This document shows positions 1-64,000 of a DNA stretch of 64,000 nucleotides, piece after piece; position 1 is the stretch's first letter; the number at the start of each line of letters is the position of its first letter. The stretch lies in the NCBI GenBank assembly GCA_030425645.1, contig JAUHZK010000002.1, positions 1-64,000 of the forward strand, read 5' to 3'. Origin of the DNA: Gammaproteobacteria bacterium. Its GTDB lineage: Bacteria; Pseudomonadota; Gammaproteobacteria; JAPPPA01. A model generated the notes under the pieces. It was not told the origin of the DNA. It searched no databases and worked only from the letters and a program-made list of their open reading frames with translations. The translations under genes were made by a program, and so were the position numbers.

Positions 1-345
1 CAGGATTACGAAATCCCAGCCCAATACACCAACAACACCCCAGAGCGCTTAGAGCAAGACCTTGCCGAAGCGCGTAAGAATGACCTATTCGGCCCATTCC
101 CATTCGGCGTAGACCTAGAAGACGACGAGCTACAGCTTGCTAAAGCCCTAAAAGGCCTAGCCGCACGTAAAGACGACGGCAAGCTAAAAACACTATGGGA
201 AGCCTTCAAAGTTAAAAGCATCCCAGCCGAAGCCCAGCCGTGGCTAGAGCGTATGCAACTCACCAACCCACAAAACTTCCAAGAGAAAGTGATTCAGAAG
301 TTGTTTGTGAAAGAGTTGCAGAATGCGAAGGTGATTTCTGCCTAG
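1..345 (+). CDS. C-terminal part of acetyl-CoA hydrolase/transferase-like protein
   Basis: Only the last 114 codons are present; the gene enters from the left edge in frame 1 and stops with TAG at 343-345. The translation has the block LFGPFPFGVDLEDDELQLAK followed by KALKGL and, later, PWLERMQL and QKLFVKEL. I associate this pattern with the C-terminal extension of long acetyl-CoA hydrolase/transferase-family proteins (roughly 650-720 residues) of Pseudomonas-like bacteria. In that family the catalytic domain moves CoA between acyl groups, but none of it is inside the window, so the function is inferred from the tail alone. An antisense open frame over the same bases is a shadow. Family recognition is from memory and moderately sure. 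Confidence 0.55.
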   Translation, partial: QDYEIPAQYTNNTPERLEQDLAEARKNDLFGPFPFGVDLEDDELQLAKALKGLAARKDDGKLKTLWEAFKVKSIPAEAQPWLERMQLTNPQNFQEKVIQKLFVKELQNAKVISA

Positions 346-410
346 CGTGCCATGTGCGGGTTATATAGAAGTTTTCCGGATAGTTGGCGCTAGGCTAGGA
401 GGGAGCCGTC

Positions 411-833
411 ATGTGGGAATCGGAATGGTTTTTTGGGCTAATTCTGGTGTCCGGCATAATTGGTGCTTTGGGATCGGCCGGGTGGTATTGGCTGCTTAGT
501 AAGCTGACTGTTGGGTGCGGGAGTGGGAAAGAGGTTTTTGATCAAGACCACTGGGTGACTGGTGTGCTAACTGGAGTGGTGGAACGTTTTTTCTTTACCG
601 TTATTATAGCGACAGACTTATCAGGGGCCGCCATTTCTATGGTTGCGTGGATCACTGTAAAAAGCCAGATGCACTATAAGATTTTTTCTAGCGATGCTCC
701 GGGAAAAGACGTAGGGCGCTTGTACTTAGCGCTATTATCTTCAATTGCTTCACTACTATTTGCTATTGCTGGCGGGGTGGCTTGGCGGGATGGGTGGACA
801 TTGGTTAAATTTTTCAGTGTATTAAGTGGCTAA
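411..833 (+). CDS. hypothetical integral membrane protein
   Basis: A 140-residue protein that I do not recognise. It starts at ATG behind a good ribosome binding site (TAGGAGGGAGCC). Hydrophobic stretches at about residues 7-29, 48-80 and 102-122 suggest three or four membrane helices, with a charged loop around residue 40 (KEVFDQDHW) and another near 90 (SDAPGKDVGR). It stands alone, 65 bases after the acyl-CoA gene, and is followed by a 25-bp palindrome at 881-905. Base use looks AT-richer than the flanking housekeeping genes, so it may be accessory DNA. No function can be given. Confidence 0.6.
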   Translation: MWESEWFFGLILVSGIIGALGSAGWYWLLSKLTVGCGSGKEVFDQDHWVTGVLTGVVERFFFTVIIATDLSGAAISMVAWITVKSQMHYKIFSSDAPGKDVGRLYLALLSSIASLLFAIAGGVAWRDGWTLVKFFSVLSG

Positions 834-880
834 TGAATGTTAGTAGCTAATATGCCGAATTGACGTGGTCAGGGCTTGAA

Positions 881-905
881 GTTAAACGGGGCGGAGCCTG
901 TTAAC
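881..905. repeat. 25-bp REP-like palindrome, copy 1
   Basis: Starts GTTAAACGGG and ends AGCCTGTTAAC. The arms pair imperfectly around a short centre. The same 25-base unit recurs at 1503-1527 and 1640-1664, always outside intact genes. It lies just upstream of the ribosome binding site of the next gene. Confidence 0.7.
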
Positions 906-936
906 TATTGCTCTGCCGAAAAGGAGGAGGTAGCTC

Positions 937-1440
937 ATGGCTGGGAGATTTGATTTCTCAAGCGTTGCAAATCAGTTGGACTCTTTGACTAAGGGGCAAG
1001 TCGACATGCCAGCGCCCTTGATACAGGATAAAAGAACTCGTTCAGAAGTCCGGGAAGACTATGATAAAAAGTTAAAAGCCCTTGATAAGAAGGCAATAGA
1101 GGCTTTAAAGAATAAAGTTTCAGAAGCATATTCTTCAGAAGACATCATGCTTCTGAAGGACGATATAGAAGACTCACTCGCTAAGTTTATTCGATATTAC
1201 GATGCTTTCGAGAATTTGAATTTAGATGAATCGAGAAAGGTTGTTCTAAAGGAGAAGGAGTTGAAGCTCGAGGCGAGTTATGACTGGCGAGCAAAGGCGC
1301 GATTGTTCTTTTTTCGTATCCTTGGCTCGGCGTTAGTAGTAATCACTCTATTTGGCATTGGTTATATAGAGAGTGAATACGAGTGGGCTAAGCTGCCTAT
1401 GTCCAAGTATCTGGTAACGAATTCTAAGTTGCCCCAATAA
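937..1440 (+). CDS. hypothetical coiled-coil protein with one C-terminal membrane helix
   Basis: A 167-residue protein of unknown function, with a strong ribosome binding site (AAAAGGAGGAGG) before its ATG. Residues 30-115 are highly charged and rich in Lys, Glu, Asp and Leu (for example DYDKKLKALDKKAIEALKNK), consistent with a helical coiled coil. Residues about 122-145 (LFFFRILGSALVVITLFGIGY) form a single membrane segment, leaving a short tail. This layout suggests a cytoplasmic helical domain anchored by its C-terminus. It is flanked on both sides by copies of the 25-bp palindrome. I recognise no family. Confidence 0.6.
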   Translation: MAGRFDFSSVANQLDSLTKGQVDMPAPLIQDKRTRSEVREDYDKKLKALDKKAIEALKNKVSEAYSSEDIMLLKDDIEDSLAKFIRYYDAFENLNLDESRKVVLKEKELKLEASYDWRAKARLFFFRILGSALVVITLFGIGYIESEYEWAKLPMSKYLVTNSKLPQ

Positions 1441-1502
1441 GCTGACTGTGGAATTGATTAGGGTGGGCTGAGCTGATCAGAATAATATTTTTATGCTACC
1501 GG

Positions 1503-1527
1503 GTTAAACGGGTCAGAGCCCTTTAAC
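1503..1527. repeat. 25-bp REP-like palindrome, copy 2
   Basis: Starts GTTAAACGGGTCAGAGCCC and continues to TTTAAC. It differs from copy 3 by a single base. It lies in the gap after the coiled-coil gene. Confidence 0.75.
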
Positions 1528-1539
1528 CTAGATGACTAG

Positions 1540-1644
1540 AATAAAGCCGTTTCTGTGGTGGCACAGATTGGCGATAAATGGTCGGTTTTGGTTCTGTTCG
1601 CTCTGGTGGACGGAGAGGAGCGCTTTAACGCGCTAAAAAGTTAA
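1540..1644 (+). pseudogene. remnant of a HxlR-family winged-helix regulator
   Basis: Between an in-frame TAG at 1537 and TAA at 1642 the frame reads IGDKWSVLVLFALVDGEERF then NALKS. This matches the start of the HxlR/MarR-like DNA-binding domain (family pattern IGGKW-LLIL-L--G--RF-ELKR). There is no start codon, and the recognition helix and the rest of the domain are missing. The frame runs directly into palindrome copy 3, so the break point coincides with the repeat. This is a dead fragment, about 35 codons long, of a regulator that normally has 100-150 residues. Confidence 0.65.
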
Positions 1645-1664
1645 ACGGGTCAAAGCCCTTTAAC
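1640..1664. repeat. 25-bp REP-like palindrome, copy 3
   Basis: Starts GTTAAACGGGTCAAAGCCC and continues to TTTAAC, one base different from copy 2. Its first bases supply the last codon and stop of the truncated HxlR fragment. Confidence 0.75.
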
Positions 1665-1682
1665 TAGAAATTAGGGCGAGCG

Positions 1683-1919
1683 ATGGCAGGTGAGGTTTTT
1701 GGCGAGGCGGTTGTAGGTTTATTAAAGCCGCTGTTTCGTTTTGTCTTTGAAGAGGTCATTCTTCATTTTCTATTTGAGATATTGGTGCAGGGCGCGGGTT
1801 ATTACTTGTGTCGGCCGTTTAATAAAGATGTAAAGCCTGATGGTTTTCTGGTTATTACGGTGGGCTTTGCGTTTTGGTTGTTGTTAGGCATGCTGGCGTA
1901 CCAACTTTTTAAGGCGTAA
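1683..1919 (+). CDS. small hypothetical membrane protein
   Basis: A 78-residue protein of no family I recognise. The start is ATG with the GC-rich leader GGGCGAGCG upstream and only a weak ribosome binding site. A hydrophobic N-terminal half (FRFVFEEVILHFLFEILVQG) and a second segment near residues 55-75 (FLVITVGFAFWLLLGMLAY) suggest two membrane helices. It lies four bases before the EamA gene and is probably co-transcribed with it. No function is proposed. Confidence 0.55.
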   Translation: MAGEVFGEAVVGLLKPLFRFVFEEVILHFLFEILVQGAGYYLCRPFNKDVKPDGFLVITVGFAFWLLLGMLAYQLFKA

Positions 1920-1923
1920 CAAT

Positions 1924-2343
1924 ATGGCCGCTCAATCTTGGCTAATTCCCGCAGTGCTGTGCATGGTGGCATGGGGCTTTAGCCGTTTGTTCCCTAAGCT
2001 GGCGACTAATCATATTGATCCCAAAAGCGCTCTAACCTTTGAGGTGTTGGGCGAGGTGATTGTGGTTGCGGTTATCTTGCTGGGTTTCGGTTTTAGCCGT
2101 CCGGAATTGCATTTAAAAGGCTCGTCATTTGCCTTGTTGGCGGGTGTATTTGGCGGCTTAGGTGTGTATTGGTATTTGGTTGCGGCAGATCGGGGCAATG
2201 TGTCGCAGCTGGTGGGCGTTACGGCGCTTTATCCGGTGATTACGGTGCTATTAGGGGTGTTGCTGCTGAATGAGCCATTGACGGCAAAGCAGATGCTTGG
2301 GGTTGGCCTGGCTGTAGTCGCGGTGGTGCTGGTGTCTAGTTAG
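1924..2343 (+). CDS. EamA-domain (DMT superfamily) membrane protein, half-size
   Basis: A 139-residue protein made almost wholly of membrane helices, about five. The closing segment VTALYPVITVLLGVLLLNEP is characteristic of the EamA domain of drug/metabolite transporters. Full-size members have two such domains (about 300 residues); this one has a single domain and would need to form a dimer, as the small multidrug transporters do. It follows the 78-residue membrane protein after four bases, suggesting one transcript. The substrate is not predictable. Confidence in the family is high. Confidence 0.8.
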   Translation: MAAQSWLIPAVLCMVAWGFSRLFPKLATNHIDPKSALTFEVLGEVIVVAVILLGFGFSRPELHLKGSSFALLAGVFGGLGVYWYLVAADRGNVSQLVGVTALYPVITVLLGVLLLNEPLTAKQMLGVGLAVVAVVLVSS

Positions 2344-2437
2344 CGTTGTTATCTAATTTTCTTAGCCTTTCGTCGCATTTAGGTTCCAAATAAGTTAAAC
2401 GTGCGTTAGATTTTACTAATCTAATAAGGAGACTTTT

Positions 2438-4294
2438 ATGCGCGCGTATCTAATGGCGGCGTTGGTGGCGCTTTTTGCTTTGCTAACAGCCTGTGGTGGC
2501 GGTGCCGGTTCTGAAAGTGGGGCGGGTACTGATGACGGCGGTTCTAAAACCAGTAATCGGGAGTGGCAAGCCTATGAACGTGAGGCGGAGTATCCGAATA
2601 CAGCGTCGCGTTCTGCGCAGGTTATTACCATGGATGATGGGGTTCGCTTGTCAGCCGCGGTCATGTTGCCTGCGGATGAGGCGGGCAATGAGGTGTCTGG
2701 CTCGTTTCCAACCATTGTCACCATTACTGGCTATAACTCCGGCGCGGGTGCTATCGGTGGTTTAAATGCCCACTTTGTACAGCGTGGTTATGTTCACGTG
2801 TCGGTTGACGTGCGCGGCACTGGTGGTTCTGAAGGCACTTGGATGGCCTTTGACGAGCGTGAGAAGGCGGATTACCCGCTGATCTTGGATTGGGTGGCCG
2901 AGCAAGACTTTTGTAATGGCTGCGACATTGGCACTTGGGGCCCGTCGTTTATGGGCATTACGCAAATGTTCCTCGGCGCGCAGCAGCATCCAAATCATAA
3001 AGCGATGTTTCCGATTGTGCCGATGGGTGATGCCTATCGCGATATCGTTTTTGCTGGCGGCTCCGTGAATACGGCCTTTATCCCTTTGTGGATGGGTATT
3101 GTGACCGGCTTGGGTCTGCCGCAAACGGGCGCCTTTGATAATCCTGAGATGTCCTTAAGCGCGTTTTTGTCGACGTTATTGGGTGTCACGCAGTTCCAAT
3201 TGCCGGTAATTTTGGATGCCGTGATTGGGGCTGAAGATGTGGCCTATGACGGCGACTTTTGGCGTACCCGCTCGACCATTTATACCGCTGATCAAATTCG
3301 TATTCCGGTGTTTGTTGTGGGTGGTTTGCAAGATATTTTTCAGCGTGGCGAACCTTTGCTTTACGAAGTGCTGAAACAAAACACGGAAGCAAAATTACTG
3401 ATTGGCCCTTGGGCGCATATTGGCGGTTCGACCGGTGCTGGTTTGCCGGCCGATGGCGTGCCGTCATTGAACAATATTGCTTTGCAGTGGTTTGATCAGC
3501 ATTTAAAAGGTATGGATAACGGCGCTAGTGCGCAGCCTGATGTCACCCAATACGTTTATGGCTTGGAGCGATATAAAACCGAGGCGGATTGGCCTAACCC
3601 TGATGCGGCGGCTGAGCGTTGGTATTTGCGTGGTAATGGTGAGCTAACCGAAGCGAGTCCTGAATCGGGCGAGGCCAGTCAGCCACCCTATATTCAGCAG
3701 CCGGTGAATGGTATTTGCTCTGGTAGCACTAGCCAATGGCTATTGGGTGTTTTGGAGGGGACGCCATGCCAAACGGATAACCGTCTAACTGAGATTACTG
3801 AAATCACCTATACCTCAGCTCCATTTGCTGAGGACTATTACATTAACGGCCCCATTCAGGCGGATATCTGGCTAACCACGCCACAGCAAGACGCCAATGT
3901 GGTGGTGCGTGTTACATCGGTATCGCCAGATGGTGCGTCGTTTGAACTAACCGACGGCATTATGGCTGTGCGCCACCGCGCAGTCGATGAAAGCCGCTCG
4001 CGTTATTTAGATGGCCAAATGATTCAGCCTTACCACCCATTTACCAAAGAGGCAGAACAGCTGTTGTCGCCGTTGGCGATGGAGCCAACCGAAGTGGCGG
4101 TGGAAATTTTCCCAACCTCGGCGGTGATTCCGGCTGGGCATAGTCTGCGTATTTCGGTGGGGCCGAGCGACTTTCCGCATGCGGCCGCGCCGGTCAATCA
4201 GCAGCTGGAGCAGCTGCTAGCGCCGGTGACGATTTTGTCGAGTGCCGAGTATCCGTCTAGCGTGGTAGTGCCAGTGGTGCCGCTGAGCGAGTAG
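2438..4294 (+). CDS. CocE/NonD (X-Pro dipeptidyl-peptidase S15) family hydrolase, lipoprotein
   Basis: A 618-residue secreted alpha/beta hydrolase. The N-terminus ends in a lipobox (LLTACGGG), so it should be a lipid-anchored envelope protein. The S15-type catalytic features are visible: YNSGAG and VDVRGTGGSEG in the N-terminal sheet, the nucleophile elbow GTWGPSFMG at about residues 165-173, an aspartate in GGLQDIF and a histidine in IGPWAHIGG. The C-terminal 230 residues form the jelly-roll domain of this family. Relatives hydrolyse acyl esters, amides or X-Pro peptides; the substrate here is unknown. It has a clear ribosome binding site (AAGGAG) and is followed by a bidirectional terminator. 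Confidence 0.85.
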   Translation: MRAYLMAALVALFALLTACGGGAGSESGAGTDDGGSKTSNREWQAYEREAEYPNTASRSAQVITMDDGVRLSAAVMLPADEAGNEVSGSFPTIVTITGYNSGAGAIGGLNAHFVQRGYVHVSVDVRGTGGSEGTWMAFDEREKADYPLILDWVAEQDFCNGCDIGTWGPSFMGITQMFLGAQQHPNHKAMFPIVPMGDAYRDIVFAGGSVNTAFIPLWMGIVTGLGLPQTGAFDNPEMSLSAFLSTLLGVTQFQLPVILDAVIGAEDVAYDGDFWRTRSTIYTADQIRIPVFVVGGLQDIFQRGEPLLYEVLKQNTEAKLLIGPWAHIGGSTGAGLPADGVPSLNNIALQWFDQHLKGMDNGASAQPDVTQYVYGLERYKTEADWPNPDAAAERWYLRGNGELTEASPESGEASQPPYIQQPVNGICSGSTSQWLLGVLEGTPCQTDNRLTEITEITYTSAPFAEDYYINGPIQADIWLTTPQQDANVVVRVTSVSPDGASFELTDGIMAVRHRAVDESRSRYLDGQMIQPYHPFTKEAEQLLSPLAMEPTEVAVEIFPTSAVIPAGHSLRISVGPSDFPHAAAPVNQQLEQLLAPVTILSSAEYPSSVVVPVVPLSE

Positions 4295-4311
4295 GACTTA
4301 AGCTAGGCAAT

Positions 4312-4350
4312 AAAAAAGCCCGCTCGGTGTTTCACCAAGCGGGCTTTTTT
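4312..4350. terminator. bidirectional Rho-independent terminator
   Basis: AAAAAAGCCCGCT, a short loop, then AGCGGGCTTTTTT. It separates the CocE-like gene (+) from the convergent nitroreductase gene (-) and has A and T runs on the correct sides for both. Confidence 0.85.
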
Positions 4351-4368
4351 GGTGACTACTGAAAGGCT

Positions 4369-4971
4369 TTAGAAGCGGTCTGTTAACACCACGTCGTCTA
4401 AGCTCAGCTGGCCACCTTTAGGGTGCGGTGCCTGTAGGGCTTTGCCAATGGTGAGGATAAGGCAGATTTCATGGTCTTGCGGCATGTTAATAATCTGGCC
4501 GACCTTGGCAAAATCAAAACCGTCCATCGGGCAGCTGTCGTAACCCATTTCTTGCGCCATCAGCATTAGCGCCATGGATAGGATGGAGCATGAGCGCATG
4601 CCTTCGTCGCGCTGGGCCTGCAGGTTTTCTTGGTAGTAGCCGGTAATGGACTGCACCATAAAGTCGGTGACTTCTGGGCCGGTATGGTTCCAATACTGGG
4701 CCGGTTCTTTGTCCCAAGTTTTTAGGTCCATGCACAACACCAACACCTCAGAGGCGTCGGTCATTTGCGGTTGGTCGTAGGCGGCTTCGCGCACGGCCTG
4801 GCGCTGAGCAGGGTCGCTAACGCGAACAATGCGCCAGTGCTGCAAGTTAAAGGCGCTAGGCGACAAAATGGCGTGATCGATAAGGTGTTTAAATTCCTCA
4901 TTGGTCATTTTGTGGGCGGGGTCAAAATGTTTGACCGACCGCCGCTGTTTTAATGCATTAGAAACAGACAT
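4369..4971 (-). CDS. nitroreductase family protein
   Basis: A 200-residue FMN-dependent oxidoreductase. The family signature appears at the N-terminus (RRSVKHFDP for FMN phosphate contact), then ILSPSAFNLQHWRIV, and near the C-terminus GYDSCPMDGF and LTIGKALQ. Such enzymes reduce nitroaromatics, quinones or flavins with NAD(P)H as cytosolic homodimers; the physiological substrate is unknown. It reads leftward as a single gene, separated from purB by an interspersed palindromic element. Length is normal for the family. Confidence 0.85.
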   Translation of the reverse strand: MSVSNALKQRRSVKHFDPAHKMTNEEFKHLIDHAILSPSAFNLQHWRIVRVSDPAQRQAVREAAYDQPQMTDASEVLVLCMDLKTWDKEPAQYWNHTGPEVTDFMVQSITGYYQENLQAQRDEGMRSCSILSMALMLMAQEMGYDSCPMDGFDFAKVGQIINMPQDHEICLILTIGKALQAPHPKGGQLSLDDVVLTDRF

Positions 4972-5002
4972 TGTTGTACTTGTTACGTCGCCTAGTGTTT
5001 GT

Positions 5003-5063
5003 CCTTCGACAGGCTCAGGACGAGCGGCCTATATACCGTTAGCCCTGAGCTTGGTCGAAGGGC
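5003..5063. repeat. interspersed palindromic element (CCTTCGACAGGCTCAGG type)
   Basis: The left arm CCTTCGACAGGCTCAGGACG pairs with the right arm, which reads CCCTTCGACCAAGCTCAGGG on the other strand. This CTTCGAC-AGCTCAGG palindrome is familiar as an intergenic repeat in many bacterial genomes. It lies between the purB stop and the nitroreductase start. Confidence 0.75.
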
Positions 5064-5080
5064 GATTGAGCAGTGCGACC

Positions 5081-6586
<1,506 letters not shown>

Positions 6587-6592
6587 TTAGAT

Positions 6593-6943
6593 ATGCCTAA
6601 TAAACCTCGAAATCCGGCCACAAACGAGCCTAATCACAGCGATGATTATGGCGACGGCGCTGCGCTGTTGGCGGAGCGCCCAAAGCTGAAAAAACCGCCG
6701 CGCTATAACGTTATGCTGATGAACGACGATTACACGCCAATGGAGTTTGTGGTTGACGTGCTGCGTATCTTCTTCCGCCATGACCGCCCCAAGGCGACGC
6801 AGATTATGCTCGAGGTGCATACCAAGGGTAAGGCGGTTTGCGGCACCTATACACGCGATATTGCCGAGACCAAAACGGCGCAGGTTAACGACTATTCACG
6901 CGAGCATCAGCATCCGCTATTGTGTGTGGTAGAACCGGCGTAA
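6593..6943 (+). CDS. clpS: ATP-dependent Clp protease adaptor ClpS
   Basis: A 116-residue adaptor that hands N-degron proteins (those with N-terminal Leu, Phe, Tyr or Trp) to ClpAP. A disordered N-terminal arm of about 35 residues precedes the core. The core has the pattern [17 protein letters not shown], whose NDDYTPM holds the N-degron pocket, and later [19 protein letters not shown]. The ATG at 6593 gives the usual length; longer in-frame starts would add a non-conserved leader. It lies 40 bases before clpA, almost certainly in one operon. Confidence 0.97.
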
Positions 6944-6983
6944 TGGCGTCCTATTTAGACAACGGTTTCACAAAGGAAACATC

Positions 6984-9302
6984 ATGTTAAGCAAAGAGTT
7001 GGAGTATTCGCTCAATCAGGTTTACATGCTGGCACGTGAGCAGCGGCACGAGTATCTAACGCTCGAACATTTGCTGTTGGCCCTGTTGGATCATCTAACC
7101 GTTGTGGAGGTGCTGGAAGCCTGTGGCGCCAGTGTTGACTTGCTAACGCGCGAGTTGCAGCAATTTATTGAGGAAAACACACCCATTATCCCACCGTCTA
7201 ACGACGCTGAGGCGCTAGCCGAGGAAGTTAGTAAAGACGATAAAGATAACTTGGTGCAGCCGACGGTGAGCTTTCAGCGTGCATTGCAGCGAGCGATTGC
7301 CCACGTGCAGAGCTCTGGCAAAGATGAAGTCACGCCGATTAACGTGCTCGTAGCCATTTTTGCCGAGGCCGAGTCTTACGCGGTATTTTTGCTGGATAAG
7401 TACGACGTTACGCGCGTTGACGTGATCCAGTACATCACGCACGGCATTGGCCGTGAAGATGAAGACGAATTTGATGGTGAGGCGGTCTTAAACGAGGACG
7501 GCGAGCCTGAATCTGATCGTGAATCAGCGCTAGAAAAATACGCCACCAATCTAAATGAGTCCGCCAAAGCGGAGGAAATTGATCCGCTGATTGGCCGTGC
7601 CATGGAAGTTGAGCGCTGTGTGCAAATCCTTTGTCGCCGCCGCAAGAATAATCCCTTGTTGGTGGGCGAGGCCGGTGTCGGTAAAACCGCGATTGCTGAA
7701 GGTTTGGCGCGCTTAATCGTGGAAGAGTCGGTGCCTGAAGTGTTGGCTGATGCGGTGGTTTGGTCATTAGACCTGGGCGCTTTGTTGGCTGGCACCAAGT
7801 ATCGCGGCGACTTTGAAAAACGCCTTAAAGCAGTGTTAAAAGAATTAAAGAGTCAGCCGCATGCTGTTCTTTTTATTGATGAAATCCATACGTTGATTGG
7901 TGCCGGCGCGGCCTCTGGCGGGGTGATGGATGCCTCTAACTTGCTGAAGCCAATGTTAGGCAGTGGCAAGTTGCGTTGCATTGGCGCAACCACCTGGAAT
8001 GAATATCGCGGTGTGTTTGAGAAAGACCGTGCCTTGGCTCGCCGTTTCCAGAAAATTGAGGTGGAAGAGCCCAGCGTTGAGGACACCGTGAAAATTCTAC
8101 GCGGCCTAAAAAGTCGTTTTGAAGAACACCACGATATTCGCTATACCGACGGTGCGCTAAAAGCCGCGGCTGAGCTGTCAGAGCGCTATATCAATGACCG
8201 TCACTTGCCGGATAAGGCGATTGATGTGGTCGATGAAGCGGGTGCCAATATGCGTTTGCGCCCAGAGTCGCGCCGGCGCAAGACCATTACGGCGGGTGAT
8301 ATTGAGTCAGTTATTGCCAAAATCGCACGGATACCGCCTAAGTCAGTATCGCGTGACGATAAGCGTGTATTACAAAACCTTGAGCGTGACCTGAAGTTGG
8401 TGATTTTTGGCCAAGACGATGCTGTGGGTCAGGTTTCTACCGCGATTAAATTGGCACGATCGGGCCTGCGCAGCGGTGATAAGCCGATTGGCAGCTTCTT
8501 GTTCGCCGGCCCAACCGGTGTTGGTAAAACCGAGCTGACCAAGCAGTTGGCCAAGTTCCTCGGTATCGAGCTGCTGCGTTTCGATATGTCGGAATATATG
8601 GAACGACATACGGTGTCGCGGTTGATTGGCGCACCGCCAGGTTATGTCGGTTTTGATCAAGGCGGCCTGCTAACCGATTCCGTACTGAAAAACCCGCATG
8701 CAGTGGTGCTGCTCGATGAGATTGAGAAGGCCCACCCGGAAGTCTTTAACTTGCTGTTGCAGGTGATGGATCATGGCACGCTAACGGACAATAACGGCCG
8801 CAAAGCCGACTTCCGTAATGTGATCTTTATCATGACTACCAACTGTGGCGCGCAGGACGTGCAGCGTCGCTCGATTGGTCTGATTGAGCAGGACAATAGT
8901 CACGACAATATGGAAGCGATTAACCGCCAGTTCACGCCGGAATTCCGCAATCGTTTAGACGCGATTGTGCAGTTTGCGCCGTTGGGTAAACGCACCATTA
9001 GTTCTGTAGTGGATAAGCTTTTGCTGGAGTTAGAAGCTCAGCTAGAAGCGCGCAATATCATTCTTGAGATTAAAGAGTCAGCGCGTAAATGGTTGGCAGA
9101 GAACGGCGTAGACGAAATGATGGGTGCGCGGCCAATAGCACGCTTAATCCAAGATAAGGTTAAGAAGCCTCTGGCTGAACATATGCTGTTTGGTGAGCTT
9201 GCCAATGGCGGCGTTGTTACCGTGGCCACTAAAGCCGGTGAGCTGGATATTAAAACCAGAGCGCATAAAGCCAAAGACGCTGAGGCTGCGGCCGCTGACT
9301 AA
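6984..9302 (+). CDS. clpA: ATP-dependent Clp protease ATP-binding subunit ClpA
   Basis: A 772-residue AAA+ unfoldase that feeds substrates into ClpP. The N domain (about 1-150) binds ClpS. The first AAA+ module has Walker A GEAGVGKT near residue 228 and Walker B VLFIDEIHTL. The second has Walker A GPTGVGKT near 510 and Walker B VVLLDEIEKAHPEV. The IGL tripeptide near residue 630, the loop that docks on ClpP, is present. It starts at ATG after CAAAGGAAAC. Together with clpS, bpt and aat it forms a local N-end-rule gene set; clpP is not in the window. Confidence 0.97.
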   Translation: MLSKELEYSLNQVYMLAREQRHEYLTLEHLLLALLDHLTVVEVLEACGASVDLLTRELQQFIEENTPIIPPSNDAEALAEEVSKDDKDNLVQPTVSFQRALQRAIAHVQSSGKDEVTPINVLVAIFAEAESYAVFLLDKYDVTRVDVIQYITHGIGREDEDEFDGEAVLNEDGEPESDRESALEKYATNLNESAKAEEIDPLIGRAMEVERCVQILCRRRKNNPLLVGEAGVGKTAIAEGLARLIVEESVPEVLADAVVWSLDLGALLAGTKYRGDFEKRLKAVLKELKSQPHAVLFIDEIHTLIGAGAASGGVMDASNLLKPMLGSGKLRCIGATTWNEYRGVFEKDRALARRFQKIEVEEPSVEDTVKILRGLKSRFEEHHDIRYTDGALKAAAELSERYINDRHLPDKAIDVVDEAGANMRLRPESRRRKTITAGDIESVIAKIARIPPKSVSRDDKRVLQNLERDLKLVIFGQDDAVGQVSTAIKLARSGLRSGDKPIGSFLFAGPTGVGKTELTKQLAKFLGIELLRFDMSEYMERHTVSRLIGAPPGYVGFDQGGLLTDSVLKNPHAVVLLDEIEKAHPEVFNLLLQVMDHGTLTDNNGRKADFRNVIFIMTTNCGAQDVQRRSIGLIEQDNSHDNMEAINRQFTPEFRNRLDAIVQFAPLGKRTISSVVDKLLLELEAQLEARNIILEIKESARKWLAENGVDEMMGARPIARLIQDKVKKPLAEHMLFGELANGGVVTVATKAGELDIKTRAHKAKDAEAAAAD

Positions 9303-9320
9303 TGCCAAATATCGGCGTAT

Positions 9321-9349
9321 AAAAAAGGCCTCTTTAAGAGGCCTTTTTT
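9321..9349. terminator. bidirectional terminator between clpA and infA
   Basis: AAAAAAGGCCTCTT, then AAGAGGCCTTTTTT: a perfect hairpin with A and T runs on both sides, between two convergent genes. Confidence 0.88.
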
Positions 9350-9388
9350 GTTTCTAGCGGATGGCTAGAGAATTCTGTTTAGCGCGAC

Positions 9389-9607
9389 TTATTTAGCGCG
9401 GTAGACAATGCGACCCTTGCTGAGGTCGTAAGGGGTAAGTTCTACGCGAACTTTGTCACCAGTCAGAATACGAATGTAGTGTTTACGCATACGGCCAGAA
9501 ATGTGGGCAATAACTTTGTGTCCGTTTTCTAGCTCTACCTTGAACGTGGTGTTAGGTAGTGAATCGATTACGGTGCCTTCTAGCTCAATATGATCTTCTT
9601 TCGCCAT
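9389..9607 (-). CDS. infA: translation initiation factor IF-1
   Basis: A 72-residue OB-fold protein that binds the ribosomal A site on the 30S subunit during initiation. The sequence [20 protein letters not shown] and the ending [11 protein letters not shown] are nearly invariant for the family. The ATG at 9607 gives the canonical length; the in-frame upstream ATG would add 21 residues not found in IF-1. It stands between clpA and the envelope/bpt genes, as in Pseudomonas-type chromosomes. Confidence 0.98.
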
Positions 9608-9716
9608 TCCAAATAAGTGCTCTGGGTTGAATAAGGCGCGCATTCTGCCGCAGGGGCGCGCGCTTAGCAAGCCTGCGCCATTTTACGCAGGCCTGATCCG
9701 GTGGCTAGCTGCCAGT

Positions 9717-10568
9717 CTAGTTGTCTGAATCGAGCCGCCGCTGCGTTTTGCGTTCGGACTTCCACAGCGCCTTGCTAACGGCAAAACCTACAAAATAGCT
9801 ACGTGACTCTTTTACCAAGGGGCTGTCTTCAAAGCTCGCGCCATCAAGCCATTCAATGCCCAAGCCACCGCCAATGCGCCAGTCGTTGTGTTGGTAAGAA
9901 AAGGTGGTGCCTAGACTGCTGCCGCTATAGCCGCCGCCCGGGTTGTATTGCGGGCGATCAACTAGGGCGTCGGCTGCGCTAACCGCATAGAAGTAATCGT
10001 GCCACTGGCTGTCACCAAAGCGTGCGCTTAGCCGTGCGGTAATGCGGAAATTGCCGGTGAATTGATGATCCCAACGAATATTGGGATTGAGCACATTGCC
10101 TTGGTGTTTGATGCCATTGCTACCAACGCTAATCACCGCGCGAGCGGGTAGCCTTAGTTGGACGTTGTTTTTTAGGCCTTGGTGGGCGGTCCAAGCGATT
10201 TGTGGGCCGATCTCTAATGTCGGGTCGAGATCGTCCATGCCTTGGCGCGCTCGGTTATCTTCGCTATTTACCGGCAGTGATCCGCGGATACTGATGTCGA
10301 TGCGAGTGTTGTCTTGCTCATACAAAATACCGCGAATAGCGCCGCGACCGGCACGTACCGTTTCACCACGGTAGATCAGCAACGGGAAAGGTACGACTAA
10401 GGTTTGGCTTTGGTCAGCACCTGGGTAGTGGGGCAATGATAATGCGCCAACGCCGGCGCCTACTTCCCATACTGGCAAGCCGGCTTCTTCAGCGTGGCTT
10501 TGGTTGCTGAAAGCCAGTAGCAGGGCGGCAAGGCCGCTTAAGTGTTTTAGAAAGTGTTTATTTGACAT
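9717..10568 (-). CDS. MipA/OmpV family outer membrane protein
   Basis: A 283-residue protein with a signal peptide (LAALLLAFSNQSHA, cleavage near residue 26). The start of the mature protein, WEVGAGVGALSLPHYPGADQ, is the hallmark of the MipA/OmpV family. Alternating strands and the terminal region with FVGFAVSKALWKS fit an outer membrane barrel. In E. coli MipA scaffolds murein hydrolase and synthase; other relatives are environment-regulated porin-like proteins. The gene overlaps the end of bpt by 11 bases, so translation is probably coupled. Its position inside the N-end-rule/infA cluster is unusual compared with Pseudomonas. Confidence 0.85.
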   Translation of the reverse strand: MSNKHFLKHLSGLAALLLAFSNQSHAEEAGLPVWEVGAGVGALSLPHYPGADQSQTLVVPFPLLIYRGETVRAGRGAIRGILYEQDNTRIDISIRGSLPVNSEDNRARQGMDDLDPTLEIGPQIAWTAHQGLKNNVQLRLPARAVISVGSNGIKHQGNVLNPNIRWDHQFTGNFRITARLSARFGDSQWHDYFYAVSAADALVDRPQYNPGGGYSGSSLGTTFSYQHNDWRIGGGLGIEWLDGASFEDSPLVKESRSYFVGFAVSKALWKSERKTQRRLDSDN

Positions 10569-11322
10569 GGCTTTTGCTCATGTTGGGTTCTACGGCAGTG
10601 CTGCCCCAGGCTTGGCACCACGAGCCATTGATAAAATATTCGGCTGGCTGAAAGCGTTCTTTGTACTGCATCTTGCGACAGCCGTCGATCCAGTAACCCA
10701 GATAAAGCCAGTCCAAGCCTTGTTCTCGGGCATGTTGTAGCTGCCAAAGAATTGCGAAGCGGCCAAGGCTGCGTTTGGCATGCCGGTGGTCGTAGAAGCT
10801 GTACATAGCTGAGAGACCATCGTCTAAGCGATCGGTTACCGCTACGCCGACCAACTGTCGCCCTAAGCGGAACTCATAAAATACTGTGTCGGCCCAGTCG
10901 CTAATAAAAAACTGTTCGTAGGCTTCTGGGCCTTGGTCTTCCATGCCGCCTTCGGGGTGTCGGGCTTGCAGGTATTGAGAATAGAGTGCGTAATGTTCGG
11001 CGCTAAAGCGGGCCGGCCGTGGGATAACTTTTAGATCACGATTTGCGTTGATGCAGCGTCGATCGCCGCGCCCAGGCACGAAATGCTCAACGTTAACCCG
11101 AACGGGAATGCAGGCGTTGCAGTTTGGACATTGTGGTCGGTAAAGAAAACTACCGCTGCGGCGGAAACCCTGTTGCGAGAGCGCTGTATGGGTGCTTTTG
11201 TTGTATTCGAACTGCGGGTCGCAAACCAAGTTGCGCGAAACCCGTTTCGGCAGATAACCGCAATCGCTTGGCTGCGCTAAAAAGAGCCGTATGCGGTCGG
11301 TGTTTTCATTCGGCGCTGACAT
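10558..11322 (-). CDS. bpt: aspartate/glutamate leucyltransferase
   Basis: A 254-residue aminoacyl-tRNA protein transferase that adds leucine from Leu-tRNA to proteins beginning with Asp or Glu, making them ClpS/ClpAP substrates. The N-terminal motif CGYLPKRVSRNLV and the cysteine cluster PQCPNCNACIPVRV are conserved family features, as is the ending LGYWIDGCRKMQYK. The start overlaps the end of aat by 17 bases, so the two transferases are co-translated. The ATG at 11322 gives the expected length. Confidence 0.95.
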   Translation of the reverse strand: MSAPNENTDRIRLFLAQPSDCGYLPKRVSRNLVCDPQFEYNKSTHTALSQQGFRRSGSFLYRPQCPNCNACIPVRVNVEHFVPGRGDRRCINANRDLKVIPRPARFSAEHYALYSQYLQARHPEGGMEDQGPEAYEQFFISDWADTVFYEFRLGRQLVGVAVTDRLDDGLSAMYSFYDHRHAKRSLGRFAILWQLQHAREQGLDWLYLGYWIDGCRKMQYKERFQPAEYFINGSWCQAWGSTAVEPNMSKSHVK

Positions 11323-12040
11323 GGCTTTGATTGTGCACTAAATCATCATCTAACTGCCAGTTGGCCGTAACATGGCTTTGCTGCGCCCGCTGCAGTTGTT
11401 GCAAGTAATGGTCGCGACTGACTTCGTATGCGCCCAGTGAAGCCAGATGGTCGTTCCATAGCTGGCAGTCGAATAAGCTGAACTGCCAGCGCTGCAACTG
11501 TTGTAGCAAGGTCCACAGCGCCAGTTTAGAAGTGTTGCTGCGGCGCGAGAACATCGATTCGCCACAAAACGCAGCACCCACATTAACGCCGTATATGCCG
11601 CCCACCAGTTCTTCGTTTTCCCAGACTTCCAGTGAGTGTGCGTAGCCGTGGTAATGCAGCGCTGAATAGGCCTCGCGCATCTCGGCGGTAATCCATGTTT
11701 CTGGGCTGCTGGCGCGTGGCGCGGCGCAGGCATCAGTTACGGCGTGAAAATCACGGTCGATACTGAGGGTGTAGGGGTGTTGCTTTAGAAAGCGCTGCAT
11801 AGAGCGCGACAGGTGGAAGCTTTCGCTGCTAATTAATGTGCGTGGATTGGGTGACCACCACAGCAAGGGTTCGTCTTCGCCATACCAGGGGAAAATGCCT
11901 TGGCGATAGGCCTGTAGCAGTCTCGGTGCGGAAAGGTCGCCGCCAGCACAGAGTAGGCCGTTGGGTTGTTCTAAGGCTTGCGCGGCCGGCGGAAAACTAT
12001 CCGCCGGTGAATCTTCAGGTATCCAGACTAAGCTGGGCAT
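11306..12040 (-). CDS. aat: leucyl/phenylalanyl-tRNA-protein transferase
   Basis: A 244-residue transferase that adds Leu or Phe from aminoacyl-tRNA to proteins with N-terminal Lys or Arg, creating N-degrons. Family motifs are plain: GLLCAGGDLSAPRLLQAYRQ, GIFPWY, LLWWSPNPR and the acceptor region GGIYGVNVGAAFCGESMFS. It is the first gene of a leftward aat-bpt-(mipA-like) unit. Having both aat and bpt means both arms of the bacterial N-end rule are encoded here. Confidence 0.96.
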   Translation of the reverse strand: MPSLVWIPEDSPADSFPPAAQALEQPNGLLCAGGDLSAPRLLQAYRQGIFPWYGEDEPLLWWSPNPRTLISSESFHLSRSMQRFLKQHPYTLSIDRDFHAVTDACAAPRASSPETWITAEMREAYSALHYHGYAHSLEVWENEELVGGIYGVNVGAAFCGESMFSRRSNTSKLALWTLLQQLQRWQFSLFDCQLWNDHLASLGAYEVSRDHYLQQLQRAQQSHVTANWQLDDDLVHNQSHVSAE

Positions 12041-12052
12041 GCGGGTTTATTG

Positions 12053-12121
12053 GCCACGAAACCTGCGAAACCTACGAAAACTTTTGAAATGACTTTTCGT
12101 GGATTTAGTGGGTTTCGTGGC
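12053..12121. repeat. nested inverted repeat between trxB and aat
   Basis: The outer arms GCCACGAAACC (12053-12063) and GGTTTCGTGGC (12111-12121) are perfect. Inner arms CCTACGAAAA and TTTTCGTGG add a second dyad. It could be a weak terminator for trxB or an interspersed element; there is no T run. Confidence 0.6.
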
Positions 12122-12129
12122 TATTGCCT

Positions 12130-13089
<960 letters not shown>

Positions 13090-13238
13090 TTACTCCGAGA
13101 TAACAATGGAAATTAGGACTGGCGCGTATGGTAACGAATTGGCAAACTGGGCTAAAAGCTAAAGTCGTCAATGCGACTAATAGATATTATTAAAAGTCGT
13201 TAAATATCAAGTAATTAAGATACAAAGCAGCTGTCGTT

Positions 13239-15710
13239 TTGAGTCAAAAAAAATCCCCAAAAACCACTTCACCAGCGGTAAACCTGCACGCCCAGCGCGG
13301 ATTACGTGAAATTGCGCTGCTTGTTTGCGGTGCTTTAACGCTATTTTTACTGCTTGCGTTGCTGAGTTATGACCAAGCCGATAGTGCTTGGACCAACTAC
13401 GCCAGCAGCGACAACGTCAATAATTTAGGCGGCAGCGTGGGTGCCTGGTTGGCCGACACGTTGCTGTTTGCCTTGGGATTTGTTGCTTGGTTAATTCCGC
13501 TGGCCGCTGTGGTAGGGCTGTGGCGCTGGTTTAGTGGTGCGGGTGCCAGTAGTGGTTTTCATTGGGGCGTGCGCATATTCGGCGTGATCTTGGCACTGCC
13601 GTCGTTGTGCGGATTAGTGGGGCTACATTTCCCGAGCGTGGCCAGCTATTTGCCGGTGCGTAACGCTGGCGGTGTGTTGGGCGAAACGATTGCGACGGCG
13701 CTGGGCCAGCAGCTCGATATTGCCGGTGGCAGTATTCTATTAATTACCTTGATCTTGGTGGGCGGTACCTTGTCTGCCGGTTTGCTGTGGCTTGAGTTGC
13801 TATCTGGTATTGCTGGCTTGGTGGTGAGTGCGGGCGTTAATCTGCGTGAGCGCCTAGAAGATTGGTTTGAAGCTTGGCGTGAGCGCCGCGCCGAGGTTAA
13901 GGCGCAGAAGGCTGAAGAAAAGGCCGCCGCCGAAGCAGAGGAACGTGCGGCTAAGGCACGTGAAATTGTGGTTCATAGTCAACCAACTGTGATTGAACCT
14001 GAGCCGGTAGCTGTTAAGGCGAGCTTGCCCGGTGCCGTTAAGCAGTCAGTCGCGAAAGTGGCTGCCAAAGTAACCGGTGATGGGCCGAGTGAACCTATCG
14101 AACCGGTTCTAGTTCATGACGTGAAGAAAAAGGCCAAACGTGCCGATAAGGTGCGCGGCACCAGTGCCGGTTTGCCTTCTTTAGACTTGTTAGACCTGCC
14201 AGTGGCGCAGTCGAACGGTTATAGCCCTGAAGCCTTGCAAGATATGGCAAAGCGGGTTGAAGAGGCACTGGCTGATTTCAATGTTGCGGTAAAGATTGTT
14301 TCGGCCAATACCGGCCCGGTCATTACCCGTTTTGAACTAGAGCTGGCGGCCGGGATTAAAGGTAGCCAGATTTTAAATCTGGCCAAAGATTTGGCGCGTT
14401 CTTTGTCGGTTATCAGTGTGCGCGTGGTTGAGGTGATTCCTGGTAAACCTTATGTGGGTTTGGAAGTGCCGAACGTGAAGCGTGAAATCGTTTCCATGCG
14501 CGACGTGCTACAGAGTAAAGAATATAGCGAGTCCACATCGCCACTCACTATGGCCTTGGGTAAAGGTATTGCCGGCCAGCCAGAAATCACCAACCTCGGC
14601 AAAATGCCGCATGTATTGGTGGCTGGTACCACCGGTGCTGGTAAATCGGTTGCCGTTAACGTCATGCTGCTGAGCCTGCTGTTTAAAGCTTCGCCGGAAG
14701 AGCTACGCATGATTCTGGTGGATCCGAAAATGCTGGAACTGTCGGTTTATGAGGGCATTCCGCATTTGTTAACGCCGGTGGTGACGGATATGTCAGACGC
14801 TGCTAACGCTTTGCGCTGGGCGGTGGTCGAGATGGAGCGTCGCTACAAGTTGATGTCGGCGGTGGGTGTGCGAAATGTGGCTGGCTTTAACAAGAAGGTT
14901 AAAGACGCGGAAGAAGCGGGCGAGCCGCTGGCGGATCCGCTCTATCAAATGAACCCTAATGCCGCGATGGCGTTTGCCGGTGAAGAAAACCCAGAAGAAG
15001 TGCCGCGCTTAGAAACCTTGCCGTATATCGCCATTGTGATTGATGAAATGGCGGACCTGATGCTGACCGTGGGCAAAAAGGTGGAAGAGCTAATTTTGCG
15101 TTTGGCGCAGAAAGCCCGTGCTGCCGGTATTCATTTGATTTTGGCCACACAACGCCCGTCGGTAGACGTGATTACCGGCTTGATTCGAGCCAATATCCCT
15201 AGCCGTGTAGCTTTCCAAGTGGCGTCGAAGATCGATTCACGCACGATTTTGGATCAATCCGGCGCTGAAACCTTGCTCGGTATGGGTGACATGCTCTTTA
15301 GTTTGGCCGGCAGTATTACGCCGACGCGGGTGCATGGCGCCTTTGTTGACGACCATGAAGTTCATAATGTGGTTTCTTGGATCAAGCAGCATGGTGAGCC
15401 GAACTACGACGAGTCGATATTGTCTGATCCTGCAGAGATGATGGCGGAAAGCGGACTATCTGGCATCCCCGGTGTTGAATCTGGCGGCGGGGCTGGCGGA
15501 GATGCGGAAACAGACCCTCTATACGACGAAGCCGTGAAAGTAGTAACGGAAACGCGTCGGGCTTCGGTTTCTGGGGTGCAGCGCCGTTTGCGAATTGGTT
15601 ACAACCGCGCTGCAAGGCTGGTTGAAGCCATGGAAGCGGCTGGCGTGGTGGGGCCTCCGAAGAATAACGGTATGCGTGATGTATTAGCGCCGCCGCCTCT
15701 CTCTGATTAA
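13239..15710 (+). CDS. ftsK: DNA translocase FtsK
   Basis: An 823-residue septal protein that pumps chromosome termini and activates XerCD at dif. About four membrane helices occupy residues 20-190. A short charged linker (about 200-300) follows, much shorter than in E. coli. The motor has Walker A GTTGAGKS near residue 463 and Walker [13 protein letters not shown]. The C-terminal gamma winged helix ([20 protein letters not shown]) recognises KOPS sequences. The start appears to be TTG at 13239; no nearby ATG fits. It is followed by lolA after 21 bases. Confidence 0.97.
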
Positions 15711-15731
15711 AAATTTCAGAGATCGATATTG

Positions 15732-16367
15732 ATGAAAAAGATTCTATTTTTGCTAGCCATGTTGCCGTCTATGCTGCTGTTGCCGAGTTTGGTAAGCGCT
15801 GCTCCAGCCGTATTAGAGCGATTTTTGGCAGACACCCAAGCTTACCAAGCGGATTTTCTACAACGCACGGTGGATGAGTCGGGCGAAGTCACGGCTATTA
15901 GTAGCGGTCAGATGTCGCTAAAACGTGGTCAAAATAATCAGCCGGGTAGTGGCCAGTTCCGATGGCAATATCAAGAGCCTTGGGAGCAAATCATTGTTGG
16001 TGACGGTGAAACGCTTTGGCAGTACGACGCCGATTTAGAACAAGCCACCAAACGCCCAATGCAAGAAAGCTTGGCTGGCACGCCGGCTGAATTGCTGGTG
16101 GGTGGTTTGCTGCTGGATGACTGGCTGATTAGCGAAGATGATGTTTGGCTAACCTTAAAGCCTAAAGACAATGACCTGCCGTTTCAGTCAATTGCCTTGC
16201 GTTTTGAAGGTGAGCTGCTTGCTGGTATGAAATTGGTTGATCAATTTGACCAAACCACGCATGTGGTCTTTGACCGGATTAATACTGAAGCTGAATTTGC
16301 GGCTGAGACCTTTGTATTTGTGCCGCCAGAAGGCACCGAAATCATTGGCGGCGAGGACGATTTTTAA
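15732..16367 (+). CDS. lolA: outer membrane lipoprotein carrier protein LolA
   Basis: About 211 residues. A periplasmic chaperone that takes lipoproteins from LolCDE and carries them to LolB. It has a signal peptide (LPSMLLLPSLVSAA) and family motifs GSGQFRWQYQEPWEQIIVGD and GETLWQYDADLEQ. ATG at 15732 is preferred; a TTG directly before it is possible. It sits between ftsK and rarA, as in Pseudomonas, and is likely co-transcribed with both. Confidence 0.93.
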   Translation: MKKILFLLAMLPSMLLLPSLVSAAPAVLERFLADTQAYQADFLQRTVDESGEVTAISSGQMSLKRGQNNQPGSGQFRWQYQEPWEQIIVGDGETLWQYDADLEQATKRPMQESLAGTPAELLVGGLLLDDWLISEDDVWLTLKPKDNDLPFQSIALRFEGELLAGMKLVDQFDQTTHVVFDRINTEAEFAAETFVFVPPEGTEIIGGEDDF

Positions 16368-16399
16368 GCCTCCTAGCTGCTGTTTCATCCCTATCTACT

Positions 16400-17671
16400 T
16401 TGTCCTATAGCACTACGCCATTAGCCGAAAAAGCCAGACCCAGTGATCTGGCTTCTTTTGTTGGTCAGCAGCATTTGCTCGCTGAAGGGCGGCCGCTGCA
16501 CGCCGCGATTACCCAAGGTCAGTTGCATTCAATGATCCTCTGGGGGCCGCCGGGTTGTGGCAAAACCACCTTGGCGCGTTTGTTGGCAAACGCCAGTGAT
16601 TGTGAATTTGTGATGCTGTCAGCGGTGCTGGCTGGCGTTAAAGATGTGCGCGCTGTGGTGGCAGAAGCTAAGCAACGCCATACGGATGAACAACGCGGCA
16701 CCTTGGTGTTTGTCGATGAGGTGCATCGTTTCAATAAAAGCCAACAGGATGCGTTTTTACCGTTTGTAGAAGACGGCACCATTTTGTTTGTCGGCGCGAC
16801 GACTGAAAACCCTTCGTTTGAGGTCAATAACGCTTTGTTATCGCGGGCGCGGGTTTATCGGCTTGAAGCCTTAAAGGCGACGGATTTAGAGCGGGTGATT
16901 GAGCAGGCTGCTGCGCAACAGGGCTTTGAAATCAGCGCTGAGCATTGTCAGCAGTTAGCGCAAGCGGCCGATGGCGATGCGCGGCGCACATTGAATTTGC
17001 TGGAGCTATATAGCCAGCAGGCGCGCGATGGGGCCTTAGACGACCAAGCCTTTGCAGTCTTGTTAGAAGGCTCATTGCGCCGTTTTGATAAAGGCGGCGA
17101 CAATTTTTACGACCAAATTTCGGCCTTGCATAAGTCGGTTCGAGGCTCTTCGCCAGACGGCGCTTTGTATTGGTTGCGCCGTATGTTGGATGGCGGCGCT
17201 GATGGTGGTTATTTGGCGCGACGTTTAGTGCGTATGGCTTCTGAGGATATTGGCAATGCCGATCCACGGGCCTTGGAAATTTGCATCAATGCCTGGGAAA
17301 GCTATTTGCGCCTAGGCAGCCCAGAAGGGGATTTGGCGCTGGCGCAGGCGGCGGTGTATTTGGCTAGTGCGCCTAAAAGTAACGCCGTTTATATGGCTTG
17401 GAAAGCAGTCGGCCAAGCGGTTGCCCAAACCGGATCGTTAGAAGTGCCACTGCATTTGCGTAACGCGCCGACCAAACTGATGAAAGCGCAGGGCTACGGC
17501 AAGGCCTATCGCTATGCGCATGACGAACCTGAAGCTTATGCAGCAGGTGAGCAATACCTGCCTGACGAGCTGCAGGACGCCAGCTGGTATACCCCGGTGC
17601 CGCGAGGTTTGGAAATTAAAATTGGCGAAAAGTTGGCGCGCCTGAAAGCGCTAGATGAGCAAAGCCGCTGA
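16400..17671 (+). CDS. rarA: replication-associated recombination protein A (RarA/MgsA)
   Basis: A 423-residue AAA+ ATPase related to clamp loaders and eukaryotic WRNIP1, acting at stalled replication forks. The start is the family-typical PLAEKARPSDLASFVGQQHL; Walker A is GPPGCGKTTLARLLA and Walker B LVFVDEVHRFNKSQQDAFLP. The C-terminal tetramerisation domain includes KSVRGSSPDGALYWL and LHLRNAPTKLMK. The only fitting start is TTG at 16400. It is 32 bases after lolA, with no terminator between them. Confidence 0.95.
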   Translation: MSYSTTPLAEKARPSDLASFVGQQHLLAEGRPLHAAITQGQLHSMILWGPPGCGKTTLARLLANASDCEFVMLSAVLAGVKDVRAVVAEAKQRHTDEQRGTLVFVDEVHRFNKSQQDAFLPFVEDGTILFVGATTENPSFEVNNALLSRARVYRLEALKATDLERVIEQAAAQQGFEISAEHCQQLAQAADGDARRTLNLLELYSQQARDGALDDQAFAVLLEGSLRRFDKGGDNFYDQISALHKSVRGSSPDGALYWLRRMLDGGADGGYLARRLVRMASEDIGNADPRALEICINAWESYLRLGSPEGDLALAQAAVYLASAPKSNAVYMAWKAVGQAVAQTGSLEVPLHLRNAPTKLMKAQGYGKAYRYAHDEPEAYAAGEQYLPDELQDASWYTPVPRGLEIKIGEKLARLKALDEQSR

Positions 17672-17753
17672 TGGCCGATCAATGCAGGCGAGGCCGCAAT
17701 AAAGCGGTTAAAGCCGCTATAATGCGCGCTGTTTTTAACCAACAGCCAACACT

Positions 17754-18119
17754 ATGCAATTACTTGCGGTAGCTCTAGGTGGTGCCCTAGGTGCTAGCTT
17801 GCGATGGGCGCTGACTCTGCTATTACCGGCGGCGACTTTTCCGTGGCCGGTATTGGTCGCCAACTTGAGCGGCAGTTTTGCGATTGGTGTGGTTTGGGCA
17901 GCGGCCGAATCGGCCCTATTGGAACCAACACTACGGTTGTTTTTAGTGACTGGTTTGCTGGGGGCGCTAACAACGTTTTCGACGTTTTCTTTAGACGTGG
18001 TGTACTTGTTACAGCACCAACGTTGGCTAGCGGCCAGCGGTTTTTTAACGGCCAATGTGATTGGTTGTGTGTTTTTGACGTATGTGGCGCTTTCAATGGG
18101 CCGCAAACTCTTTATTTAA
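17754..18119 (+). CDS. crcB: fluoride channel CrcB (Fluc)
   Basis: A 121-residue inner membrane protein forming a dual-topology dimer that exports fluoride. The four helices include the conserved GGALGASLRW, the Asn-containing VANLSGSFAIG and the pore motif GLLGALTTFSTFS, whose Phe and Ser/Thr residues line the channel. The upstream 82 bases show no recognisable fluoride riboswitch. It lies between rarA and serS and is probably read from the ftsK-side transcript. Confidence 0.93.
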   Translation: MQLLAVALGGALGASLRWALTLLLPAATFPWPVLVANLSGSFAIGVVWAAAESALLEPTLRLFLVTGLLGALTTFSTFSLDVVYLLQHQRWLAASGFLTANVIGCVFLTYVALSMGRKLFI

Positions 18120-18136
18120 CTGATTGATTTAACTGA

Positions 18137-19435
<1,299 letters not shown>

Positions 19436-19449
19436 TACAAACCTTAGCC

Positions 19450-20082
19450 ATGCTTAACGTTGCGCAACTGTCGCTAGGCCGAGGTGGCCGCTTAATTCAG
19501 CAAGACTTGTCGTTCTCGCTACAAGCAGGCGAGGTGTTGCAATTGCTGGGCCCCAATGGCGTCGGCAAATCAACGGTTTTACATGCTGTGGCAGGGCTGC
19601 TGGAAGCAGATGCCGGTGAGTTGCATTGGCAGGCGCAGCCTATTGAAGCCGACCTTGAGGCTTGGCATCGCAGTCTGTTCTTCCTGCCGCATAAATTGCC
19701 AGCACATCCGGTGTTAACGCCGGTGGAAGTGTTGCGCGACAGTTTGGCGCTAAAAGGCCTAAAACCCTCGCTTAGCCAGATTGATGAAGCCTTGCTGGCA
19801 GTAGATTTATTGGATCAGGCCGAGCAGGCTGCCGGCAGTTTGTCAGCCGGGCAGCAGCGCCGTATTTGGCTGGCGCGTTTAGTGCTTTCGCTGCGTATGT
19901 TGCAGTCTGAACTCCTGTGGCTATTAGACGAGCCGCTCACCAGCTTAGATAAGCAGGCGCAGTCCCTAGTATTTGATTTGCTTAAGCAGCACGTTGCCCG
20001 CGGTGGTTTGGTCTTGCTGACTTCGCATCAAACGGTAGAGTTAGACGGTCTCAGAACGCTGACGTTAGAGGTGGCTGAATGA
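19450..20082 (+). CDS. ccmA: heme exporter ATP-binding protein CcmA
   Basis: A 210-residue ABC ATPase of cytochrome c maturation system I. With CcmB it powers release of holo-CcmE from CcmC/D. Walker A is GPNGVGKST, the signature LSAGQQRRIWLARL and Walker B ELLWLLDEPLTSLD. It is the first gene of a nine-gene ccm run and overlaps ccmB by four bases (ATGA), indicating coupled translation. Confidence 0.96.
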   Translation: MLNVAQLSLGRGGRLIQQDLSFSLQAGEVLQLLGPNGVGKSTVLHAVAGLLEADAGELHWQAQPIEADLEAWHRSLFFLPHKLPAHPVLTPVEVLRDSLALKGLKPSLSQIDEALLAVDLLDQAEQAAGSLSAGQQRRIWLARLVLSLRMLQSELLWLLDEPLTSLDKQAQSLVFDLLKQHVARGGLVLLTSHQTVELDGLRTLTLEVAE

Positions 20083-20747
20083 ACGCCTTTCTAGCGAGCT
20101 TTGAGCGCGAGTGCCGTATTGCTTGGCGGCAGAAAATGGATGTCTTAAATCCATTAATTTTTATGGCCATCATTATCAGTTTGGCGCCTTTGGCCTTGGA
20201 GCCTTCACCGCGGTTGTTGGCTGAGGTTGCGGCCGGTTTTGCTTGGCTGGCGCTGCTATTAGGCGCGCAGCTAACGGGCAGTGCCTTGTTTGCCGATGAC
20301 TGGCGTACCGGTTGGTTAAAGCAGATATTTTTATCACCCAGTCCGGCGACGGTGTTGGTGTTGGCAAGGCTAGCGGCCTGGTGGTTACTGGGCTTTTTGC
20401 CATTGGTTTTATTGTCGCCCTTGGCGGCGATGATGTTAGGGCTGCCGTCCGCGAGCGCGATGGCGTTGTTGTTAGCGTTGCTGCTCGCGAGTCCAGCGTT
20501 ATTGATATTTACCGCTCTAGGCGCGGCCCTAACCTTAGGTATCGGTCGAGCGGCGGCACTGGCGCCGTTGTTGGTACTGCCGCTATTGGTGCCGCTGTTG
20601 ATATTTGGTGCAGGTATTGTGCGCCTACACGCCGATGGTTTGCCCGTTGATGGGCAATATTGGTTGCTAGCAGCATTAAGTATGCTGTCGATTACATTAG
20701 GCCCCTTGGCCGTTACCGCTGCATTGCGATTGCAGTTGGTGGATTAA
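20079..20747 (+). CDS. ccmB: heme exporter protein CcmB
   Basis: A 222-residue integral membrane partner of CcmA with six hydrophobic segments. Family features are the N-terminal ASFERECRIAWRQKMDVLNP and FADDWRTGWLKQIFLSP. It overlaps the ccmA stop by four bases and ends 12 bases before ccmC. Confidence 0.95.
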   Translation: MNAFLASFERECRIAWRQKMDVLNPLIFMAIIISLAPLALEPSPRLLAEVAAGFAWLALLLGAQLTGSALFADDWRTGWLKQIFLSPSPATVLVLARLAAWWLLGFLPLVLLSPLAAMMLGLPSASAMALLLALLLASPALLIFTALGAALTLGIGRAAALAPLLVLPLLVPLLIFGAGIVRLHADGLPVDGQYWLLAALSMLSITLGPLAVTAALRLQLVD

Positions 20748-20759
20748 AAAGAGGAAGGC

Positions 20760-21521
20760 ATGGCTTCACGGTTTTGGACATGGCTACATAAGAAAGGCTC
20801 GCCGCCGGTGTTTTACGGCATGGCCGAGCGTTGGTCGCCGTGGTTGGGTTGGGCGAGTTTGGCTGCCTTGGTGGTTGGCTTGTATGGCGGCTTAGTACTG
20901 GCGCCGACGGATTATCAGCAGGGTGAAAGCTATCGCATCATCTATATCCATGTGCCGGCTGCGTGGATGTCTTTGTTTGTCTATATGTTTATGGCCAGCA
21001 TGGCGGCGGTGGGCATTATTTGGCGTTTGAAGATCGCCGATACCATGGCGCTAGTAGCAGCACCGATTGGAGCGATGTTTACCGCGTTAGCCTTGGCGAC
21101 CGGCTCTATCTGGGGCAAACCCACGTGGGGTACTTGGTGGGTTTGGGACGCGCGTTTGACGTCTGAATTGATTTTGCTGTTTTTATACTTGGGCTATATC
21201 GCCCTCTATAACGCCATGGAAGATGAGCGTACGGCAGCCCGTGCCGCCGGTATTTTGGCCTTGGTCGGCGTGGTGAATATCCCCATTATTCATTTCTCGG
21301 TGGAATGGTGGCATTCGCTACATCAAGGGCCGTTATTGGATTTGAAAAAGGGTTGGTCATTACAGCCTGAAATGGTGTGGCCGTTATTAACCACAATGGC
21401 TGGATTCCAGCTGTTGTTTTTCTGGGCCTTGTTCCGTCGCAGTCAGACGGTGGTGTTGTTAAAAGAAGCGCGCTCAAAATGGGTCGGTGCGATGCTAAGT
21501 GGGGACAGACCCCGCTTTTAA
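20760..21521 (+). CDS. ccmC: heme exporter protein CcmC
   Basis: A 253-residue membrane protein of the heme-handling family that loads heme onto CcmE. It has the tryptophan-rich WWD segment GKPTWGTWWVWDARLTSELI and flanking heme-ligand histidines (IYIHVPAAWMS and VEWWHSLHQG). Six membrane helices are expected. Its last codons (SGDRPRF and stop) are written by a REP-like palindrome, suggesting that the repeat inserted into or replaced the original 3' end. Confidence 0.95.
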   Translation: MASRFWTWLHKKGSPPVFYGMAERWSPWLGWASLAALVVGLYGGLVLAPTDYQQGESYRIIYIHVPAAWMSLFVYMFMASMAAVGIIWRLKIADTMALVAAPIGAMFTALALATGSIWGKPTWGTWWVWDARLTSELILLFLYLGYIALYNAMEDERTAARAAGILALVGVVNIPIIHFSVEWWHSLHQGPLLDLKKGWSLQPEMVWPLLTTMAGFQLLFFWALFRRSQTVVLLKEARSKWVGAMLSGDRPRF

Positions 21522-21575
21522 AATAATGGCCAAGCGTTTGAGTATGAAAGAATTTATTGGGTGGGGTCTGTCCCC
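21499..21575. repeat. pair of REP-like palindromes in opposite orientation
   Basis: GGGGACAGACCCC at 21501-21513 and its exact reverse complement at 21563-21575, about 49 bases apart. Each half can also fold alone (GGGG/CCCC). The left half encodes the CcmC C-terminus; the right half lies just upstream of ccmD. The arrangement is like a bacterial interspersed mosaic element. Confidence 0.75.
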
Positions 21576-21586
21576 GATTTCGCGAT

Positions 21587-21784
21587 ATGGAAAGTTTATC
21601 TAATTGGTTGAATATGGGCGGTTACGCTGCCTTTGTTTGGAGTGCCTACGCTCTGTGGGCGCTAGGTTTTGCCTGGCTGGTTGGCGGTACCTTTATTGGT
21701 CGCAACAAAGCTTTGCAGCAGTTGGCTGCTCAACAACGCCGAGCGGCGCTAAAAGAGAGCCCTCAAAGGGGAACAGCAGCATGA
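21587..21784 (+). CDS. ccmD: heme exporter protein CcmD
   Basis: A 65-residue single-helix membrane protein that stabilises the CcmC-CcmE heme complex. It has the typical layout: N-terminal MGGYAAFVWSAYALWALGFA helix followed by a charged cytosolic tail (NKALQQLAAQQRRAALKES). I chose ATG at 21587 because upstream in-frame sequence lies in the REP-like repeat. It overlaps ccmE by ATGA. Confidence 0.9.
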   Translation: MESLSNWLNMGGYAAFVWSAYALWALGFAWLVGGTFIGRNKALQQLAAQQRRAALKESPQRGTAA

Positions 21785-22254
21785 CACCGATTCGCCGTAA
21801 ACGTTTGATGTATGTGGTTCTGCTGCTAGCGGGTGTTGGTGCCTCGGTGTTTTTCGCCTCACAAGCAATGCGGGAAAACTTAATGTTTTTCTATAGCCCA
21901 ACGCAGGTTGAGGCCGGCGAAGCGCCGGTTGGCGCGCGTTACCGCTTAGGTGGTTTGGTACTAACTGGCTCGGTAGAGCGGGAAGCTGGCAGCATCGAAG
22001 CCCGGTTTGTACTGACGGATACCCAAGCGCAGATTCCAGTGAGTTTCTCAGGCATCCTGCCGGATTTGTTCCGTGAGGGGCAGGGCATCGTGGCGCATGG
22101 TCGTATGCGTGCAGATGGCGTGTTTGAAGCTGACGAAGTGTTAGCTAAACACGACGAGAACTATATGTCGCCAGAAGTGGTTGAGGCGCTTAAAGCCGCC
22201 GGACACGACCCAACCAAAGGCGATCCTGAAGAGTATCAACGCCAGAAGCCTTAG
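21781..22254 (+). CDS. ccmE: cytochrome c-type biogenesis protein CcmE (heme chaperone)
   Basis: A 157-residue protein, membrane-anchored at its N-terminus (MYVVLLLAGVGASVFFASQA), with a periplasmic OB-fold. The histidine in the motif VLAKHDENYMSPEV covalently binds heme during transfer from CcmC to CcmF. The start is the ATG overlapping the ccmD stop; longer frames run into ccmD and are not real. Confidence 0.96.
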   Translation: MTPIRRKRLMYVVLLLAGVGASVFFASQAMRENLMFFYSPTQVEAGEAPVGARYRLGGLVLTGSVEREAGSIEARFVLTDTQAQIPVSFSGILPDLFREGQGIVAHGRMRADGVFEADEVLAKHDENYMSPEVVEALKAAGHDPTKGDPEEYQRQKP

Positions 22255-22302
22255 GCCGACGAGCGCCACAACCCTATAAGCCCCAAACTAAGTCATCACG
22301 CT

Positions 22303-24246
22303 ATGTTTATTGAAGTCGGCCATTTTGCCGTTGTTTTAGCCTTTGCCCTATCTATCGTGGCATCCACGATTCCGTTGTGGGGCGCACATAAAGCCGATGC
22401 GCGTTTAATGGCCTTGGCGGTGCCGGCGGTGCGCGGACAGTTTGTGCTGATTGCCGTTGGTTTTGCGGCCTTGGTAGCTGCGTTTATCGACAACGATTTT
22501 TCAGTCTTATACGTAGCTGAAAACTCCAATACAGCTTTGCCGTTTGCGTACCGCATTGCCGCGGTATGGGGTGCACATGAAGGCTCACTGCTGTTGTGGG
22601 TGCTAATTCTGGCTGGCTGGGCTTTGGCCGTGAGCATTTTTAGCCAGTCTTTGCCGGTGGTGATGAAAACCCGAGTATTGGCTTTGCTGAGCTGGGTCAC
22701 CTTGGGCTTTTTAAGCTTTCTGCTATTTACCTCGAATCCTTTCGAGCGTTTGATTCCCGCCGCTTTAGAAGGGCGTGATTTAAATCCCTTATTGCAGGAT
22801 CCGGCGCTGGTGATTCACCCGCCGATGCTCTACATGGGTTATGTCGGCTTTTCCGTTGCCTGGGCCTTTGCGGTTGCGGCCTTATTGGGCGGCACCTTAG
22901 ATAGCACTTGGGCGCGCTGGTCGCGGCCTTGGACCACCGTGGCTTGGTTATTCCTAACCATCGGTATCTCTCTGGGCAGCTGGTGGGCTTATTACGAGCT
23001 AGGCTGGGGTGGCTGGTGGTTCTGGGACCCGGTTGAAAACGCCTCGTTTATGCCGTGGTTAATGGGTACGGCCTTAATTCACTCGCTGGCGGTGACTGAG
23101 AAACGGGCCACCTTTAAGAACTGGACCGTATTGCTGGCTATTTTTACCTTTAGCTTAAGTTTGCTGGGTACCTTCTTGGTGCGTTCGGGCGTATTGGTTT
23201 CGGTGCATGCCTTTGCTACCGACCCAGAGCGGGGCGCATGGATTTTGGCGATGATGACGATTTTCGTCAGCGTGGGTTTGTTCCTCTACGCTTGGCGTGC
23301 GCCCTACATTACTTCGGTGGGTAAATTTAACTGGCTCAGCCGTGAGTCGTTGCTGTTGGTGAACAATGTATTGCTGGTAGTAGCGGCGATTACCGTGTTA
23401 ACGGGCACCTTGTACCCGATTGCCTTAGATTGGCTCAAAGTCGGCAAAATCTCGGTCGGCCCGCCGTACTTTAATGCCACCTTTGTACCGCTAATGTTGC
23501 CGCTAATGCTGGCAATGGGCTTCGGCGTGGCTTCGCGTTGGAAACGCGATAGCCGTCAACTGCTAAACCGTTTGGCTGTGGCCTCTGCAGTAGCAGCGGC
23601 ATTAGGCTTGTTGTTCAATTTGGTGGTGGTTGAGAACAATAGCGTACTGATCGCAGTATCGGTATTTTTGGCCTTCTGGGTCTTGGTAACCGCCGCACGT
23701 GAGCCTATTCAGCGCATTCGCAGCAAGGGCAGTGTGGCTGCTGGCATTAAAAGCTTGCCGTTGCATTTGCATGGCATGGTGGTCGCGCATATTGGTCTAG
23801 CCATTACCGCCCTAGGGATTGCGGTGACTAGTGCCGATAGCGCGATGGCGGATGAGGTGATTAAACGCGGCAATTCCGCCACTGTCGGTGGTTATGAATT
23901 CCAGTTTATGAATATCGAAGAGGTGGCTGGTCCGAACTACGACGCTACCCGCGCCAGCATTAAGGTGAACCAAGGTCGCGAGCACGTGGCTTGGTTGTAT
24001 CCCGAAAAACGTATTTACCGCGTGCAAACCAGCCCGATGACAGAGGCTGGCATTGATGCCGGCTTTACCCGCGATGTTTATATCTCGCTCGGTGAGCCGG
24101 TTGGTAACGACAGCTGGAGCTTCCGCATGCAGGTTAAGCCCTTAGTACGTTGGATTTGGCTAGGTACCATCTTTATGGCGATTGGCGGCTTGCTGGCCGT
24201 ATGTGACCCCCGTTACCGCCGACAAGCTAAGCGGAAGGCTGCGTAA
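22303..24246 (+). CDS. ccmF: cytochrome c heme lyase subunit CcmF
   Basis: A 647-residue polytopic membrane protein that receives heme from CcmE and attaches it to apocytochrome c together with CcmH/CcmI. The WWD domain is GWWFWDPVENASFMPWL; a second hallmark is VWGAHEGSLLLWVLILAGWA. A periplasmic domain spans about residues 500-600 before a final helix. It overlaps ccmG by one base (TAATG). Confidence 0.96.
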   Translation: MFIEVGHFAVVLAFALSIVASTIPLWGAHKADARLMALAVPAVRGQFVLIAVGFAALVAAFIDNDFSVLYVAENSNTALPFAYRIAAVWGAHEGSLLLWVLILAGWALAVSIFSQSLPVVMKTRVLALLSWVTLGFLSFLLFTSNPFERLIPAALEGRDLNPLLQDPALVIHPPMLYMGYVGFSVAWAFAVAALLGGTLDSTWARWSRPWTTVAWLFLTIGISLGSWWAYYELGWGGWWFWDPVENASFMPWLMGTALIHSLAVTEKRATFKNWTVLLAIFTFSLSLLGTFLVRSGVLVSVHAFATDPERGAWILAMMTIFVSVGLFLYAWRAPYITSVGKFNWLSRESLLLVNNVLLVVAAITVLTGTLYPIALDWLKVGKISVGPPYFNATFVPLMLPLMLAMGFGVASRWKRDSRQLLNRLAVASAVAAALGLLFNLVVVENNSVLIAVSVFLAFWVLVTAAREPIQRIRSKGSVAAGIKSLPLHLHGMVVAHIGLAITALGIAVTSADSAMADEVIKRGNSATVGGYEFQFMNIEEVAGPNYDATRASIKVNQGREHVAWLYPEKRIYRVQTSPMTEAGIDAGFTRDVYISLGEPVGNDSWSFRMQVKPLVRWIWLGTIFMAIGGLLAVCDPRYRRQAKRKAA

Positions 24247-24782
24247 TGAAGCGTTTTATTCTGCCGTTTGTATTTTTAGCCGGTTTGGTGACCTTGCTGG
24301 CAGCAGGGTTAGGTCTAAACCCGCGCGAAGTGCCGTCGCCGTTAATTGGTAAGCCAGTACCTGAATTCACGTTGCCGACCTTGGCGGACCCTGAATTTAG
24401 AGTCAGCGATCGCGATCTAAAAGGTCAGCCGTACCTCTTCAATGTTTGGGCCAGCTGGTGCCCGACCTGTTATCAGGAACACCCCTTGCTGATGCAGTTG
24501 GCTGAGCGTGGCGTGAATATTGTTGGTTTGAATATTGAAGATGAGCGCGCCGACGCTATCGCGGTGTTGGAGAAGGGCGGTGACCCTTACCGCGTGGTAT
24601 TGGTGGATTACGACGGTCGCTCACGTATTGATTGGGGCGTGATTGCGACACCGGAAACCTTCTTGGTGGATGCCAATGGCGTTATTCAATATAAACATAC
24701 CGGGGCCATTACTTGGCAGGATTGGGCTGAAGTGATTGCGCCGAAATATCAGCAACTGTTAACGGGTGCGCCGCGTGGTTAA
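24246..24782 (+). CDS. ccmG: thiol:disulfide interchange protein CcmG/DsbE
   Basis: A 178-residue membrane-tethered periplasmic thioredoxin that keeps the apocytochrome CXXCH cysteines reduced. It has an N-terminal anchor (FVFLAGLVTLLAAGLGL), the active site WASWCPTC and the conserved GVIATPETFLVD. It overlaps ccmH by 17 bases. Confidence 0.95.
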   Translation: MKRFILPFVFLAGLVTLLAAGLGLNPREVPSPLIGKPVPEFTLPTLADPEFRVSDRDLKGQPYLFNVWASWCPTCYQEHPLLMQLAERGVNIVGLNIEDERADAIAVLEKGGDPYRVVLVDYDGRSRIDWGVIATPETFLVDANGVIQYKHTGAITWQDWAEVIAPKYQQLLTGAPRG

Positions 24783-25230
24783 AGCTTTATTATTTTTGTT
24801 CTTGATTGCGTCGCCCGCTTGGGCGATTGATAGCTTTCAGCTACCTGAAGACCCGCAGTTATTGGCTCGTTACCAAGCCTTGTCGGAAGAGTTTCGCTGC
24901 CTGGTATGCCAAAACCAGAACTTGGCAGACTCGAATGCGGAGCTGGCGAAAGACCTCAAAATCGAGTTGGTCGAACTGCTGCAAGCCGGTAAAAACGATG
25001 AGCAAATTCGCGAATTTTTAGTCGCGCGTTACGGTGATTTTGTGTTGTATCGCCCCCCGGTGAATAGCGCCACGGCGTTTTTATGGTTGGCGCCGCTGAT
25101 TGCTGTCTCCGTGCTTGGGCTTGTCGTATTGATGCTCTGGCGGCGTGGTCGTCAAACAGAAACAGCTACCGCCAATGACGAGCAAGTGGCTGCCGCCTTA
25201 GCCGATTTAAAGAAACAAAAAAACTCCTAG
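24766..25230 (+). CDS. ccmH: cytochrome c-type biogenesis protein CcmH
   Basis: A 154-residue membrane-anchored thiol protein that works with CcmG to deliver reduced apocytochrome. The signature FRCLVCQNQNLADSNAELAK holds the redox pair CLVC. A signal segment precedes it and one membrane helix (FLWLAPLIAVSVLGLVVLML) follows. The start is GTG at 24766, overlapping ccmG; GTG at 24775 is an alternative. Confidence 0.94.
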   Translation: MRRVVKALLFLFLIASPAWAIDSFQLPEDPQLLARYQALSEEFRCLVCQNQNLADSNAELAKDLKIELVELLQAGKNDEQIREFLVARYGDFVLYRPPVNSATAFLWLAPLIAVSVLGLVVLMLWRRGRQTETATANDEQVAAALADLKKQKNS

Positions 25231-25234
25231 TGCC

Positions 25235-26470
25235 ATGACTCTATTTTTACTAAGCGCGGCTGCCTTAATCGCCGCCACACTTTGGTGGCTTGGCCGTCCT
25301 TTGTTGAGCGCGTTGGCGAGTAACAATGCGCCCGAAAACCAGCAAAGCGCTAACCGTGCAGCCTTAGAAGAGCAGCTAAGCGAAGCGCAGGCGGAATTTG
25401 AAGCTGGCCGCATTGATGAGGCTGCCTTTAAAGAAACCGAACAAGAGCTTGCTCGGCGTTTGCTGGAAGAAGTCAAAGTTGAGAGCCAGTCTATTGCGGC
25501 GACTGGTGCGCCCCAGAGTGTGTTATTTGCGGTGCTAGCTTTGTTTGTGGTGGCCTTGAGCGCCGGGCTATATCTTGATTTAGGTAAGCCAAACTTAATT
25601 GCTGAATCAGCAGAACCCGCGGCAGTTGAAACCGCAGGTGAATTTGACCCTGATGCCGCGAAGCGACGCGTGTTGCAGCTACGTCAGCAATTAGAAATCA
25701 ATGCCCAGAATGCCGTGGCTTGGGCCGAATTGGCCCGTTTAGAGCGCCGTTTGGGGCAAACGGCTGATGCCACCCGGAGCTACCAACATGCCGCCATGCT
25801 GGCCACTAACGACAGTGATAAAACCGAGTTGCAGCTAGAAATGGTAGAAACCTTTGCCTTACACGCTGAGCGCAACGGCACGGCCATTCCGCCAATGGCG
25901 CTTGTGGTGGTCAATGAAGTGTTGGGGCGATACCCTGAGCATCCGCGTGCTCTGTGGTATGGCTCGATGTTGGCTGAGCAGGCTGGACAACGTAATGTGG
26001 CGATTGAACGCGTCGAAACCTTGTTGTCACTGAATCCACCTGAGCAAATTCGCGCTGCCTTAACGCAGCAATTGGCGGGTTGGAAAGCGGCACAGGACGA
26101 GGTCAAAGAACCGTCGTCGTCCGTGAGTAGTCGCGAGATTGCGGTTTCAGTTGATATTCCACCGGGTACCGATGTGGGTAATACCAACTCGGCAACCTTG
26201 TTTGTTTATGCGCGTGCGGCTAATGGTCCGAAGATGCCGCTCGCCGTACGCCGCTATGAGTCACCTATTTTCCCGCTAACCCTAGCGCTAAACGACAGCA
26301 TGGCAATGGTGCAGGGCACTCAGCTGGGAACTTATGACGAGCTAGAGGTGGTTGCTCGGGTGAGCTTTACGGGTGATGCGATTCCTCAGCCCGGCGACTG
26401 GTTTGGTTCAAAAGTGATTTCAAAGGGCCAGGATGCTGTGGCGATTGGGATTGATACTTTGGTGGAGTAG
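25235..26470 (+). CDS. ccmI: c-type cytochrome biogenesis protein CcmI
   Basis: A 411-residue apocytochrome chaperone. Two N-terminal membrane helices (about 1-22 and 88-108) bracket a leucine-zipper-like cytosolic loop (LEEQLSEAQAEFEAGRIDEA). The periplasmic part has TPR-like repeats (AQNAVAWAELARLERRLGQT) and a C-terminal domain typical of fused CcmH/CcmI relatives. It is the last gene of the ccm operon; no clear terminator follows, only repeats. Confidence 0.93.
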   Translation: MTLFLLSAAALIAATLWWLGRPLLSALASNNAPENQQSANRAALEEQLSEAQAEFEAGRIDEAAFKETEQELARRLLEEVKVESQSIAATGAPQSVLFAVLALFVVALSAGLYLDLGKPNLIAESAEPAAVETAGEFDPDAAKRRVLQLRQQLEINAQNAVAWAELARLERRLGQTADATRSYQHAAMLATNDSDKTELQLEMVETFALHAERNGTAIPPMALVVVNEVLGRYPEHPRALWYGSMLAEQAGQRNVAIERVETLLSLNPPEQIRAALTQQLAGWKAAQDEVKEPSSSVSSREIAVSVDIPPGTDVGNTNSATLFVYARAANGPKMPLAVRRYESPIFPLTLALNDSMAMVQGTQLGTYDELEVVARVSFTGDAIPQPGDWFGSKVISKGQDAVAIGIDTLVE

Positions 26471-26765
26471 GTCTAGCTGGGCCAGAGTAGGGGTTGGCTT
26501 GCTATGATCGGGATGGTTACAAGCTTGGATAAACTCAATCGTTAAGGGATGCGCTCCCTACGGTCGCGGTTAAGTGCTCCGCACTTAATCGAACCGGATG
26601 GCGTTGCCATTGGTTCGAAGTTCGACGCCGAAGTGTAAATACGAAAAAGGTTGGTCGGTGATTGGGCTCTGGTGCTAAACGTCGGGATTGGCTCCCTGCG
26701 GTCGCCGTCAAACGCTTGGGGCGTTTGATCGAACCGCGGTTTTGGCTTTAAAACCCGTCCAGCGC
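26471..26765. repeat. two tRNA-associated repeat units downstream of tRNA-Ser(UGA)
   Basis: Units at 26546-26595 and 26684-26735 share GGGAT--GCTCCCT-CGGTCGC, then a hairpin, then ATCGAACC. The hairpins differ in sequence (TTAAGTGC/GCACTTAA against TCAAACGC/GCGTTTGA) but stay self-complementary. Read on the tRNA strand each begins GGTTCGAT and ends ATCCC, like a T-arm opened by an insert. No gene is seen in this 295-base stretch. Confidence 0.7.
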
Positions 26766-26808
26766 AAATACAAAAAAGGCCCGTCTTTGACGGGCCTTTT
26801 TTGTATTT
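26766..26808 (-). terminator. terminator of tRNA-Ser(UGA)
   Basis: A perfect 20-bp stem (AAATACAAAAAAGGCCCGTC on the plus strand) with a 3-base loop, directly abutting the CCA end of the tRNA. The T run is inside the 3' arm. Confidence 0.85.
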
Positions 26809-26898
26809 GGCGGAGGAGGAGGGATTCGAACCCTCGAAGGGCTATTAACCCTTGCTGGTTTTCAAGACCAGTGCATTCAACCGCTCTGCCACCCCTCC
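26808..26898 (-). tRNA. tRNA-Ser (UGA)
   Basis: 91 bases including an encoded CCA. The 5' end is GGAGGGGTGGCAGAGCGGTT, the anticodon loop CTTGAAA holds TGA, the long variable arm is typical of class II tRNA, and the T-arm is GAGGGTTCGAATCCCTC. The acceptor GGAGGGG pairs with CTCCTCC with one G-T pair. It reads UCA and, by wobble, other UCN serine codons. Confidence 0.97.
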
Positions 26899-27144
26899 GG
26901 ATGTATTTGCTGTGCGGCAAATTTGAGCGCGCAAAGATACCGATTTTTGACGCATAGTGCCAGTAAAAATTGCGGTTTTTTATAGAAACTTTCTAGCCCT
27001 TGCTTAAATCGAAGCATAAGGTCGTATGTTTGGATCTATCAGCGCTAATTTGCTTGAAAATAGTCTATTTATCCCCACATATTTCTTGCTAGGCTTATGC
27101 CTGCTTATTTATTCATTCCTCGGGTCAAAAGGAGACCTAAGACC

Positions 27145-27840
27145 ATGAATCAGGATTTTGATCGTCGTTATTCGAATGCTCAGGACGCGGTAGTAAGCCG
27201 TGGCCAGCCTTCTTTGCTAGAAACCAATAAGGTGCTGCGCCAAACTTATATGTTGTTGGCAATGACCTTGATGTTTAGTGCGGCGACCGCCTTCTTAGGT
27301 ATGGCGGTGTTTAACAAGCCGGTTAACTGGATTTTGGACTTGGTGGTCACCTTTGGCCTGTTGTTTGCCGTTAACTGGCAGCGTAATAGCGTGATGGCGC
27401 TACCATTGGTGTTTGCCTTTACCGGCTGGATTGGGCTTTCATTGGGGCCGATTCTGAGCATTTATATGCAGATCGCTAACGGCTCTGAGGTGATTATGCA
27501 GGCGCTAGGCGGTACGGCTTTGGTGTTCTTTGCGCTATCTGCTTACACCTTGCGTACACAGAAAGATTTCAGCTTTATGGGTGGCTTTCTGTTTGTCGGT
27601 TTGATTGTGGCGATTATCGCTTCGATCGCCAATATTTGGCTGCAAATTCCAGTGCTGCAGTTGGTAATCCCTGCGGCCTTTGTTCTGATTGCTAGTGGCC
27701 TGATCTTGTTTGATACCAGCCGCATTATTCACGGTGGTGAAACCAACTACGTGATGGCAACGGTTAGCTTGTACCTAAACATCTATATCTTGTTTATGAA
27801 CTTGCTAAGCCTGCTAACTAGCTTGGGTAGCGACGAGTAA
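27145..27840 (+). CDS. Bax inhibitor-1/YccA family protein
   Basis: A 231-residue membrane protein with seven hydrophobic segments, beginning MNQDFDRRYSNAQDAVV after AAGGAGACC. Family features are the first helix KVLRQTYMLLAMTLMFSAATA and the late region FVLIASGLILFDTSRIIHGG plus NIYILFMNLL. Bacterial relatives include YccA, which modulates FtsH, and pH-sensitive calcium-leak proteins; the role here is not determined. A longer frame with an upstream ATG lacks a ribosome binding site. A terminator follows. Confidence 0.88.
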   Translation: MNQDFDRRYSNAQDAVVSRGQPSLLETNKVLRQTYMLLAMTLMFSAATAFLGMAVFNKPVNWILDLVVTFGLLFAVNWQRNSVMALPLVFAFTGWIGLSLGPILSIYMQIANGSEVIMQALGGTALVFFALSAYTLRTQKDFSFMGGFLFVGLIVAIIASIANIWLQIPVLQLVIPAAFVLIASGLILFDTSRIIHGGETNYVMATVSLYLNIYILFMNLLSLLTSLGSDE

Positions 27841-27866
27841 GACGCTGCTGAAGGCGGAATCATAAG

Positions 27867-27892
27867 AGGCCCCGTTTATCGGGGCCTTTTTT
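27867..27892 (+). terminator. Rho-independent terminator
   Basis: AGGCCCCG, loop TTTAT, CGGGGCCTTTTTT: a strong hairpin with a T run after the YccA-like gene. Confidence 0.9.
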
Positions 27893-28028
27893 ATGTGGTA
27901 GTACTAGGTGGTGGTTCCACATAGCAGTTCCACATAGCAGTTAAGTACAAGCGAAAGCGTAAAATAACGATAAACTTAGCGGCATAAACAATAAAACCGC
28001 CGATGCGGGCATTAGGAAGAGGGCGATC

Positions 28029-28334
28029 ATGGCGCAGAAATACGACACATTTGAAGAGTTTTATCCGTTCTACTTGTCGGAACATAGCAATACCACCTGT
28101 CGGCGTATGCATTTTGTTGGTAGTTCTATTGCCTTGCTTTTGATTGCAATAGCGGTCATCACGGCTAATGCTTGGTTGGCGGTGCTGGCAATTGTGCAGG
28201 GTTATGCTTGGGCTTGGGTTGGGCACTTTTTCTTTGAGCACAACAAGCCCGCGTCTTTTAAGCAGCCGCTTTATAGCTTTGTTGGCGACTGGGTGATGTA
28301 CAAAGATATTTTGACCGGCAAAATTAAATGGTAG
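28029..28334 (+). CDS. Mpo1-like (DUF962) membrane protein
   Basis: A 101-residue protein with two or three membrane helices. Histidines in conserved positions (SEHSNTTCRRMHFVGS and VGHFFFEHNKPASF) match the DUF962/Mpo1 family. In yeast Mpo1 is an iron-dependent dioxygenase of 2-hydroxy fatty acids; bacterial members are unstudied as far as I know. GAFVGD-type ending (YSFVGDWVMYKD) is also typical. It starts with ATG after GAGGGCGATC and ends at a terminator. Confidence 0.85.
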   Translation: MAQKYDTFEEFYPFYLSEHSNTTCRRMHFVGSSIALLLIAIAVITANAWLAVLAIVQGYAWAWVGHFFFEHNKPASFKQPLYSFVGDWVMYKDILTGKIKW

Positions 28335-28360
28335 CGGTGCTTTAGGCCGTTGCTTATTGG

Positions 28361-28387
28361 AAAGCCCGCTTAATTGCGGGCTTTTTT
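28361..28387. terminator. bidirectional terminator
   Basis: AAAGCCCGC, loop TTAATT, GCGGGCTTTTTT between the Mpo1-like gene (+) and the convergent DUF3187 gene (-); it overlaps the latter's stop codon region. Confidence 0.85.
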
Positions 28388-29336
28388 ATAGCTTAATGCT
28401 GTAGTCGAAACTGATACCAAAATCGGGGGCTGTTTCGGTCGGTAGATCCTCGGTAATTCTAGCGCTCCAAAATCCTTTAGCCGTCTCGCCGTAAGCGCCA
28501 ATGCCAATATTGCCGCTGGCACCGCCTAAGGTGCTAATTTCACTGTTATACCAAGCACTTTGCCAGCTGCCGCTAATAAAGAGGTTGACGCGGTTGCTAA
28601 TGTTGTACGCCGCCAGTATTGCGCCAGCGACGGTGGCTGCTTGGCTTTGCTCGGGTAAGACTTTGTTGTCGATTATGTAGGTAGCTCCAATAGTCGCTGC
28701 AAAGCCGCTAAAACCAGCCTCGGGCAGGGCGCTGCTGTAGCTTAGGCCTAGCTCGCTGCCGCCTGAACCGGTCAATTTGTCCTCGTCACCGGTGGGTAAT
28801 TTGATGGCTAGGTTGTAAGGCCCGATGTGGGCTGCGACGGTGATGTCTCCTAGGCCTTGTTGGCTTTCGTTAATATCAATCAAGCTGGTGCCGTTACGTT
28901 GGTAGCGATAATGCAGCGTATTTTCTGGTCTTTGTTGGCGATTGCCCTCCGGTAAACCGGTCAGGTCATGCCAGCCGTCGATAGTCGAGTCTAAAAAGCC
29001 TGCGGAATGCCGATAATAGGGCAGCGAGATGCTGAGGCTGTCTAACCAGCTGACGGTCTTAACTTGTTTCTGTAGCGTTAACTCTAGGCGAGCCGCTTCG
29101 CCGTCAATAAGTAGGCTTTCGTTGCCTTGTTGGCGTTCTAATGAGGTGTTGCTGGCGGAAAGACGTATCGACGCCTTGTTGCCGCACTGGGCGGTACTGA
29201 GTGTGGCGGGTTGTAAGTGGATAGCGGCAAGAGGGCGTTGGTTGCCGCTGTCCAGCGTCACGCACTGTTGCTGGCCGGCTGCTATGGCGTTGAAACTCGC
29301 CGCCAAAATGCTCCAGCTAAGGGTCAATTTCTTCAT
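28386..29336 (-). CDS. DUF3187 family outer membrane protein
   Basis: A 316-residue secreted protein with a signal peptide (WSILAASFNAIAAG). The hallmark IDGWHDLTGLPEGNRQQRPEN and the later KLPTGDEDKLTGSGGSELGL match DUF3187, a predicted outer membrane beta-barrel family of unknown function. It ends in an aromatic/hydrophobic strand (DFGISFDYSIKL), as barrels do. It overlaps the end of the YheT-like gene by 20 bases and is probably translated from the same transcript. Confidence 0.75.
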   Translation of the reverse strand: MKKLTLSWSILAASFNAIAAGQQQCVTLDSGNQRPLAAIHLQPATLSTAQCGNKASIRLSASNTSLERQQGNESLLIDGEAARLELTLQKQVKTVSWLDSLSISLPYYRHSAGFLDSTIDGWHDLTGLPEGNRQQRPENTLHYRYQRNGTSLIDINESQQGLGDITVAAHIGPYNLAIKLPTGDEDKLTGSGGSELGLSYSSALPEAGFSGFAATIGATYIIDNKVLPEQSQAATVAGAILAAYNISNRVNLFISGSWQSAWYNSEISTLGGASGNIGIGAYGETAKGFWSARITEDLPTETAPDFGISFDYSIKL

Positions 29337-30321
29337 TTTTATTATTAATAATTCGTTCTAAGTTGCTGAAAATCCATTGGTTTATGTAGCTTCTGCGGTC
29401 ATTTTGAATAAAGCCGCAGTGGCCGCCGTGCTTAACGATAGTGGTGTTCAGGGTGGGCGACTTAGGTAGCGCAGTGATATCGCTAATGGGAATAACGGGA
29501 TCATCGCTGGCGCTAAGGATAAAAGTAGGGGTTTTGATACTGTTAATCGTCTCGTCGCTTACTCGGTAGCCTTCTAGGTAGCTTTTAGCGTTGTTGGCAG
29601 GTAAAAGGCCCGATTGAATGAAAAAGTCTGTCATTTCATCCAGTGTTTCGAGTTTTAGCGCGGCTTCAAAGTCATATAGACCGGCCCAGGCGGCTTGTTT
29701 TGCACGGATCGATTTGCGCCATTTTTTGCGGAAATAATGGTGATAGAGCTTGGGGCCTTTTGCTAACGCCTGCATGGTCGAAAACGGCCTTACGGCGGGG
29801 CTTACGGCAAATGTGGCGTCTAAGGGGATGCCCAATGTCGGCGCCAATGCGGCAACTCGCAGAGCGAAATTCCCACCCATTGAAAAGCCGGCTAATAAAT
29901 TGGGCTGGGTTTTGCCGTAGTGCTCGCAGAGTTGTTTGGTTGCTTCGGCGACTTCGTTAATCAGAAAGCCGTGAAAAGGGTCTTTGTTTAGATGGTAAGT
30001 ATCACCGTGGTCGCGAAGATTGAGTCGAGAGACGCTATAGCCGCGTTTGTACAAGTAGGCGCTAAGGGCGACTAAATAGACTGACTTAGAGCATCCTTCC
30101 CAGCCATGCAGTAAAACCGCGTGACCTTTGGGGTTGGGGTGTTCGTTAATGTCGGCCGCAAGTTTTCCTTCGCTGGTTTCAAGAATAATGCGCTGCGGCG
30201 ACTTTAGTGCCGGACATTGCTTGAAGATCAACCAACGTCGAGGTTTAAAGCTGGCGAGCATGGATTGTGCGTGCGGGTGACGCAATACACCGCTTGGTCG
30301 AAATAATAGCTCTGCTTGCAT
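29317..30321 (-). CDS. YheT-family alpha/beta hydrolase
   Basis: A 334-residue hydrolase of the YheT/ABHD1-3 group. The N-terminus HPHAQSMLASFKPRR is the family mark. The oxyanion region is LLHGWEGCSKSVY, the nucleophile GFSMGGNFALR, then the aspartate in SASDDPVIP and the histidine in KHGGHCGF. Eukaryotic relatives are lipid esterases; the bacterial substrate is unknown. The start at MQAELLFRPSG is chosen over an ATG 21 codons upstream because it is where family similarity begins. Confidence 0.88.
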   Translation of the reverse strand: MQAELLFRPSGVLRHPHAQSMLASFKPRRWLIFKQCPALKSPQRIILETSEGKLAADINEHPNPKGHAVLLHGWEGCSKSVYLVALSAYLYKRGYSVSRLNLRDHGDTYHLNKDPFHGFLINEVAEATKQLCEHYGKTQPNLLAGFSMGGNFALRVAALAPTLGIPLDATFAVSPAVRPFSTMQALAKGPKLYHHYFRKKWRKSIRAKQAAWAGLYDFEAALKLETLDEMTDFFIQSGLLPANNAKSYLEGYRVSDETINSIKTPTFILSASDDPVIPISDITALPKSPTLNTTIVKHGGHCGFIQNDRRSYINQWIFSNLERIINNKNEEIDP

Positions 30322-30541
30322 GGTGTGGCGCTTGTTGGGCTTTTGCTTGGGGTTTATGTTGCCAAACAAGCGCTCTAGCGTCACTTATTCGCCTATATAA
30401 AATTATTATTTAACATAATATATATTATGCGCATATTTATTTGTGCGGGTTCAGCATAAGCAGTCCACTTCCATCTCCCAACTGCGACCATAGTTGTTAC
30501 GATGCCTCCCGTTTACGTAACGGCGCTTAAAGGAAATCTTG

Positions 30542-30985
30542 ATGATGTGGAAAGTTTATTTGTCTGGTGAAATTCACAGTGACTGGCGTCAGCAGATTCA
30601 ATCTGCGGCTGCAGACCTTAAGCTCCCAGTAACATTCAGTTCGGCCAATACTGATCACGAAAGCAGCGACGCTGCTGGCGACGTGCTTGGTGAGCAGCCT
30701 GTTGCTTTCTGGCGTGATCACCAATCTGCCAAAGTAAACGCTATACGCACCAAAACACTAATTGAGCAATGTGACTTAGCGGTGATTCGTTTCGGAGACA
30801 AATACAAACAATGGAATGCTGCCTTTGATGCTGGTCAATGCGCCGCCTTGGGCAAGCCTTATATCACCCTGCATGATGAAAATATTGTGCATCCTTTAAA
30901 GGAAGTTGACGGCGCAGCAATGGCTTGGGCGCAAACGCCACAGCAAGTGGTCGAAGTTTTGCGCTATGTCACGCTAGAGGACTAA
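30542..30985 (+). CDS. YtoQ family protein
   Basis: About 147 residues. It begins MMWKVYLSGEIHSDWRQQI, and later has FWRDHQSAKVNAIRTKTLIE, ADLAVIRFGDKYKQWNAAFDAG-like sequence (here CDLAVIRFGDKYKQW) and GKPYITLH. This is the YtoQ family, related to nucleoside 2-deoxyribosyltransferase-like folds, with no tested function that I know of. The ribosome binding site AAAGGA precedes tandem TTG-ATG-ATG codons; either ATG could be the start. Confidence 0.8.
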   Translation: MMWKVYLSGEIHSDWRQQIQSAAADLKLPVTFSSANTDHESSDAAGDVLGEQPVAFWRDHQSAKVNAIRTKTLIEQCDLAVIRFGDKYKQWNAAFDAGQCAALGKPYITLHDENIVHPLKEVDGAAMAWAQTPQQVVEVLRYVTLED

Positions 30986-31328
30986 GCCCCCTATTTCTCA
31001 GGCCTTTAAAAAACGACTAAATACGGTTTAAGCGGCGTTATTGGTTGCGCAAGCTTTACTGCTTCGTCTGTTGACGGCCAGGCTGTCTCAAAAAATCTTC
31101 GTTTTCGTCGCTGTGTAACCAGTTGTAGTTAGTTGGGGTCAAGGTTGGGCGCTGGTTCGCCTGTTTTGCGAATGCTGATAGTAATATTAAGTTATTGATA
31201 TTAAATGTTTTGTTGCAGTGCGTCGCGCAACTTTTTGGATAACCATCAAGCAGCTGTTGTGAATCGACGAACGGTTGTGAATTAATTTGATAACCCCCTA
31301 TTGCGGCCTCTAACAAGCTTTTCACATC

Positions 31329-31337
31329 TTATCCACA
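31329..31337 (+). promoter_or_regulatory. perfect DnaA box upstream of nrdA
   Basis: TTATCCACA, the consensus DnaA-binding nonamer. DnaA control of nrdAB is known in E. coli, so a regulatory role here is plausible; a single box is weak evidence alone. Confidence 0.6.
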
Positions 31338-31352
31338 GCTTAAATAACAGGC

Positions 31353-31368
31353 CCACTACATATAGTGC
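31353..31368 (+). promoter_or_regulatory. NrdR box candidate 1
   Basis: CCACTACATATAGTGC contains the palindrome CACTA-CATA-TAGTG, close to the NrdR consensus (ACACTATATATAGTGT-like). NrdR represses ribonucleotide reductase genes when dATP is high. Confidence 0.6.
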
Positions 31369-31414
31369 TTGCGTTGCTGTTTAGACCCCTTTATCTTGTG
31401 CCTTATTGAGCGCG

Positions 31415-31430
31415 ACCCAATATCTTGTGT
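31415..31430 (+). promoter_or_regulatory. NrdR box candidate 2
   Basis: ACCCAATATCTTGTGT has the CAATAT-TTGTG core of NrdR sites. A weaker related sequence (CCCTTTATCTTGTGCC) lies at 31387-31402. Confidence 0.5.
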
Positions 31431-31565
31431 CTACCAAGAATAATTAAACACAAGTTATGGGTGTGTCGATAACTAATGTCGACAACCGGGTTGAATAAGG
31501 CTTTCCCAAGCGCGCTGAAAATTAAAGCCAAGCCCTGCACCTTACTATTGCCACCCGGAGGCACC

Positions 31566-34454
31566 ATGGAATCACAAGTTAGCTCAGCTACAGACCCATC
31601 CATCACCGCCGCTGATATGCCTGAAGTATCAGCTGAAACCAATGCCCAAATTCAAGCTAACGAGCCTGGCCAGGTTCGTGTTATTCGTCGTAACGGCAAA
31701 ATCACCCCGTTTGACGCTAGCAAAATTGAAGTTGCCTTAACTAAAGCCTTTTTGGCGGTTGAAGGCGGCACTGCGGCGGCTAGCTCACGTGTACATGAAA
31801 CGGTTAAAGCCTTAAGCGCATCAGTTTCTAAAATGGTGACCCGCTCACTACCTGGTGGTAGTGGCACGGTACATATTGAAGATATTCAAGATGCGGTAGA
31901 GCTTGCGCTAATGCGTGCCGGCGAGCACAAAGTGGCTCGTGACTACGTTTTATACCGCGAGAGCCAAACCGCTAAACGTGCTGCTGAAGCACCGGCAGAA
32001 GAGAAAGCTGCAGCACCAGCGTTAAACGTAACGCTTAAGAACGGCAGCACTACTCCGCTAGATAGCGATCGTGTGACCTATCTGATTAATGAAGCTTGCG
32101 AAGGCCTGCAGGGCGTCGACGCTGAAAAAATCATTACCGACGTAATGCGTAACCTATACGACGGTATTACCGAAGACGAGCTAGCCCAAGCGATGGTGCT
32201 GTCGGCTCGCGCTTTGATTGAAGAAGAGCCTAACTACACTTATGCCTCTGCTCGTCTGCTACTGGATAGCGCGCGTACCGAAGCATTGACCTTCCTAGGC
32301 TGTGAAAAACACTCGGCCACTCAAGCAGAAATGTCTGAGTTGTATGCTGATTACTTTAAAGACTACCTCCAAGCAGGAATCAACTTTGAACTGATTGATT
32401 CCAAACTAGGCCAATACGACCTAGATCAGCTTGGTGCCGCGCTTGCTCCTGAGCGCGATCGCCAGTTCACCTACCTTGGCTTGCAAACGCTGTATGACCG
32501 GTACTTTATCCACAAAGAAGATACCCGTTTCGAATTACCGCAAGCCTTTTTTATGCGCGTAGCAATGGGGCTGGCGCTGAACGAAGTAGACCGCGAGGCT
32601 CGCGCCATTGAGTTCTACAACGTGTTGTCGAAGTTCGACTTCATGAGTTCAACGCCTACCCTATTTAACTCAGGCACCCTGCGCCCGCAGCTCTCGTCTT
32701 GCTACCTGACGACTGTGCCCGATGAACTAGAAGGCATCTACAACGCCATGCGCGACAACGCTTTGTTGTCTAAATTCGCTGGCGGCCTAGGCAATGACTG
32801 GACCCGTGTACGCTCAATGGGCGCCTACATTAAAGGCACCAACGGCAAATCACAGGGCGTGGTTCCATTCCTAAAAGTGGCTAACGACACCGCCGTAGCG
32901 GTTAACCAAGGCGGCAAGCGTAAAGGCGCGGTTTGCTCTTACCTGGAAACCTGGCACTTGGATATTGAAGAGTACCTAGACCTACGTAAGAACACCGGTG
33001 ACGAGCGCCGCCGTACGCACGACATGAACACCGCGAACTGGATTCCAGACCTGTTCTTGCAGCGTGTACATGAAGACAAAGAATGGACGCTATTCTCTCC
33101 TGCTGATGCTCCAATGCTGCACGACCTATGTGGCCAAGAGTTCAAAGCTGCTTATGAAGAATGCGAAGCCAAAGCTGAGCGTGGCGAGATCAAACTGTTC
33201 AAGAAGATCTCTGCCGTACAGCTATGGCGCAAAATGCTGGGCATGTTGTTCGAGACTGGCCACCCATGGATGACGTTTAAGGATCCATGCAACCTCCGCA
33301 GTCCACAACAGCACGCCGGTGTGGTTCACAGTTCAAACCTTTGCACTGAGATCACACTTAATACTTCGGACAAAGAAATCGCCGTGTGTAACCTCGGCTC
33401 GGTCAACTTGCCCCAGCATATTGATTCCGAAGGCAATCTCGACACCAACAAGCTAGAGCAAACCATTAACGTGGCCATGCGCATGCTGGATAACGTGATC
33501 GACATTAACTACTACAGCGTGCCGCAAGCACGTCGTTCTAACCTACGTCACCGCCCGGTTGGCCTGGGCATCATGGGCTTCCAAGATGCGCTGTATAAGC
33601 AACGTATTGCTTATGATTCAGAAGCTGCGGTTGAGTTTGCCGATGTGGCTCAAGAGCATGTTAGCTACTACGCCATTAAAGCCTCTACCGACTTGGCTGA
33701 TGAGCGTGGCGCTTACGACACCTTTAAAGGTTCACTATGGGATCAAGGCATCCTGCCTTACGACTCGCTGAACATTCTTGACGAAAACCGTGGTGGCTAC
33801 CTAGACGTAGACCGCACGATCCGTTTGGATTGGGATACCTTGCGCCAGCGTGTACAAACTGTGGGCATGCGTAACAGCAACACCATGGCGATTGCACCGA
33901 CTGCAACCATTGCCAATATCACCGGTGTGTCACAGTCAATTGAGCCGACTTACCAAAACCTATACGTGAAATCGAACCTATCGGGCGAGTTCACCGTGGT
34001 TAACCCGCATCTAGTACACGATCTGAAAGACCGTGGCCTATGGGATCCAGTCATGGCGCACGACCTGAAGTACTACGACGGTTCTGTACAGCCTATCGAC
34101 CGTGTGCCAGAAGACATCAAAGCACTCTACAAATGTGCCTTTGAAATCGACGCTAGCTGGTTGGTAGAAGCCGGTTCACGCCGCCAAAAATGGATTGACC
34201 AGGCTCAATCTTTGAACCTGTACCTAGCGCAAGCTAACGGTCCTAAATTGGATCAGCTATACAAATTGGCTTGGACTAAAGGCCTAAAAACCACTTACTA
34301 CCTCCGCACCATGGGAGCGACTCATGCAGAGAAAAGTACGATCAGCGACAGCAAACTTAATGCCGTCCAAGGTTCGCCAGCGCCGCAACCAGTGGGTAGC
34401 GCAGCGCCAAAAGCCTGCTCGCTTGACGACCCAGACTGCGAAGCCTGCCAGTAG
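31566..34454 (+). CDS. nrdA: class Ia ribonucleoside-diphosphate reductase, alpha subunit
   Basis: About 962 residues. It reduces NDPs to dNDPs with NrdB. The N-terminus carries two ATP-cone domains, one from VRVIRRNGKITPFDASKIEV and one from VTLKNGSTTPLDSDRVTYLI; E. coli has one, whereas the Pseudomonas aeruginosa enzyme also has two. Catalytic elements are SSCYLTTVPD, NLCTEITLN and NSNTMAIAPTATI. The C-terminal redox pair is DCEACQ. I chose the ATG at 31566 after CCCGGAGGCACC; a longer frame would add 30 unlikely residues. A GGGAAGG/CCTTCCC hairpin lies before nrdB. Confidence 0.96.
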   Translation: MESQVSSATDPSITAADMPEVSAETNAQIQANEPGQVRVIRRNGKITPFDASKIEVALTKAFLAVEGGTAAASSRVHETVKALSASVSKMVTRSLPGGSGTVHIEDIQDAVELALMRAGEHKVARDYVLYRESQTAKRAAEAPAEEKAAAPALNVTLKNGSTTPLDSDRVTYLINEACEGLQGVDAEKIITDVMRNLYDGITEDELAQAMVLSARALIEEEPNYTYASARLLLDSARTEALTFLGCEKHSATQAEMSELYADYFKDYLQAGINFELIDSKLGQYDLDQLGAALAPERDRQFTYLGLQTLYDRYFIHKEDTRFELPQAFFMRVAMGLALNEVDREARAIEFYNVLSKFDFMSSTPTLFNSGTLRPQLSSCYLTTVPDELEGIYNAMRDNALLSKFAGGLGNDWTRVRSMGAYIKGTNGKSQGVVPFLKVANDTAVAVNQGGKRKGAVCSYLETWHLDIEEYLDLRKNTGDERRRTHDMNTANWIPDLFLQRVHEDKEWTLFSPADAPMLHDLCGQEFKAAYEECEAKAERGEIKLFKKISAVQLWRKMLGMLFETGHPWMTFKDPCNLRSPQQHAGVVHSSNLCTEITLNTSDKEIAVCNLGSVNLPQHIDSEGNLDTNKLEQTINVAMRMLDNVIDINYYSVPQARRSNLRHRPVGLGIMGFQDALYKQRIAYDSEAAVEFADVAQEHVSYYAIKASTDLADERGAYDTFKGSLWDQGILPYDSLNILDENRGGYLDVDRTIRLDWDTLRQRVQTVGMRNSNTMAIAPTATIANITGVSQSIEPTYQNLYVKSNLSGEFTVVNPHLVHDLKDRGLWDPVMAHDLKYYDGSVQPIDRVPEDIKALYKCAFEIDASWLVEAGSRRQKWIDQAQSLNLYLAQANGPKLDQLYKLAWTKGLKTTYYLRTMGATHAEKSTISDSKLNAVQGSPAPQPVGSAAPKACSLDDPDCEACQ

Positions 34455-34526
34455 TAAGTAACCGCACATTATCAAGCCAAGGGAAGGTGTCCCCTTCCCT
34501 AGCTAGCAACGACTATAGAGATAAAG

Positions 34527-35696
34527 ATGATGCTTGATTGGAACGAAGAAAAAGCCGCCAAAACAACGGCCTTAAACCCAGAAGGTGAAGCCCACCCTAA
34601 CCCTATCTTGACCGCGCCAGAAACTAGCGCCGACAGCCAAGGTGCTGCTACCGGTCTTGAAGACGTAGAAATGGGCGCGTCACGCATTCGCGTAGACGAC
34701 AAGAAAATCATTAACTGCCACGCTGACCTAAACCAGCTAGTACCGTTTAAGTACAAATGGGCTTGGGAAAAGTATCTAGACGGTTGTGCTAACCACTGGA
34801 TGCCGAATGAAATCAACATGGCCAAAGACGTTGCCACGTGGAAAGATCCCAATGGTCTAACCGACGACGAGCGCGACATCATCAAACGCTCTTTAGGTTT
34901 CTTCTCTACCGCTGACTCATTGGTAGCGAACAACTTGGTATTGGCGGTATACCGTCACCTAACCAACCCAGAGTGCCGCCAGTACCTATTGCGCCAGGCC
35001 TTCGAAGAAGCGCTGCACACCCACGCTTACCAGTACTGCATTGAGTCACTAGGCTTGGATGAAGCTGAAGTATTCAATATGTACCGTGAAATCCCATCGA
35101 TTCACGACAAAGCCGCTTGGGCGCTGCCATACACCCAGTCACTAGCTGACCCTAACTTCCAAACCGGTTCAGTAGAAGACAACCAGCGCTTCTTGCGTGA
35201 CATGATCGCCTTCTACGTGGTTTTCGAAGGCATCTTCTTCTACGTGGGCTTTGTACAGCTGCTGAGCTTTGGCCGTCGTAACAAGATGACCGGTATCTCT
35301 GAGCAGATCCAATACATCATGCGCGACGAGTCTATGCACATGAACTTTGGTATCGACGTGATCAACCAGATCAAAATCGAAAACCCAGGCACATGGACTG
35401 ACGAGTTCCAAGAAGAAATCGCACAGATGATTCGTGAAGCTACCGAGCTAGAAATTCGTTACGCCCACGACACCATGCCTCGCGGCGTGTTGGGTCTAAA
35501 CGCCAACATGTTTAACGAATACCTGAAATTTATTGCTAACCGTCGCTGTCAGCAAATTGGCATTGCCGAGCAATACCCAGGTGCCACCAACCCGTTCCCG
35601 TGGATGTCAGAAATGATGGACTTGAAGAAAGAGAAAAACTTCTTCGAAACCCGCGTGATCGAATACCAAGCCGGCGGCACGCTAAGCTGGGACTAG
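34527..35696 (+). CDS. nrdB: class Ia ribonucleoside-diphosphate reductase, beta subunit
   Basis: A 389-residue ferritin-like subunit that houses the diiron-tyrosyl radical cofactor. The helix [19 protein letters not shown] contains Glu and His ligands and the radical tyrosine in the E. coli spacing (E-x2-H-x3-Y), and [10 protein letters not shown] gives further ligands. The extended N-terminus (about 60 residues) is longer than in E. coli. The ATG is doubled (34527 or 34530). It lies 72 bases after nrdA and ends before a terminator. Confidence 0.96.
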
Positions 35697-35724
35697 TTGG
35701 TATAAGCGGTTACATCACGCTTAG

Positions 35725-35752
35725 AAAAGGGCTGCCAATGGCAGCCCTTTTT
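35725..35752 (+). terminator. Rho-independent terminator after nrdB
   Basis: AAAAGGGCTGCC, loop AAT, GGCAGCCCTTTTT. Confidence 0.88.
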
Positions 35753-35778
35753 ATTCATGACCAGTAAGTGACAAACTC

Positions 35779-36198
35779 TTACCGCTTATATGCCTCGTAT
35801 TCGACCCCAGGGTAATGGCCTACTACCGTAATGTAGCGGAAGTAACTCTCAGTAAGTTCAAGTATGCGATAGACCTTGACGACCGGAGCAATGGCTACAC
35901 CGTCGTCTTCCAAGTAGGTAATGGTTTCAAATTCGCCGTCACAATCTCGCCTGCCGCTGTTGTTACTCAATATGTCGGTTTCGGTGCCATCTAGAAATGA
36001 ATATTTGAAATGGCAACTGGTCTCGTGACTAGAGTTTTCACAACTAAATGCTGAGTAGTATCCCTCTTCATAGTTGTACACTTCCCCTGTCCAAGTGCCC
36101 TCGAGCAGAGAGCAATCGTGACCGCCACCAAGCACTGTCAGCGGGACTAGTAGAAAACCTAACCCAGTAATTGTCTTTCTATATATGTGCATGGACAT
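35779..36198 (-). CDS. hypothetical secreted protein
   Basis: A 139-residue protein with a signal peptide (TGLGFLLVPLTVLGGGH). The mature part has four or more cysteines (CSLLEGTWTG, FSCENSSHETSCHF, GRRDCDGEF), likely paired in the periplasm, and the start LLEGTWTGEVYNYE resembles small lipocalin-like or META-like folds, though I cannot assign a family. It reads leftward toward the nrdB terminator. Confidence 0.6.
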   Translation of the reverse strand: MSMHIYRKTITGLGFLLVPLTVLGGGHDCSLLEGTWTGEVYNYEEGYYSAFSCENSSHETSCHFKYSFLDGTETDILSNNSGRRDCDGEFETITYLEDDGVAIAPVVKVYRILELTESYFRYITVVGHYPGVEYEAYKR

Positions 36199-36213
36199 TC
36201 TTTTCGTTTAGTT

Positions 36214-36555
36214 TTATTCAAAGCTAGCAAACGACGGATATAGTGTCCAGAAATTGACCGCCCTGAGCATGTCGCCCAAATGACTACCGTTTTTGCTTGG
36301 CTGCTTAGGAGCTAAGCGCATTTCCTTCGGCAAAGAGGATGCCGCGGAGTTGTTGAGTGTGTCTGTTAATCCTTCAGGCACCCCGCCATGTATGGCGATT
36401 ACGATCTCACCCGGTGCGCTCTGTGCTAACCGGTAGTTCGGTGTTTTGTTAGTCATTGCTTTGTCTGCTATACCTAGCAAAGGAGACGGGTTCGCTGCTT
36501 TGCTTTGAAAAGTGGAGTAAAGAGAAATGGCATCAATATAAGAAGACGCTTGCAT
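36214..36555 (-). CDS. possible small protein, doubtful
   Basis: A 113-codon open frame divergent from the GGDEF/EAL gene, its start codon overlapping that gene's start. It has no ribosome binding site that I can see and no family match; the central part (APGEIVIAIHGGVPEGLTDT) looks protein-like, which is why it is listed. The alternative is that these 340 bases are only the control region of the neighbouring gene. Confidence 0.3.
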   Translation of the reverse strand: MQASSYIDAISLYSTFQSKAANPSPLLGIADKAMTNKTPNYRLAQSAPGEIVIAIHGGVPEGLTDTLNNSAASSLPKEMRLAPKQPSKNGSHLGDMLRAVNFWTLYPSFASFE

Positions 36556-39235
36556 GAAACAACTGATATCAACGCTTCAATTTAAGTTGACGTTGGGATA
36601 CAGCATTATTCTGCTGGCTATGGTGGTTGCGTTGTCGTTCGCTATTCAGAACCGCCTAGAAGATCTGCTAGAGAAACAAACATTGGAGGCGGTGGAGTCT
36701 AAAGGCGCGGCTATTGTTGCTGAGTTGCAACGGCGTCAAACGCTGGTGCATACCTTGACGCAGTCTCTCGCAAGTTTTGCCAAAACAACAAATGGCGATA
36801 CTGCGCTCATTAGCAAGGGTTTCCCAAAAATCGTCAATTTATCTGGTTCAGAACGGTTTATCGCCGGCGGCGGTTATTGGCCTGAGCCCTATGTGCTTGA
36901 TCCGCTTAAAGAGCGAGCAAGTCTATTTTGGGGCCGTGATGCGGATGGCAAGTTAACGTTTTACGATGACTACAACGTAAGCAGCGGCCCTGGCTACCAC
37001 AATGAAGAGTGGTACGTGCCTGCCCAGTATTTGCAAGATGGGCGCTGCTATTGGTCGCAGTCCTATACGGATACTTACTCGGGGCAGCCAATGGTGACCT
37101 GTACGGTCGCCGTCCGTTCAGAGGGAGCATTCGTCGGTGCGGCGACAGTGGATTTGCGCTTAGAAGGATTAGAAGAGTTTATTGAGAATCTGACGCAAGG
37201 TTCTGATAGTTATGCCTTCTTGGTGGATCAGCATAATCGATTTATTACCTACCCTCGTAGCGAACTGATTCGCGATGACGCCGGTGGGCGTTTAACCAGC
37301 AAGCAGTTGGGTCAATTAAATAACGACTTTGCGTCATTGGCAGATAGCTTGGCGACCCTTAGAGAGCGGCAAACTGCGGCCTCGCGAGCCTTAGTAGAAG
37401 AGGCGCAGGTGCTCGCGACGAAGCTTGAGGCGGCGAGTTACCAGGTGGATTCTAGCCAAGCAGAGATGATGGCAACTGCCCTGCTCGGTATTAACGAGAG
37501 CGTTTCTGGCAACTCCTTGGCTGAGTTAACTTTAGATCAAGACTTGGTCTTCAATGAGTCCGTAACGGCCCATGTGTTCCATGTGCCAGAGGCTTATTGG
37601 AAGGTGGTTGTTGTCACGAAGAATAGCCCGCTGTTTCAGGCTGTAGGGGCTTTTATTGCCAACACTTTGTGGGTCACCCTGTTACCGCTGCTGACTATTA
37701 TGGTGCTGGCCTTCTTGCTGATGCGTTATGTGCTTATTCGGCCATTGCGGGCTATCACTAAGGTTTTGAAAGCTTCAGCTAAGGATAGCCATTCACATCG
37801 GATGCGGTTGGATGAGAGCCGTGCAGATGAGCTAGGCCAATTGGCATATTGGTATAACCGTAAAACCGAAGAGCTTTCTGAAACGCTGCGTAAGCTGTCT
37901 TCGGTGAACAGCGAGCTAACTCATGAGGCTAATTTTGACTATCTCACGGGACTAACTAGTCGGCGTCAGTTTGAGCGCCGCTTACAGCAGCTTATTGATA
38001 CTAAAAAGTGGAACGGCTGCGCCCTGCTCTATTTGGATTTGGATCAATTCAAGGTGATTAACGACACCTGCGGACATTTAGCGGGTGACCAGCTGCTGAT
38101 TAAAGTGGCCAAGTGCTTAAGTTTATATGTCCGGCCTGATGATTTGATAGCGCGCATTGGAGGTGATGAGTTCGCCTTCGTTTTGCATGACGTAAAGCAT
38201 AAGCAAACTGGCGACTATGCCGAAACCATTATCAAGGCTGTGGGCGATCTTCAATTTGACTGGGCGGGCAAATCGTTTCCGGTGACCTGCAGTATTGGCA
38301 TTGTGCACCTTGCGGATGTCGATAAAGACGCTGTAACCGCCATGCGATATGTCGACAACGCTTGCTATACAGCCAAGGATGCGGGCCGCAACGGTTGGTA
38401 TATGTATGCGCCAGATACTGGGGTAATTGAGAAAAGAGAAGGAGAAATGAACTGGCTGGCGCAAATCAATGAGGCTTTAGAGCAGGACCTGTTTTTTGCA
38501 GTGTTTCAACCGATTTGGCCAACCAGTGACAAACGGGACAAGTTGCCGGGTGTTGAGGCCTTAATACGGCTGAGAAAGCCCGATGGCTCCATAGTACCGC
38601 CTGGCGCGTTCATGCCAGCGGCAGAACGTTACGGTGCGGTTGCGAATGTTGATCGTTGGATGATTAATCACACCATGCAACGGCTGGCTTCGCAGCCTAA
38701 GTTGTTAGACTCGTTACGGTTCTGTTCAATCAATCTGTCGGCTTCGTTTATTTGTCAGGCAGATATGCTCTCCACTATTCAGCAGCTGTTGGCGCGTTAT
38801 CAATTGCCACCAGAAAAAATATGTTTTGAGATTACCGAAAATCAATTGATGACCAATCTGGACCAAGCCAAAAAGGGTTTGGAAGCGTTACGTCAACTGG
38901 GTTGCCAAGTGGCTTTGGATGATTTCGGTACCGGAATGTCTTCTTATAGTTATCTGCGTGAACTACCGATCGACCACATTAAGATAGACGGCTACTTTGT
39001 GAAAAATATTACAGAAGACGAAGTGCAAAAAGCCTTTATCAAATCTATTTGCGACATCAGCAACCTAATGGGGCTAGAAACCATTGGTGAGTTTGTTGAA
39101 ACAGATGATATTTACATGATGTTAAGAGAAATCGGCGTTACCTATGCTCAAGGCTTCGGCATTTCCGCCCCGCTGGAGCTGGAGGCGCTGGTAGCCTTCT
39201 TGGCGTCTAATGAGCTAGACCGTTTGCGTGCTTAA
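36554..39235 (+). CDS. Cache-HAMP-GGDEF-EAL membrane signalling protein
   Basis: An 893-residue cyclic-di-GMP enzyme. One helix near residues 13-30, a periplasmic double Cache sensor (about 35-350, with FWGRDADGKLTFYDDYN), a second helix near 372-395 and a HAMP region precede the catalytic domains. The GGDEF motif is intact (RIGGDEFAF, near 535), with a product-inhibition RxxD site (RPDD) five residues before it. The EAL motif (GVEALIRL, near 666), DDFGTGMSSYSYL and IGEFVE are also intact, so both synthesis and hydrolysis are possible. The sensed ligand is unknown. Confidence 0.93.
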   Translation: MKQLISTLQFKLTLGYSIILLAMVVALSFAIQNRLEDLLEKQTLEAVESKGAAIVAELQRRQTLVHTLTQSLASFAKTTNGDTALISKGFPKIVNLSGSERFIAGGGYWPEPYVLDPLKERASLFWGRDADGKLTFYDDYNVSSGPGYHNEEWYVPAQYLQDGRCYWSQSYTDTYSGQPMVTCTVAVRSEGAFVGAATVDLRLEGLEEFIENLTQGSDSYAFLVDQHNRFITYPRSELIRDDAGGRLTSKQLGQLNNDFASLADSLATLRERQTAASRALVEEAQVLATKLEAASYQVDSSQAEMMATALLGINESVSGNSLAELTLDQDLVFNESVTAHVFHVPEAYWKVVVVTKNSPLFQAVGAFIANTLWVTLLPLLTIMVLAFLLMRYVLIRPLRAITKVLKASAKDSHSHRMRLDESRADELGQLAYWYNRKTEELSETLRKLSSVNSELTHEANFDYLTGLTSRRQFERRLQQLIDTKKWNGCALLYLDLDQFKVINDTCGHLAGDQLLIKVAKCLSLYVRPDDLIARIGGDEFAFVLHDVKHKQTGDYAETIIKAVGDLQFDWAGKSFPVTCSIGIVHLADVDKDAVTAMRYVDNACYTAKDAGRNGWYMYAPDTGVIEKREGEMNWLAQINEALEQDLFFAVFQPIWPTSDKRDKLPGVEALIRLRKPDGSIVPPGAFMPAAERYGAVANVDRWMINHTMQRLASQPKLLDSLRFCSINLSASFICQADMLSTIQQLLARYQLPPEKICFEITENQLMTNLDQAKKGLEALRQLGCQVALDDFGTGMSSYSYLRELPIDHIKIDGYFVKNITEDEVQKAFIKSICDISNLMGLETIGEFVETDDIYMMLREIGVTYAQGFGISAPLELEALVAFLASNELDRLRA

Positions 39236-39238
39236 GCG

Positions 39239-39922
39239 TTAAAACAAAGCCGGCGCTTCAAAGCTAACGGTAAGTTGGCTGGAAGGATGGGTGACGCTAA
39301 TCCGTTCTGCATGCAGAAAAAGTCTCTCGCCAGCGTAGCAAACGCGGTCGCCAGCATACATATCGCAACCAATAATGGCATGCCCTATCGACGCCATATG
39401 CAGCCGCAACTGGTGCGTACGGCCGGTATGCGGCAGCAGTTGCACTCGGCTACGGTTATTTTCGATATCCCGTTGTAAGACCTTATATTCTGTTTTTGAT
39501 GGTTTGCCGCTTTCAAAGCAAACTTTCTGCATTGGCCGTTTCGGCCAGTCGACGGTGAGCGGTAGCTCAATTACGCCGTGGTCTTGTTCAACAAGGCCAT
39601 CCACTAGGGCGATATAGTGTTTTTCCACTTCTCGGCGCTCAAATAACCGCCCTAGTTTGGCGGCGGCCTCTTTGGTGAGGGCGACCACCATCACGCCGGA
39701 CGTGTCTAAATCTAAACGGTGCACCAAATACGGCGTAGCGTAACTATCCTTCAAGCGGGTTAGCAGGCTATCTTGGTTGAATTTATGTTTGCCTGGCTGT
39801 GATAACAAGCCTGCCGGTTTATTCACTACCACCATATGCTCGTCTTCGTATATGCACAGATAGTCGGCTTTGCAGGGTGGCACTATATGGGGTTTACGTT
39901 GATAGCGAATCGGCGTTTGCAT
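39239..39922 (-). CDS. rluA: RluA-family pseudouridine synthase
   Basis: About 227 residues. The catalytic motif HRLDLDTSGVMV has the nucleophilic aspartate; VNKPAGLLSQPGKH and LLPHTGRTHQLRLHMASIGH are family blocks. Size and the ending RLFLHAERISVTHP resemble RluA, which modifies tRNA U32 and 23S rRNA U746, rather than RluC/RluD, which carry an S4 domain. The start MQTPIRYQRKP is preferred to an ATG seven codons upstream. It is convergent with the GGDEF/EAL gene with three bases between them. Confidence 0.85.
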   Translation of the reverse strand: MQTPIRYQRKPHIVPPCKADYLCIYEDEHMVVVNKPAGLLSQPGKHKFNQDSLLTRLKDSYATPYLVHRLDLDTSGVMVVALTKEAAAKLGRLFERREVEKHYIALVDGLVEQDHGVIELPLTVDWPKRPMQKVCFESGKPSKTEYKVLQRDIENNRSRVQLLPHTGRTHQLRLHMASIGHAIIGCDMYAGDRVCYAGERLFLHAERISVTHPSSQLTVSFEAPALF

Positions 39923-39972
39923 AGGCGCATTATAAGCGCGCAAGATATGGCGATAACGATAAGGAACCAGCT

Positions 39973-40398
39973 ATGTTGAACAAGCAATTGATGTTTTCCG
40001 GCGCCCTGCTCTTTCTGTTGGGGTTATTGGAAGGTGTGGTGATTCCCTACTTCACTAATACCCGTATGGGCTTGTCGGCGCATTTGGCAGCAGTACAAAG
40101 CGCTATGGCCTTAATGGTGTTTGGCGCCATCTGGAACTATGTCAGCCTTAGTGATGGCTTGGCTAAATTAGCGGCGTGGGCCTCTATTTTTAGTATGTAT
40201 GTGGTTTGGCTAGGTTTAACGCTAGCGGGCATTTTAGGCACCAGCAAAGCCACGCCAATTGCGGGCGCTGGTTTTCAGGGTTCCGCCAGCGCCGAGTTGC
40301 TGACTGAGACGATTATTACCATCGGCGCTGGTGCAGGTGTGATTGGAGCGGCTTTAATTGTCTGGGGTTTGTGGAATAACTTGCGAGCAGAGGCTTGA
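39973..40398 (+). CDS. hydroxylaminobenzene mutase-like membrane protein
   Basis: A 141-residue protein with four membrane helices, starting LNKQLMFSGALLFLLGLLEG and continuing VIPYFTNTRMGLSAHLAAVQ, the pattern of HabA/HabB mutases, which convert hydroxylaminobenzene to 2-aminophenol. Many genomes carry such homologues with no known nitroaromatic degradation, so the activity is uncertain. It is closely followed by the Bax-like gene. Confidence 0.75.
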   Translation: MLNKQLMFSGALLFLLGLLEGVVIPYFTNTRMGLSAHLAAVQSAMALMVFGAIWNYVSLSDGLAKLAAWASIFSMYVVWLGLTLAGILGTSKATPIAGAGFQGSASAELLTETIITIGAGAGVIGAALIVWGLWNNLRAEA

Positions 40399-40414
40399 GG
40401 TCTTGCTAAGGCTA

Positions 40415-41116
40415 ATGGGCGCCGCGCTAGTGTTGCTGCTGGCTTCGGCTTGCGAGGCTGAGCAAATTCAAGTTTTGCCCGACTTCACTCAGTACAGCGG
40501 TGTTGAGAAGAAACAGGCCTTTTTTAACTATTTACGACCGCAGGTTGAGCAAGCCAATCAAGCTGTTTTAGAGCAGCGAGCATTGTTGTTGGCGCTTTCT
40601 CGGGGCGACGAATTAACAGCAGTAGATCGGCAGTGGCTTAAACAGTTGAGCCAGCAATACCGTGTGAACTACCAGGCCGATGAAATAGACTTTGCTGCCC
40701 TCTTGCGGCGCGTAGATACCGTACCCATAGAGTTAGCGTTAACCCAGGCAGCGATAGAGTCGGCTTGGGGTACGTCCCGCTTTGCGCGCCTAGGCAACAA
40801 CCTATTTGGGCAGTGGTGCCGCAAGGCCGGCTGCGGCATTGTGCCGTTACGCCGTGCGGCTGGCGCTACCCATGAGGTTAAGCGCTTTGAAAGCACGGAA
40901 GACAGCGTGAGGGCCTATTTGCGTAATCTAAATAGTCATCGTGCCTATCAGCCGCTTAGGATCCGTCGCGCCGCGTTGAGGCAGGCGCAACAACCAGTGA
41001 CAGCGAGAGCCCTAGCACTTACGCTCGATAAATACAGCGAACGTGGCAAAGCCTATGTGCAGGATATGCTGCGTTTTATTAAACAGAACCGTTCACTCAT
41101 GCAGGAGACACCGTAA
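40415..41116 (+). CDS. Bax-like glucosaminidase-domain protein
   Basis: About 233 residues. A hydrophobic signal (LMGAALVLLLASACEAE) is followed by the Bax-family domain with the catalytic-site region ALTQAAIESAWGTSRFARLGNNLFGQWC, resembling GH73 peptidoglycan glucosaminidases. A cysteine after ASA could be lipidated. Start choice is uncertain: ATG at 40415 has a poor ribosome binding site, and TTG at 40403 has AGAGG at better spacing. It overlaps the next gene by one base (TAATG). Confidence 0.75.
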   Translation: MGAALVLLLASACEAEQIQVLPDFTQYSGVEKKQAFFNYLRPQVEQANQAVLEQRALLLALSRGDELTAVDRQWLKQLSQQYRVNYQADEIDFAALLRRVDTVPIELALTQAAIESAWGTSRFARLGNNLFGQWCRKAGCGIVPLRRAAGATHEVKRFESTEDSVRAYLRNLNSHRAYQPLRIRRAALRQAQQPVTARALALTLDKYSERGKAYVQDMLRFIKQNRSLMQETP

Positions 41117-41514
41117 TGACGGTAGATGATATTAAACGTAATGGCTTTATTGCCGCCGGCTTGGCCAACATTATTGGTGTGCTTGGCAGCTCGCGCTTCT
41201 TAACTAATGACGCTATTAACCAGCTTGATCCGGTAGTGATGTCGAACTTTGGTTTAACCATGATTTTGGTCTGGGGTGCGGCTTATATTGCCGTCGCCAA
41301 AAACCATGCGGCGGTACCGATGTTAACGGCGGTATTTTGCATTGAGAAAGCCATTTATAGCGCCGTGTGGATTCAGTGGCAGTTAAACAACACCTTGGCA
41401 GATGCTTACACCCTGGATTTTCAAGCTGGCGTTTTCTACAGCATTTACGGCATTAACGACATTCTATTTATGTTGTTCTTTGGTTGGGTCTTCTTAACGC
41501 GCCAGCGTGCATAG
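41116..41514 (+). CDS. hypothetical integral membrane protein
   Basis: A 132-residue protein with four hydrophobic segments (about 10-30, 45-65, 66-90, 105-127), translated from a start overlapping the Bax-like stop. I do not recognise a family. The position suggests co-expression with the Bax-like protein and the TfoX-like protein. Confidence 0.6.
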   Translation: MTVDDIKRNGFIAAGLANIIGVLGSSRFLTNDAINQLDPVVMSNFGLTMILVWGAAYIAVAKNHAAVPMLTAVFCIEKAIYSAVWIQWQLNNTLADAYTLDFQAGVFYSIYGINDILFMLFFGWVFLTRQRA

Positions 41515-41523
41515 TGCTTTTAA

Positions 41524-41850
41524 GTGTCTGAATACGTTAATTATTTAAAAGAAGTATTGGCGCCGTTAGGCGCGGTGCAGCCGCGCAAAATGTTCGGCGG
41601 CCACGGCATCTTTTATGACGGCGTGATGATTGGCCTTGTTGCTGATGACAGTCTCTATCTAAAAGTCGATAAACAGACCGAAGGCGAGTTTATTGGCTTG
41701 GACTTGCCGGCCTTTGAATACGAGAAAAACGGCAAAACCTTTGCCATGTCTTACCGGCTAGCGCCTGAAAGTATTTACGATGACCCTGATGACGCCCTGC
41801 AATGGGCGCGTCTAGCCTACGAGGCGGCGTTAAGGGCTAAGAAGAAATAG
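41524..41850 (+). CDS. TfoX N-terminal domain protein
   Basis: A 108-residue protein starting at GTG. The sequence LAPLGAVQPRKMFGGHGIFYDGVMIGLVADDSLYLKVD is the TfoX/Sxy N-terminal domain. Full Sxy/TfoX regulators of competence also have a C-terminal helix-hairpin-helix domain, which this lacks, so a competence role is doubtful. The stop TAG is at the very edge of the transposon: its first two bases are target DNA and its G is the first base of the transposon, recreating the original stop. Confidence 0.85.
   Translation: MSEYVNYLKEVLAPLGAVQPRKMFGGHGIFYDGVMIGLVADDSLYLKVDKQTEGEFIGLDLPAFEYEKNGKTFAMSYRLAPESIYDDPDDALQWARLAYEAALRAKKK
41845..41849. repeat. left target-site duplication (AAATA)
   Basis: AAATA directly outside the left inverted repeat; an identical copy at 59372-59376 lies outside the right one. 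Five-base duplications are the rule for Tn3-family insertion. Confidence 0.93.
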
Positions 41851-41920
41851 GACCAGCGGGGGCATTTGAACGAAAACCTACGGTTTTGAATCCCGAGACC
41901 ACGTCGTAACCGTAGGTTTC
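41850..41920 (+). repeat. left terminal inverted repeat (71 bp)
   Basis: Starts GGACCAGCGGGGGCATTTGA. The first 40 bases are identical to the reverse complement of the right end; four mismatches occur over 71 bases. It contains an internal dyad, AAACCTACGG and CCGTAGGTTT, 26 bases apart. Confidence 0.95.
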
Positions 41921-41927
41921 TGCTGAT

Positions 41928-44864
41928 TTACCCCTTCTCCTCTTCATCTTCAATAAAGTACGTGCCATTGGGTAGCACATGTTTATAGGGCAATAGCGAG
42001 ATATGGGACAGGGTCTCGTCATCGATGTCCTCCCCCTGCTGCCGGAGCTGTTCCACAATGTCATTTATCTTGATCGTGTTCCAGTAAAGAATGGCGTTCG
42101 ACACAAAACTAAGACTGCTGGCCTTATTCATGATTTCCTCATAATCACCGGTAGTGAACTCACCCTGGTCGGCAAAAAAGATCCAGCGCGGCAGCTTGTG
42201 CCTGTATTCTCCTTTATTCAATTGCCGCTGGACGGTTCGACGCAATTCCTGATTCGTCAGGTAGCGCAGAATGTATTCAGTCTTTATGATCCGTCCGAGA
42301 TTGGTGAAGGCTTTAGTGAGGCGATCCGATGGTGAGCTATTGGTCAATCGCTGAACGATTACATGCGCTGGTGCCGTTTTCTGTTTCAGGGAAATGGCCA
42401 CTCGCATCATGTACTCCCATTGCTCCTCAACGATGGCCAGATCAGCAGTTTTGGTGAGCAAATGGTTGAGGTCGCCGTAATCGACGGATTTGTCGATACG
42501 GTAGAGTTGTTGATCCTTTAAATCCCGAATGCGCGGCATAAAGTAGAAGCCGAGCAAATGGCAGAGAGCGAAAACGATTTCCGTATATCCGTGGGTATCG
42601 GTGGTATGTTCCCGGATTTTCAGGACAGTATTGTTTTCCAGTAATCCATCCAGCACATACAGCGCTTCACGGGGACTACAGGAAATGATCTTGGTGCTGA
42701 ATACGGAATATTGATCGGACACATGGGTATAGATCCCGATCGCCTTCTCATAATAGCCGTAGTATCGGGGATAATAAGATGCCAGCAGGCTGTCAGCCCG
42801 AATCTTAAAACGTTGTGCATCCGATGAAGACAAGGTGCCACTACCATGTACGGCACTGAGCGGCAGCTCGTGGTGCTGATTCACGATTTCAGCGCTGGCG
42901 TCGATGAGGGTTTCCTCGCGAATATAATATTGCAGGATGTGCCTGAGCATATCGACGGTCACACCCTTCACGCTGGCGCTCATCGACACAACACCCAGGT
43001 TAGTGGCCTGTGAAATGATGGCGGCCATCAGGCTTTTATAAAAGGCTTTTGGTCGCGATTGGTGGTGCTGAATGGGAACAAAGTGACGGCTGTAGTGCGT
43101 CATTTGATCCACTTCCATGAGAAGTTGTTCGATGCGGATGGTCGGCATGTGCGCATCAATCACTTTTTGCAGTCGGCTGACTTTATCCGGCACATCCAGC
43201 TTGTCGTCGCGCTTGAGTTTCAGCCGGCCATTTGTAATCTCGGCGAAGTTATCCAGCCCAAACCTTTTTTTCGCTTCGGACACGGCTTCGTGGAACTGGA
43301 TTGAAATGGCGGCGCGGACTTCGTGCGGAGGTGGTTGTTGCAGCTCGGTATAGACGGTTTGCCGGGTTTCATCCCAGTTAGGCTCGTTCAAGGTCAGGTC
43401 CCAGAATGAAACATGTTGCTTGCTTTGCGGCAAATAGAGATCACCGGAGCGCAAGGCGTCTTTCATCGCCAGCGCAAGGCCCATTTCCCAAACGTTGCGA
43501 TTGATGTTGCCGCTTTGATCTTTGAGGCTGCGGCGCAATTCGCGGGGAATGAAGGCTATCGGTGTCGTCTCTGGTAGCTTCTTGAGTTCTCCACTATCCA
43601 ACTGCTGGACGATCTGGATGGCCTTGATCAGTGGCCCGGAACCTTTCGCTACTTCAAAGGGTAAGCGGATAAAGTCGGCAAAATACTTCCGTAAACTGGG
43701 ATATCGGGTCAACAACAAATCGCAGTAACCACGTTCCTCCAGGCGCTTGAAGATATGCAAATCGTCAATGGAGGCGAGCAAGTGTTTCTCGTCAACGCGC
43801 TGCCACAGGTCACGCTTGTATAACGGCTGCTCATTGGGCCATTCCAGCAGCACATGGGTGGTATCAAGTACCGCATCAATCGCTTTCTTTTGCCGTTTGC
43901 GAAATTCCTTGTGCTTCTTGTCGTGACTGTTTTTGGTTTGCCGACACAGCTCCGTCATGTACTGATCGTGCATTTTTACCAGGTGATCGAGCAATATCTT
44001 TCGGGATTCCAGCAGGAAACACACCATCAGGGCATAACGCTTGTGATCCTTGAAGCGTTTCATATCCTTGGCGCTGTAGCGCTTGGTTAACCGGTACAGG
44101 TAATGAAGGAAGGCGGTATCGATAACCTTTTCTTCAAATTCATTAATGCCAGTGGCCACCAGGTTGCTGTAGCGTTCCAAATAGCGTTTCAGCGATGAAA
44201 TTTTTGCGGCGGGTGGATATTCCTTGAGTTGATTGAAATAGGTACGTTGATTCCCGCCAGAGGTTTGCAGCAGATCATCGATGGCACTCCGCAGTTCTGG
44301 CGACATCTGCTCAAACACTTGCTCAAAGAGCTGAGCGTGCACCTGGTTGCAGATGCGAATGATTTGCCGCTCAATGGTCGTAGGTCCCGGTAAAACAATT
44401 CGGTTCAACAACAGGTAGCGCTCTGCTCGATGAAAGAGTTCATCCGGCAGAAGTCCCTGTCGTGCGTGTGCTTCTACCCAGCGATCCAGATCGGCTTCCA
44501 CTTTTTCATCAAAGCGCCTAAACCCCAGGTATTTGAGGATATTATTGCGGTGTTCCAATAAGGTGGCTTCCCGTTCGGGCACTTCCACGGTGAGTGTCGG
44601 TGGCAGCTCAAGTTGACTACTCAGGTAGCTGATCACCCGAGGCGACAGGTCATTAAGCTGGTTCAGAAACCGGCCATAGAGACGCATAGCACAGAGTTGG
44701 ATGGCAATGCCTAAGCGGTATTGTTTTCGGTATTTGTTGACCACCTGGCAATCGCGCCGATTCAGGGTCCAGTCGCGCACCATTTCCTCGTCGGAAAAGC
44801 GTTGCGGCAACATCAACGGCTGGTAGCGTTGCTGATTCGTCAGGAACTTTTCTTTGGCTGTCAT
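41928..44864 (-). CDS. tnpA: Tn3-family transposase TnpA
   Basis: A 978-residue DDE transposase that cuts and joins the terminal repeats in replicative transposition. The N-terminal DUF4158-like region is LTNQQRYQPLMLPQRFSDEE; the middle is basic and helical. The C-terminal catalytic part includes VLDGLLENNTVLKIREHTTD, HTDTHGYTE-like sequence (here TTDTHGYTEIVFALCHLLGF) with the family's D-T-H-G-Y-T block, and YWNTIKINDIVEQL near the end. Length is normal (950-1020). It stops eight bases inside the left repeat. It lies 25 bases downstream of the cation-transporter gene on the same strand. Confidence 0.96.
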   Translation of the reverse strand: MTAKEKFLTNQQRYQPLMLPQRFSDEEMVRDWTLNRRDCQVVNKYRKQYRLGIAIQLCAMRLYGRFLNQLNDLSPRVISYLSSQLELPPTLTVEVPEREATLLEHRNNILKYLGFRRFDEKVEADLDRWVEAHARQGLLPDELFHRAERYLLLNRIVLPGPTTIERQIIRICNQVHAQLFEQVFEQMSPELRSAIDDLLQTSGGNQRTYFNQLKEYPPAAKISSLKRYLERYSNLVATGINEFEEKVIDTAFLHYLYRLTKRYSAKDMKRFKDHKRYALMVCFLLESRKILLDHLVKMHDQYMTELCRQTKNSHDKKHKEFRKRQKKAIDAVLDTTHVLLEWPNEQPLYKRDLWQRVDEKHLLASIDDLHIFKRLEERGYCDLLLTRYPSLRKYFADFIRLPFEVAKGSGPLIKAIQIVQQLDSGELKKLPETTPIAFIPRELRRSLKDQSGNINRNVWEMGLALAMKDALRSGDLYLPQSKQHVSFWDLTLNEPNWDETRQTVYTELQQPPPHEVRAAISIQFHEAVSEAKKRFGLDNFAEITNGRLKLKRDDKLDVPDKVSRLQKVIDAHMPTIRIEQLLMEVDQMTHYSRHFVPIQHHQSRPKAFYKSLMAAIISQATNLGVVSMSASVKGVTVDMLRHILQYYIREETLIDASAEIVNQHHELPLSAVHGSGTLSSSDAQRFKIRADSLLASYYPRYYGYYEKAIGIYTHVSDQYSVFSTKIISCSPREALYVLDGLLENNTVLKIREHTTDTHGYTEIVFALCHLLGFYFMPRIRDLKDQQLYRIDKSVDYGDLNHLLTKTADLAIVEEQWEYMMRVAISLKQKTAPAHVIVQRLTNSSPSDRLTKAFTNLGRIIKTEYILRYLTNQELRRTVQRQLNKGEYRHKLPRWIFFADQGEFTTGDYEEIMNKASSLSFVSNAILYWNTIKINDIVEQLRQQGEDIDDETLSHISLLPYKHVLPNGTYFIEDEEEKG

Positions 44865-44889
44865 CGGGGCTCATTTTACTCTGGTGATG

Positions 44890-45489
44890 TCACTTGCATT
44901 TTTCATTACTCGCATCCTTGATGATGTCTATTCCCCCGCGAATAACGATGATTGAAATTGCCAGACCAATTAGAAGATCGGGATATCGTGATTCGAGCGT
45001 GTATACCAACACGCCGCCAATGATGATCCCAAGGTTTGCTATGACGTCATTCTTTGAAAAAATCCAACTGGCCCTCATGTGGACTTCACCTTCTTTGTGC
45101 TTGGCAATCAGTTGGAGGCAAATAACGTTTGCGACGAGCGCTGCTGTCCCGACGGCAATCATGAACAACGACTCCGGCTCGCTGCCCCAAACGAAACGGC
45201 GAAAGACGTCAACAAATACAGAGGCTCCAAGTATTATTTGAAATATCCCACTGATGTGAGCCGCTCTGATTTTGGCTGACAATGGCCTGCCTACGGCGTA
45301 CAGTCCAATCCCGTAAACGGTTGCATCGGCCAGCATATCGAGCGAGTCCGCGATTAACGCTGTCGATTCACTGAGAATGCCGAGCGTTATCTCCACCAAA
45401 AACATGAACGCGTTGATGCCAAGGAGGATCATTAACACACGACTTTGTTCTTTGTTGTTTATCTCGACTTCACAACCACAACCTGACAT
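44890..45489 (-). CDS. cation diffusion facilitator-like transporter
   Basis: A 199-residue membrane protein with about six helices. It starts MSGCGCEVEI, a short Cys-rich leader. The second helix has STALIADSLDMLADATVYGI with the D-x3-D pair that binds metal in CDF exporters, and the fifth region is WIFSKNDVIANLGIIIGG. The cytosolic C-terminal domain of classical CDF proteins is missing, so this is the compact form. Predicted role: efflux of a divalent cation (Zn, Cd, Co) by exchange with protons; the metal is not determinable. Last cargo gene before tnpA. Confidence 0.85.
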   Translation of the reverse strand: MSGCGCEVEINNKEQSRVLMILLGINAFMFLVEITLGILSESTALIADSLDMLADATVYGIGLYAVGRPLSAKIRAAHISGIFQIILGASVFVDVFRRFVWGSEPESLFMIAVGTAALVANVICLQLIAKHKEGEVHMRASWIFSKNDVIANLGIIIGGVLVYTLESRYPDLLIGLAISIIVIRGGIDIIKDASNEKCK

Positions 45490-45567
45490 ATTTTCCCCTT
45501 TGATGTTCTGAATCTGCCTCTCCAGGCCTTATTCACCTTTGGTGGAGTGACACTCAACCAATGTTAT

Positions 45568-46695
45568 CTACTGAGCGTTGGCGTCTGACTCGGGACCTGC
45601 CTCACCGGGGGCGCGATCCTGTACATAGTCTTCACCGCATTGCAGCGCGTGTTCCGCACGTGCCAATTCGCGCCCAAAATAGGCCGCGTGATCCAGACGA
45701 CTTATCAGCTCGGCCTCAATAACACTTACATACAAGGCTGCGGCCGAACTTGCGGTGAACATTCGGTCCAGTACGCCCTTGTTACTATAATGTTCGAGTA
45801 CTAGTCGTTGGTGTATCCGATCAAGGTAGACAACAAAATAACCGGCTGGATCTAATACCAGCTTCCCAGGTTCCTTTGCCGCTTTAATCGGTATCGGGAT
45901 CACATCAGAAGGCGCGTCGGCAAATGGGCCGGGATCGTTACCCGCAGACTCGACAATCAATTTCCGCAGGGCCGACACATCGTCATTGCCGACTTGCGCG
46001 ATCACTTTCACCTGCCTGCGAAACGCCTCAACCTGTTCAGGTCGAATATTCTTCAGCAGAGGACGTTTGCCCTTGGCGTCGATGATGCGCATGTTTTCGT
46101 TAACACCCTGCTCAGCGAGTGCAAACAACGACTGCCCTGGCAGATGGCCTATCGCCTTACGTGTGTCTTCACCGCAGATGATCAGGAAACGGATGTGGGG
46201 ATTCGCCAGGGTGTTGCGGATCAGGTGTTCGATACCAAGATTTTCTGTATGCAGGCTACCGACCATAGACAAGCCTTCAATATCGGCATCGCTCAGTGCC
46301 GTGACCAGGTGATCGGAATTGAGCGTGCACACGGCCACCGGCGCCTGAAAACGAACGACCCGATAATCGCCGGGCAAGGGCGGCCAACCCTCACGTGGTT
46401 CGGGTTCTTCCCTGGCGCAATGAGCGCCTTCAGCGACGGCAGGGTCGAGTTCGGCCGCCAGGTTCTGTGCGCCGGCAGGCCAACACACCTCGCAGCCCAA
46501 ACACTCGTAGCGTATTGGTTCAAACAGAGCGTGAGCTTCTTCTAGTTGTGAGCCTAATGTCGCATTGATCGTATCAGACGCTTTTAGTGTGTTTACCGTG
46601 TCCTGGAAACAACCGCAACGCCAGCATTTCTTCGCGGCCATGGCATGGCGAAGTTCTTGTTCAATCTTGGCTAACGGTATTCGTGCCTTTTCCAT
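45568..46695 (-). CDS. MtrA-like corrinoid-protein homologue with DUF4346-like C-terminal domain
   Basis: A 375-residue protein. Residues 20-75 hold two Cys clusters (C24/C27/C29 in KKCWRCGCF, C65/C68/C71 in YECLGCEVCW), likely Zn or Fe-S binding. Residues 115-235 resemble subunit A of archaeal methyltetrahydromethanopterin:CoM methyltransferase: VAVCTLNSDHL, SLHTENLGIEHLIRNTLANP, HIRFLIICGED and GHLPGQSLFALAEQGV. In archaeal MtrA the histidine of the equivalent GHITGQ motif coordinates cobalt (from memory, His84); here it is His184. Residues 275-365 (YFVVYLDRIHQRLVLEHYSN, HAAYFGRELARAEHAL) look like DUF4346. No methanogenesis genes are near. Corrinoid binding is inference. Confidence 0.8.
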   Translation of the reverse strand: MEKARIPLAKIEQELRHAMAAKKCWRCGCFQDTVNTLKASDTINATLGSQLEEAHALFEPIRYECLGCEVCWPAGAQNLAAELDPAVAEGAHCAREEPEPREGWPPLPGDYRVVRFQAPVAVCTLNSDHLVTALSDADIEGLSMVGSLHTENLGIEHLIRNTLANPHIRFLIICGEDTRKAIGHLPGQSLFALAEQGVNENMRIIDAKGKRPLLKNIRPEQVEAFRRQVKVIAQVGNDDVSALRKLIVESAGNDPGPFADAPSDVIPIPIKAAKEPGKLVLDPAGYFVVYLDRIHQRLVLEHYSNKGVLDRMFTASSAAALYVSVIEAELISRLDHAAYFGRELARAEHALQCGEDYVQDRAPGEAGPESDANAQ

Positions 46696-46741
46696 GATGT
46701 TGTCGGTCTCATTATGTGTGAATTCATCGAAGCCAAAGCAT

Positions 46742-47257
46742 TTATCCCTGCGTTCTCAACAAATTCTCTATTGCTTGCGGACTCACATGCCTTGATGTGT
46801 GTGTGATGCGCCCATCCTTATGTATATAGAAAACAAGCGGCACGGCACTCACGCCATAGAGATTGGCCGTATTACCATCCGCATCGTAGAGCACCGCATA
46901 AGGTAGCCTGTGTTGCAGTGCATAACGCTTTGCATTTTCCAGGCTGTCGGCCAGCCCGGCGTTGATGGCCACCAGTTGTAAACCCTTTGAGCCGTATTCT
47001 CGGTAAACCTGCTTCAGTGTCGGAATCGACTTTTTGCAATAGGGACACCAGGTGGTGAAATACACCAGTATCACCGGACCTTTCGCAAGATATTCACTCA
47101 ATCGTTGGGGTTTTCCTGCCAGATCGGGCAGTGTGAATTCAATGGCTTGTTGGGGCGTTTGGGTTTTACTGGTGCCCCCCTCTAATTTGGATGAGTCGGA
47201 CGGGTTGCAGGACGCCAGGGTTAAGCTGATAACCATTAATGATATAAGACGTTTCAT
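46742..47257 (-). CDS. TlpA/ResA-like thioredoxin lipoprotein
   Basis: 171 residues. The lipobox LTLASC implies a lipid anchor on the periplasmic side. The thioredoxin fold has the active site TTWCPYCKKS and the cis-proline region YGVSAVPLVFYIHKDG, with ELAGKPQRLSEYL-type lead-in (here LPDLAGKPQRLSEYL). Such proteins reduce disulfides in the periplasm. The start at MKRLISLM overlaps the preceding SMR stop by four bases (ATGA); a longer frame is not supported. Confidence 0.88.
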   Translation of the reverse strand: MKRLISLMVISLTLASCNPSDSSKLEGGTSKTQTPQQAIEFTLPDLAGKPQRLSEYLAKGPVILVYFTTWCPYCKKSIPTLKQVYREYGSKGLQLVAINAGLADSLENAKRYALQHRLPYAVLYDADGNTANLYGVSAVPLVFYIHKDGRITHTSRHVSPQAIENLLRTQG

Positions 47258-47589
47258 GCACCCGGTCCTGTCGATGCGATATTCAACACAACAATACCGG
47301 CCACCACCATGACAACACCCATGCCTTTCCAAAGACCGGCCTTCTCGTGCAAGGCCAGCACACCCAGCAAGGCGACCCCGGCGGTGCCACCGCCCGCCCA
47401 GATGGGATAGACGGTACTGACCGGCAAAGACACCAGCGCCAGACTGACGGCATAAAAAGCCAAACCGAATGCGGCGAGCGCCACCACCGTGGGCAAAGGT
47501 TTGCTAAAGCCCTGACTGAAACGCAACGCCAACGCTGCGGTAATTTCCGCAACGATGGCCAACGCCACCAATAACCAGTCATAGGACAT
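47254..47589 (-). CDS. small multidrug resistance (SMR) transporter, member 1 of a pair
   Basis: A 111-residue four-helix protein. It has the essential membrane glutamate (ALAIVAEITAALALRFS, near residue 16) and the conserved VYPIWAGGGTAGVALLG. SMR proteins work as antiparallel dimers exchanging protons for cationic compounds (or guanidinium). It lies 16 bases after a second SMR gene; adjacent pairs often form heterodimers (EbrAB, MdtIJ). The substrate is unknown. Confidence 0.92.
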   Translation of the reverse strand: MSYDWLLVALAIVAEITAALALRFSQGFSKPLPTVVALAAFGLAFYAVSLALVSLPVSTVYPIWAGGGTAGVALLGVLALHEKAGLWKGMGVVMVVAGIVVLNIASTGPGA

Positions 47590-47605
47590 GTTGTATCTCC
47601 TTCAC

Positions 47606-48007
47606 TCAACAGCCTGACGTTTTTTCGGAAACCCGGTTGATCGCAATGACACCGATGACGACCAGTGTGATACCAACCAGCTTCAACAGATTAATGCTTT
47701 CACCCAGTGCGACGACACCGAGTAACGCAACACCCGCTGTACCGCCGCCTGCCCAGATGGGATAAGCCACACTGACCGGCAGTTTTTTCATTACCTGGCT
47801 GACGAGATATAGCGCCAGTGTGAAGGCGGCGAGCGCGATACTGGTGGGCAACGGCAAAGTAAATCCTTCACTAAAGCGCAGCCCCAGCGCACCAGTAATT
47901 TCAAAACAGACCGCCAAAGCGAGCAACAGCCACGCGGATGATGGCGGCTTTTTGTCATCTTCCTTGGGCGGGCAAACTGTCGAAAGCGATGTATCCTTGT
48001 CCATCAT
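47606..48007 (-). CDS. SMR transporter, member 2 of a pair
   Basis: A 133-residue protein with a hydrophilic N-terminal extension of about 25 residues (including VCPPKEDDKKPPSS) before four helices. It has the key glutamate in AVCFEITGALGLRFSEGF and AYPIWAGGGTAGVALLGVVA. The extension is absent from its partner, in line with unequal topology in heterodimeric SMR pairs. Confidence 0.92.
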   Translation of the reverse strand: MMDKDTSLSTVCPPKEDDKKPPSSAWLLLALAVCFEITGALGLRFSEGFTLPLPTSIALAAFTLALYLVSQVMKKLPVSVAYPIWAGGGTAGVALLGVVALGESINLLKLVGITLVVIGVIAINRVSEKTSGC

Positions 48008-48030
48008 GCTACCCTCGTTTTGCCTTGCGC

Positions 48031-48699
48031 CTAGTCGTCACTGATACGGCCGTCGAGCAGATGAATGCGGCGCTCGGCGCGTGATGTCAGCGCCTCACTA
48101 TGAGTGACCGTGATTAGGGTGAGACCGTCGTCATGCAATTCATCCAGCAACGCAAAAATAGCCCGAGCATTCTGGCTATCCAGATTGCCGGTGGGTTCAT
48201 CGGCCAGTAACACTTTGGGTTTGTTAATCAGTGCCCGAGCAATGGCCACGCGCTGCATCTCGCCACCGGACAATTCATCTGGCAAATGATTAGCGCGCTC
48301 CGCCAGACCGACGCGTGCCAGCAGTTCATCGGCTCTGGACGCGAGATGCTTTTGCCGGGCGAACAGCGTGGGCAGCAGTACGTTTTCCCGGGCGGTCAAC
48401 GTGGGTTGCAAGAAAAACTGTTGAAACACAAAACCGATGGTATCGGCGCGCAGGCGGGTGAGGCCCTGTTCTTTCAGGGTGGTGGTTTCCTGGCCCGCGA
48501 TCGTGACCTGACCGGTGTCTGGCTGATCCATCGCGCCGATGATGTTCAGCAGCGTGCTCTTGCCGGAACCCGATGGCCCCACCACGGCGACAAACTCCCC
48601 TTGTTGAATCGTCAAATCGATACCGTCCAGGGCATGCACCTGCTCCCGGCCCCGGCGATAGGTTTTGTTCACGTTGTTAAGTGTTATCACATCAGACAT
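48031..48699 (-). CDS. MacB/LolD-type ABC transporter ATP-binding protein
   Basis: A 222-residue ATPase. Walker A is GPSGSGKST, signature LSGGEMQRVAIARAL, Walker B VLLADEPTGNLD. These belong to the MacB/LolD/FtsE group, whose partners are mechanotransmitting FtsX-type permeases working on periplasmic substrates rather than moving them through the membrane. It overlaps the permease gene by eight bases. Confidence 0.95.
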   Translation of the reverse strand: MSDVITLNNVNKTYRRGREQVHALDGIDLTIQQGEFVAVVGPSGSGKSTLLNIIGAMDQPDTGQVTIAGQETTTLKEQGLTRLRADTIGFVFQQFFLQPTLTARENVLLPTLFARQKHLASRADELLARVGLAERANHLPDELSGGEMQRVAIARALINKPKVLLADEPTGNLDSQNARAIFALLDELHDDGLTLITVTHSEALTSRAERRIHLLDGRISDD

Positions 48700-49849
48700 T
48701 GCGTACGGCCTCCATCGGGGATGCGTGAGCGGCCTTCAGGCCGGGGATAATGCCCGCCAAACCACCGGCCAGTGCGGCGAACAGTACCGAAGCGGCAATG
48801 ACTAAAGGATCAAACAGGATAAAGCGGCCAGCCGGAGCATAGGGCAATAGATTGTGTAGCCACTCATCGGTAACCGAGGCAAAGATCATACCGAAGACAA
48901 CACCGGTCACACCGCCTCCGAGACACAGCAGCAGTGTTTCAAACAGCACGATGCGGAAGATGTGACTTGGCGAGGCACCGATACAGCGCATATAACCAAA
49001 CTCGCGCAACATCTCGAACACGCTCATTAATACTGTATTGATCACACCGAGAAAGCTCACGACTAATGCCACGACAAGCACGGCGGCCATTAGCGTTTTG
49101 CTGGAGCCAGTGAGCGAGGAAATCTGTTGCATGATTTGATCTTTAGTCACCACATAGACATCCGGCAGGGTTTCAATCTTGCCTTTAACCTGTTCAAACT
49201 CTTCCACGTTAGCCAGGCTGATACCGACAGCGGTCAGCTTGCCTTGTTTCTCGAATACCTTCTGCGCGGTCTCCAAAGGCAGGAAAAAGAACCCATCGTC
49301 CTCGCTACCGGTGCGTTCCACAATGCCGGAGACCGTGAACTCGGCGTCGATGTCCGGAAAATAGACCTTGTCACCGACCTCGCGTTTTTCCACCCGGGCC
49401 GCTTCGGCACCTAGGATGATGGAGTTCGGCCCGCTGAACCACTCGCCGCGAATTTGCCAGTGCGGTTTCAGGTCACGATAATTATCGCCCACACCGTAGA
49501 AGAAGATTGCCTTACCCTCATCTTCGATAAGCGAAAAGATCAGCATGCCGGCAGCGGTACGAATGCCGGGTATGTCACCGATTTCCGTGAGGCGACGGGC
49601 ATCAAGAAACTTGGGGATCTCGCCACCGTGGAGGGCCAGCGAAGCCGCTTCCAAGGGGCAGCCTTCAGTTGAAGCCATCATGTGGATGCCTGAGTTGGCC
49701 ATTTCTTCTTGCAGTGCACGATCAAAGCCGGTGTTGAACGACAACAGGCTGAACAGGGCTGCTGTGGCGATGGCGACGCCTGCCATGGACAGGCCGGTTC
49801 GCAGCTTGCGCCGTTGTAAATTCTTTATACTGAGGGTTAGCAGGTTCAT
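48692..49849 (-). CDS. FtsX/MacB-type ABC transporter permease
   Basis: A 385-residue permease. It begins LLTLSIKNLQRRKLRTGLSM with one helix, then a periplasmic MacB-type core domain (about 45-250, with EGCPLEAASLALHG and FPDIDAEFTVSGIVERTGSE), then three helices (including VLVVALVVSFLGVINTVLMS and MREFGYMRCIGASPSHIFRIV-like FtsX region). With the ATPase it should form a type VII ABC machine acting on an envelope substrate, plausibly together with the neighbouring lipoprotein and outer membrane protein. Confidence 0.93.
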   Translation of the reverse strand: MNLLTLSIKNLQRRKLRTGLSMAGVAIATAALFSLLSFNTGFDRALQEEMANSGIHMMASTEGCPLEAASLALHGGEIPKFLDARRLTEIGDIPGIRTAAGMLIFSLIEDEGKAIFFYGVGDNYRDLKPHWQIRGEWFSGPNSIILGAEAARVEKREVGDKVYFPDIDAEFTVSGIVERTGSEDDGFFFLPLETAQKVFEKQGKLTAVGISLANVEEFEQVKGKIETLPDVYVVTKDQIMQQISSLTGSSKTLMAAVLVVALVVSFLGVINTVLMSVFEMLREFGYMRCIGASPSHIFRIVLFETLLLCLGGGVTGVVFGMIFASVTDEWLHNLLPYAPAGRFILFDPLVIAASVLFAALAGGLAGIIPGLKAAHASPMEAVRNV

Positions 49850-49859
49850 GGCAGTGTCC

Positions 49860-50285
49860 CTACGACCGATTGGTGAGAATGACGGTCGCCTGGATTTTCA
49901 CTTCCGATTCCGATTCGTCGCCTTCGTCATGTTTTTCTTCGCCTTCTTCTTCGTGTTCATTTTGAGATAACACGACGCCTTGAACCTTCAACGGTGTGCC
50001 GATGGTAATATCAGAGGGCATACCCTCCACCGGAGGGATAACTTCGATCATCACGAGCTTATCTTTGAAATAAAAGTCTTCTCCGTCTGCACACATGCCG
50101 CCAAAGCGGCCGGTGACTGTAATCGTTTTGCCTGTGTAATTGTAAGCCTGTTTCACTAGATCGCTCATCGCGATAACAGGTAAATTGGGATCGAGTTTTG
50201 CCTGCTGGGTGTCCTTGTCGGAGCAACCGGTGACAAATCCGAGGCTGAGTGAAAAGATGATTGTCATTAGTGAGAGAGATTTCAT
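49860..50285 (-). CDS. lipoprotein with predicted OB-like domain and His/acid-rich tail
   Basis: A 141-residue protein with lipobox FVTGC (Cys21). The middle (YNYTGKTITVTGRFGGMCADGEDFYFKDKLVMIEV) reads like a small beta-barrel of the tRNA_anti/OB type found in periplasmic proteins. Residues about 107-126 (EHEEEGEEKHDEGDESES) are a strongly acidic, histidine-containing stretch suited to metal capture. It lies between the ABC permease and the FMN-binding-like protein. Family unassigned. Confidence 0.7.
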   Translation of the reverse strand: MKSLSLMTIIFSLSLGFVTGCSDKDTQQAKLDPNLPVIAMSDLVKQAYNYTGKTITVTGRFGGMCADGEDFYFKDKLVMIEVIPPVEGMPSDITIGTPLKVQGVVLSQNEHEEEGEEKHDEGDESESEVKIQATVILTNRS

Positions 50286-50287
50286 AG

Positions 50288-50872
50288 TTATTCTCCTTTA
50301 GGGAAAGCGTTAGAGTTAGTTTCGGAATCGGTATTCAGCACCGCCTCGTAGGCAAGCATCTTTTTGACTAAACGGGCGATTTCGGCGGAGGCTTTTTCAG
50401 CGCCTGCCACGGGCTGGATATTCAGCGAATCCTTTTGGGTCTTGCCCCGGAACTGACCGAGAAAGTCATCGCTCTTGAGTGCCTTGCGTTCTCGCTCACG
50501 TACCCGTTGCAGGTAGACACCACGGATACGGCGATCGGCATCCATTCCAACCACGGTTTCGATGACGCCATACTCGCCCGTACCCGCGAGTGCCAGCACC
50601 CAGCCAAGGGTGCGGCCGTCGGCCGTGATCGCGTAGAGGTTGTATTCCACTTTCTCGGTAGGATGCAGCGGCTCGCCGGCCAGCGCCTCGATACGTTCGA
50701 TCTGCTCCGGTTTGAGCTTGTACACTTCGGTTTTATAATCTTTGGCTTCCGGGAACAGCCTGACCATGGTGCGCTCAGGGTCACGCCAGACACACACATC
50801 GGCCTGTGCTAGTGAAGACAGCAACAACAGGCTGATAAAAAGAAATCTAGTTACATTGGATTTACAAGGCAT
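50288..50872 (-). CDS. FMN-binding-domain-like periplasmic protein
   Basis: About 194 residues with a signal peptide (FLFISLLLLSSLAQA). Family-like features: YAITADGRTLGWVLALAGTGEYGVIETVVGMDADRRIRGVYL and a C-terminal helix. The usual flavinylation motif (S/T-G-A-T-x-T/S) is replaced by AGAEKAS, so the Thr that carries covalent FMN is missing; it may bind flavin differently or not at all. The start is just after the stop of the barrel gene; an upstream in-frame ATG would overlap it by 50 bases. Confidence 0.75.
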   Translation of the reverse strand: MPCKSNVTRFLFISLLLLSSLAQADVCVWRDPERTMVRLFPEAKDYKTEVYKLKPEQIERIEALAGEPLHPTEKVEYNLYAITADGRTLGWVLALAGTGEYGVIETVVGMDADRRIRGVYLQRVRERERKALKSDDFLGQFRGKTQKDSLNIQPVAGAEKASAEIARLVKKMLAYEAVLNTDSETNSNAFPKGE

Positions 50873-50873
50873 G

Positions 50874-51884
50874 TTAAAACTCCCAATAGAGTTGCAGCGC
50901 CAGGCTGTGTTCCCCGGCACCATTCAAGCGTTGATAGGTATCCGCCACGCGCAGAATGAAATTTTTGGGTAGCCGATAGGTAAGGCCTAGCGCGACTTCC
51001 CGGGAATTGTTGGTACTATTCCATCCAGCGAGCACTGTATTGATCGAAAGTTTTGCGTTTATATCGTAATCAGCCATCAGCGTGGCACCGTAGACTGAAC
51101 GGCCATCATCTTCCCCGGCAATGAGTTCACCGCGTAGCAACCAGGGCACCCAATCAACTTCCATATCCAGTGCCAACCGCTGACGGTCAAAACTGCCTTG
51201 TTGAAGAAAGACGTCGTCATCTGTTACCACTTGGCCGTCCATATAGGACAAGCCCCAACGCCAATCCTCATTCTGCATTCCAAGCCGAGCAACCAGCAGC
51301 TTGTTGCTGTCCTGGTCATCGAGTTCTCCTGTACCCTGGGAGACCGACACGGCATAATCAAAGGGACCGGTGTACCCGAACACCTGCACACCGGTATCCA
51401 GTTTAATGCCCAGTGTCACAGCCTCCTGGGTCTGGATTAGTTGTCGTTCCGTATCCAGATTTGCTAATAAGCCAAAGGGTAAGATGTAGCGGCCCGCGCG
51501 TAGATTAATGCGACCCAGCGGTCCTTTTACCTGGGCATAGACTTGATAGGCTTCCAGTTCTTTCAGGTTGTTATTGGCATCTACCTGACCCACAAGGATG
51601 TATCGATCGCCACTTTTATCACTGATCACATGGCGCAGGTTGAGAAAGGCACCGTGTAACCGGATGCCTTCTTCGCCTGCACCCCAAAGTGGATCTTGTG
51701 ACATAGCACGCCCATCGAGTCCGCCGGAAATCTGGGTTGCATCCGCCTGGGCGGGCGCATTGGCCACGAGAAACAGGGCCATCACAAGGGACGTCAGAAA
51801 AGCACCCCGCAATAAGCGATGCGGAAATGACCATTTATCATTTTCGAAAACATCGAAATGTAAGGGCAATAAAAAACCGCTCAT
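50874..51884 (-). CDS. outer membrane beta-barrel protein of metal module B
   Basis: A 336-residue protein. A 24-residue hydrophilic N-region precedes a signal-like segment (LTSLVMALFLVANAPAQA). The mature part alternates short strands (YILVGQVDANNNLKELEAYQVYAQVKG, LNLRAGRYILPFGLLANL-like blocks) and ends LALQLYWEF with a terminal Phe, the mark of barrels inserted by BAM. Its start overlaps the arsR-like stop (ATGA), so it is the first structural gene under that regulator. It resembles hypothetical porins; specificity unknown. Confidence 0.75.
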   Translation of the reverse strand: MSGFLLPLHFDVFENDKWSFPHRLLRGAFLTSLVMALFLVANAPAQADATQISGGLDGRAMSQDPLWGAGEEGIRLHGAFLNLRHVISDKSGDRYILVGQVDANNNLKELEAYQVYAQVKGPLGRINLRAGRYILPFGLLANLDTERQLIQTQEAVTLGIKLDTGVQVFGYTGPFDYAVSVSQGTGELDDQDSNKLLVARLGMQNEDWRWGLSYMDGQVVTDDDVFLQQGSFDRQRLALDMEVDWVPWLLRGELIAGEDDGRSVYGATLMADYDINAKLSINTVLAGWNSTNNSREVALGLTYRLPKNFILRVADTYQRLNGAGEHSLALQLYWEF

Positions 51885-52267
51885 CCCAGGCGTTCCTCCA
51901 ACATTTTCAGGTCGCCCTTCAATGCTTTTAATAAATCTTGGCTATGGAGTCGGTAATAGACCATCTTGCCGTCATCACGCTTGCTCAACCACCCCTGGTT
52001 GCGCAACAGCTTCAATTGATGCGACGTGGCTGCCGTGCTTAATTGCAGCACATGGGCGATATCGCATACACAGAGCTCCCCCTGGGCCAGGGCCAGCAGG
52101 ATCTTGAGCCGGGTGGTGTTGCCGAGGAGCTTGTAAAATTCTGCGAGTTCGGGAAGCTTTTTCTCTTCTTTCGCCAGAGCTGCCTTGATCTGTCCGACCT
52201 TGTTATGGTCAAAACAGGGGACATTACAAACGTCGGCCTTCGTCGGCAATGCGGCGACCTTTTTCAT
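51881..52267 (-). CDS. ArsR/SmtB-family repressor, CadC-like
   Basis: A 128-residue winged-helix metal sensor. The N-terminal arm has Cys14 and Cys18 (ADVCNVPCFDHNKVGQIK) and helix 3 has ELCVCDIAHVL (Cys66, Cys68). This four-cysteine arrangement matches the alpha-3N site of CadC, which senses Cd, Pb and Zn. The recognition helix is STAATSHQLKLLRNQGWL. It is the first gene of the leftward module B run, overlapping the barrel gene, and is divergent from the DsbA-like gene, so it probably represses both directions from the operator nearby. Confidence 0.93.
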   Translation of the reverse strand: MKKVAALPTKADVCNVPCFDHNKVGQIKAALAKEEKKLPELAEFYKLLGNTTRLKILLALAQGELCVCDIAHVLQLSTAATSHQLKLLRNQGWLSKRDDGKMVYYRLHSQDLLKALKGDLKMLEERLG

Positions 52268-52281
52268 AGTTGACTTCTCAT

Positions 52282-52296
52282 TTCGATAGTTGCGAA
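52282..52296. promoter_or_regulatory. candidate operator for the CadC-like repressor
   Basis: TTCGATAGTTGCGAA is a dyad (TTCG-N7-CGAA) located 15-29 bases upstream of the repressor start, flanked by CATT and AATG. Position and form fit ArsR-family operators (compare TTCAA-N-TTGAA), but no direct proof exists. Confidence 0.5.
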
Positions 52297-52377
52297 AATG
52301 ATACTATGTCCATTTCCATCAGTCAAATTACGCTGTACAACGATAAACTCAGGCCAATTGGGAGCAAAAACAACGCT

Positions 52378-53004
52378 ATGAAGCCTTTGCTGCAACACAT
52401 TCACGCCCTCAGGAAGCATTTATTGATCTTTGGCATTGTAGGAGCATTACCGCTAATGGCGGCTGCGAAGGATGAATTGGCACTGGGTAGCGAGCACGCA
52501 CCGGTGACCCTTATCGAGTATGGGTCATTGACCTGCGATTATTGCATACACTTTCACAGAGAAGTTTTACCCCATATATCGTCACAATATATTGAGACCG
52601 GACGCGTGCGCTTTGTTTTCCGCGATTTCCCGACCAGCGAGAACGCGCATCGAGGAGCCGTAGCCGCCCGCTGTGCCGGCGACCAATATTACAAAATGCT
52701 GGAGATCCTTTTTACGGAGGTCGGAAGATGGTCGCTGTCGAGAGACGTTGATGCGGCATTGGCGCATCAAGCTACCTCTATTGGCTTAAAGAAGAAACCG
52801 TTTCTTCACTGCCTCAATGATACTCGCCAACACGTCGTCGTCAGCAAAGAACAACAAGACGCTAAAACCAGGTTTGCTGTATTGGGTACGCCGACATTTT
52901 TGATAAACGGCAAGCTTGTACGCGGCAAAAAAACGTTTGCAGAGATGGAAATCTTATTAAATGAGGCATTGACCGCACTTCGAGACGAAAAACCAAAAAA
53001 ATAA
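52378..53004 (+). CDS. DsbA/BdbD-like periplasmic thiol oxidoreductase
   Basis: About 208 residues with a signal peptide (LLIFGIVGALPLMAAAKDE). The active site SLTCDYCIHFHREV and FVFRDFPTSENAHRGAVAAR, with the cis-proline loop VLGTPTFLINGKLV, match the thioredoxin_4/BdbD group. Probable role: forming or repairing disulfides in the cargo's periplasmic proteins. I prefer ATG at 52378 because the signal peptide starts there; ATG at 52306 is possible. It is the only rightward cargo gene of the metal modules. Confidence 0.88.
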   Translation: MKPLLQHIHALRKHLLIFGIVGALPLMAAAKDELALGSEHAPVTLIEYGSLTCDYCIHFHREVLPHISSQYIETGRVRFVFRDFPTSENAHRGAVAARCAGDQYYKMLEILFTEVGRWSLSRDVDAALAHQATSIGLKKKPFLHCLNDTRQHVVVSKEQQDAKTRFAVLGTPTFLINGKLVRGKKTFAEMEILLNEALTALRDEKPKK

Positions 53005-53022
53005 ATGCGTCGTCTAACTCTA

Positions 53023-53036
53023 TACTACCGGTAGTA
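53023..53036. repeat. perfect 14-bp palindrome
   Basis: TACTACCGGTAGTA, in the 66-base gap between the DsbA-like gene and the recombinase remnant. Too short to judge as a terminator; it may mark a former recombination or binding site. Confidence 0.5.
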
Positions 53037-53070
53037 CAACACCTTTACCGATAAGAACTGCATGAAGCAG

Positions 53071-53190
53071 CTAATCGACATTCATAAAACTCGCCATATT
53101 CTCCATCAGGATCACGGATGCGTTTTCGGATAGCTGCTGACCTTCTTCAATATATTCCCAGACGGTGGCATCGCTTCTCCAACCCCCCCT
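53071..53190 (-). pseudogene. C-terminal remnant of a TnpS-like tyrosine recombinase
   Basis: The frame reads GGWRSDATVWEYIEEGQQLS then ENASVILMENMASFMNVD and stops at 53071. It aligns with the C-terminus of the complete recombinase at 56833-57840 (GGWKNDATVWEYIEEGQQLS), including its catalytic tyrosine, but DNA identity is clearly partial, so it comes from a related element rather than recent duplication. Only about 40 codons remain; the upstream part is replaced by a methyltransferase fragment. Confidence 0.85.
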
Positions 53191-53191
53191 T

Positions 53192-53392
53192 GGATATATT
53201 GTTGTAATCCTGTTCCAGTAAATCATCAACCAGTGTTGAGGCGCTACCTCCCATATCGATGATGTGTGCTGTTTTACCCACAATCAGTCGCTGAATAAAT
53301 TTCAACGAACGGATAGCGTGGGGCTGGAACCAGCTCACAGCATCAGCCGACTTATCAGAATAAACCGTCTCCCAGTGTTGCTTAGTGCCCAT
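53192..53392 (-). pseudogene. truncated class I SAM-dependent methyltransferase
   Basis: The first 67 codons of a methyltransferase: KQHWETVYSDKSADAVSWFQ then IIDMGGSASTLVDDLLEQDY, which contains the SAM-binding motif I. The family normally has about 200 residues; here the frame is cut after NNIS and continues into the recombinase remnant. It has a good ribosome binding site (TAGGAGG) and overlaps the YkvA-like gene by 11 bases, so it once belonged to module A. An intact relative would methylate a small molecule or metalloid; substrate unknown. Confidence 0.8.
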
Positions 53393-53807
53393 TAGAGCCT
53401 CCTAAAACATAGATCGAAACACTCAGATCCCCGATGATATACCTACAGTAATACCCTATGCCAAATGCCAACGTTAGCCAGATGAGTATAATCACTCCAG
53501 CCGCCCACCAATTTCGGGTAGGCTGAAATGACGTTTGTTCAACGCGCTTTAAACAGTCATGCCACACCTCCTCCGGGAGGCTCTTGATCGCCAGGTAAAT
53601 TCCGAGCGGCAGAATGAGGGCGTCGTCCAAATAGCCAATGATCGGAATAAAATCAGGGATAAGATCAATCGGACTCAGCGCATAGGCCACGACGAAACCC
53701 ACGAGGCATTTCGTTACTATCGGTGTTCTGGGGTCGCGAGCGGCCAGATAAAGGGCGCGGACATGGTTTTTCATTTGCCGGGCAAAGTGTCTGAGCTTTT
53801 CTCTCAT
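53382..53807 (-). CDS. YkvA/DUF1232 family membrane protein
   Basis: A 141-residue protein. The DUF1232 block VVAYALSPIDLIPDFIPIIGYLDD is unmistakable; a second hydrophobic segment (WWAAGVIILIWLTLAFGIGY) follows. Function is unknown in the family. Its start overlaps the true merR frame's stop (ATGA), implying co-translation with the regulator. Confidence 0.85.
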   Translation of the reverse strand: MREKLRHFARQMKNHVRALYLAARDPRTPIVTKCLVGFVVAYALSPIDLIPDFIPIIGYLDDALILPLGIYLAIKSLPEEVWHDCLKRVEQTSFQPTRNWWAAGVIILIWLTLAFGIGYYCRYIIGDLSVSIYVLGGSNGH

Positions 53808-54206
53808 CGCTCACCCGTTTCCCCGTCGAAAGACTCCAGGATCGGACAACCCTTGTCGCTGGAACCACACAGATTGGTTAGCAGTCGCAGTTCGTCCCGC
53901 AGTGTGGTCAATTCCTCCCAGATGATGCTGAATGTCTTCCAGCTTGTGATGCGCCAGTTCCCGGACTTTGGGCTTGGCTTTTTGCGGGCTTTCCCGAAAC
54001 TGAAGTAGCAGCTTAATTTCATCCAGACTGAATCCCATCTTTTGTGCCCGCTTGATAAAGCGCAGTCGTGAGACATCTTTATCGGAATACAGCCGGACTC
54101 CGGCTTCATTGCGATGTACTTTGGGCACCAGTTTGATTTTTTCATAATAACGCAAGGTATCTGCACTGATCTCCAATGTTGCGACCACTTCACCAATTCG
54201 CATCAT
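53804..54206 (-). pseudogene. MerR-family metal regulator with a +1 frameshift
   Basis: The N-terminal frame reads MMRIGEVVATLEISADTLRY with the winged helix-turn-helix and continues to HHKLEDIQHHL. There an extra base in a GGG run (53917-53919) shifts the frame. The second frame gives EELTTLRDELRLLTNL then CGSSDKGCPILESF and stops at 53804, overlapping the next start. Joined, it would be about 133 residues with metal-loop cysteines C113 and C120. The Cys near position 77 found in divalent-metal sensors (ZntR, CadR) is absent. Either a disabling mutation or a sequencing error. Confidence 0.85.
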
Positions 54207-54209
54207 GAT

Positions 54210-54881
54210 TTATAACCAAAAATAGTATTCATTGAGCAGGTAAACCCCAACGGTCATTAAGGTGATGCCACCAGCAATCTCAAAACCACGACGCCAACGC
54301 TCGATGGTTTTCAGGTTTTCCAACCAGCCGATGCTAACAGCGCCCACGGCAAGCGGGATCACTCGTCCAAGCGCAAATGCTAACATCAACAAACCACCAT
54401 ACATGACCGACCCGATCGAGGCACTCACACCGAGTCCGATCCATAACCCCGGCGAACAGACCGGACAGATCCCGACCGTAAACGGCATACCCAATAAGAA
54501 AGCGCCCCAGAGCGTCGCCGCTCGTTTTCCCCGCAATGGCAACCAGGGCAATGGAATTTTCAACCAACCCGTCCAGAGCAACCCCAGCAAGATCAAAACC
54601 GGCCCGAGAATGACGCCCCATTGCCGACTGAGGAGCGATTGCGCCCAGGCACCACCTAGCGCTGCACCGATACCTAACGCCACATGGGTGAGTATGAGCC
54701 CGGCGGCAAAGGCCAGGCCATAACTGACCGCCTCGCGGAAAGCGCGTGCGCGAGTGACGTAGGCCAGTACAACAGGAATGGAGGCGAAAGCCACCGGCGT
54801 AACGCTGAACAGAAAACCAGCCAAAAAGGCTGCACCCAAACCGGCAACTCCGCCCATTTGCATCCAGGCCGTGGTATCCAT
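54210..54881 (-). CDS. CcdA/DsbD-like membrane protein
   Basis: A 223-residue protein with six hydrophobic segments. The layout matches the CcdA/DsbD transmembrane domain, which carries electrons from cytosolic thioredoxin to the periplasm. The usual Pro-Cys motif of helix 1 is missing (FSVTPVAFASIPVVL has no Cys), while helix 4 has two cysteines as GICPVCSPG (C139, C142). Redox chemistry may therefore differ. It overlaps the thioredoxin gene stop (TGATG) and precedes the MerR gene by three bases. Confidence 0.8.
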   Translation of the reverse strand: MDTTAWMQMGGVAGLGAAFLAGFLFSVTPVAFASIPVVLAYVTRARAFREAVSYGLAFAAGLILTHVALGIGAALGGAWAQSLLSRQWGVILGPVLILLGLLWTGWLKIPLPWLPLRGKRAATLWGAFLLGMPFTVGICPVCSPGLWIGLGVSASIGSVMYGGLLMLAFALGRVIPLAVGAVSIGWLENLKTIERWRRGFEIAGGITLMTVGVYLLNEYYFWL

Positions 54882-55192
54882 CAGTTCGCTTTACCTTGAG
54901 GGGCTGAAGGTTCCACCAATCGCTTCAGAATCGCTTGACGCAGTTTGGCCTTTGAGGGTGGCCCCGAAAATTCCAATTCACCATTCAATGCGATGGCGGG
55001 TGTACTCATTACGCCGAGGCGAACCGCATAATCGATGTCATCGACGACATTGATCTCTTGATAGCGCACCCTGTCGTCGTTCAATTCGGCGATCACCCCT
55101 TTTGTTAGCACTTTGATCTTTTGGCAACGACCGCATCCGGAAGCCGTCAATACTTCCACTAAGACCGATTGGCTTTCCGTTTCTACGCTCAT
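54881..55192 (-). CDS. small thioredoxin-like protein
   Basis: A 103-residue protein with active site TASGCGRCQKIK (C20, C23) and cis-proline loop VMSTPAIALNGELEFSG, matching the thioredoxin_3 group of mini-thioredoxins. No signal peptide, so cytosolic; it probably supplies electrons to the adjacent CcdA-like protein. The start MSVETESQ overlaps the MerT-like gene by four bases; a longer frame is not supported. Confidence 0.88.
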   Translation of the reverse strand: MSVETESQSVLVEVLTASGCGRCQKIKVLTKGVIAELNDDRVRYQEINVVDDIDYAVRLGVMSTPAIALNGELEFSGPPSKAKLRQAILKRLVEPSAPQGKAN

Positions 55193-55566
55193 GACAGACT
55201 TTCCCACCACAAGGTGAGTGGCAGCAAAGCGTAAGCTGCAACAAGGGAAAGCAGAAGTATCACGGTGCTCGCCCACAATATTGCCTTTTGCCATCGCAAG
55301 CGGCTTTTGTCCGCCAGAGAGCAGACCTTGATCCGATGCAATCGCCAGTAGCTATAAATCAATATGGCGGCAGTTAATGAAAAAGTGATGACTTTATACT
55401 GCGACAATGTCGTTAACCACGGCACCACGGCAACCATCGAAGCCACAGCGCTTCCGAGCCCAAGCGCGACCAATACAATCGGCAGTGCGCAACAGGTGGT
55501 ACCGATAATGGCAAGCCCCAGGCCGCTGAATAAAGAGGTATCGGTTTTCATTTGCTCTGTGTTCAT
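55189..55566 (-). CDS. MerT-like membrane transport protein
   Basis: A 125-residue protein with three hydrophobic segments. The first helix has IIGTTCCALPIVLVALGLGS; the adjacent pair C25-C26 is the mercury-accepting site of MerT. MerT also has two cysteines in the cytosolic loop; here only one is seen (C82 in RIKVCSLADKS). Expected role: metal-ion movement across the inner membrane, working with the HMA protein next door. Mercury itself is doubtful without merA. Confidence 0.82.
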   Translation of the reverse strand: MNTEQMKTDTSLFSGLGLAIIGTTCCALPIVLVALGLGSAVASMVAVVPWLTTLSQYKVITFSLTAAILIYSYWRLHRIKVCSLADKSRLRWQKAILWASTVILLLSLVAAYALLPLTLWWESLS

Positions 55567-55585
55567 CGAAATAGAATCACTGTAA

Positions 55586-55897
55586 TCACTCTTGTTTGGG
55601 ATTTATGGGTTGCACCTGAAATTGGCGTAAGGTAAAACCGGAATCGTTGATCAAGGTTTTAAGCGATGCTTGATCCATGGGTTCTGGCGTATCCGCTCCA
55701 AAGATCACTAGCCCATCGTTCAATTTGATTTCCACACTGGATGTATCTACGCCATCGAGCGCTTTGATTTTCTTTTCGATCCCGTAGGCACAATAAGGAC
55801 AGGCCATGCCATCAACATGCAGCTCATAGCGTCTTTCAGCCGCCTGCGCCATAAATGAAAGCATCATTAATGCTGCAATAAATAAACACCGTCTCAT
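55586..55897 (-). CDS. periplasmic heavy-metal-binding HMA protein (MerP-like)
   Basis: A 103-residue protein with a signal peptide (FIAALMMLSFMAQAA). The HMA motif is VDGMACPYCAYGIEKKIKAL, with C33 and C36. The protein is longer than MerP at the C-terminus (QFQVQPINPKQE). It should capture a soft metal in the periplasm and pass it to the MerT-like protein encoded 19 bases downstream. Confidence 0.9.
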   Translation of the reverse strand: MRRCLFIAALMMLSFMAQAAERRYELHVDGMACPYCAYGIEKKIKALDGVDTSSVEIKLNDGLVIFGADTPEPMDQASLKTLINDSGFTLRQFQVQPINPKQE

Positions 55898-55924
55898 GGT
55901 TAAACTCCTAAATCTGTTGTCTCG

Positions 55925-56740
55925 TTACAGGTGCCATTCCAGCTCAATTTTGGCACGGTAGTCGTCTTGCTCCTGATCGACCGACAGATCATCGATCACG
56001 GGCAGTTGTACACCTGCTTTTAAGGCAAAATTTCGATGGGTCCACATCAAACCGGGTGACAGAAACCACTGGTTGCCACCCAGTTGCTTTTTCACACTTC
56101 CCACGCCTTGAGTGACGTTTTCAATCAACTCACCATTTAATTCCAGCATCCATACCCAGTCGGGTTCATGATATTCCGTGGGTGAAAAACGAATGCCGCC
56201 CACCAGATCCACTAACCAGACGTCCGGTCGCGCCAACCCAGTTGTCGTTTCCGCATTGATCCGATGGCGGACGGACGCCCAGCGATACCATTTTCGCCCT
56301 TCGTATCCGTAGGTGATGCCCAATAAATAGTCGTTACCGTTCTGTTCAACATCGCCATGATCTTCTGCATCATCGAATATCACTTTCGCCATCAGCGCCA
56401 TAGATTCCTGTACCGCAAAGCGGTCCTGGCGCCAAAAACGGTATTTAGTGGACAGGCTGGTTGAGCCGCGATGTGAGCCTTCATCGTCCCCGAACTCATA
56501 AGGCACTCCGACGCCAATCACCCAATCGCTGGTCAATCCGTATTTAAACTGAAGCTCAGCCTCTTTCTCAGACGCATTGCCTGATTTTTCGCTATGCCCC
56601 CCGGCATGAAGCTCAACTCCACCTTTATATAAAGTGTGAGGTCCCAACCCGAAAACGGGGTCATGTGCTGAGGCGGGATATGACATGAATGTTGCCGCGA
56701 AGAATACGGCGAACATCAGCGGATGTATTTTCGTTGCCAC
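55925..56740 (-). CDS. outer membrane protein of metal module A
   Basis: A 271-residue secreted protein with a signal peptide (FFAATFMSYPASAHD). The mature N-terminus is histidine-rich (HDPVFGLGPHTLYKGGVELH and AGGHSEKS). Strand-like repeats (SDWVIGVGVPYEFGDDEG, WMLELNGELIENV) and the ending YRAKIELEWHL suggest a beta-barrel of the transporter/phenol_MetA_deg type. First gene after the MerR-type promoter; specificity unknown. Confidence 0.75.
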   Translation of the reverse strand: MATKIHPLMFAVFFAATFMSYPASAHDPVFGLGPHTLYKGGVELHAGGHSEKSGNASEKEAELQFKYGLTSDWVIGVGVPYEFGDDEGSHRGSTSLSTKYRFWRQDRFAVQESMALMAKVIFDDAEDHGDVEQNGNDYLLGITYGYEGRKWYRWASVRHRINAETTTGLARPDVWLVDLVGGIRFSPTEYHEPDWVWMLELNGELIENVTQGVGSVKKQLGGNQWFLSPGLMWTHRNFALKAGVQLPVIDDLSVDQEQDDYRAKIELEWHL

Positions 56741-56774
56741 AAACTGATCCTCAAATGACTATCACTTAGGAATC

Positions 56775-56805
56775 ATCCTACAACCTGGAGTTGACTCCAA
56801 GTCAA
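56775..56805 (-). promoter_or_regulatory. MerR-type promoter/operator of module A
   Basis: Reading leftward: -35 TTGACT (56800-56805), a 19-base spacer, and -10 TAGGAT (56775-56780). The spacer contains the dyad CTTGGAGTCAACTCCAGG. Long 19-20 bp spacers with a central dyad are diagnostic of MerR-family metal activators, and the GGAGT-ACTCC core resembles ZntR/PbrR sites. It lies 35 bases upstream of the outer membrane protein gene. Confidence 0.85.
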
Positions 56806-56832
56806 GAACCTATGGGCGTTTCGGAGCGATTT

Positions 56833-57840
56833 TCAGCCCTTATCCATCAAGACATCCAATTTTTCCATTAATACCAACGAAGCATTGTTCGAAAGCTGTT
56901 GGCCTTCCTCGATATATTCCCAAACCGTGGCGTCATTTTTCCAACCACCTTGTTTCTTGATCAGCTCAAAATCGACCCGTTCCCGCGCCGCCGAAGTGGA
57001 CAAGCCTCGTCGGAAACTGTGGCTACTCAGGTCAGGCACAAAGTCGAACTGGCAAGCGTCGCCCAGTGCTTTCAGGAGATCATTAATAGCGCCCGGATTC
57101 AGAGGTTTTTCCTGAACCTGATCCCAACGATTTACCGGCCGGAAAAGCGGACCACTTGCGATGTCTGCTCTTTCCAGCCACATTTTGACAGCCTTGGCAG
57201 GACAACAACTGGAGGCCCCAAAGGGCAGCGCACGGGCCAGCCCTGTTGCTTGCTGGTCCGTTTTAGAGCGAGGTAACCGAATAATCAGTCCCTCCGGCTC
57301 CCACACCAGATCGCTCACTTGAATGGCGACCAGTTCGCTACGACGAAAGGCCCCAAAAAAGCCAGTTAACAGCACTGCAATGTCCCGTTGCTTCTTTTTG
57401 CTGTCGGGCAGGTGCCGCAGGTGATTCACCATCTGAGCAATGTGCTCCAGGCGCAGTGCCTTGGCTTTGCGTTTCGGCTGGCCATGGGTGCGCCGAATTC
57501 CTTCCATCGTTTTGCGGACCAAGGGATCTTTCACGGGGTCAACGATGCCCTGGTAGTGGTGCCACTGGCCGATGGCCGTCAGATGGAGATCCAGGGTTCG
57601 AGAGTTGAGCGAGTCGGCACGGGCTAACAGGTAGCGAACCACCGTATCCCGATCTGTCGGCAGACGCCCACCCCATTTTTCAAACTGCCGGATGGCCGAC
57701 CGATACGCCTTGCGGGTGTTGTCGGAGGTGGCTGCCTGGAGGTAATGACGCAGCACTTCGGAGCCTTGGTGGGCAACCTGGCCTGACTCCTCATTACGTA
57801 ACGATAGGTCTGTGGCTAATTTGGGCGGTTTATTGTTCAT
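56833..57840 (-). CDS. tyrosine recombinase (TnpS-like cointegrate resolvase)
   Basis: A 335-residue site-specific recombinase. A SAM-like core-binding domain (about 25-115) precedes the catalytic domain with R166 or R167 (GAFRRSEL), K193 (PRSKTD), H274 and R277 (HSFRRG), W300 in place of the second His, and nucleophile Y309 (TVWEYIEEG). It is divergent from the KfrA-like gene with 205 bases between them, as in the Tn4651-type tnpS/tnpT resolution systems. It probably resolves the cointegrate made by TnpA. Confidence 0.92.
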   Translation of the reverse strand: MNNKPPKLATDLSLRNEESGQVAHQGSEVLRHYLQAATSDNTRKAYRSAIRQFEKWGGRLPTDRDTVVRYLLARADSLNSRTLDLHLTAIGQWHHYQGIVDPVKDPLVRKTMEGIRRTHGQPKRKAKALRLEHIAQMVNHLRHLPDSKKKQRDIAVLLTGFFGAFRRSELVAIQVSDLVWEPEGLIIRLPRSKTDQQATGLARALPFGASSCCPAKAVKMWLERADIASGPLFRPVNRWDQVQEKPLNPGAINDLLKALGDACQFDFVPDLSSHSFRRGLSTSAARERVDFELIKKQGGWKNDATVWEYIEEGQQLSNNASLVLMEKLDVLMDKG

Positions 57841-57919
57841 GCATCGAATTCCTACTGGAGTCGCTCAAAAGCCAGCTATGTACCGGCGTTACAAGTGTAA
57901 AATTTCTGTCTGATTGCTA

Positions 57920-57951
57920 TAACCTACGATAATGGTCATTATCGGTGGTTA
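57920..57951. promoter_or_regulatory. candidate resolution site (core) between recombinase and KfrA-like genes
   Basis: TAACCTACGATAATG and, after GT, CATTATCGGTGGTTA: 15-base arms with 13 matching positions. This can be viewed as two 11-bp recombinase sites around a 6-bp crossover, like XerCD-type cores. The position, between divergent tnpS- and tnpT-like genes, is where resolution sites lie in related transposons. Confidence 0.65.
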
Positions 57952-57961
57952 ATATTTGAAA

Positions 57962-58001
57962 TTCAAGTGCGCTTGAAAAACATTAATATAATGTTATATT
58001 A
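57962..58001 (+). promoter_or_regulatory. promoter of the KfrA-like gene with overlapping operators
   Basis: -35 TTGAAA (57973-57978), 16-base spacer, -10 TATATT (57995-58000). The palindrome TTCAAGTGCGCTTGAA overlaps the -35 and TAATATA-ATG-TTATATTA overlaps the -10, as expected for self-repression by a DNA-binding protein such as KfrA. Confidence 0.6.
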
Positions 58002-58045
58002 CGAGATACGTATTACGTTATTAAATAATCTATGAGGAATTCACC

Positions 58046-59095
58046 ATGGCCCGTGCCGGTGTCACTTACCACGACGTTGCCAAAGCCGCTGAGGCCATCA
58101 AAAGTCAGCGCCAAGAACCTACTGTAGACCGGGTGCGTGAACACCTCGGCACCGGCAGCAAAAGCACCATCGCGCCACTGCTCAAACGTTGGCGATCCGA
58201 TAACGGAGAGGCGGTCGATACCGGCGGGTTACCGAACGATTTGATCGAAGTGGTAAAGTCGCTGCATGAGCGGGTACAACAAATGGCCGACCATCGTATC
58301 GAGCAGGCCCGTCAGGAATTTGAAGGTTTCAATCAAGAGCTTCGCAAAGAGTTGACCGATGCCAAAAACACCATCGTGCAGCTAACTGCCCGACAACAAG
58401 ACCTTGATAGCCAGATTGAGCGGCAAAACAAAGAAAAAGGTGAGGCAGAAAAGTCTCTGGAGGATGCGCGTGTCAGCCTGGTTAAAGCCGAGTCCCAACG
58501 AGACGAAGCGATTGCGAGGACCACTGAACTGAAGGGAAGCGTTGCTGAACTCAAGCAGGAAAACAAGGATATTCGGGAGCACTTTGAACACTATCAGCAA
58601 CGCACTGCGGAAGACCGTCAGCAGGAGCGCGAACAGTTTCGTACAATTACTCAGGGATTAAAGGACCAGGTTCGAGATCTGCAACACCGGCTCACCCAGG
58701 CCGAGTCTAAAGCGTCCGAATTATCTGAAGCCAATGCACAGTTACACAGCAACGCCGGCAAACTTGAACAGGCCAATGTAACGCTAAACAGGGAGCTAAA
58801 CGGTAAGATAGAAGATATCCAGGATCTGAAGCGCGATCTTGAAGATGCCGTGACGAAGTATCGGGATTTCCAGCATAAAAATGAACAATTGGTGGAAAAC
58901 ATGGCAGTGATCACCACTCAGAAAGTAGATGTCGATAAGCAAGTGGCTGTGTTATCCCAAGCATTGGAGACCGCCAAAGCCGAACGAAAAGCCAGCCAGG
59001 ACAAGATTGCATTTCTGACAGACGAAAACAAGGTAATACTTCAGGAAAAGGCGTTGATCCAGGGGCAATTCAAGCAACTACAGGACTCGCTGTGA
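58046..59095 (+). CDS. KfrA-like coiled-coil DNA-binding protein (TnpT-like)
   Basis: A 349-residue protein. The N-terminal 50 residues (VTYHDVAKAAEAIKSQRQEP and VREHLGTGSKSTIAPLLKRW) match the KfrA N-terminal DNA-binding domain. Residues 75-345 are one long coiled coil rich in Gln, Glu, Lys and Leu. TnpT of Tn4651-type elements has this architecture and aids TnpS-mediated resolution by binding the resolution site. ATG follows TATGAGGAATTCACC. Confidence 0.88.
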   Translation: MARAGVTYHDVAKAAEAIKSQRQEPTVDRVREHLGTGSKSTIAPLLKRWRSDNGEAVDTGGLPNDLIEVVKSLHERVQQMADHRIEQARQEFEGFNQELRKELTDAKNTIVQLTARQQDLDSQIERQNKEKGEAEKSLEDARVSLVKAESQRDEAIARTTELKGSVAELKQENKDIREHFEHYQQRTAEDRQQEREQFRTITQGLKDQVRDLQHRLTQAESKASELSEANAQLHSNAGKLEQANVTLNRELNGKIEDIQDLKRDLEDAVTKYRDFQHKNEQLVENMAVITTQKVDVDKQVAVLSQALETAKAERKASQDKIAFLTDENKVILQEKALIQGQFKQLQDSL

Positions 59096-59166
59096 TCTCG
59101 TAAGAGCCAAACTTGTCAAATTTGTCGGTTCTTCCACAGGCCCCCTAGGAGTCGGCGGTATTCCTG

Positions 59167-59187
59167 ATTACGCATATCATGCGTAAT
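59167..59187. repeat. palindrome near the right transposon end
   Basis: ATTACGCAT, ATC, ATGCGTAAT: perfect 9-bp arms, followed by a further half-copy TGCGCGTAAC. It lies in the 205-base non-coding stretch between the KfrA-like gene and the right inverted repeat, which holds no gene. Confidence 0.6.
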
Positions 59188-59300
59188 TGCGCGTAACTTT
59201 AAATAATTCTAATAAGATCAATCGGTTATAGTTGAAGCGGCTAAATTTGGCCGTTTAACTGGCCGGACCTCTAAATTACGTGGATAGAGGCTATTGGACG

Positions 59301-59371
59301 GAAACCTGCGGTTACGATGTGGTCGCGGGACTCAAAACCGTAGGTTTTCGTTCAAATGCCCCCGCTGGTCC
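59301..59371 (-). repeat. right terminal inverted repeat (71 bp)
   Basis: Reverse complement of the left end with four mismatches in 71 bases, ending CCCGCTGGTCC. It supplies the last codons of the neighbouring GST-like gene. Confidence 0.95.
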
Positions 59372-60014
59372 AAATAGGAAAGGTTTGGCCGCTGTCGCCG
59401 CTTTGCCACTGGGGATATTTCTTCATTACGCCGGTAAAGGCTGAGTTTTCTGACCAGCGTTGGTACCAAGCGATTAACTGCGGGTAGCTCGATGCTAAAA
59501 ACCAAGCTTCATTAACCCGCGCAAACTGACGCACAAATGGAAATAAGGCGTAATCCGCCAAGCTGTCTTGTTCAGCTAATAAAGCCCTTCCCTGTTGTTT
59601 GCTGAGCAATGCTTCTAGTTTCTCTAGGGTTTCACAGCCTTTGTCGCGGTAATAACTTTCTGAGTGCTCAGGAAAACGGTCAGCGTATTTATAGCGGTCT
59701 AGCCAGTGCTTAAAGTCGCCATCGTTATTGGCAATTAATTCGGCGGTTGTTTCTGCCGCGACGGTGCCGAGTTTCAGTGGGTCGGCTTGTGCTAAAGCCC
59801 AAACCATAATATCTAGGCTTTCATCGATTACCTCGCCGTTTTCTAGCACTAACACCGGTACCGTGCCTTTGGCTGAGGCCGCTAGCATCTCCGCCGGTTT
59901 GTCGCGCAGAACAACTTCTCGTAGCTCCACGTTGATGGAGGCGGCAGCGATCGCCATACGTGCGCGCATGGCGTAAGGACAGCGACGAAAGGAGTAAAGA
60001 ATGGGCGTGGGCAT
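59352..60014 (-). CDS. glutathione S-transferase-like protein with transposon-derived C-terminus
   Basis: A 220-residue protein with a thioredoxin-like N-terminal domain (ILYSFRRCPYAMRARMAIAA, active-site Cys-Pro-Tyr as in Grx2/GST proteins) and GTVPVLVLENGEVIDESLDI for glutathione contact, followed by a helical domain. The last residues (WTSGGI) and the stop are written by the transposon's inverted repeat. From the left flank the original end can be rebuilt as PISS and stop TAG. The change affects only the last few residues, so function is probably kept. Confidence 0.88.
   Translation of the reverse strand: MPTPILYSFRRCPYAMRARMAIAAASINVELREVVLRDKPAEMLAASAKGTVPVLVLENGEVIDESLDIMVWALAQADPLKLGTVAAETTAELIANNDGDFKHWLDRYKYADRFPEHSESYYRDKGCETLEKLEALLSKQQGRALLAEQDSLADYALFPFVRQFARVNEAWFLASSYPQLIAWYQRWSENSAFTGVMKKYPQWQSGDSGQTFPIWTSGGI
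59372..59376. repeat. right target-site duplication (AAATA)
   Basis: Identical to 41845-41849, directly outside the right inverted repeat. Confidence 0.93.
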
Positions 60015-60061
60015 AACTTGCTGTTAATCTGGCTGAAACATAAAAAACAGTGGAGATTTTA

Positions 60062-60451
60062 ATGCCTATTACTTTGTTTTACGCAGGCTGTTTAGCGTTG
60101 GTGTTTGTTATTTTGTCGGCTCGAGCGATTCAACGCCGCGGCCAAACCGGCGTTAACCTTGGCGATGGTGGCAACGAGGTCATGATTCGCATCATGCGAG
60201 GTCATGCTAATTTTGCTGAGTATGTGCCGTTAAGCTTAGTGTTGATTGCTGCTTTGGAGTTGCAAGGACTAGGTGCCGCTTGGGTACATGGCCTGGGCGC
60301 TAGTCTATTGCTAGGCCGGGTTTTGCATGGCTATGCGTTTGGATTTTCTGAGTATTTTCCGATTGGACGGACTGGTGGCACTGCTTTGACGTTGGGGGTG
60401 TTGATTGTGGCTGGGGCTTTGGCGGTTTGGATGGGGCTTGCTGCGCTTTAG
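60062..60451 (+). CDS. MAPEG family membrane protein
   Basis: A 129-residue protein with four membrane helices. The block VMIRIMRGHANFAEYVPLSL is the MAPEG hallmark (Asn and Glu around the glutathione site). Eukaryotic relatives are glutathione-dependent enzymes of leukotriene metabolism; bacterial ones are little studied. It is divergent from the GST-like gene, which may be more than coincidence. ATG at 60062 follows GGAG; a TTG four codons earlier is less likely. Confidence 0.85.
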   Translation: MPITLFYAGCLALVFVILSARAIQRRGQTGVNLGDGGNEVMIRIMRGHANFAEYVPLSLVLIAALELQGLGAAWVHGLGASLLLGRVLHGYAFGFSEYFPIGRTGGTALTLGVLIVAGALAVWMGLAAL

Positions 60452-60656
60452 ATGTCGGCGGGATGCGCTCCTTTCAGTCGCGGTTGCTCCCTGCGGTCGC
60501 GATCGAACCCGGATCTGGGGAGAGTTGAAATTGCTTTTTAACCTCGGATACAAAGTGCCGGCTGCCGGCGGGATTCGCTCCCGTTGGTCGCGGGGCTCGC
60601 TATCGCTCGGAGCGAACCCTGATCTTTGGAGAGTTAGAACACGTTTTCGGCGTCCA
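60452..60656. repeat. two tRNA-associated repeat units downstream of tRNA-Ser(GCU)
   Basis: Units at 60457-60529 and 60566-60638 share GGCGGGAT-CGCTCC, GTCGCGG, GCGA--GAACCC, GATCT---GGAGAGTT and differ in the middle. They resemble the units at 26546-26735. No gene is seen in this stretch. Confidence 0.7.
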
Positions 60657-60695
60657 GATACCAAAACACCGGCTTGTAGCCGGTGTTTTGGTATC
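60657..60695 (-). terminator. terminator/stem after tRNA-Ser(GCU)
   Basis: A perfect 17-bp stem, GATACCAAAACACCGGC, loop TTGTA, and its complement, directly abutting the CCA end of the tRNA. There is no long T run outside the stem, so termination is inferred from position and the parallel with the other tRNA-Ser. Confidence 0.65.
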
Positions 60696-60785
60696 TGGCG
60701 GAGAAGGCGGGATTCGAACCCGCGATACGCGTTAACGTATGGTTCCTTAGCAGGGAACTGGTTTCAGCCACTCACCCACTTCTCC
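60696..60785 (-). tRNA. tRNA-Ser (GCU)
   Basis: 90 bases including an encoded CCA. The 5' end is GGAGAAGTGGGTGAGTGGCT, anticodon loop CTGCTAA, long variable arm, and T-arm CGCGGGTTCGAATCCCGC. The acceptor GGAGAAG pairs with CTTCTCC. It reads AGU and AGC serine codons. Confidence 0.97.
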
Positions 60786-60845
60786 GAATTGTTTGCTTGC
60801 TGCAAGCCCCGCCTTAGAAGGCTTTGGAGTAGCAACAGGCGGCGT

Positions 60846-60874
60846 AGAATACAGACCGTTACGAGGAACGGCAA
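60846..60874 (-). promoter_or_regulatory. sigma70-type promoter of tRNA-Ser(GCU)
   Basis: Reading leftward: -35 TTGCCG (60869-60874), 17-base spacer, -10 TATTCT (60846-60851), followed by a GC-rich discriminator (ACGCCGCC), as at stringently controlled stable-RNA promoters. It lies about 60 bases upstream of the tRNA. Confidence 0.6.
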
Positions 60875-60908
60875 GAGCGAAGCGCAACAAATTTGAAAAG
60901 ATTTTTTG

Positions 60909-62219
60909 TTAGCTGGAAAACACCCAAGTTTGCACGGTATTGCTCATACCTTTAAGGATGTAATCACTGCCTTTTTCGAGTTCTTTGCGCGAGGAGGCGG
61001 CGTTAGCGGTTAGTTCGTCGATCAAGACTTCACCGTCCTTGGCTTTGTCGCATAAACGCGATGCGCGGTTGATGGCCGGGCCAACGGCAGCGTATTCGAG
61101 ACGTTCATCTCCGACTACACCAACACTGGCGTCGCCAGTCGACACTCCAATGCCTAAGCCCATGTTGGCGCTGCTGTCATTCCACTTTTGTAAGAAGTCA
61201 CGGCTGCGCTCCTGAATGGTTTTGGCTAGCTGTATGCCGCGGTCAGCGTGGTCGCTATAGGCTAAAGGCGCGCCAACCAGCATTAGTACACCGTCGCCGG
61301 CATAGTCTTTAATGGTTGCGCCATGCTCGGCAGCGGCCTCGCCAACCATTTGGTAATAGTCACGTAATAGGCCGATGATGTGTTCAGAATCATGCTTTTC
61401 AGCGTAAGGGGTGAATTTGCGCAGATCGCAGGCAACCACAGTGATGTTTTGGCGACCAGTTTCTAGATTTAACTGCTTGTTGTCGCCATCCATGGCTTGG
61501 ACCACTTGGCTGGGCAGAAAGCGCTGCATAAAGTCGCCACGCTGAGATTGCAGTATGTGGTACTGAATTGCGCCCACAACCAAAAATAGCTGCCCTATTA
61601 GCATTACGTAGGCGGCATGCTCAGGGCCAACGACCAAGCCGGTACCCAAAAACGGAACCGCGATGCCAAAAGCCGCTAGACGCCTTTTTTCTCCCAATGG
61701 CACTTGTCTGCGAAAGGTAATAGCTAGTGCTAAAGCGGATGCTGGTAACGAAAGCACCAATGGCACACCAATCATCAACAGTTTTAAATTTTGGGTACTG
61801 GTAATGTCGCCCGATATGCCGAGGTTAAACAGGGTTTGGTGTTGCAGCGGGAATGCTAGCGCTAGGCCTAGGTATATCAAGCCAAACCCTTGGGCTAGGC
61901 GCAACAAATTGTCACCAAAGTCGGTGTTGTATTTGCCGGCCGGAATTCTTGCGCGTACCGCCCTGATCCACTCGGGGCCAAATATAAAAGACGCGGCGGT
62001 AGGCACGGCCATTAAGGCAGTGTGAAATAGCAGGTGATCTTCCGCAACACGTAAAAAATTGGCGCCGGCGACAACAGAGAAACCAATACTGCCTAAAAAT
62101 AGGCCCAGCATTTGGCTGGTGCGTTCGTCGCGGTCGAGCCAATAAAATGCCGACCCGAGTCCTATCGACAGTAGTCCAATAAGGTTAAATGGAATGGTGG
62201 TGACCGCTACGGTGTCCAA
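60909..62219 (-). CDS. membrane-bound class III adenylate/guanylate cyclase
   Basis: A 436-residue protein. About six membrane helices fill residues 1-225; the cyclase domain follows from VACDLRKFTPYAEKHDSEHI to the end. The metal-binding aspartates (CDLRKF and YAGDGVLMLVGAP) and the late block YAAVGPAINRASRLCDKA are present, so it should be catalytic. The single domain must dimerise. Whether it makes cAMP or cGMP cannot be read safely. It is alone on its strand. Confidence 0.9.
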   Translation of the reverse strand: MDTVAVTTIPFNLIGLLSIGLGSAFYWLDRDERTSQMLGLFLGSIGFSVVAGANFLRVAEDHLLFHTALMAVPTAASFIFGPEWIRAVRARIPAGKYNTDFGDNLLRLAQGFGLIYLGLALAFPLQHQTLFNLGISGDITSTQNLKLLMIGVPLVLSLPASALALAITFRRQVPLGEKRRLAAFGIAVPFLGTGLVVGPEHAAYVMLIGQLFLVVGAIQYHILQSQRGDFMQRFLPSQVVQAMDGDNKQLNLETGRQNITVVACDLRKFTPYAEKHDSEHIIGLLRDYYQMVGEAAAEHGATIKDYAGDGVLMLVGAPLAYSDHADRGIQLAKTIQERSRDFLQKWNDSSANMGLGIGVSTGDASVGVVGDERLEYAAVGPAINRASRLCDKAKDGEVLIDELTANAASSRKELEKGSDYILKGMSNTVQTWVFSS

Positions 62220-62300
62220 GAAAAAGCTCCGCTAATTAATGCACGCAGTATACCTCTGCGGCTAAGCTAGCCAACAACAAAACTCACCCCCTGTATAACG

Positions 62301-62786
62301 ATGTTATTTGAACAACAACCACAAGATAATGACGCGGTTCGACTGGCGCGCTTTGATGTCAATGAGCCGTTAGCGGCTTACTCTAAGCACGGCTTTGAGT
62401 TGGATGGTGATTTCTGGGCTTCGGTTGAACATTACTATCAGGCCAGCAAGTATGAGGCTGGCCGCTATCGAGACCAAATACGTGACGCGAGCCATCCGGA
62501 AATGGCAACCAAGCTTGGCGAGAAGTGGTTTAAGCGCAAAAAAGCGGGCTGGCAAGAAAAGCGCTTAGTGATGATGACCCGGGCGGTGTATACCAAATGC
62601 CGTACCCACGATGATGTCGCGGCGGCCCTATTGGCTACGGCGGACAACCCTATTATTGATGTTAGTCAGTTTGACTACTTTTGGGGCGTGGGCCGCGATG
62701 GGCGTGGCGAGAACGGTTACGGACAAGTGCTAGAGGCGGTGCGTAATCGTTTAAGGCAAGAGGCGGCCGGGACCAAGAGCGGCTAG
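62301..62786 (+). CDS. NADAR (YbiA-like) family protein
   Basis: A 161-residue protein. GFELDGDFWASVEHYYQASKY at the N-terminus and FDYFWGVGRDGRGENGYGQV near the end are the NADAR family blocks. Known members are N-glycosidases on riboflavin intermediates (YbiA) or remove ADP-ribose from guanine in DNA; which activity this one has is unknown. The protein stands alone between the cyclase and the phosphatase genes. Confidence 0.88.
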   Translation: MLFEQQPQDNDAVRLARFDVNEPLAAYSKHGFELDGDFWASVEHYYQASKYEAGRYRDQIRDASHPEMATKLGEKWFKRKKAGWQEKRLVMMTRAVYTKCRTHDDVAAALLATADNPIIDVSQFDYFWGVGRDGRGENGYGQVLEAVRNRLRQEAAGTKSG

Positions 62787-62791
62787 AGCAG

Positions 62792-63259
62792 CTAGGCGGA
62801 GTGTTGTAGAAATCCTTGGCAGGCGTCTTCTAAGCGATTTAGTACATCGTCAAAGCCACTGACGCCGCCGTAGTAAGGATCGGGCACATCACTGCCCCGC
62901 CACTCTGGCTTGCTGGCGAAGTCTTGCATCAGTGCTAGCTGGGCGCGGCCATTTGGGGGCTGAATGCTTTGCAAGGCGTGGAGGTTTTGTTTGTCTGCGG
63001 CGAGTATCCAGTCAAATTTAAAGAAGTCATCAGCGTGAACTTGTCGGGCGCGAATGCCTTCTAAGTTATAGGCGCGTTGCCGCGCCGCTTGCCGGGAGCG
63101 TTGATCGGGTTTCTCGCCAACGTGATAAGCATGGGTGCCTGCCGAGTCTATTTGCCAGTCATTTTCTTGGCTGGTTTGTTGTACTAGTTTCCGGAACACG
63201 GCTTCGGCGGTTGGTGAGCGACAAATATTGCCCATGCAGACGAACAGCACTTTTTTCAT
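62792..63259 (-). CDS. low-molecular-weight protein-tyrosine phosphatase
   Basis: A 155-residue cytosolic phosphatase. The phosphate loop is VCMGNICRSPTAEA (C-x5-R form, here CMGNICRS) near the N-terminus; the general acid aspartate lies in DVPDPYYGG; and the length fits. Bacterial relatives either control exopolysaccharide tyrosine kinases or act as housekeeping enzymes. No capsule genes are adjacent, but galU follows nearby. Confidence 0.93.
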   Translation of the reverse strand: MKKVLFVCMGNICRSPTAEAVFRKLVQQTSQENDWQIDSAGTHAYHVGEKPDQRSRQAARQRAYNLEGIRARQVHADDFFKFDWILAADKQNLHALQSIQPPNGRAQLALMQDFASKPEWRGSDVPDPYYGGVSGFDDVLNRLEDACQGFLQHSA

Positions 63260-63338
63260 AAAAATAGACTTGGCTTTGTAATTGCGGCCAATTTAGCCAA
63301 CAATAGGCACCATAACAAACGCGCACTAGGGCGAGACA

Positions 63339-63692
63339 TTGGAATTATTCTTTTTATTGCTAGCAGGACACGCACTTGGAGATTTTGGGCTTCAGGGTGA
63401 CTGGATTGCTCGTCATAAAAGCCACAAGGTCAAGGTGGCAAGTGCTCGCAGTCAGCGGCCGGATTTAATTTGGATACACGTGTTGGGCGCCCATTGCTTA
63501 ATACACGGCGGCCTAGTCGCGCTGATTACCGGTGTTTGGTGGTTGGGTTTGTTAGAAACCTTGGCCCACATGGTGATTGATTACCTAAAAAGCGATAACC
63601 GCTTTGGCTTTCATACCGACCAAGCTCTGCATATTGCCTGCAAAGTGCTATGGGCTGTGTTGGTATTAACCGGCCTAGCAACTGCTTCCTAG
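63339..63692 (+). CDS. DUF3307 family membrane protein
   Basis: A 117-residue protein with three or four membrane helices. The start ELFFLLLAGHALGDFGLQGD and later HMVIDYLKSD and FHTDQALHIACK are DUF3307 features; histidines and aspartates recur in the helices. Function unknown. The start appears to be TTG at 63339 behind a weak GCGAG site; no in-frame ATG is nearby. Confidence 0.8.
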   Translation: MELFFLLLAGHALGDFGLQGDWIARHKSHKVKVASARSQRPDLIWIHVLGAHCLIHGGLVALITGVWWLGLLETLAHMVIDYLKSDNRFGFHTDQALHIACKVLWAVLVLTGLATAS

Positions 63693-63724
63693 GCCGCTTT
63701 GTCTAGTCTAGATTCCTTAAAGGT

Positions 63725-64000
63725 CTAGATATCTAGGGCCTTTAAGTAGGCGCGAAAATCAGCTGATAGTGATTTATGGCGCAAGCCGTATTCGACGTTG
63801 GCTTCTAAGTAGCCTAGTTTGCTGCCACAGTCATAACGTTTGCCGCGAAAGTTGTACGACATCACCTTCTCTTCTGCCATCAAGGCAGCAATAGCGTCAG
63901 TCAGCTGTAGCTCTCCGCCTGCGCCTGGGGTGAGGTTTTCTAGGTGATGGTAGATTCGTGGTGTAAGGATGTAGCGCCCGATTACCGCTTGGTCACTCGG
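63725..64000 (-). CDS. galU: UTP-glucose-1-phosphate uridylyltransferase, C-terminal part
   Basis: The last 91 codons of a leftward gene that continues beyond the right edge. The translation PSDQAVIGRYILTPRIYHHL, then GELQLTDAIAALM, YNFRGKRYDCGSKLGYLEAN and VEYGL is typical of GalU, which makes UDP-glucose for polysaccharides and envelope sugars. The stop is at 63725-63727. The catalytic N-terminal half is outside the window. Confidence 0.9.
   Translation of the reverse strand, partial: PSDQAVIGRYILTPRIYHHLENLTPGAGGELQLTDAIAALMAEEKVMSYNFRGKRYDCGSKLGYLEANVEYGLRHKSLSADFRAYLKALDI

Follow-up and report, generated by a model that had tools for sequence, protein, structure and literature searches.

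What is a relative of MtrA, the corrinoid subunit of a methanogen methyltransferase, doing among metal genes on a gammaproteobacterial transposon? The question is raised by one reading frame in the window, by which we mean the whole 64,000-nucleotide stretch of DNA that was analysed; the frame is uninterrupted from ATG to stop and is the sole MtrA gene in the host genome. A preliminary description had read it as an archaeal MtrA-like protein with two Cys clusters and a DUF4346-like tail, carried as transposon cargo.

45568..46695, minus strand: MtrA-like protein, 375 aa, with a Cys-rich N-terminal domain, an MtrA corrinoid-type domain and a DUF4346 domain

Profile searches returned significant relations to both MtrA and DUF4346: a Pfam scan matched residues 99-262 to PF04208 (MtrA; E=1.7e-40, 138.9 bits against a gathering threshold of 25) and residues 281-360 to PF14251 (PterinBD-DUF4346; E=8.9e-23, 81.3 bits against 29.6), while MtrA chains in the PDB matched by sequence at 1e-26 to 1e-32, the best being those of Methanothermus and Methanocaldococcus (about 1e-31 to 1e-32). 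The resemblance is far beyond chance and the protein is, by sequence, a true MtrA-domain homologue, as the preliminary description had proposed; the tail that it had called DUF4346-like was borne out as well, and the motifs that it had picked out (TENLGIEHLIRNTLANP, IRFLIICG and GHLPGQ) are all found in the protein. NCBIfam NF002128 (PRK00964.1-6), a model of long bacterial MtrA-like proteins, aligned over nearly the whole length (model positions 13-374 of 390; E 1.5e-154) with 514.8 bits, under its cut-off of 568, which the best score among 369 genomes of the class, 548 bits, also fails to reach; the methanogen equivalog TIGR01111 missed its cut-off by far (136.5 bits against 249.15). Weak NF002128 matches elsewhere in the class cover only model positions of about 320-370, and we rejected them as partial or spurious. 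The full Pfam scan of the protein gave no corrinoid domain of the CFeSP (HgcA) type.

An AlphaFold2 model built from 19 family members (pLDDT 70.8; mostly 75-95 in the MtrA and DUF4346 domains, poor in the N-terminal 110 residues) matched MtrA structures alone at E<=0.001, the cobalamin complex 5laa among them, so that the comparison proposed in the preliminary description came out in favour of MtrA. TM-scores of this predicted model on the target were 0.80-0.83 for 5l8x and 5laa, and identity to MtrA structures was 38-40% in the Foldseek alignments.

To judge the corrinoid site, we used the cobalamin contacts given for M. fervidus MtrA by Wagner et al. 2016 (PMC4915002), which fall on H184, E151, T150, G154, N161, Y111 and D110 of the 375-residue protein, with Val61 replaced by Leu. 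His184, claimed beforehand as the cobalt ligand, is the histidine of GHLPGQ and the equivalent of His84, and is kept across all 25 Cys-type relatives (the window included, near-identical Planococcus plasmids counted once). Thr53, Gly57 and Asn64 are likewise invariant in the 25, as are the meander residues Gly109, Pro112 and Asn116; 24 relatives have Glu54, 24 have Tyr18 and 20 have Asp17, and at Val61 the conservative replacement Leu is found almost throughout. Mean identity to M. fervidus MtrA across the 25 relatives is 84.5% for the eight cobalamin-contact residues against 38% for the remaining domain columns once the meander residues are also set apart (20,000 random draws, p about 0.001). 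Because the contact residues are far more conserved than the other columns, the B12 site is, on these alignments, under constraint, and B12 is probably bound.

The N-terminal domain is conserved in a different manner, through its cysteines. Both clusters seen earlier, C24-x2-C27-x-C29 and C65-x2-C68-x2-C71, are there and are conserved: C24, C27 and C29 are invariant in 24 of 24 relatives where present, and C65, C68 and C71 in 25 of 25; to these six a seventh, C93, adds itself downstream, again in all 25. This invariance spans Proteobacteria to Planococcus, whose protein retains the pattern KCxxCxC ... CLGCEVCxP. The domain would suit either an Fe-S cluster or a site for a thiophilic metal, and could also serve in simple metal trapping. 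CGC tails end many relatives, and the 375-residue protein has no such tail. The Planococcus plasmid protein (L021 7350-8729; L020 464-1840), annotated as a DUF4346 protein only, has several ACGC repeats behind its second Cys cluster.

The element that carries the gene could be delimited to the base.

41850..59371, whole element: complete Tn3-family transposon, 17,522 bp, with inverted ends and target duplication
41850..41920, plus strand: left terminal inverted repeat
41928..44864, minus strand: tnpA, Tn3-family transposase (DDE_Tnp_Tn3), 978 aa (PF01526 1.1e-137, PF13700 1.5e-40)
56833..57840, minus strand: tyrosine recombinase, TnpS-like (PF00589 8e-14)
58046..59095, plus strand: KfrA_N coiled-coil protein, TnpT-like (PF11740 2.9e-24)
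59301..59371, minus strand: right terminal inverted repeat

The 71-nt inverted ends are 94% complementary, their outer 38 of 38 bp are identical, and a 5-bp target duplication, AAATA, lies at 41845-41849 and 59372-59376, which gives base-level support to the earlier placement of the gene as cargo of a metal-gene transposon. The PF00589 and KfrA_N proteins stand at the right end and may be counterparts of TnpS and TnpT, the pair that Tn4651-type elements have instead of a serine resolvase. Tn4651-like relatives on plasmids of Alteromonas and Salinimonas are about 82% identical in their ends, tnpA, recombinase and KfrA-like gene; their cargo is chromate resistance (chrBA), whereas here it is the MtrA operon. 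No relatives of the transposon were found among the phages searched, nor any among the viral contigs searched. The insertion point lies between convergent TfoX_N and GST genes (41845-41850; 59352-59376), and the right inverted repeat now contains the end of the GST reading frame. At 53071-53392 lie remnants of a tyrosine recombinase, which resemble the final part of the recombinase at 56833-57840, and of a methyltransferase-like ORF; they are perhaps a sign of earlier nested insertion or module exchange.

Within the transposon, eleven minus-strand ORFs run from a CadC-like repressor gene (52267) to a CDF gene (44890) with gaps of at most 78 bp or overlaps, and from this spacing they form an apparent co-transcribed operon, of which the MtrA-like gene is the tenth. 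They are listed in order, the MtrA-like gene standing between the last two.

51881..52267, minus strand: CadC-like ArsR/SmtB repressor, 128 aa, with N-terminal CxxxC and a CVCD metal motif
50874..51884, minus strand: predicted porin-like outer-membrane protein, by eye, with no Pfam match; the true start is probably downstream of operator copy 2
50288..50923, minus strand: predicted secreted protein with no Pfam match
49860..50285, minus strand: small predicted lipoprotein with no Pfam match; its N-terminus, MKSLSLMTIIFSLSLGFVTGC, reads by eye as a lipoprotein signal
48692..49849, minus strand: MacB/FtsX-type ABC permease (PF02687 4e-19, PF12704 8.3e-19)
48031..48699, minus strand: MacB/LolD-type ABC ATPase (TIGR02211 8.4e-71)
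47606..48007, minus strand: SMR exporter subunit 1 (NCBIfam SMR models down to 4e-21)
47254..47589, minus strand: SMR exporter subunit 2 (NCBIfam SMR models down to 2e-22)
46742..47332, minus strand: TlpA/ResA-like thiol-disulfide oxidoreductase (AhpC-TSA 3.5e-24, ResA model 7.2e-23); the true start is probably nearer 47257
44890..45489, minus strand: CDF-type cation efflux protein, 199 aa (PF01545 1.1e-19, TIGR01297 6.9e-24)

Other cargo genes lie upstream of the repressor.

52270..53004, plus strand: DsbA-like thioredoxin-fold protein, divergent (PF13462 3.9e-34), start codon uncertain
53811..54206, minus strand: MerR-type regulator whose C-terminal metal-ligand region is missing (PF13411 1.2e-19)
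54210..54881, minus strand: DsbD_TM/CcdA-like membrane protein
54881..55294, minus strand: small thioredoxin-like protein (PF13192 3.5e-12)
55189..55566, minus strand: MerT-like membrane protein (PF02411 3.3e-07; 30.8 against 32.9 bits, just under the cut-off)
55586..55897, minus strand: MerP/HMA-like metal-binding protein (PF00403 3.8e-07)

The last five (53811-55897) make up a mer-like set without merA. Profile matches to its MerR-type regulator end at about residue 101 of 131, and the gene is probably broken; by sequence it looks frameshifted.

We then asked what the repressor would sense and where it would act. Its N-terminal Cys pair and CVCD motif place it in the CadC type, and its phmmer matches include Listeria Lmo1102 (9t6r, 2.5e-22), the most similar, with which DVCNVPCF and ELCVCD align, and S. 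aureus CadC (7.6e-14), whose construct 1u2w has Gly in place of the second N-terminal Cys; the profile NF033788 matches at 3.7e-24. A palindrome, CATTTCGATNNNTNCGAAAATGATA, occurs in two exact copies, one on each side of the repressor gene, against a chance expectation of 0.00 in the window.

51836..51860, minus strand: predicted operator copy 2 (CATTTCGATGTTTTCGAAAATGATA)
52279..52303, plus strand: predicted operator copy 1, which shares bases with the -10 box of a promoter-like site at 52326-52298 on the minus strand

Perfect copies are confined to these two in the 2.75-Mb genome, with zero elsewhere. With up to three mismatches allowed, the host (G000) and two further genomes (G241 and G249) have exactly two sites each, all at the MtrA locus, and the short G444 contig has one; a reversed control pattern gave 0 sites in the genomes searched. 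Among the loci compared, the palindrome adjoins the repressor gene in 16 of the 16 with an in-operon CadC-like gene (as a pair in 12) and is found at 0 of the 9 other Cys-type loci. The repressor thus appears, from the distribution of these sites, to serve the MtrA locus alone, its DNA binding being predicted from the same sites.

To see whether the association with metal regulators extends beyond this transposon, we compared loci from several sources: 18 in genomes, plasmids of Planococcus and Paraburkholderia, and whole-genome matches. An ArsR/CadC- or CadR/PbrR-type metalloregulator lies near the gene in 22 of the 25 Cys-type loci, which span Gamma- and Betaproteobacteria, Chloroflexi and Planococcus; since a genome has only 4-6 ArsR genes, we estimate the chance of such a neighbourhood at about 2% per locus. 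The CadC-like gene is upstream on the same strand in 16 of the 25 and just downstream in two Chloroflexi loci; another ArsR gene is upstream in L017 and in Planococcus L021, and a divergent MerR gene, unrelated to these, adjoins in L015 and L022, its best model being the Cd(II)/Pb(II)-type TIGR02047 (CadR-PbrR), slightly under the cut-off. In L014 the neighbours are a heavy-metal ATPase gene and mercury genes, and L006 and L012 are on truncated contigs. Between the repressor and the MtrA-like gene there is often either a MerC-like protein or a pair of SMR subunits, and in L043 a CusA-type pump; the Planococcus plasmid row reads ArsR, HMA, ZntA-type ATPase, MtrA/DUF4346. Behind the MtrA-like gene, relatives encode a thioredoxin-like and then a DsbD_TM protein in overlapping or touching frames; in L016 (2574-2981) and its relatives the former is a membrane protein whose active-site region has a single cysteine (SPxCQ), encoded together with the DsbD_TM protein immediately after the MtrA-like gene. 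Several loci have a UbiE-like SAM methyltransferase gene nearby (L042 3-422, L003 7422-8018, L040 2532-3098).

Linkage to metal regulators is seen mostly with no copy of this transposon in view; the order mtrA-like, CDF, tnpA is found again in L006, where 2.66 kb are 83% identical, and a Tn3-type transposase lies downstream of the gene in Dechloromonas L011. The gene is mobile and patchy: its closest relatives are in gammaproteobacterial MAGs, full-length matches occur in 4 of 369 genomes of the class and 2 of 398 in a draw from the phylum (own genome counted in each), and it was not found in one 88% complete genome of the same genus (G112) or in the E. coli genomes searched. Two further genomes among the 369 have MtrA-DUF4346 without the Cys domain. 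Relatives of this kind in L045 (9506-12809) and L044 (9318-10202) have other surroundings, by eye a sulfide:quinone-reductase-like and a DsrE-like ORF in L045, and the type is possibly a separate sulfur-related subfamily.

We wondered whether the hosts could supply the partners of a methanogen enzyme. In six host genomes the searches gave neither an MtrH match above cut-off nor any MCH, the cyclohydrolase of the H4MPT pathway, with methanogen controls positive for both; four host genomes had no extra pterin methyltransferase, their two Pterin_bind proteins per genome being FolP- and MetH-sized, as expected for folate synthesis and MetH. Because these partners are lacking, we rejected a role as part of a methanogen-like Mtr complex, and the family name of NF002128, a methanopterin methyltransferase, ill suits its bacterial members. 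The host does carry MetH, and hence uses B12, together with another B12-binding-domain protein.

These observations make it probable, as far as sequence can tell, that the protein is a metal-responsive, B12-binding resistance protein. We propose more tentatively that it is a corrinoid protein induced by metal and encoded in a mobile operon for heavy-metal resistance, and that it most simply methylates the ion. The repressor would be released by a thiophilic ion of the Cd(II)/Pb(II) type, or perhaps by Hg or Bi. Once bound to the Cys domain, this ion would be acted on by the protein-bound corrinoid, most simply by methyl transfer, giving an organometal that would be volatile or exported through the SMR or ABC systems (in relatives through the MerC-like protein or a P-type ATPase). 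Thioredoxin- and DsbD-like partners would keep cysteines or cobalt reduced, and DUF4346, speculatively, may bind a partner, since it also ends the dihydropteroate-synthase-like family TIGR00284. The working principle would resemble that of HgcAB, carried out by a corrinoid domain of unrelated type; methylation of the metal by the bound corrinoid, for which we argue by analogy, is possible and open to real doubt. Ready methylation of Cd(II) or Pb(II) by methylcobalamin is not known, which counts against methylation, as does the failure to find a methyl-donating enzyme in the host genomes searched.

Trapping of the ion is an unlikelier account, in which the Cys clusters (with the tails of relatives) bind the metal and pass it to exporters while the MtrA domain is a former B12 domain or binds a corrinoid or other ligand only structurally. 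The seven cysteines, the ACGC repeats and the CGC tails suit it, as do the efflux genes (CDF, SMR, ABC, RND, P-type ATPase) in or beside the same operons; so does the lack of a methyl-donor enzyme, none having been seen in searches for MtrH and MCH in six host genomes and Pterin_bind in four. Trapping alone, however, requires neither MtrA nor DUF4346, and if no corrinoid were bound there would be little reason for His84, Glu54 and the residues that contact the nucleotide tail to be so strictly kept. The same anatomy could run in reverse, with cob(I)alamin on the protein taking methyl groups from methylmercury, organolead or organotin and the inorganic ion then exported. SMR exporters handle lipophilic cations and mer genes adjoin in L011 and L014, both in keeping with such dealkylation, but the regulators are of a type that senses inorganic Cd/Pb and a methyl acceptor is not evident; we regard it as improbable.

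Still less probable is a C1 bypass under metal stress, by which the protein would supply methyl for methionine synthesis or spare B12 when metals poison MetH. Its precedent is a prediction for methanogens, in which MtrA would donate methyl groups to the methionine synthase MesA (Price et al. 2021, PMC7857596); here, however, we recognised no methionine-synthase-like or MtrH-like gene in the conserved neighbourhood, the host has MetH, no MtrH was found in the six host genomes searched, and the predicted operators are confined to the metal locus. Transposons do accumulate unrelated cargo, so a methanogen-type gene might simply ride in a metal-resistance element with no role in it. We rejected this as very unlikely on the conserved linkage to metal regulators, found at 22 of 25 loci in several phyla and accompanied by conserved operators, overlapping genes and intact frames.

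How far does the proposed metal-acting corrinoid protein depart from known systems? It has a Rossmann-type corrinoid domain in common with MtrA of the Na+-pumping methyl-H4MPT:coenzyme M methyltransferase (PF04208; PDB 5laa, 5l8x, 8q3v, 9qtq) and shares its cobalt-ligand His, Glu54, most cobalamin-tail contacts and the GxxPxxxN meander; unlike methanogen MtrA, it has no visible membrane anchor, adds the Cys-rich and DUF4346 domains, and occurs in hosts without MtrH under a metal-type regulator. The operon resembles cadAC, pbr and mer operons in its CadC- or CadR/PbrR-type regulators, efflux pumps and mer-type genes, and we know of none of these that contains a corrinoid protein. HgcA has a CFeSP-type domain, of which there is no Pfam match here; HgcB is likewise missing and the regulator is of a different class. 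The likeness to HgcAB lies in a corrinoid protein with a Cys/Fe-S-type part and an ArsR-like regulator nearby: HgcAB, the mercury-methylation system, pairs a corrinoid protein with a Cys/Fe-S-type partner and so methylates a thiophilic metal, and ArsR-like genes adjoin hgcAB (PMC7438021). As to novelty, which the preliminary description had claimed for a B12-dependent or metal-trapping role in this context, the homologue by itself brings none, since bacterial MtrA homologues are already on record as sequences (Wagner et al. 2016, PMC4915002; NCBIfam NF002128); the dedicated Cd/Pb-type regulation may be new, since a literature search limited for the most part to papers free of subscription gave no description of the metal-regulator link, the operators or the transposon of an MtrA-like gene.

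For years, MtrA homologues have been on record in bacteria with no role assigned to them (PMC4915002), and what MtrAH does outside methane metabolism has been called unclear (PMC9635834). The link to Cd/Pb-type regulators, with dedicated predicted operators, makes the question directly testable, and the name under which databases list these genes, "tetrahydromethanopterin S-methyltransferase subunit A", misleads. We know of no enzymes for the reported bacterial methylation of cadmium and lead; if our proposal is true, these are candidate genes for it. If the corrinoid does act on the metal, B12 chemistry on metals would extend beyond HgcA and be mobile between bacteria, and there may, on a cautious view, be a second, HgcAB-independent corrinoid system that makes or breaks metal-carbon bonds, switched on by Cd/Pb-type ions and spread by transposons and plasmids in B12-using bacteria without methanogen pathways. 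The linkage to cadmium/lead-type regulators, here and in distant bacteria, suggests an undescribed B12-based handling of toxic metals.
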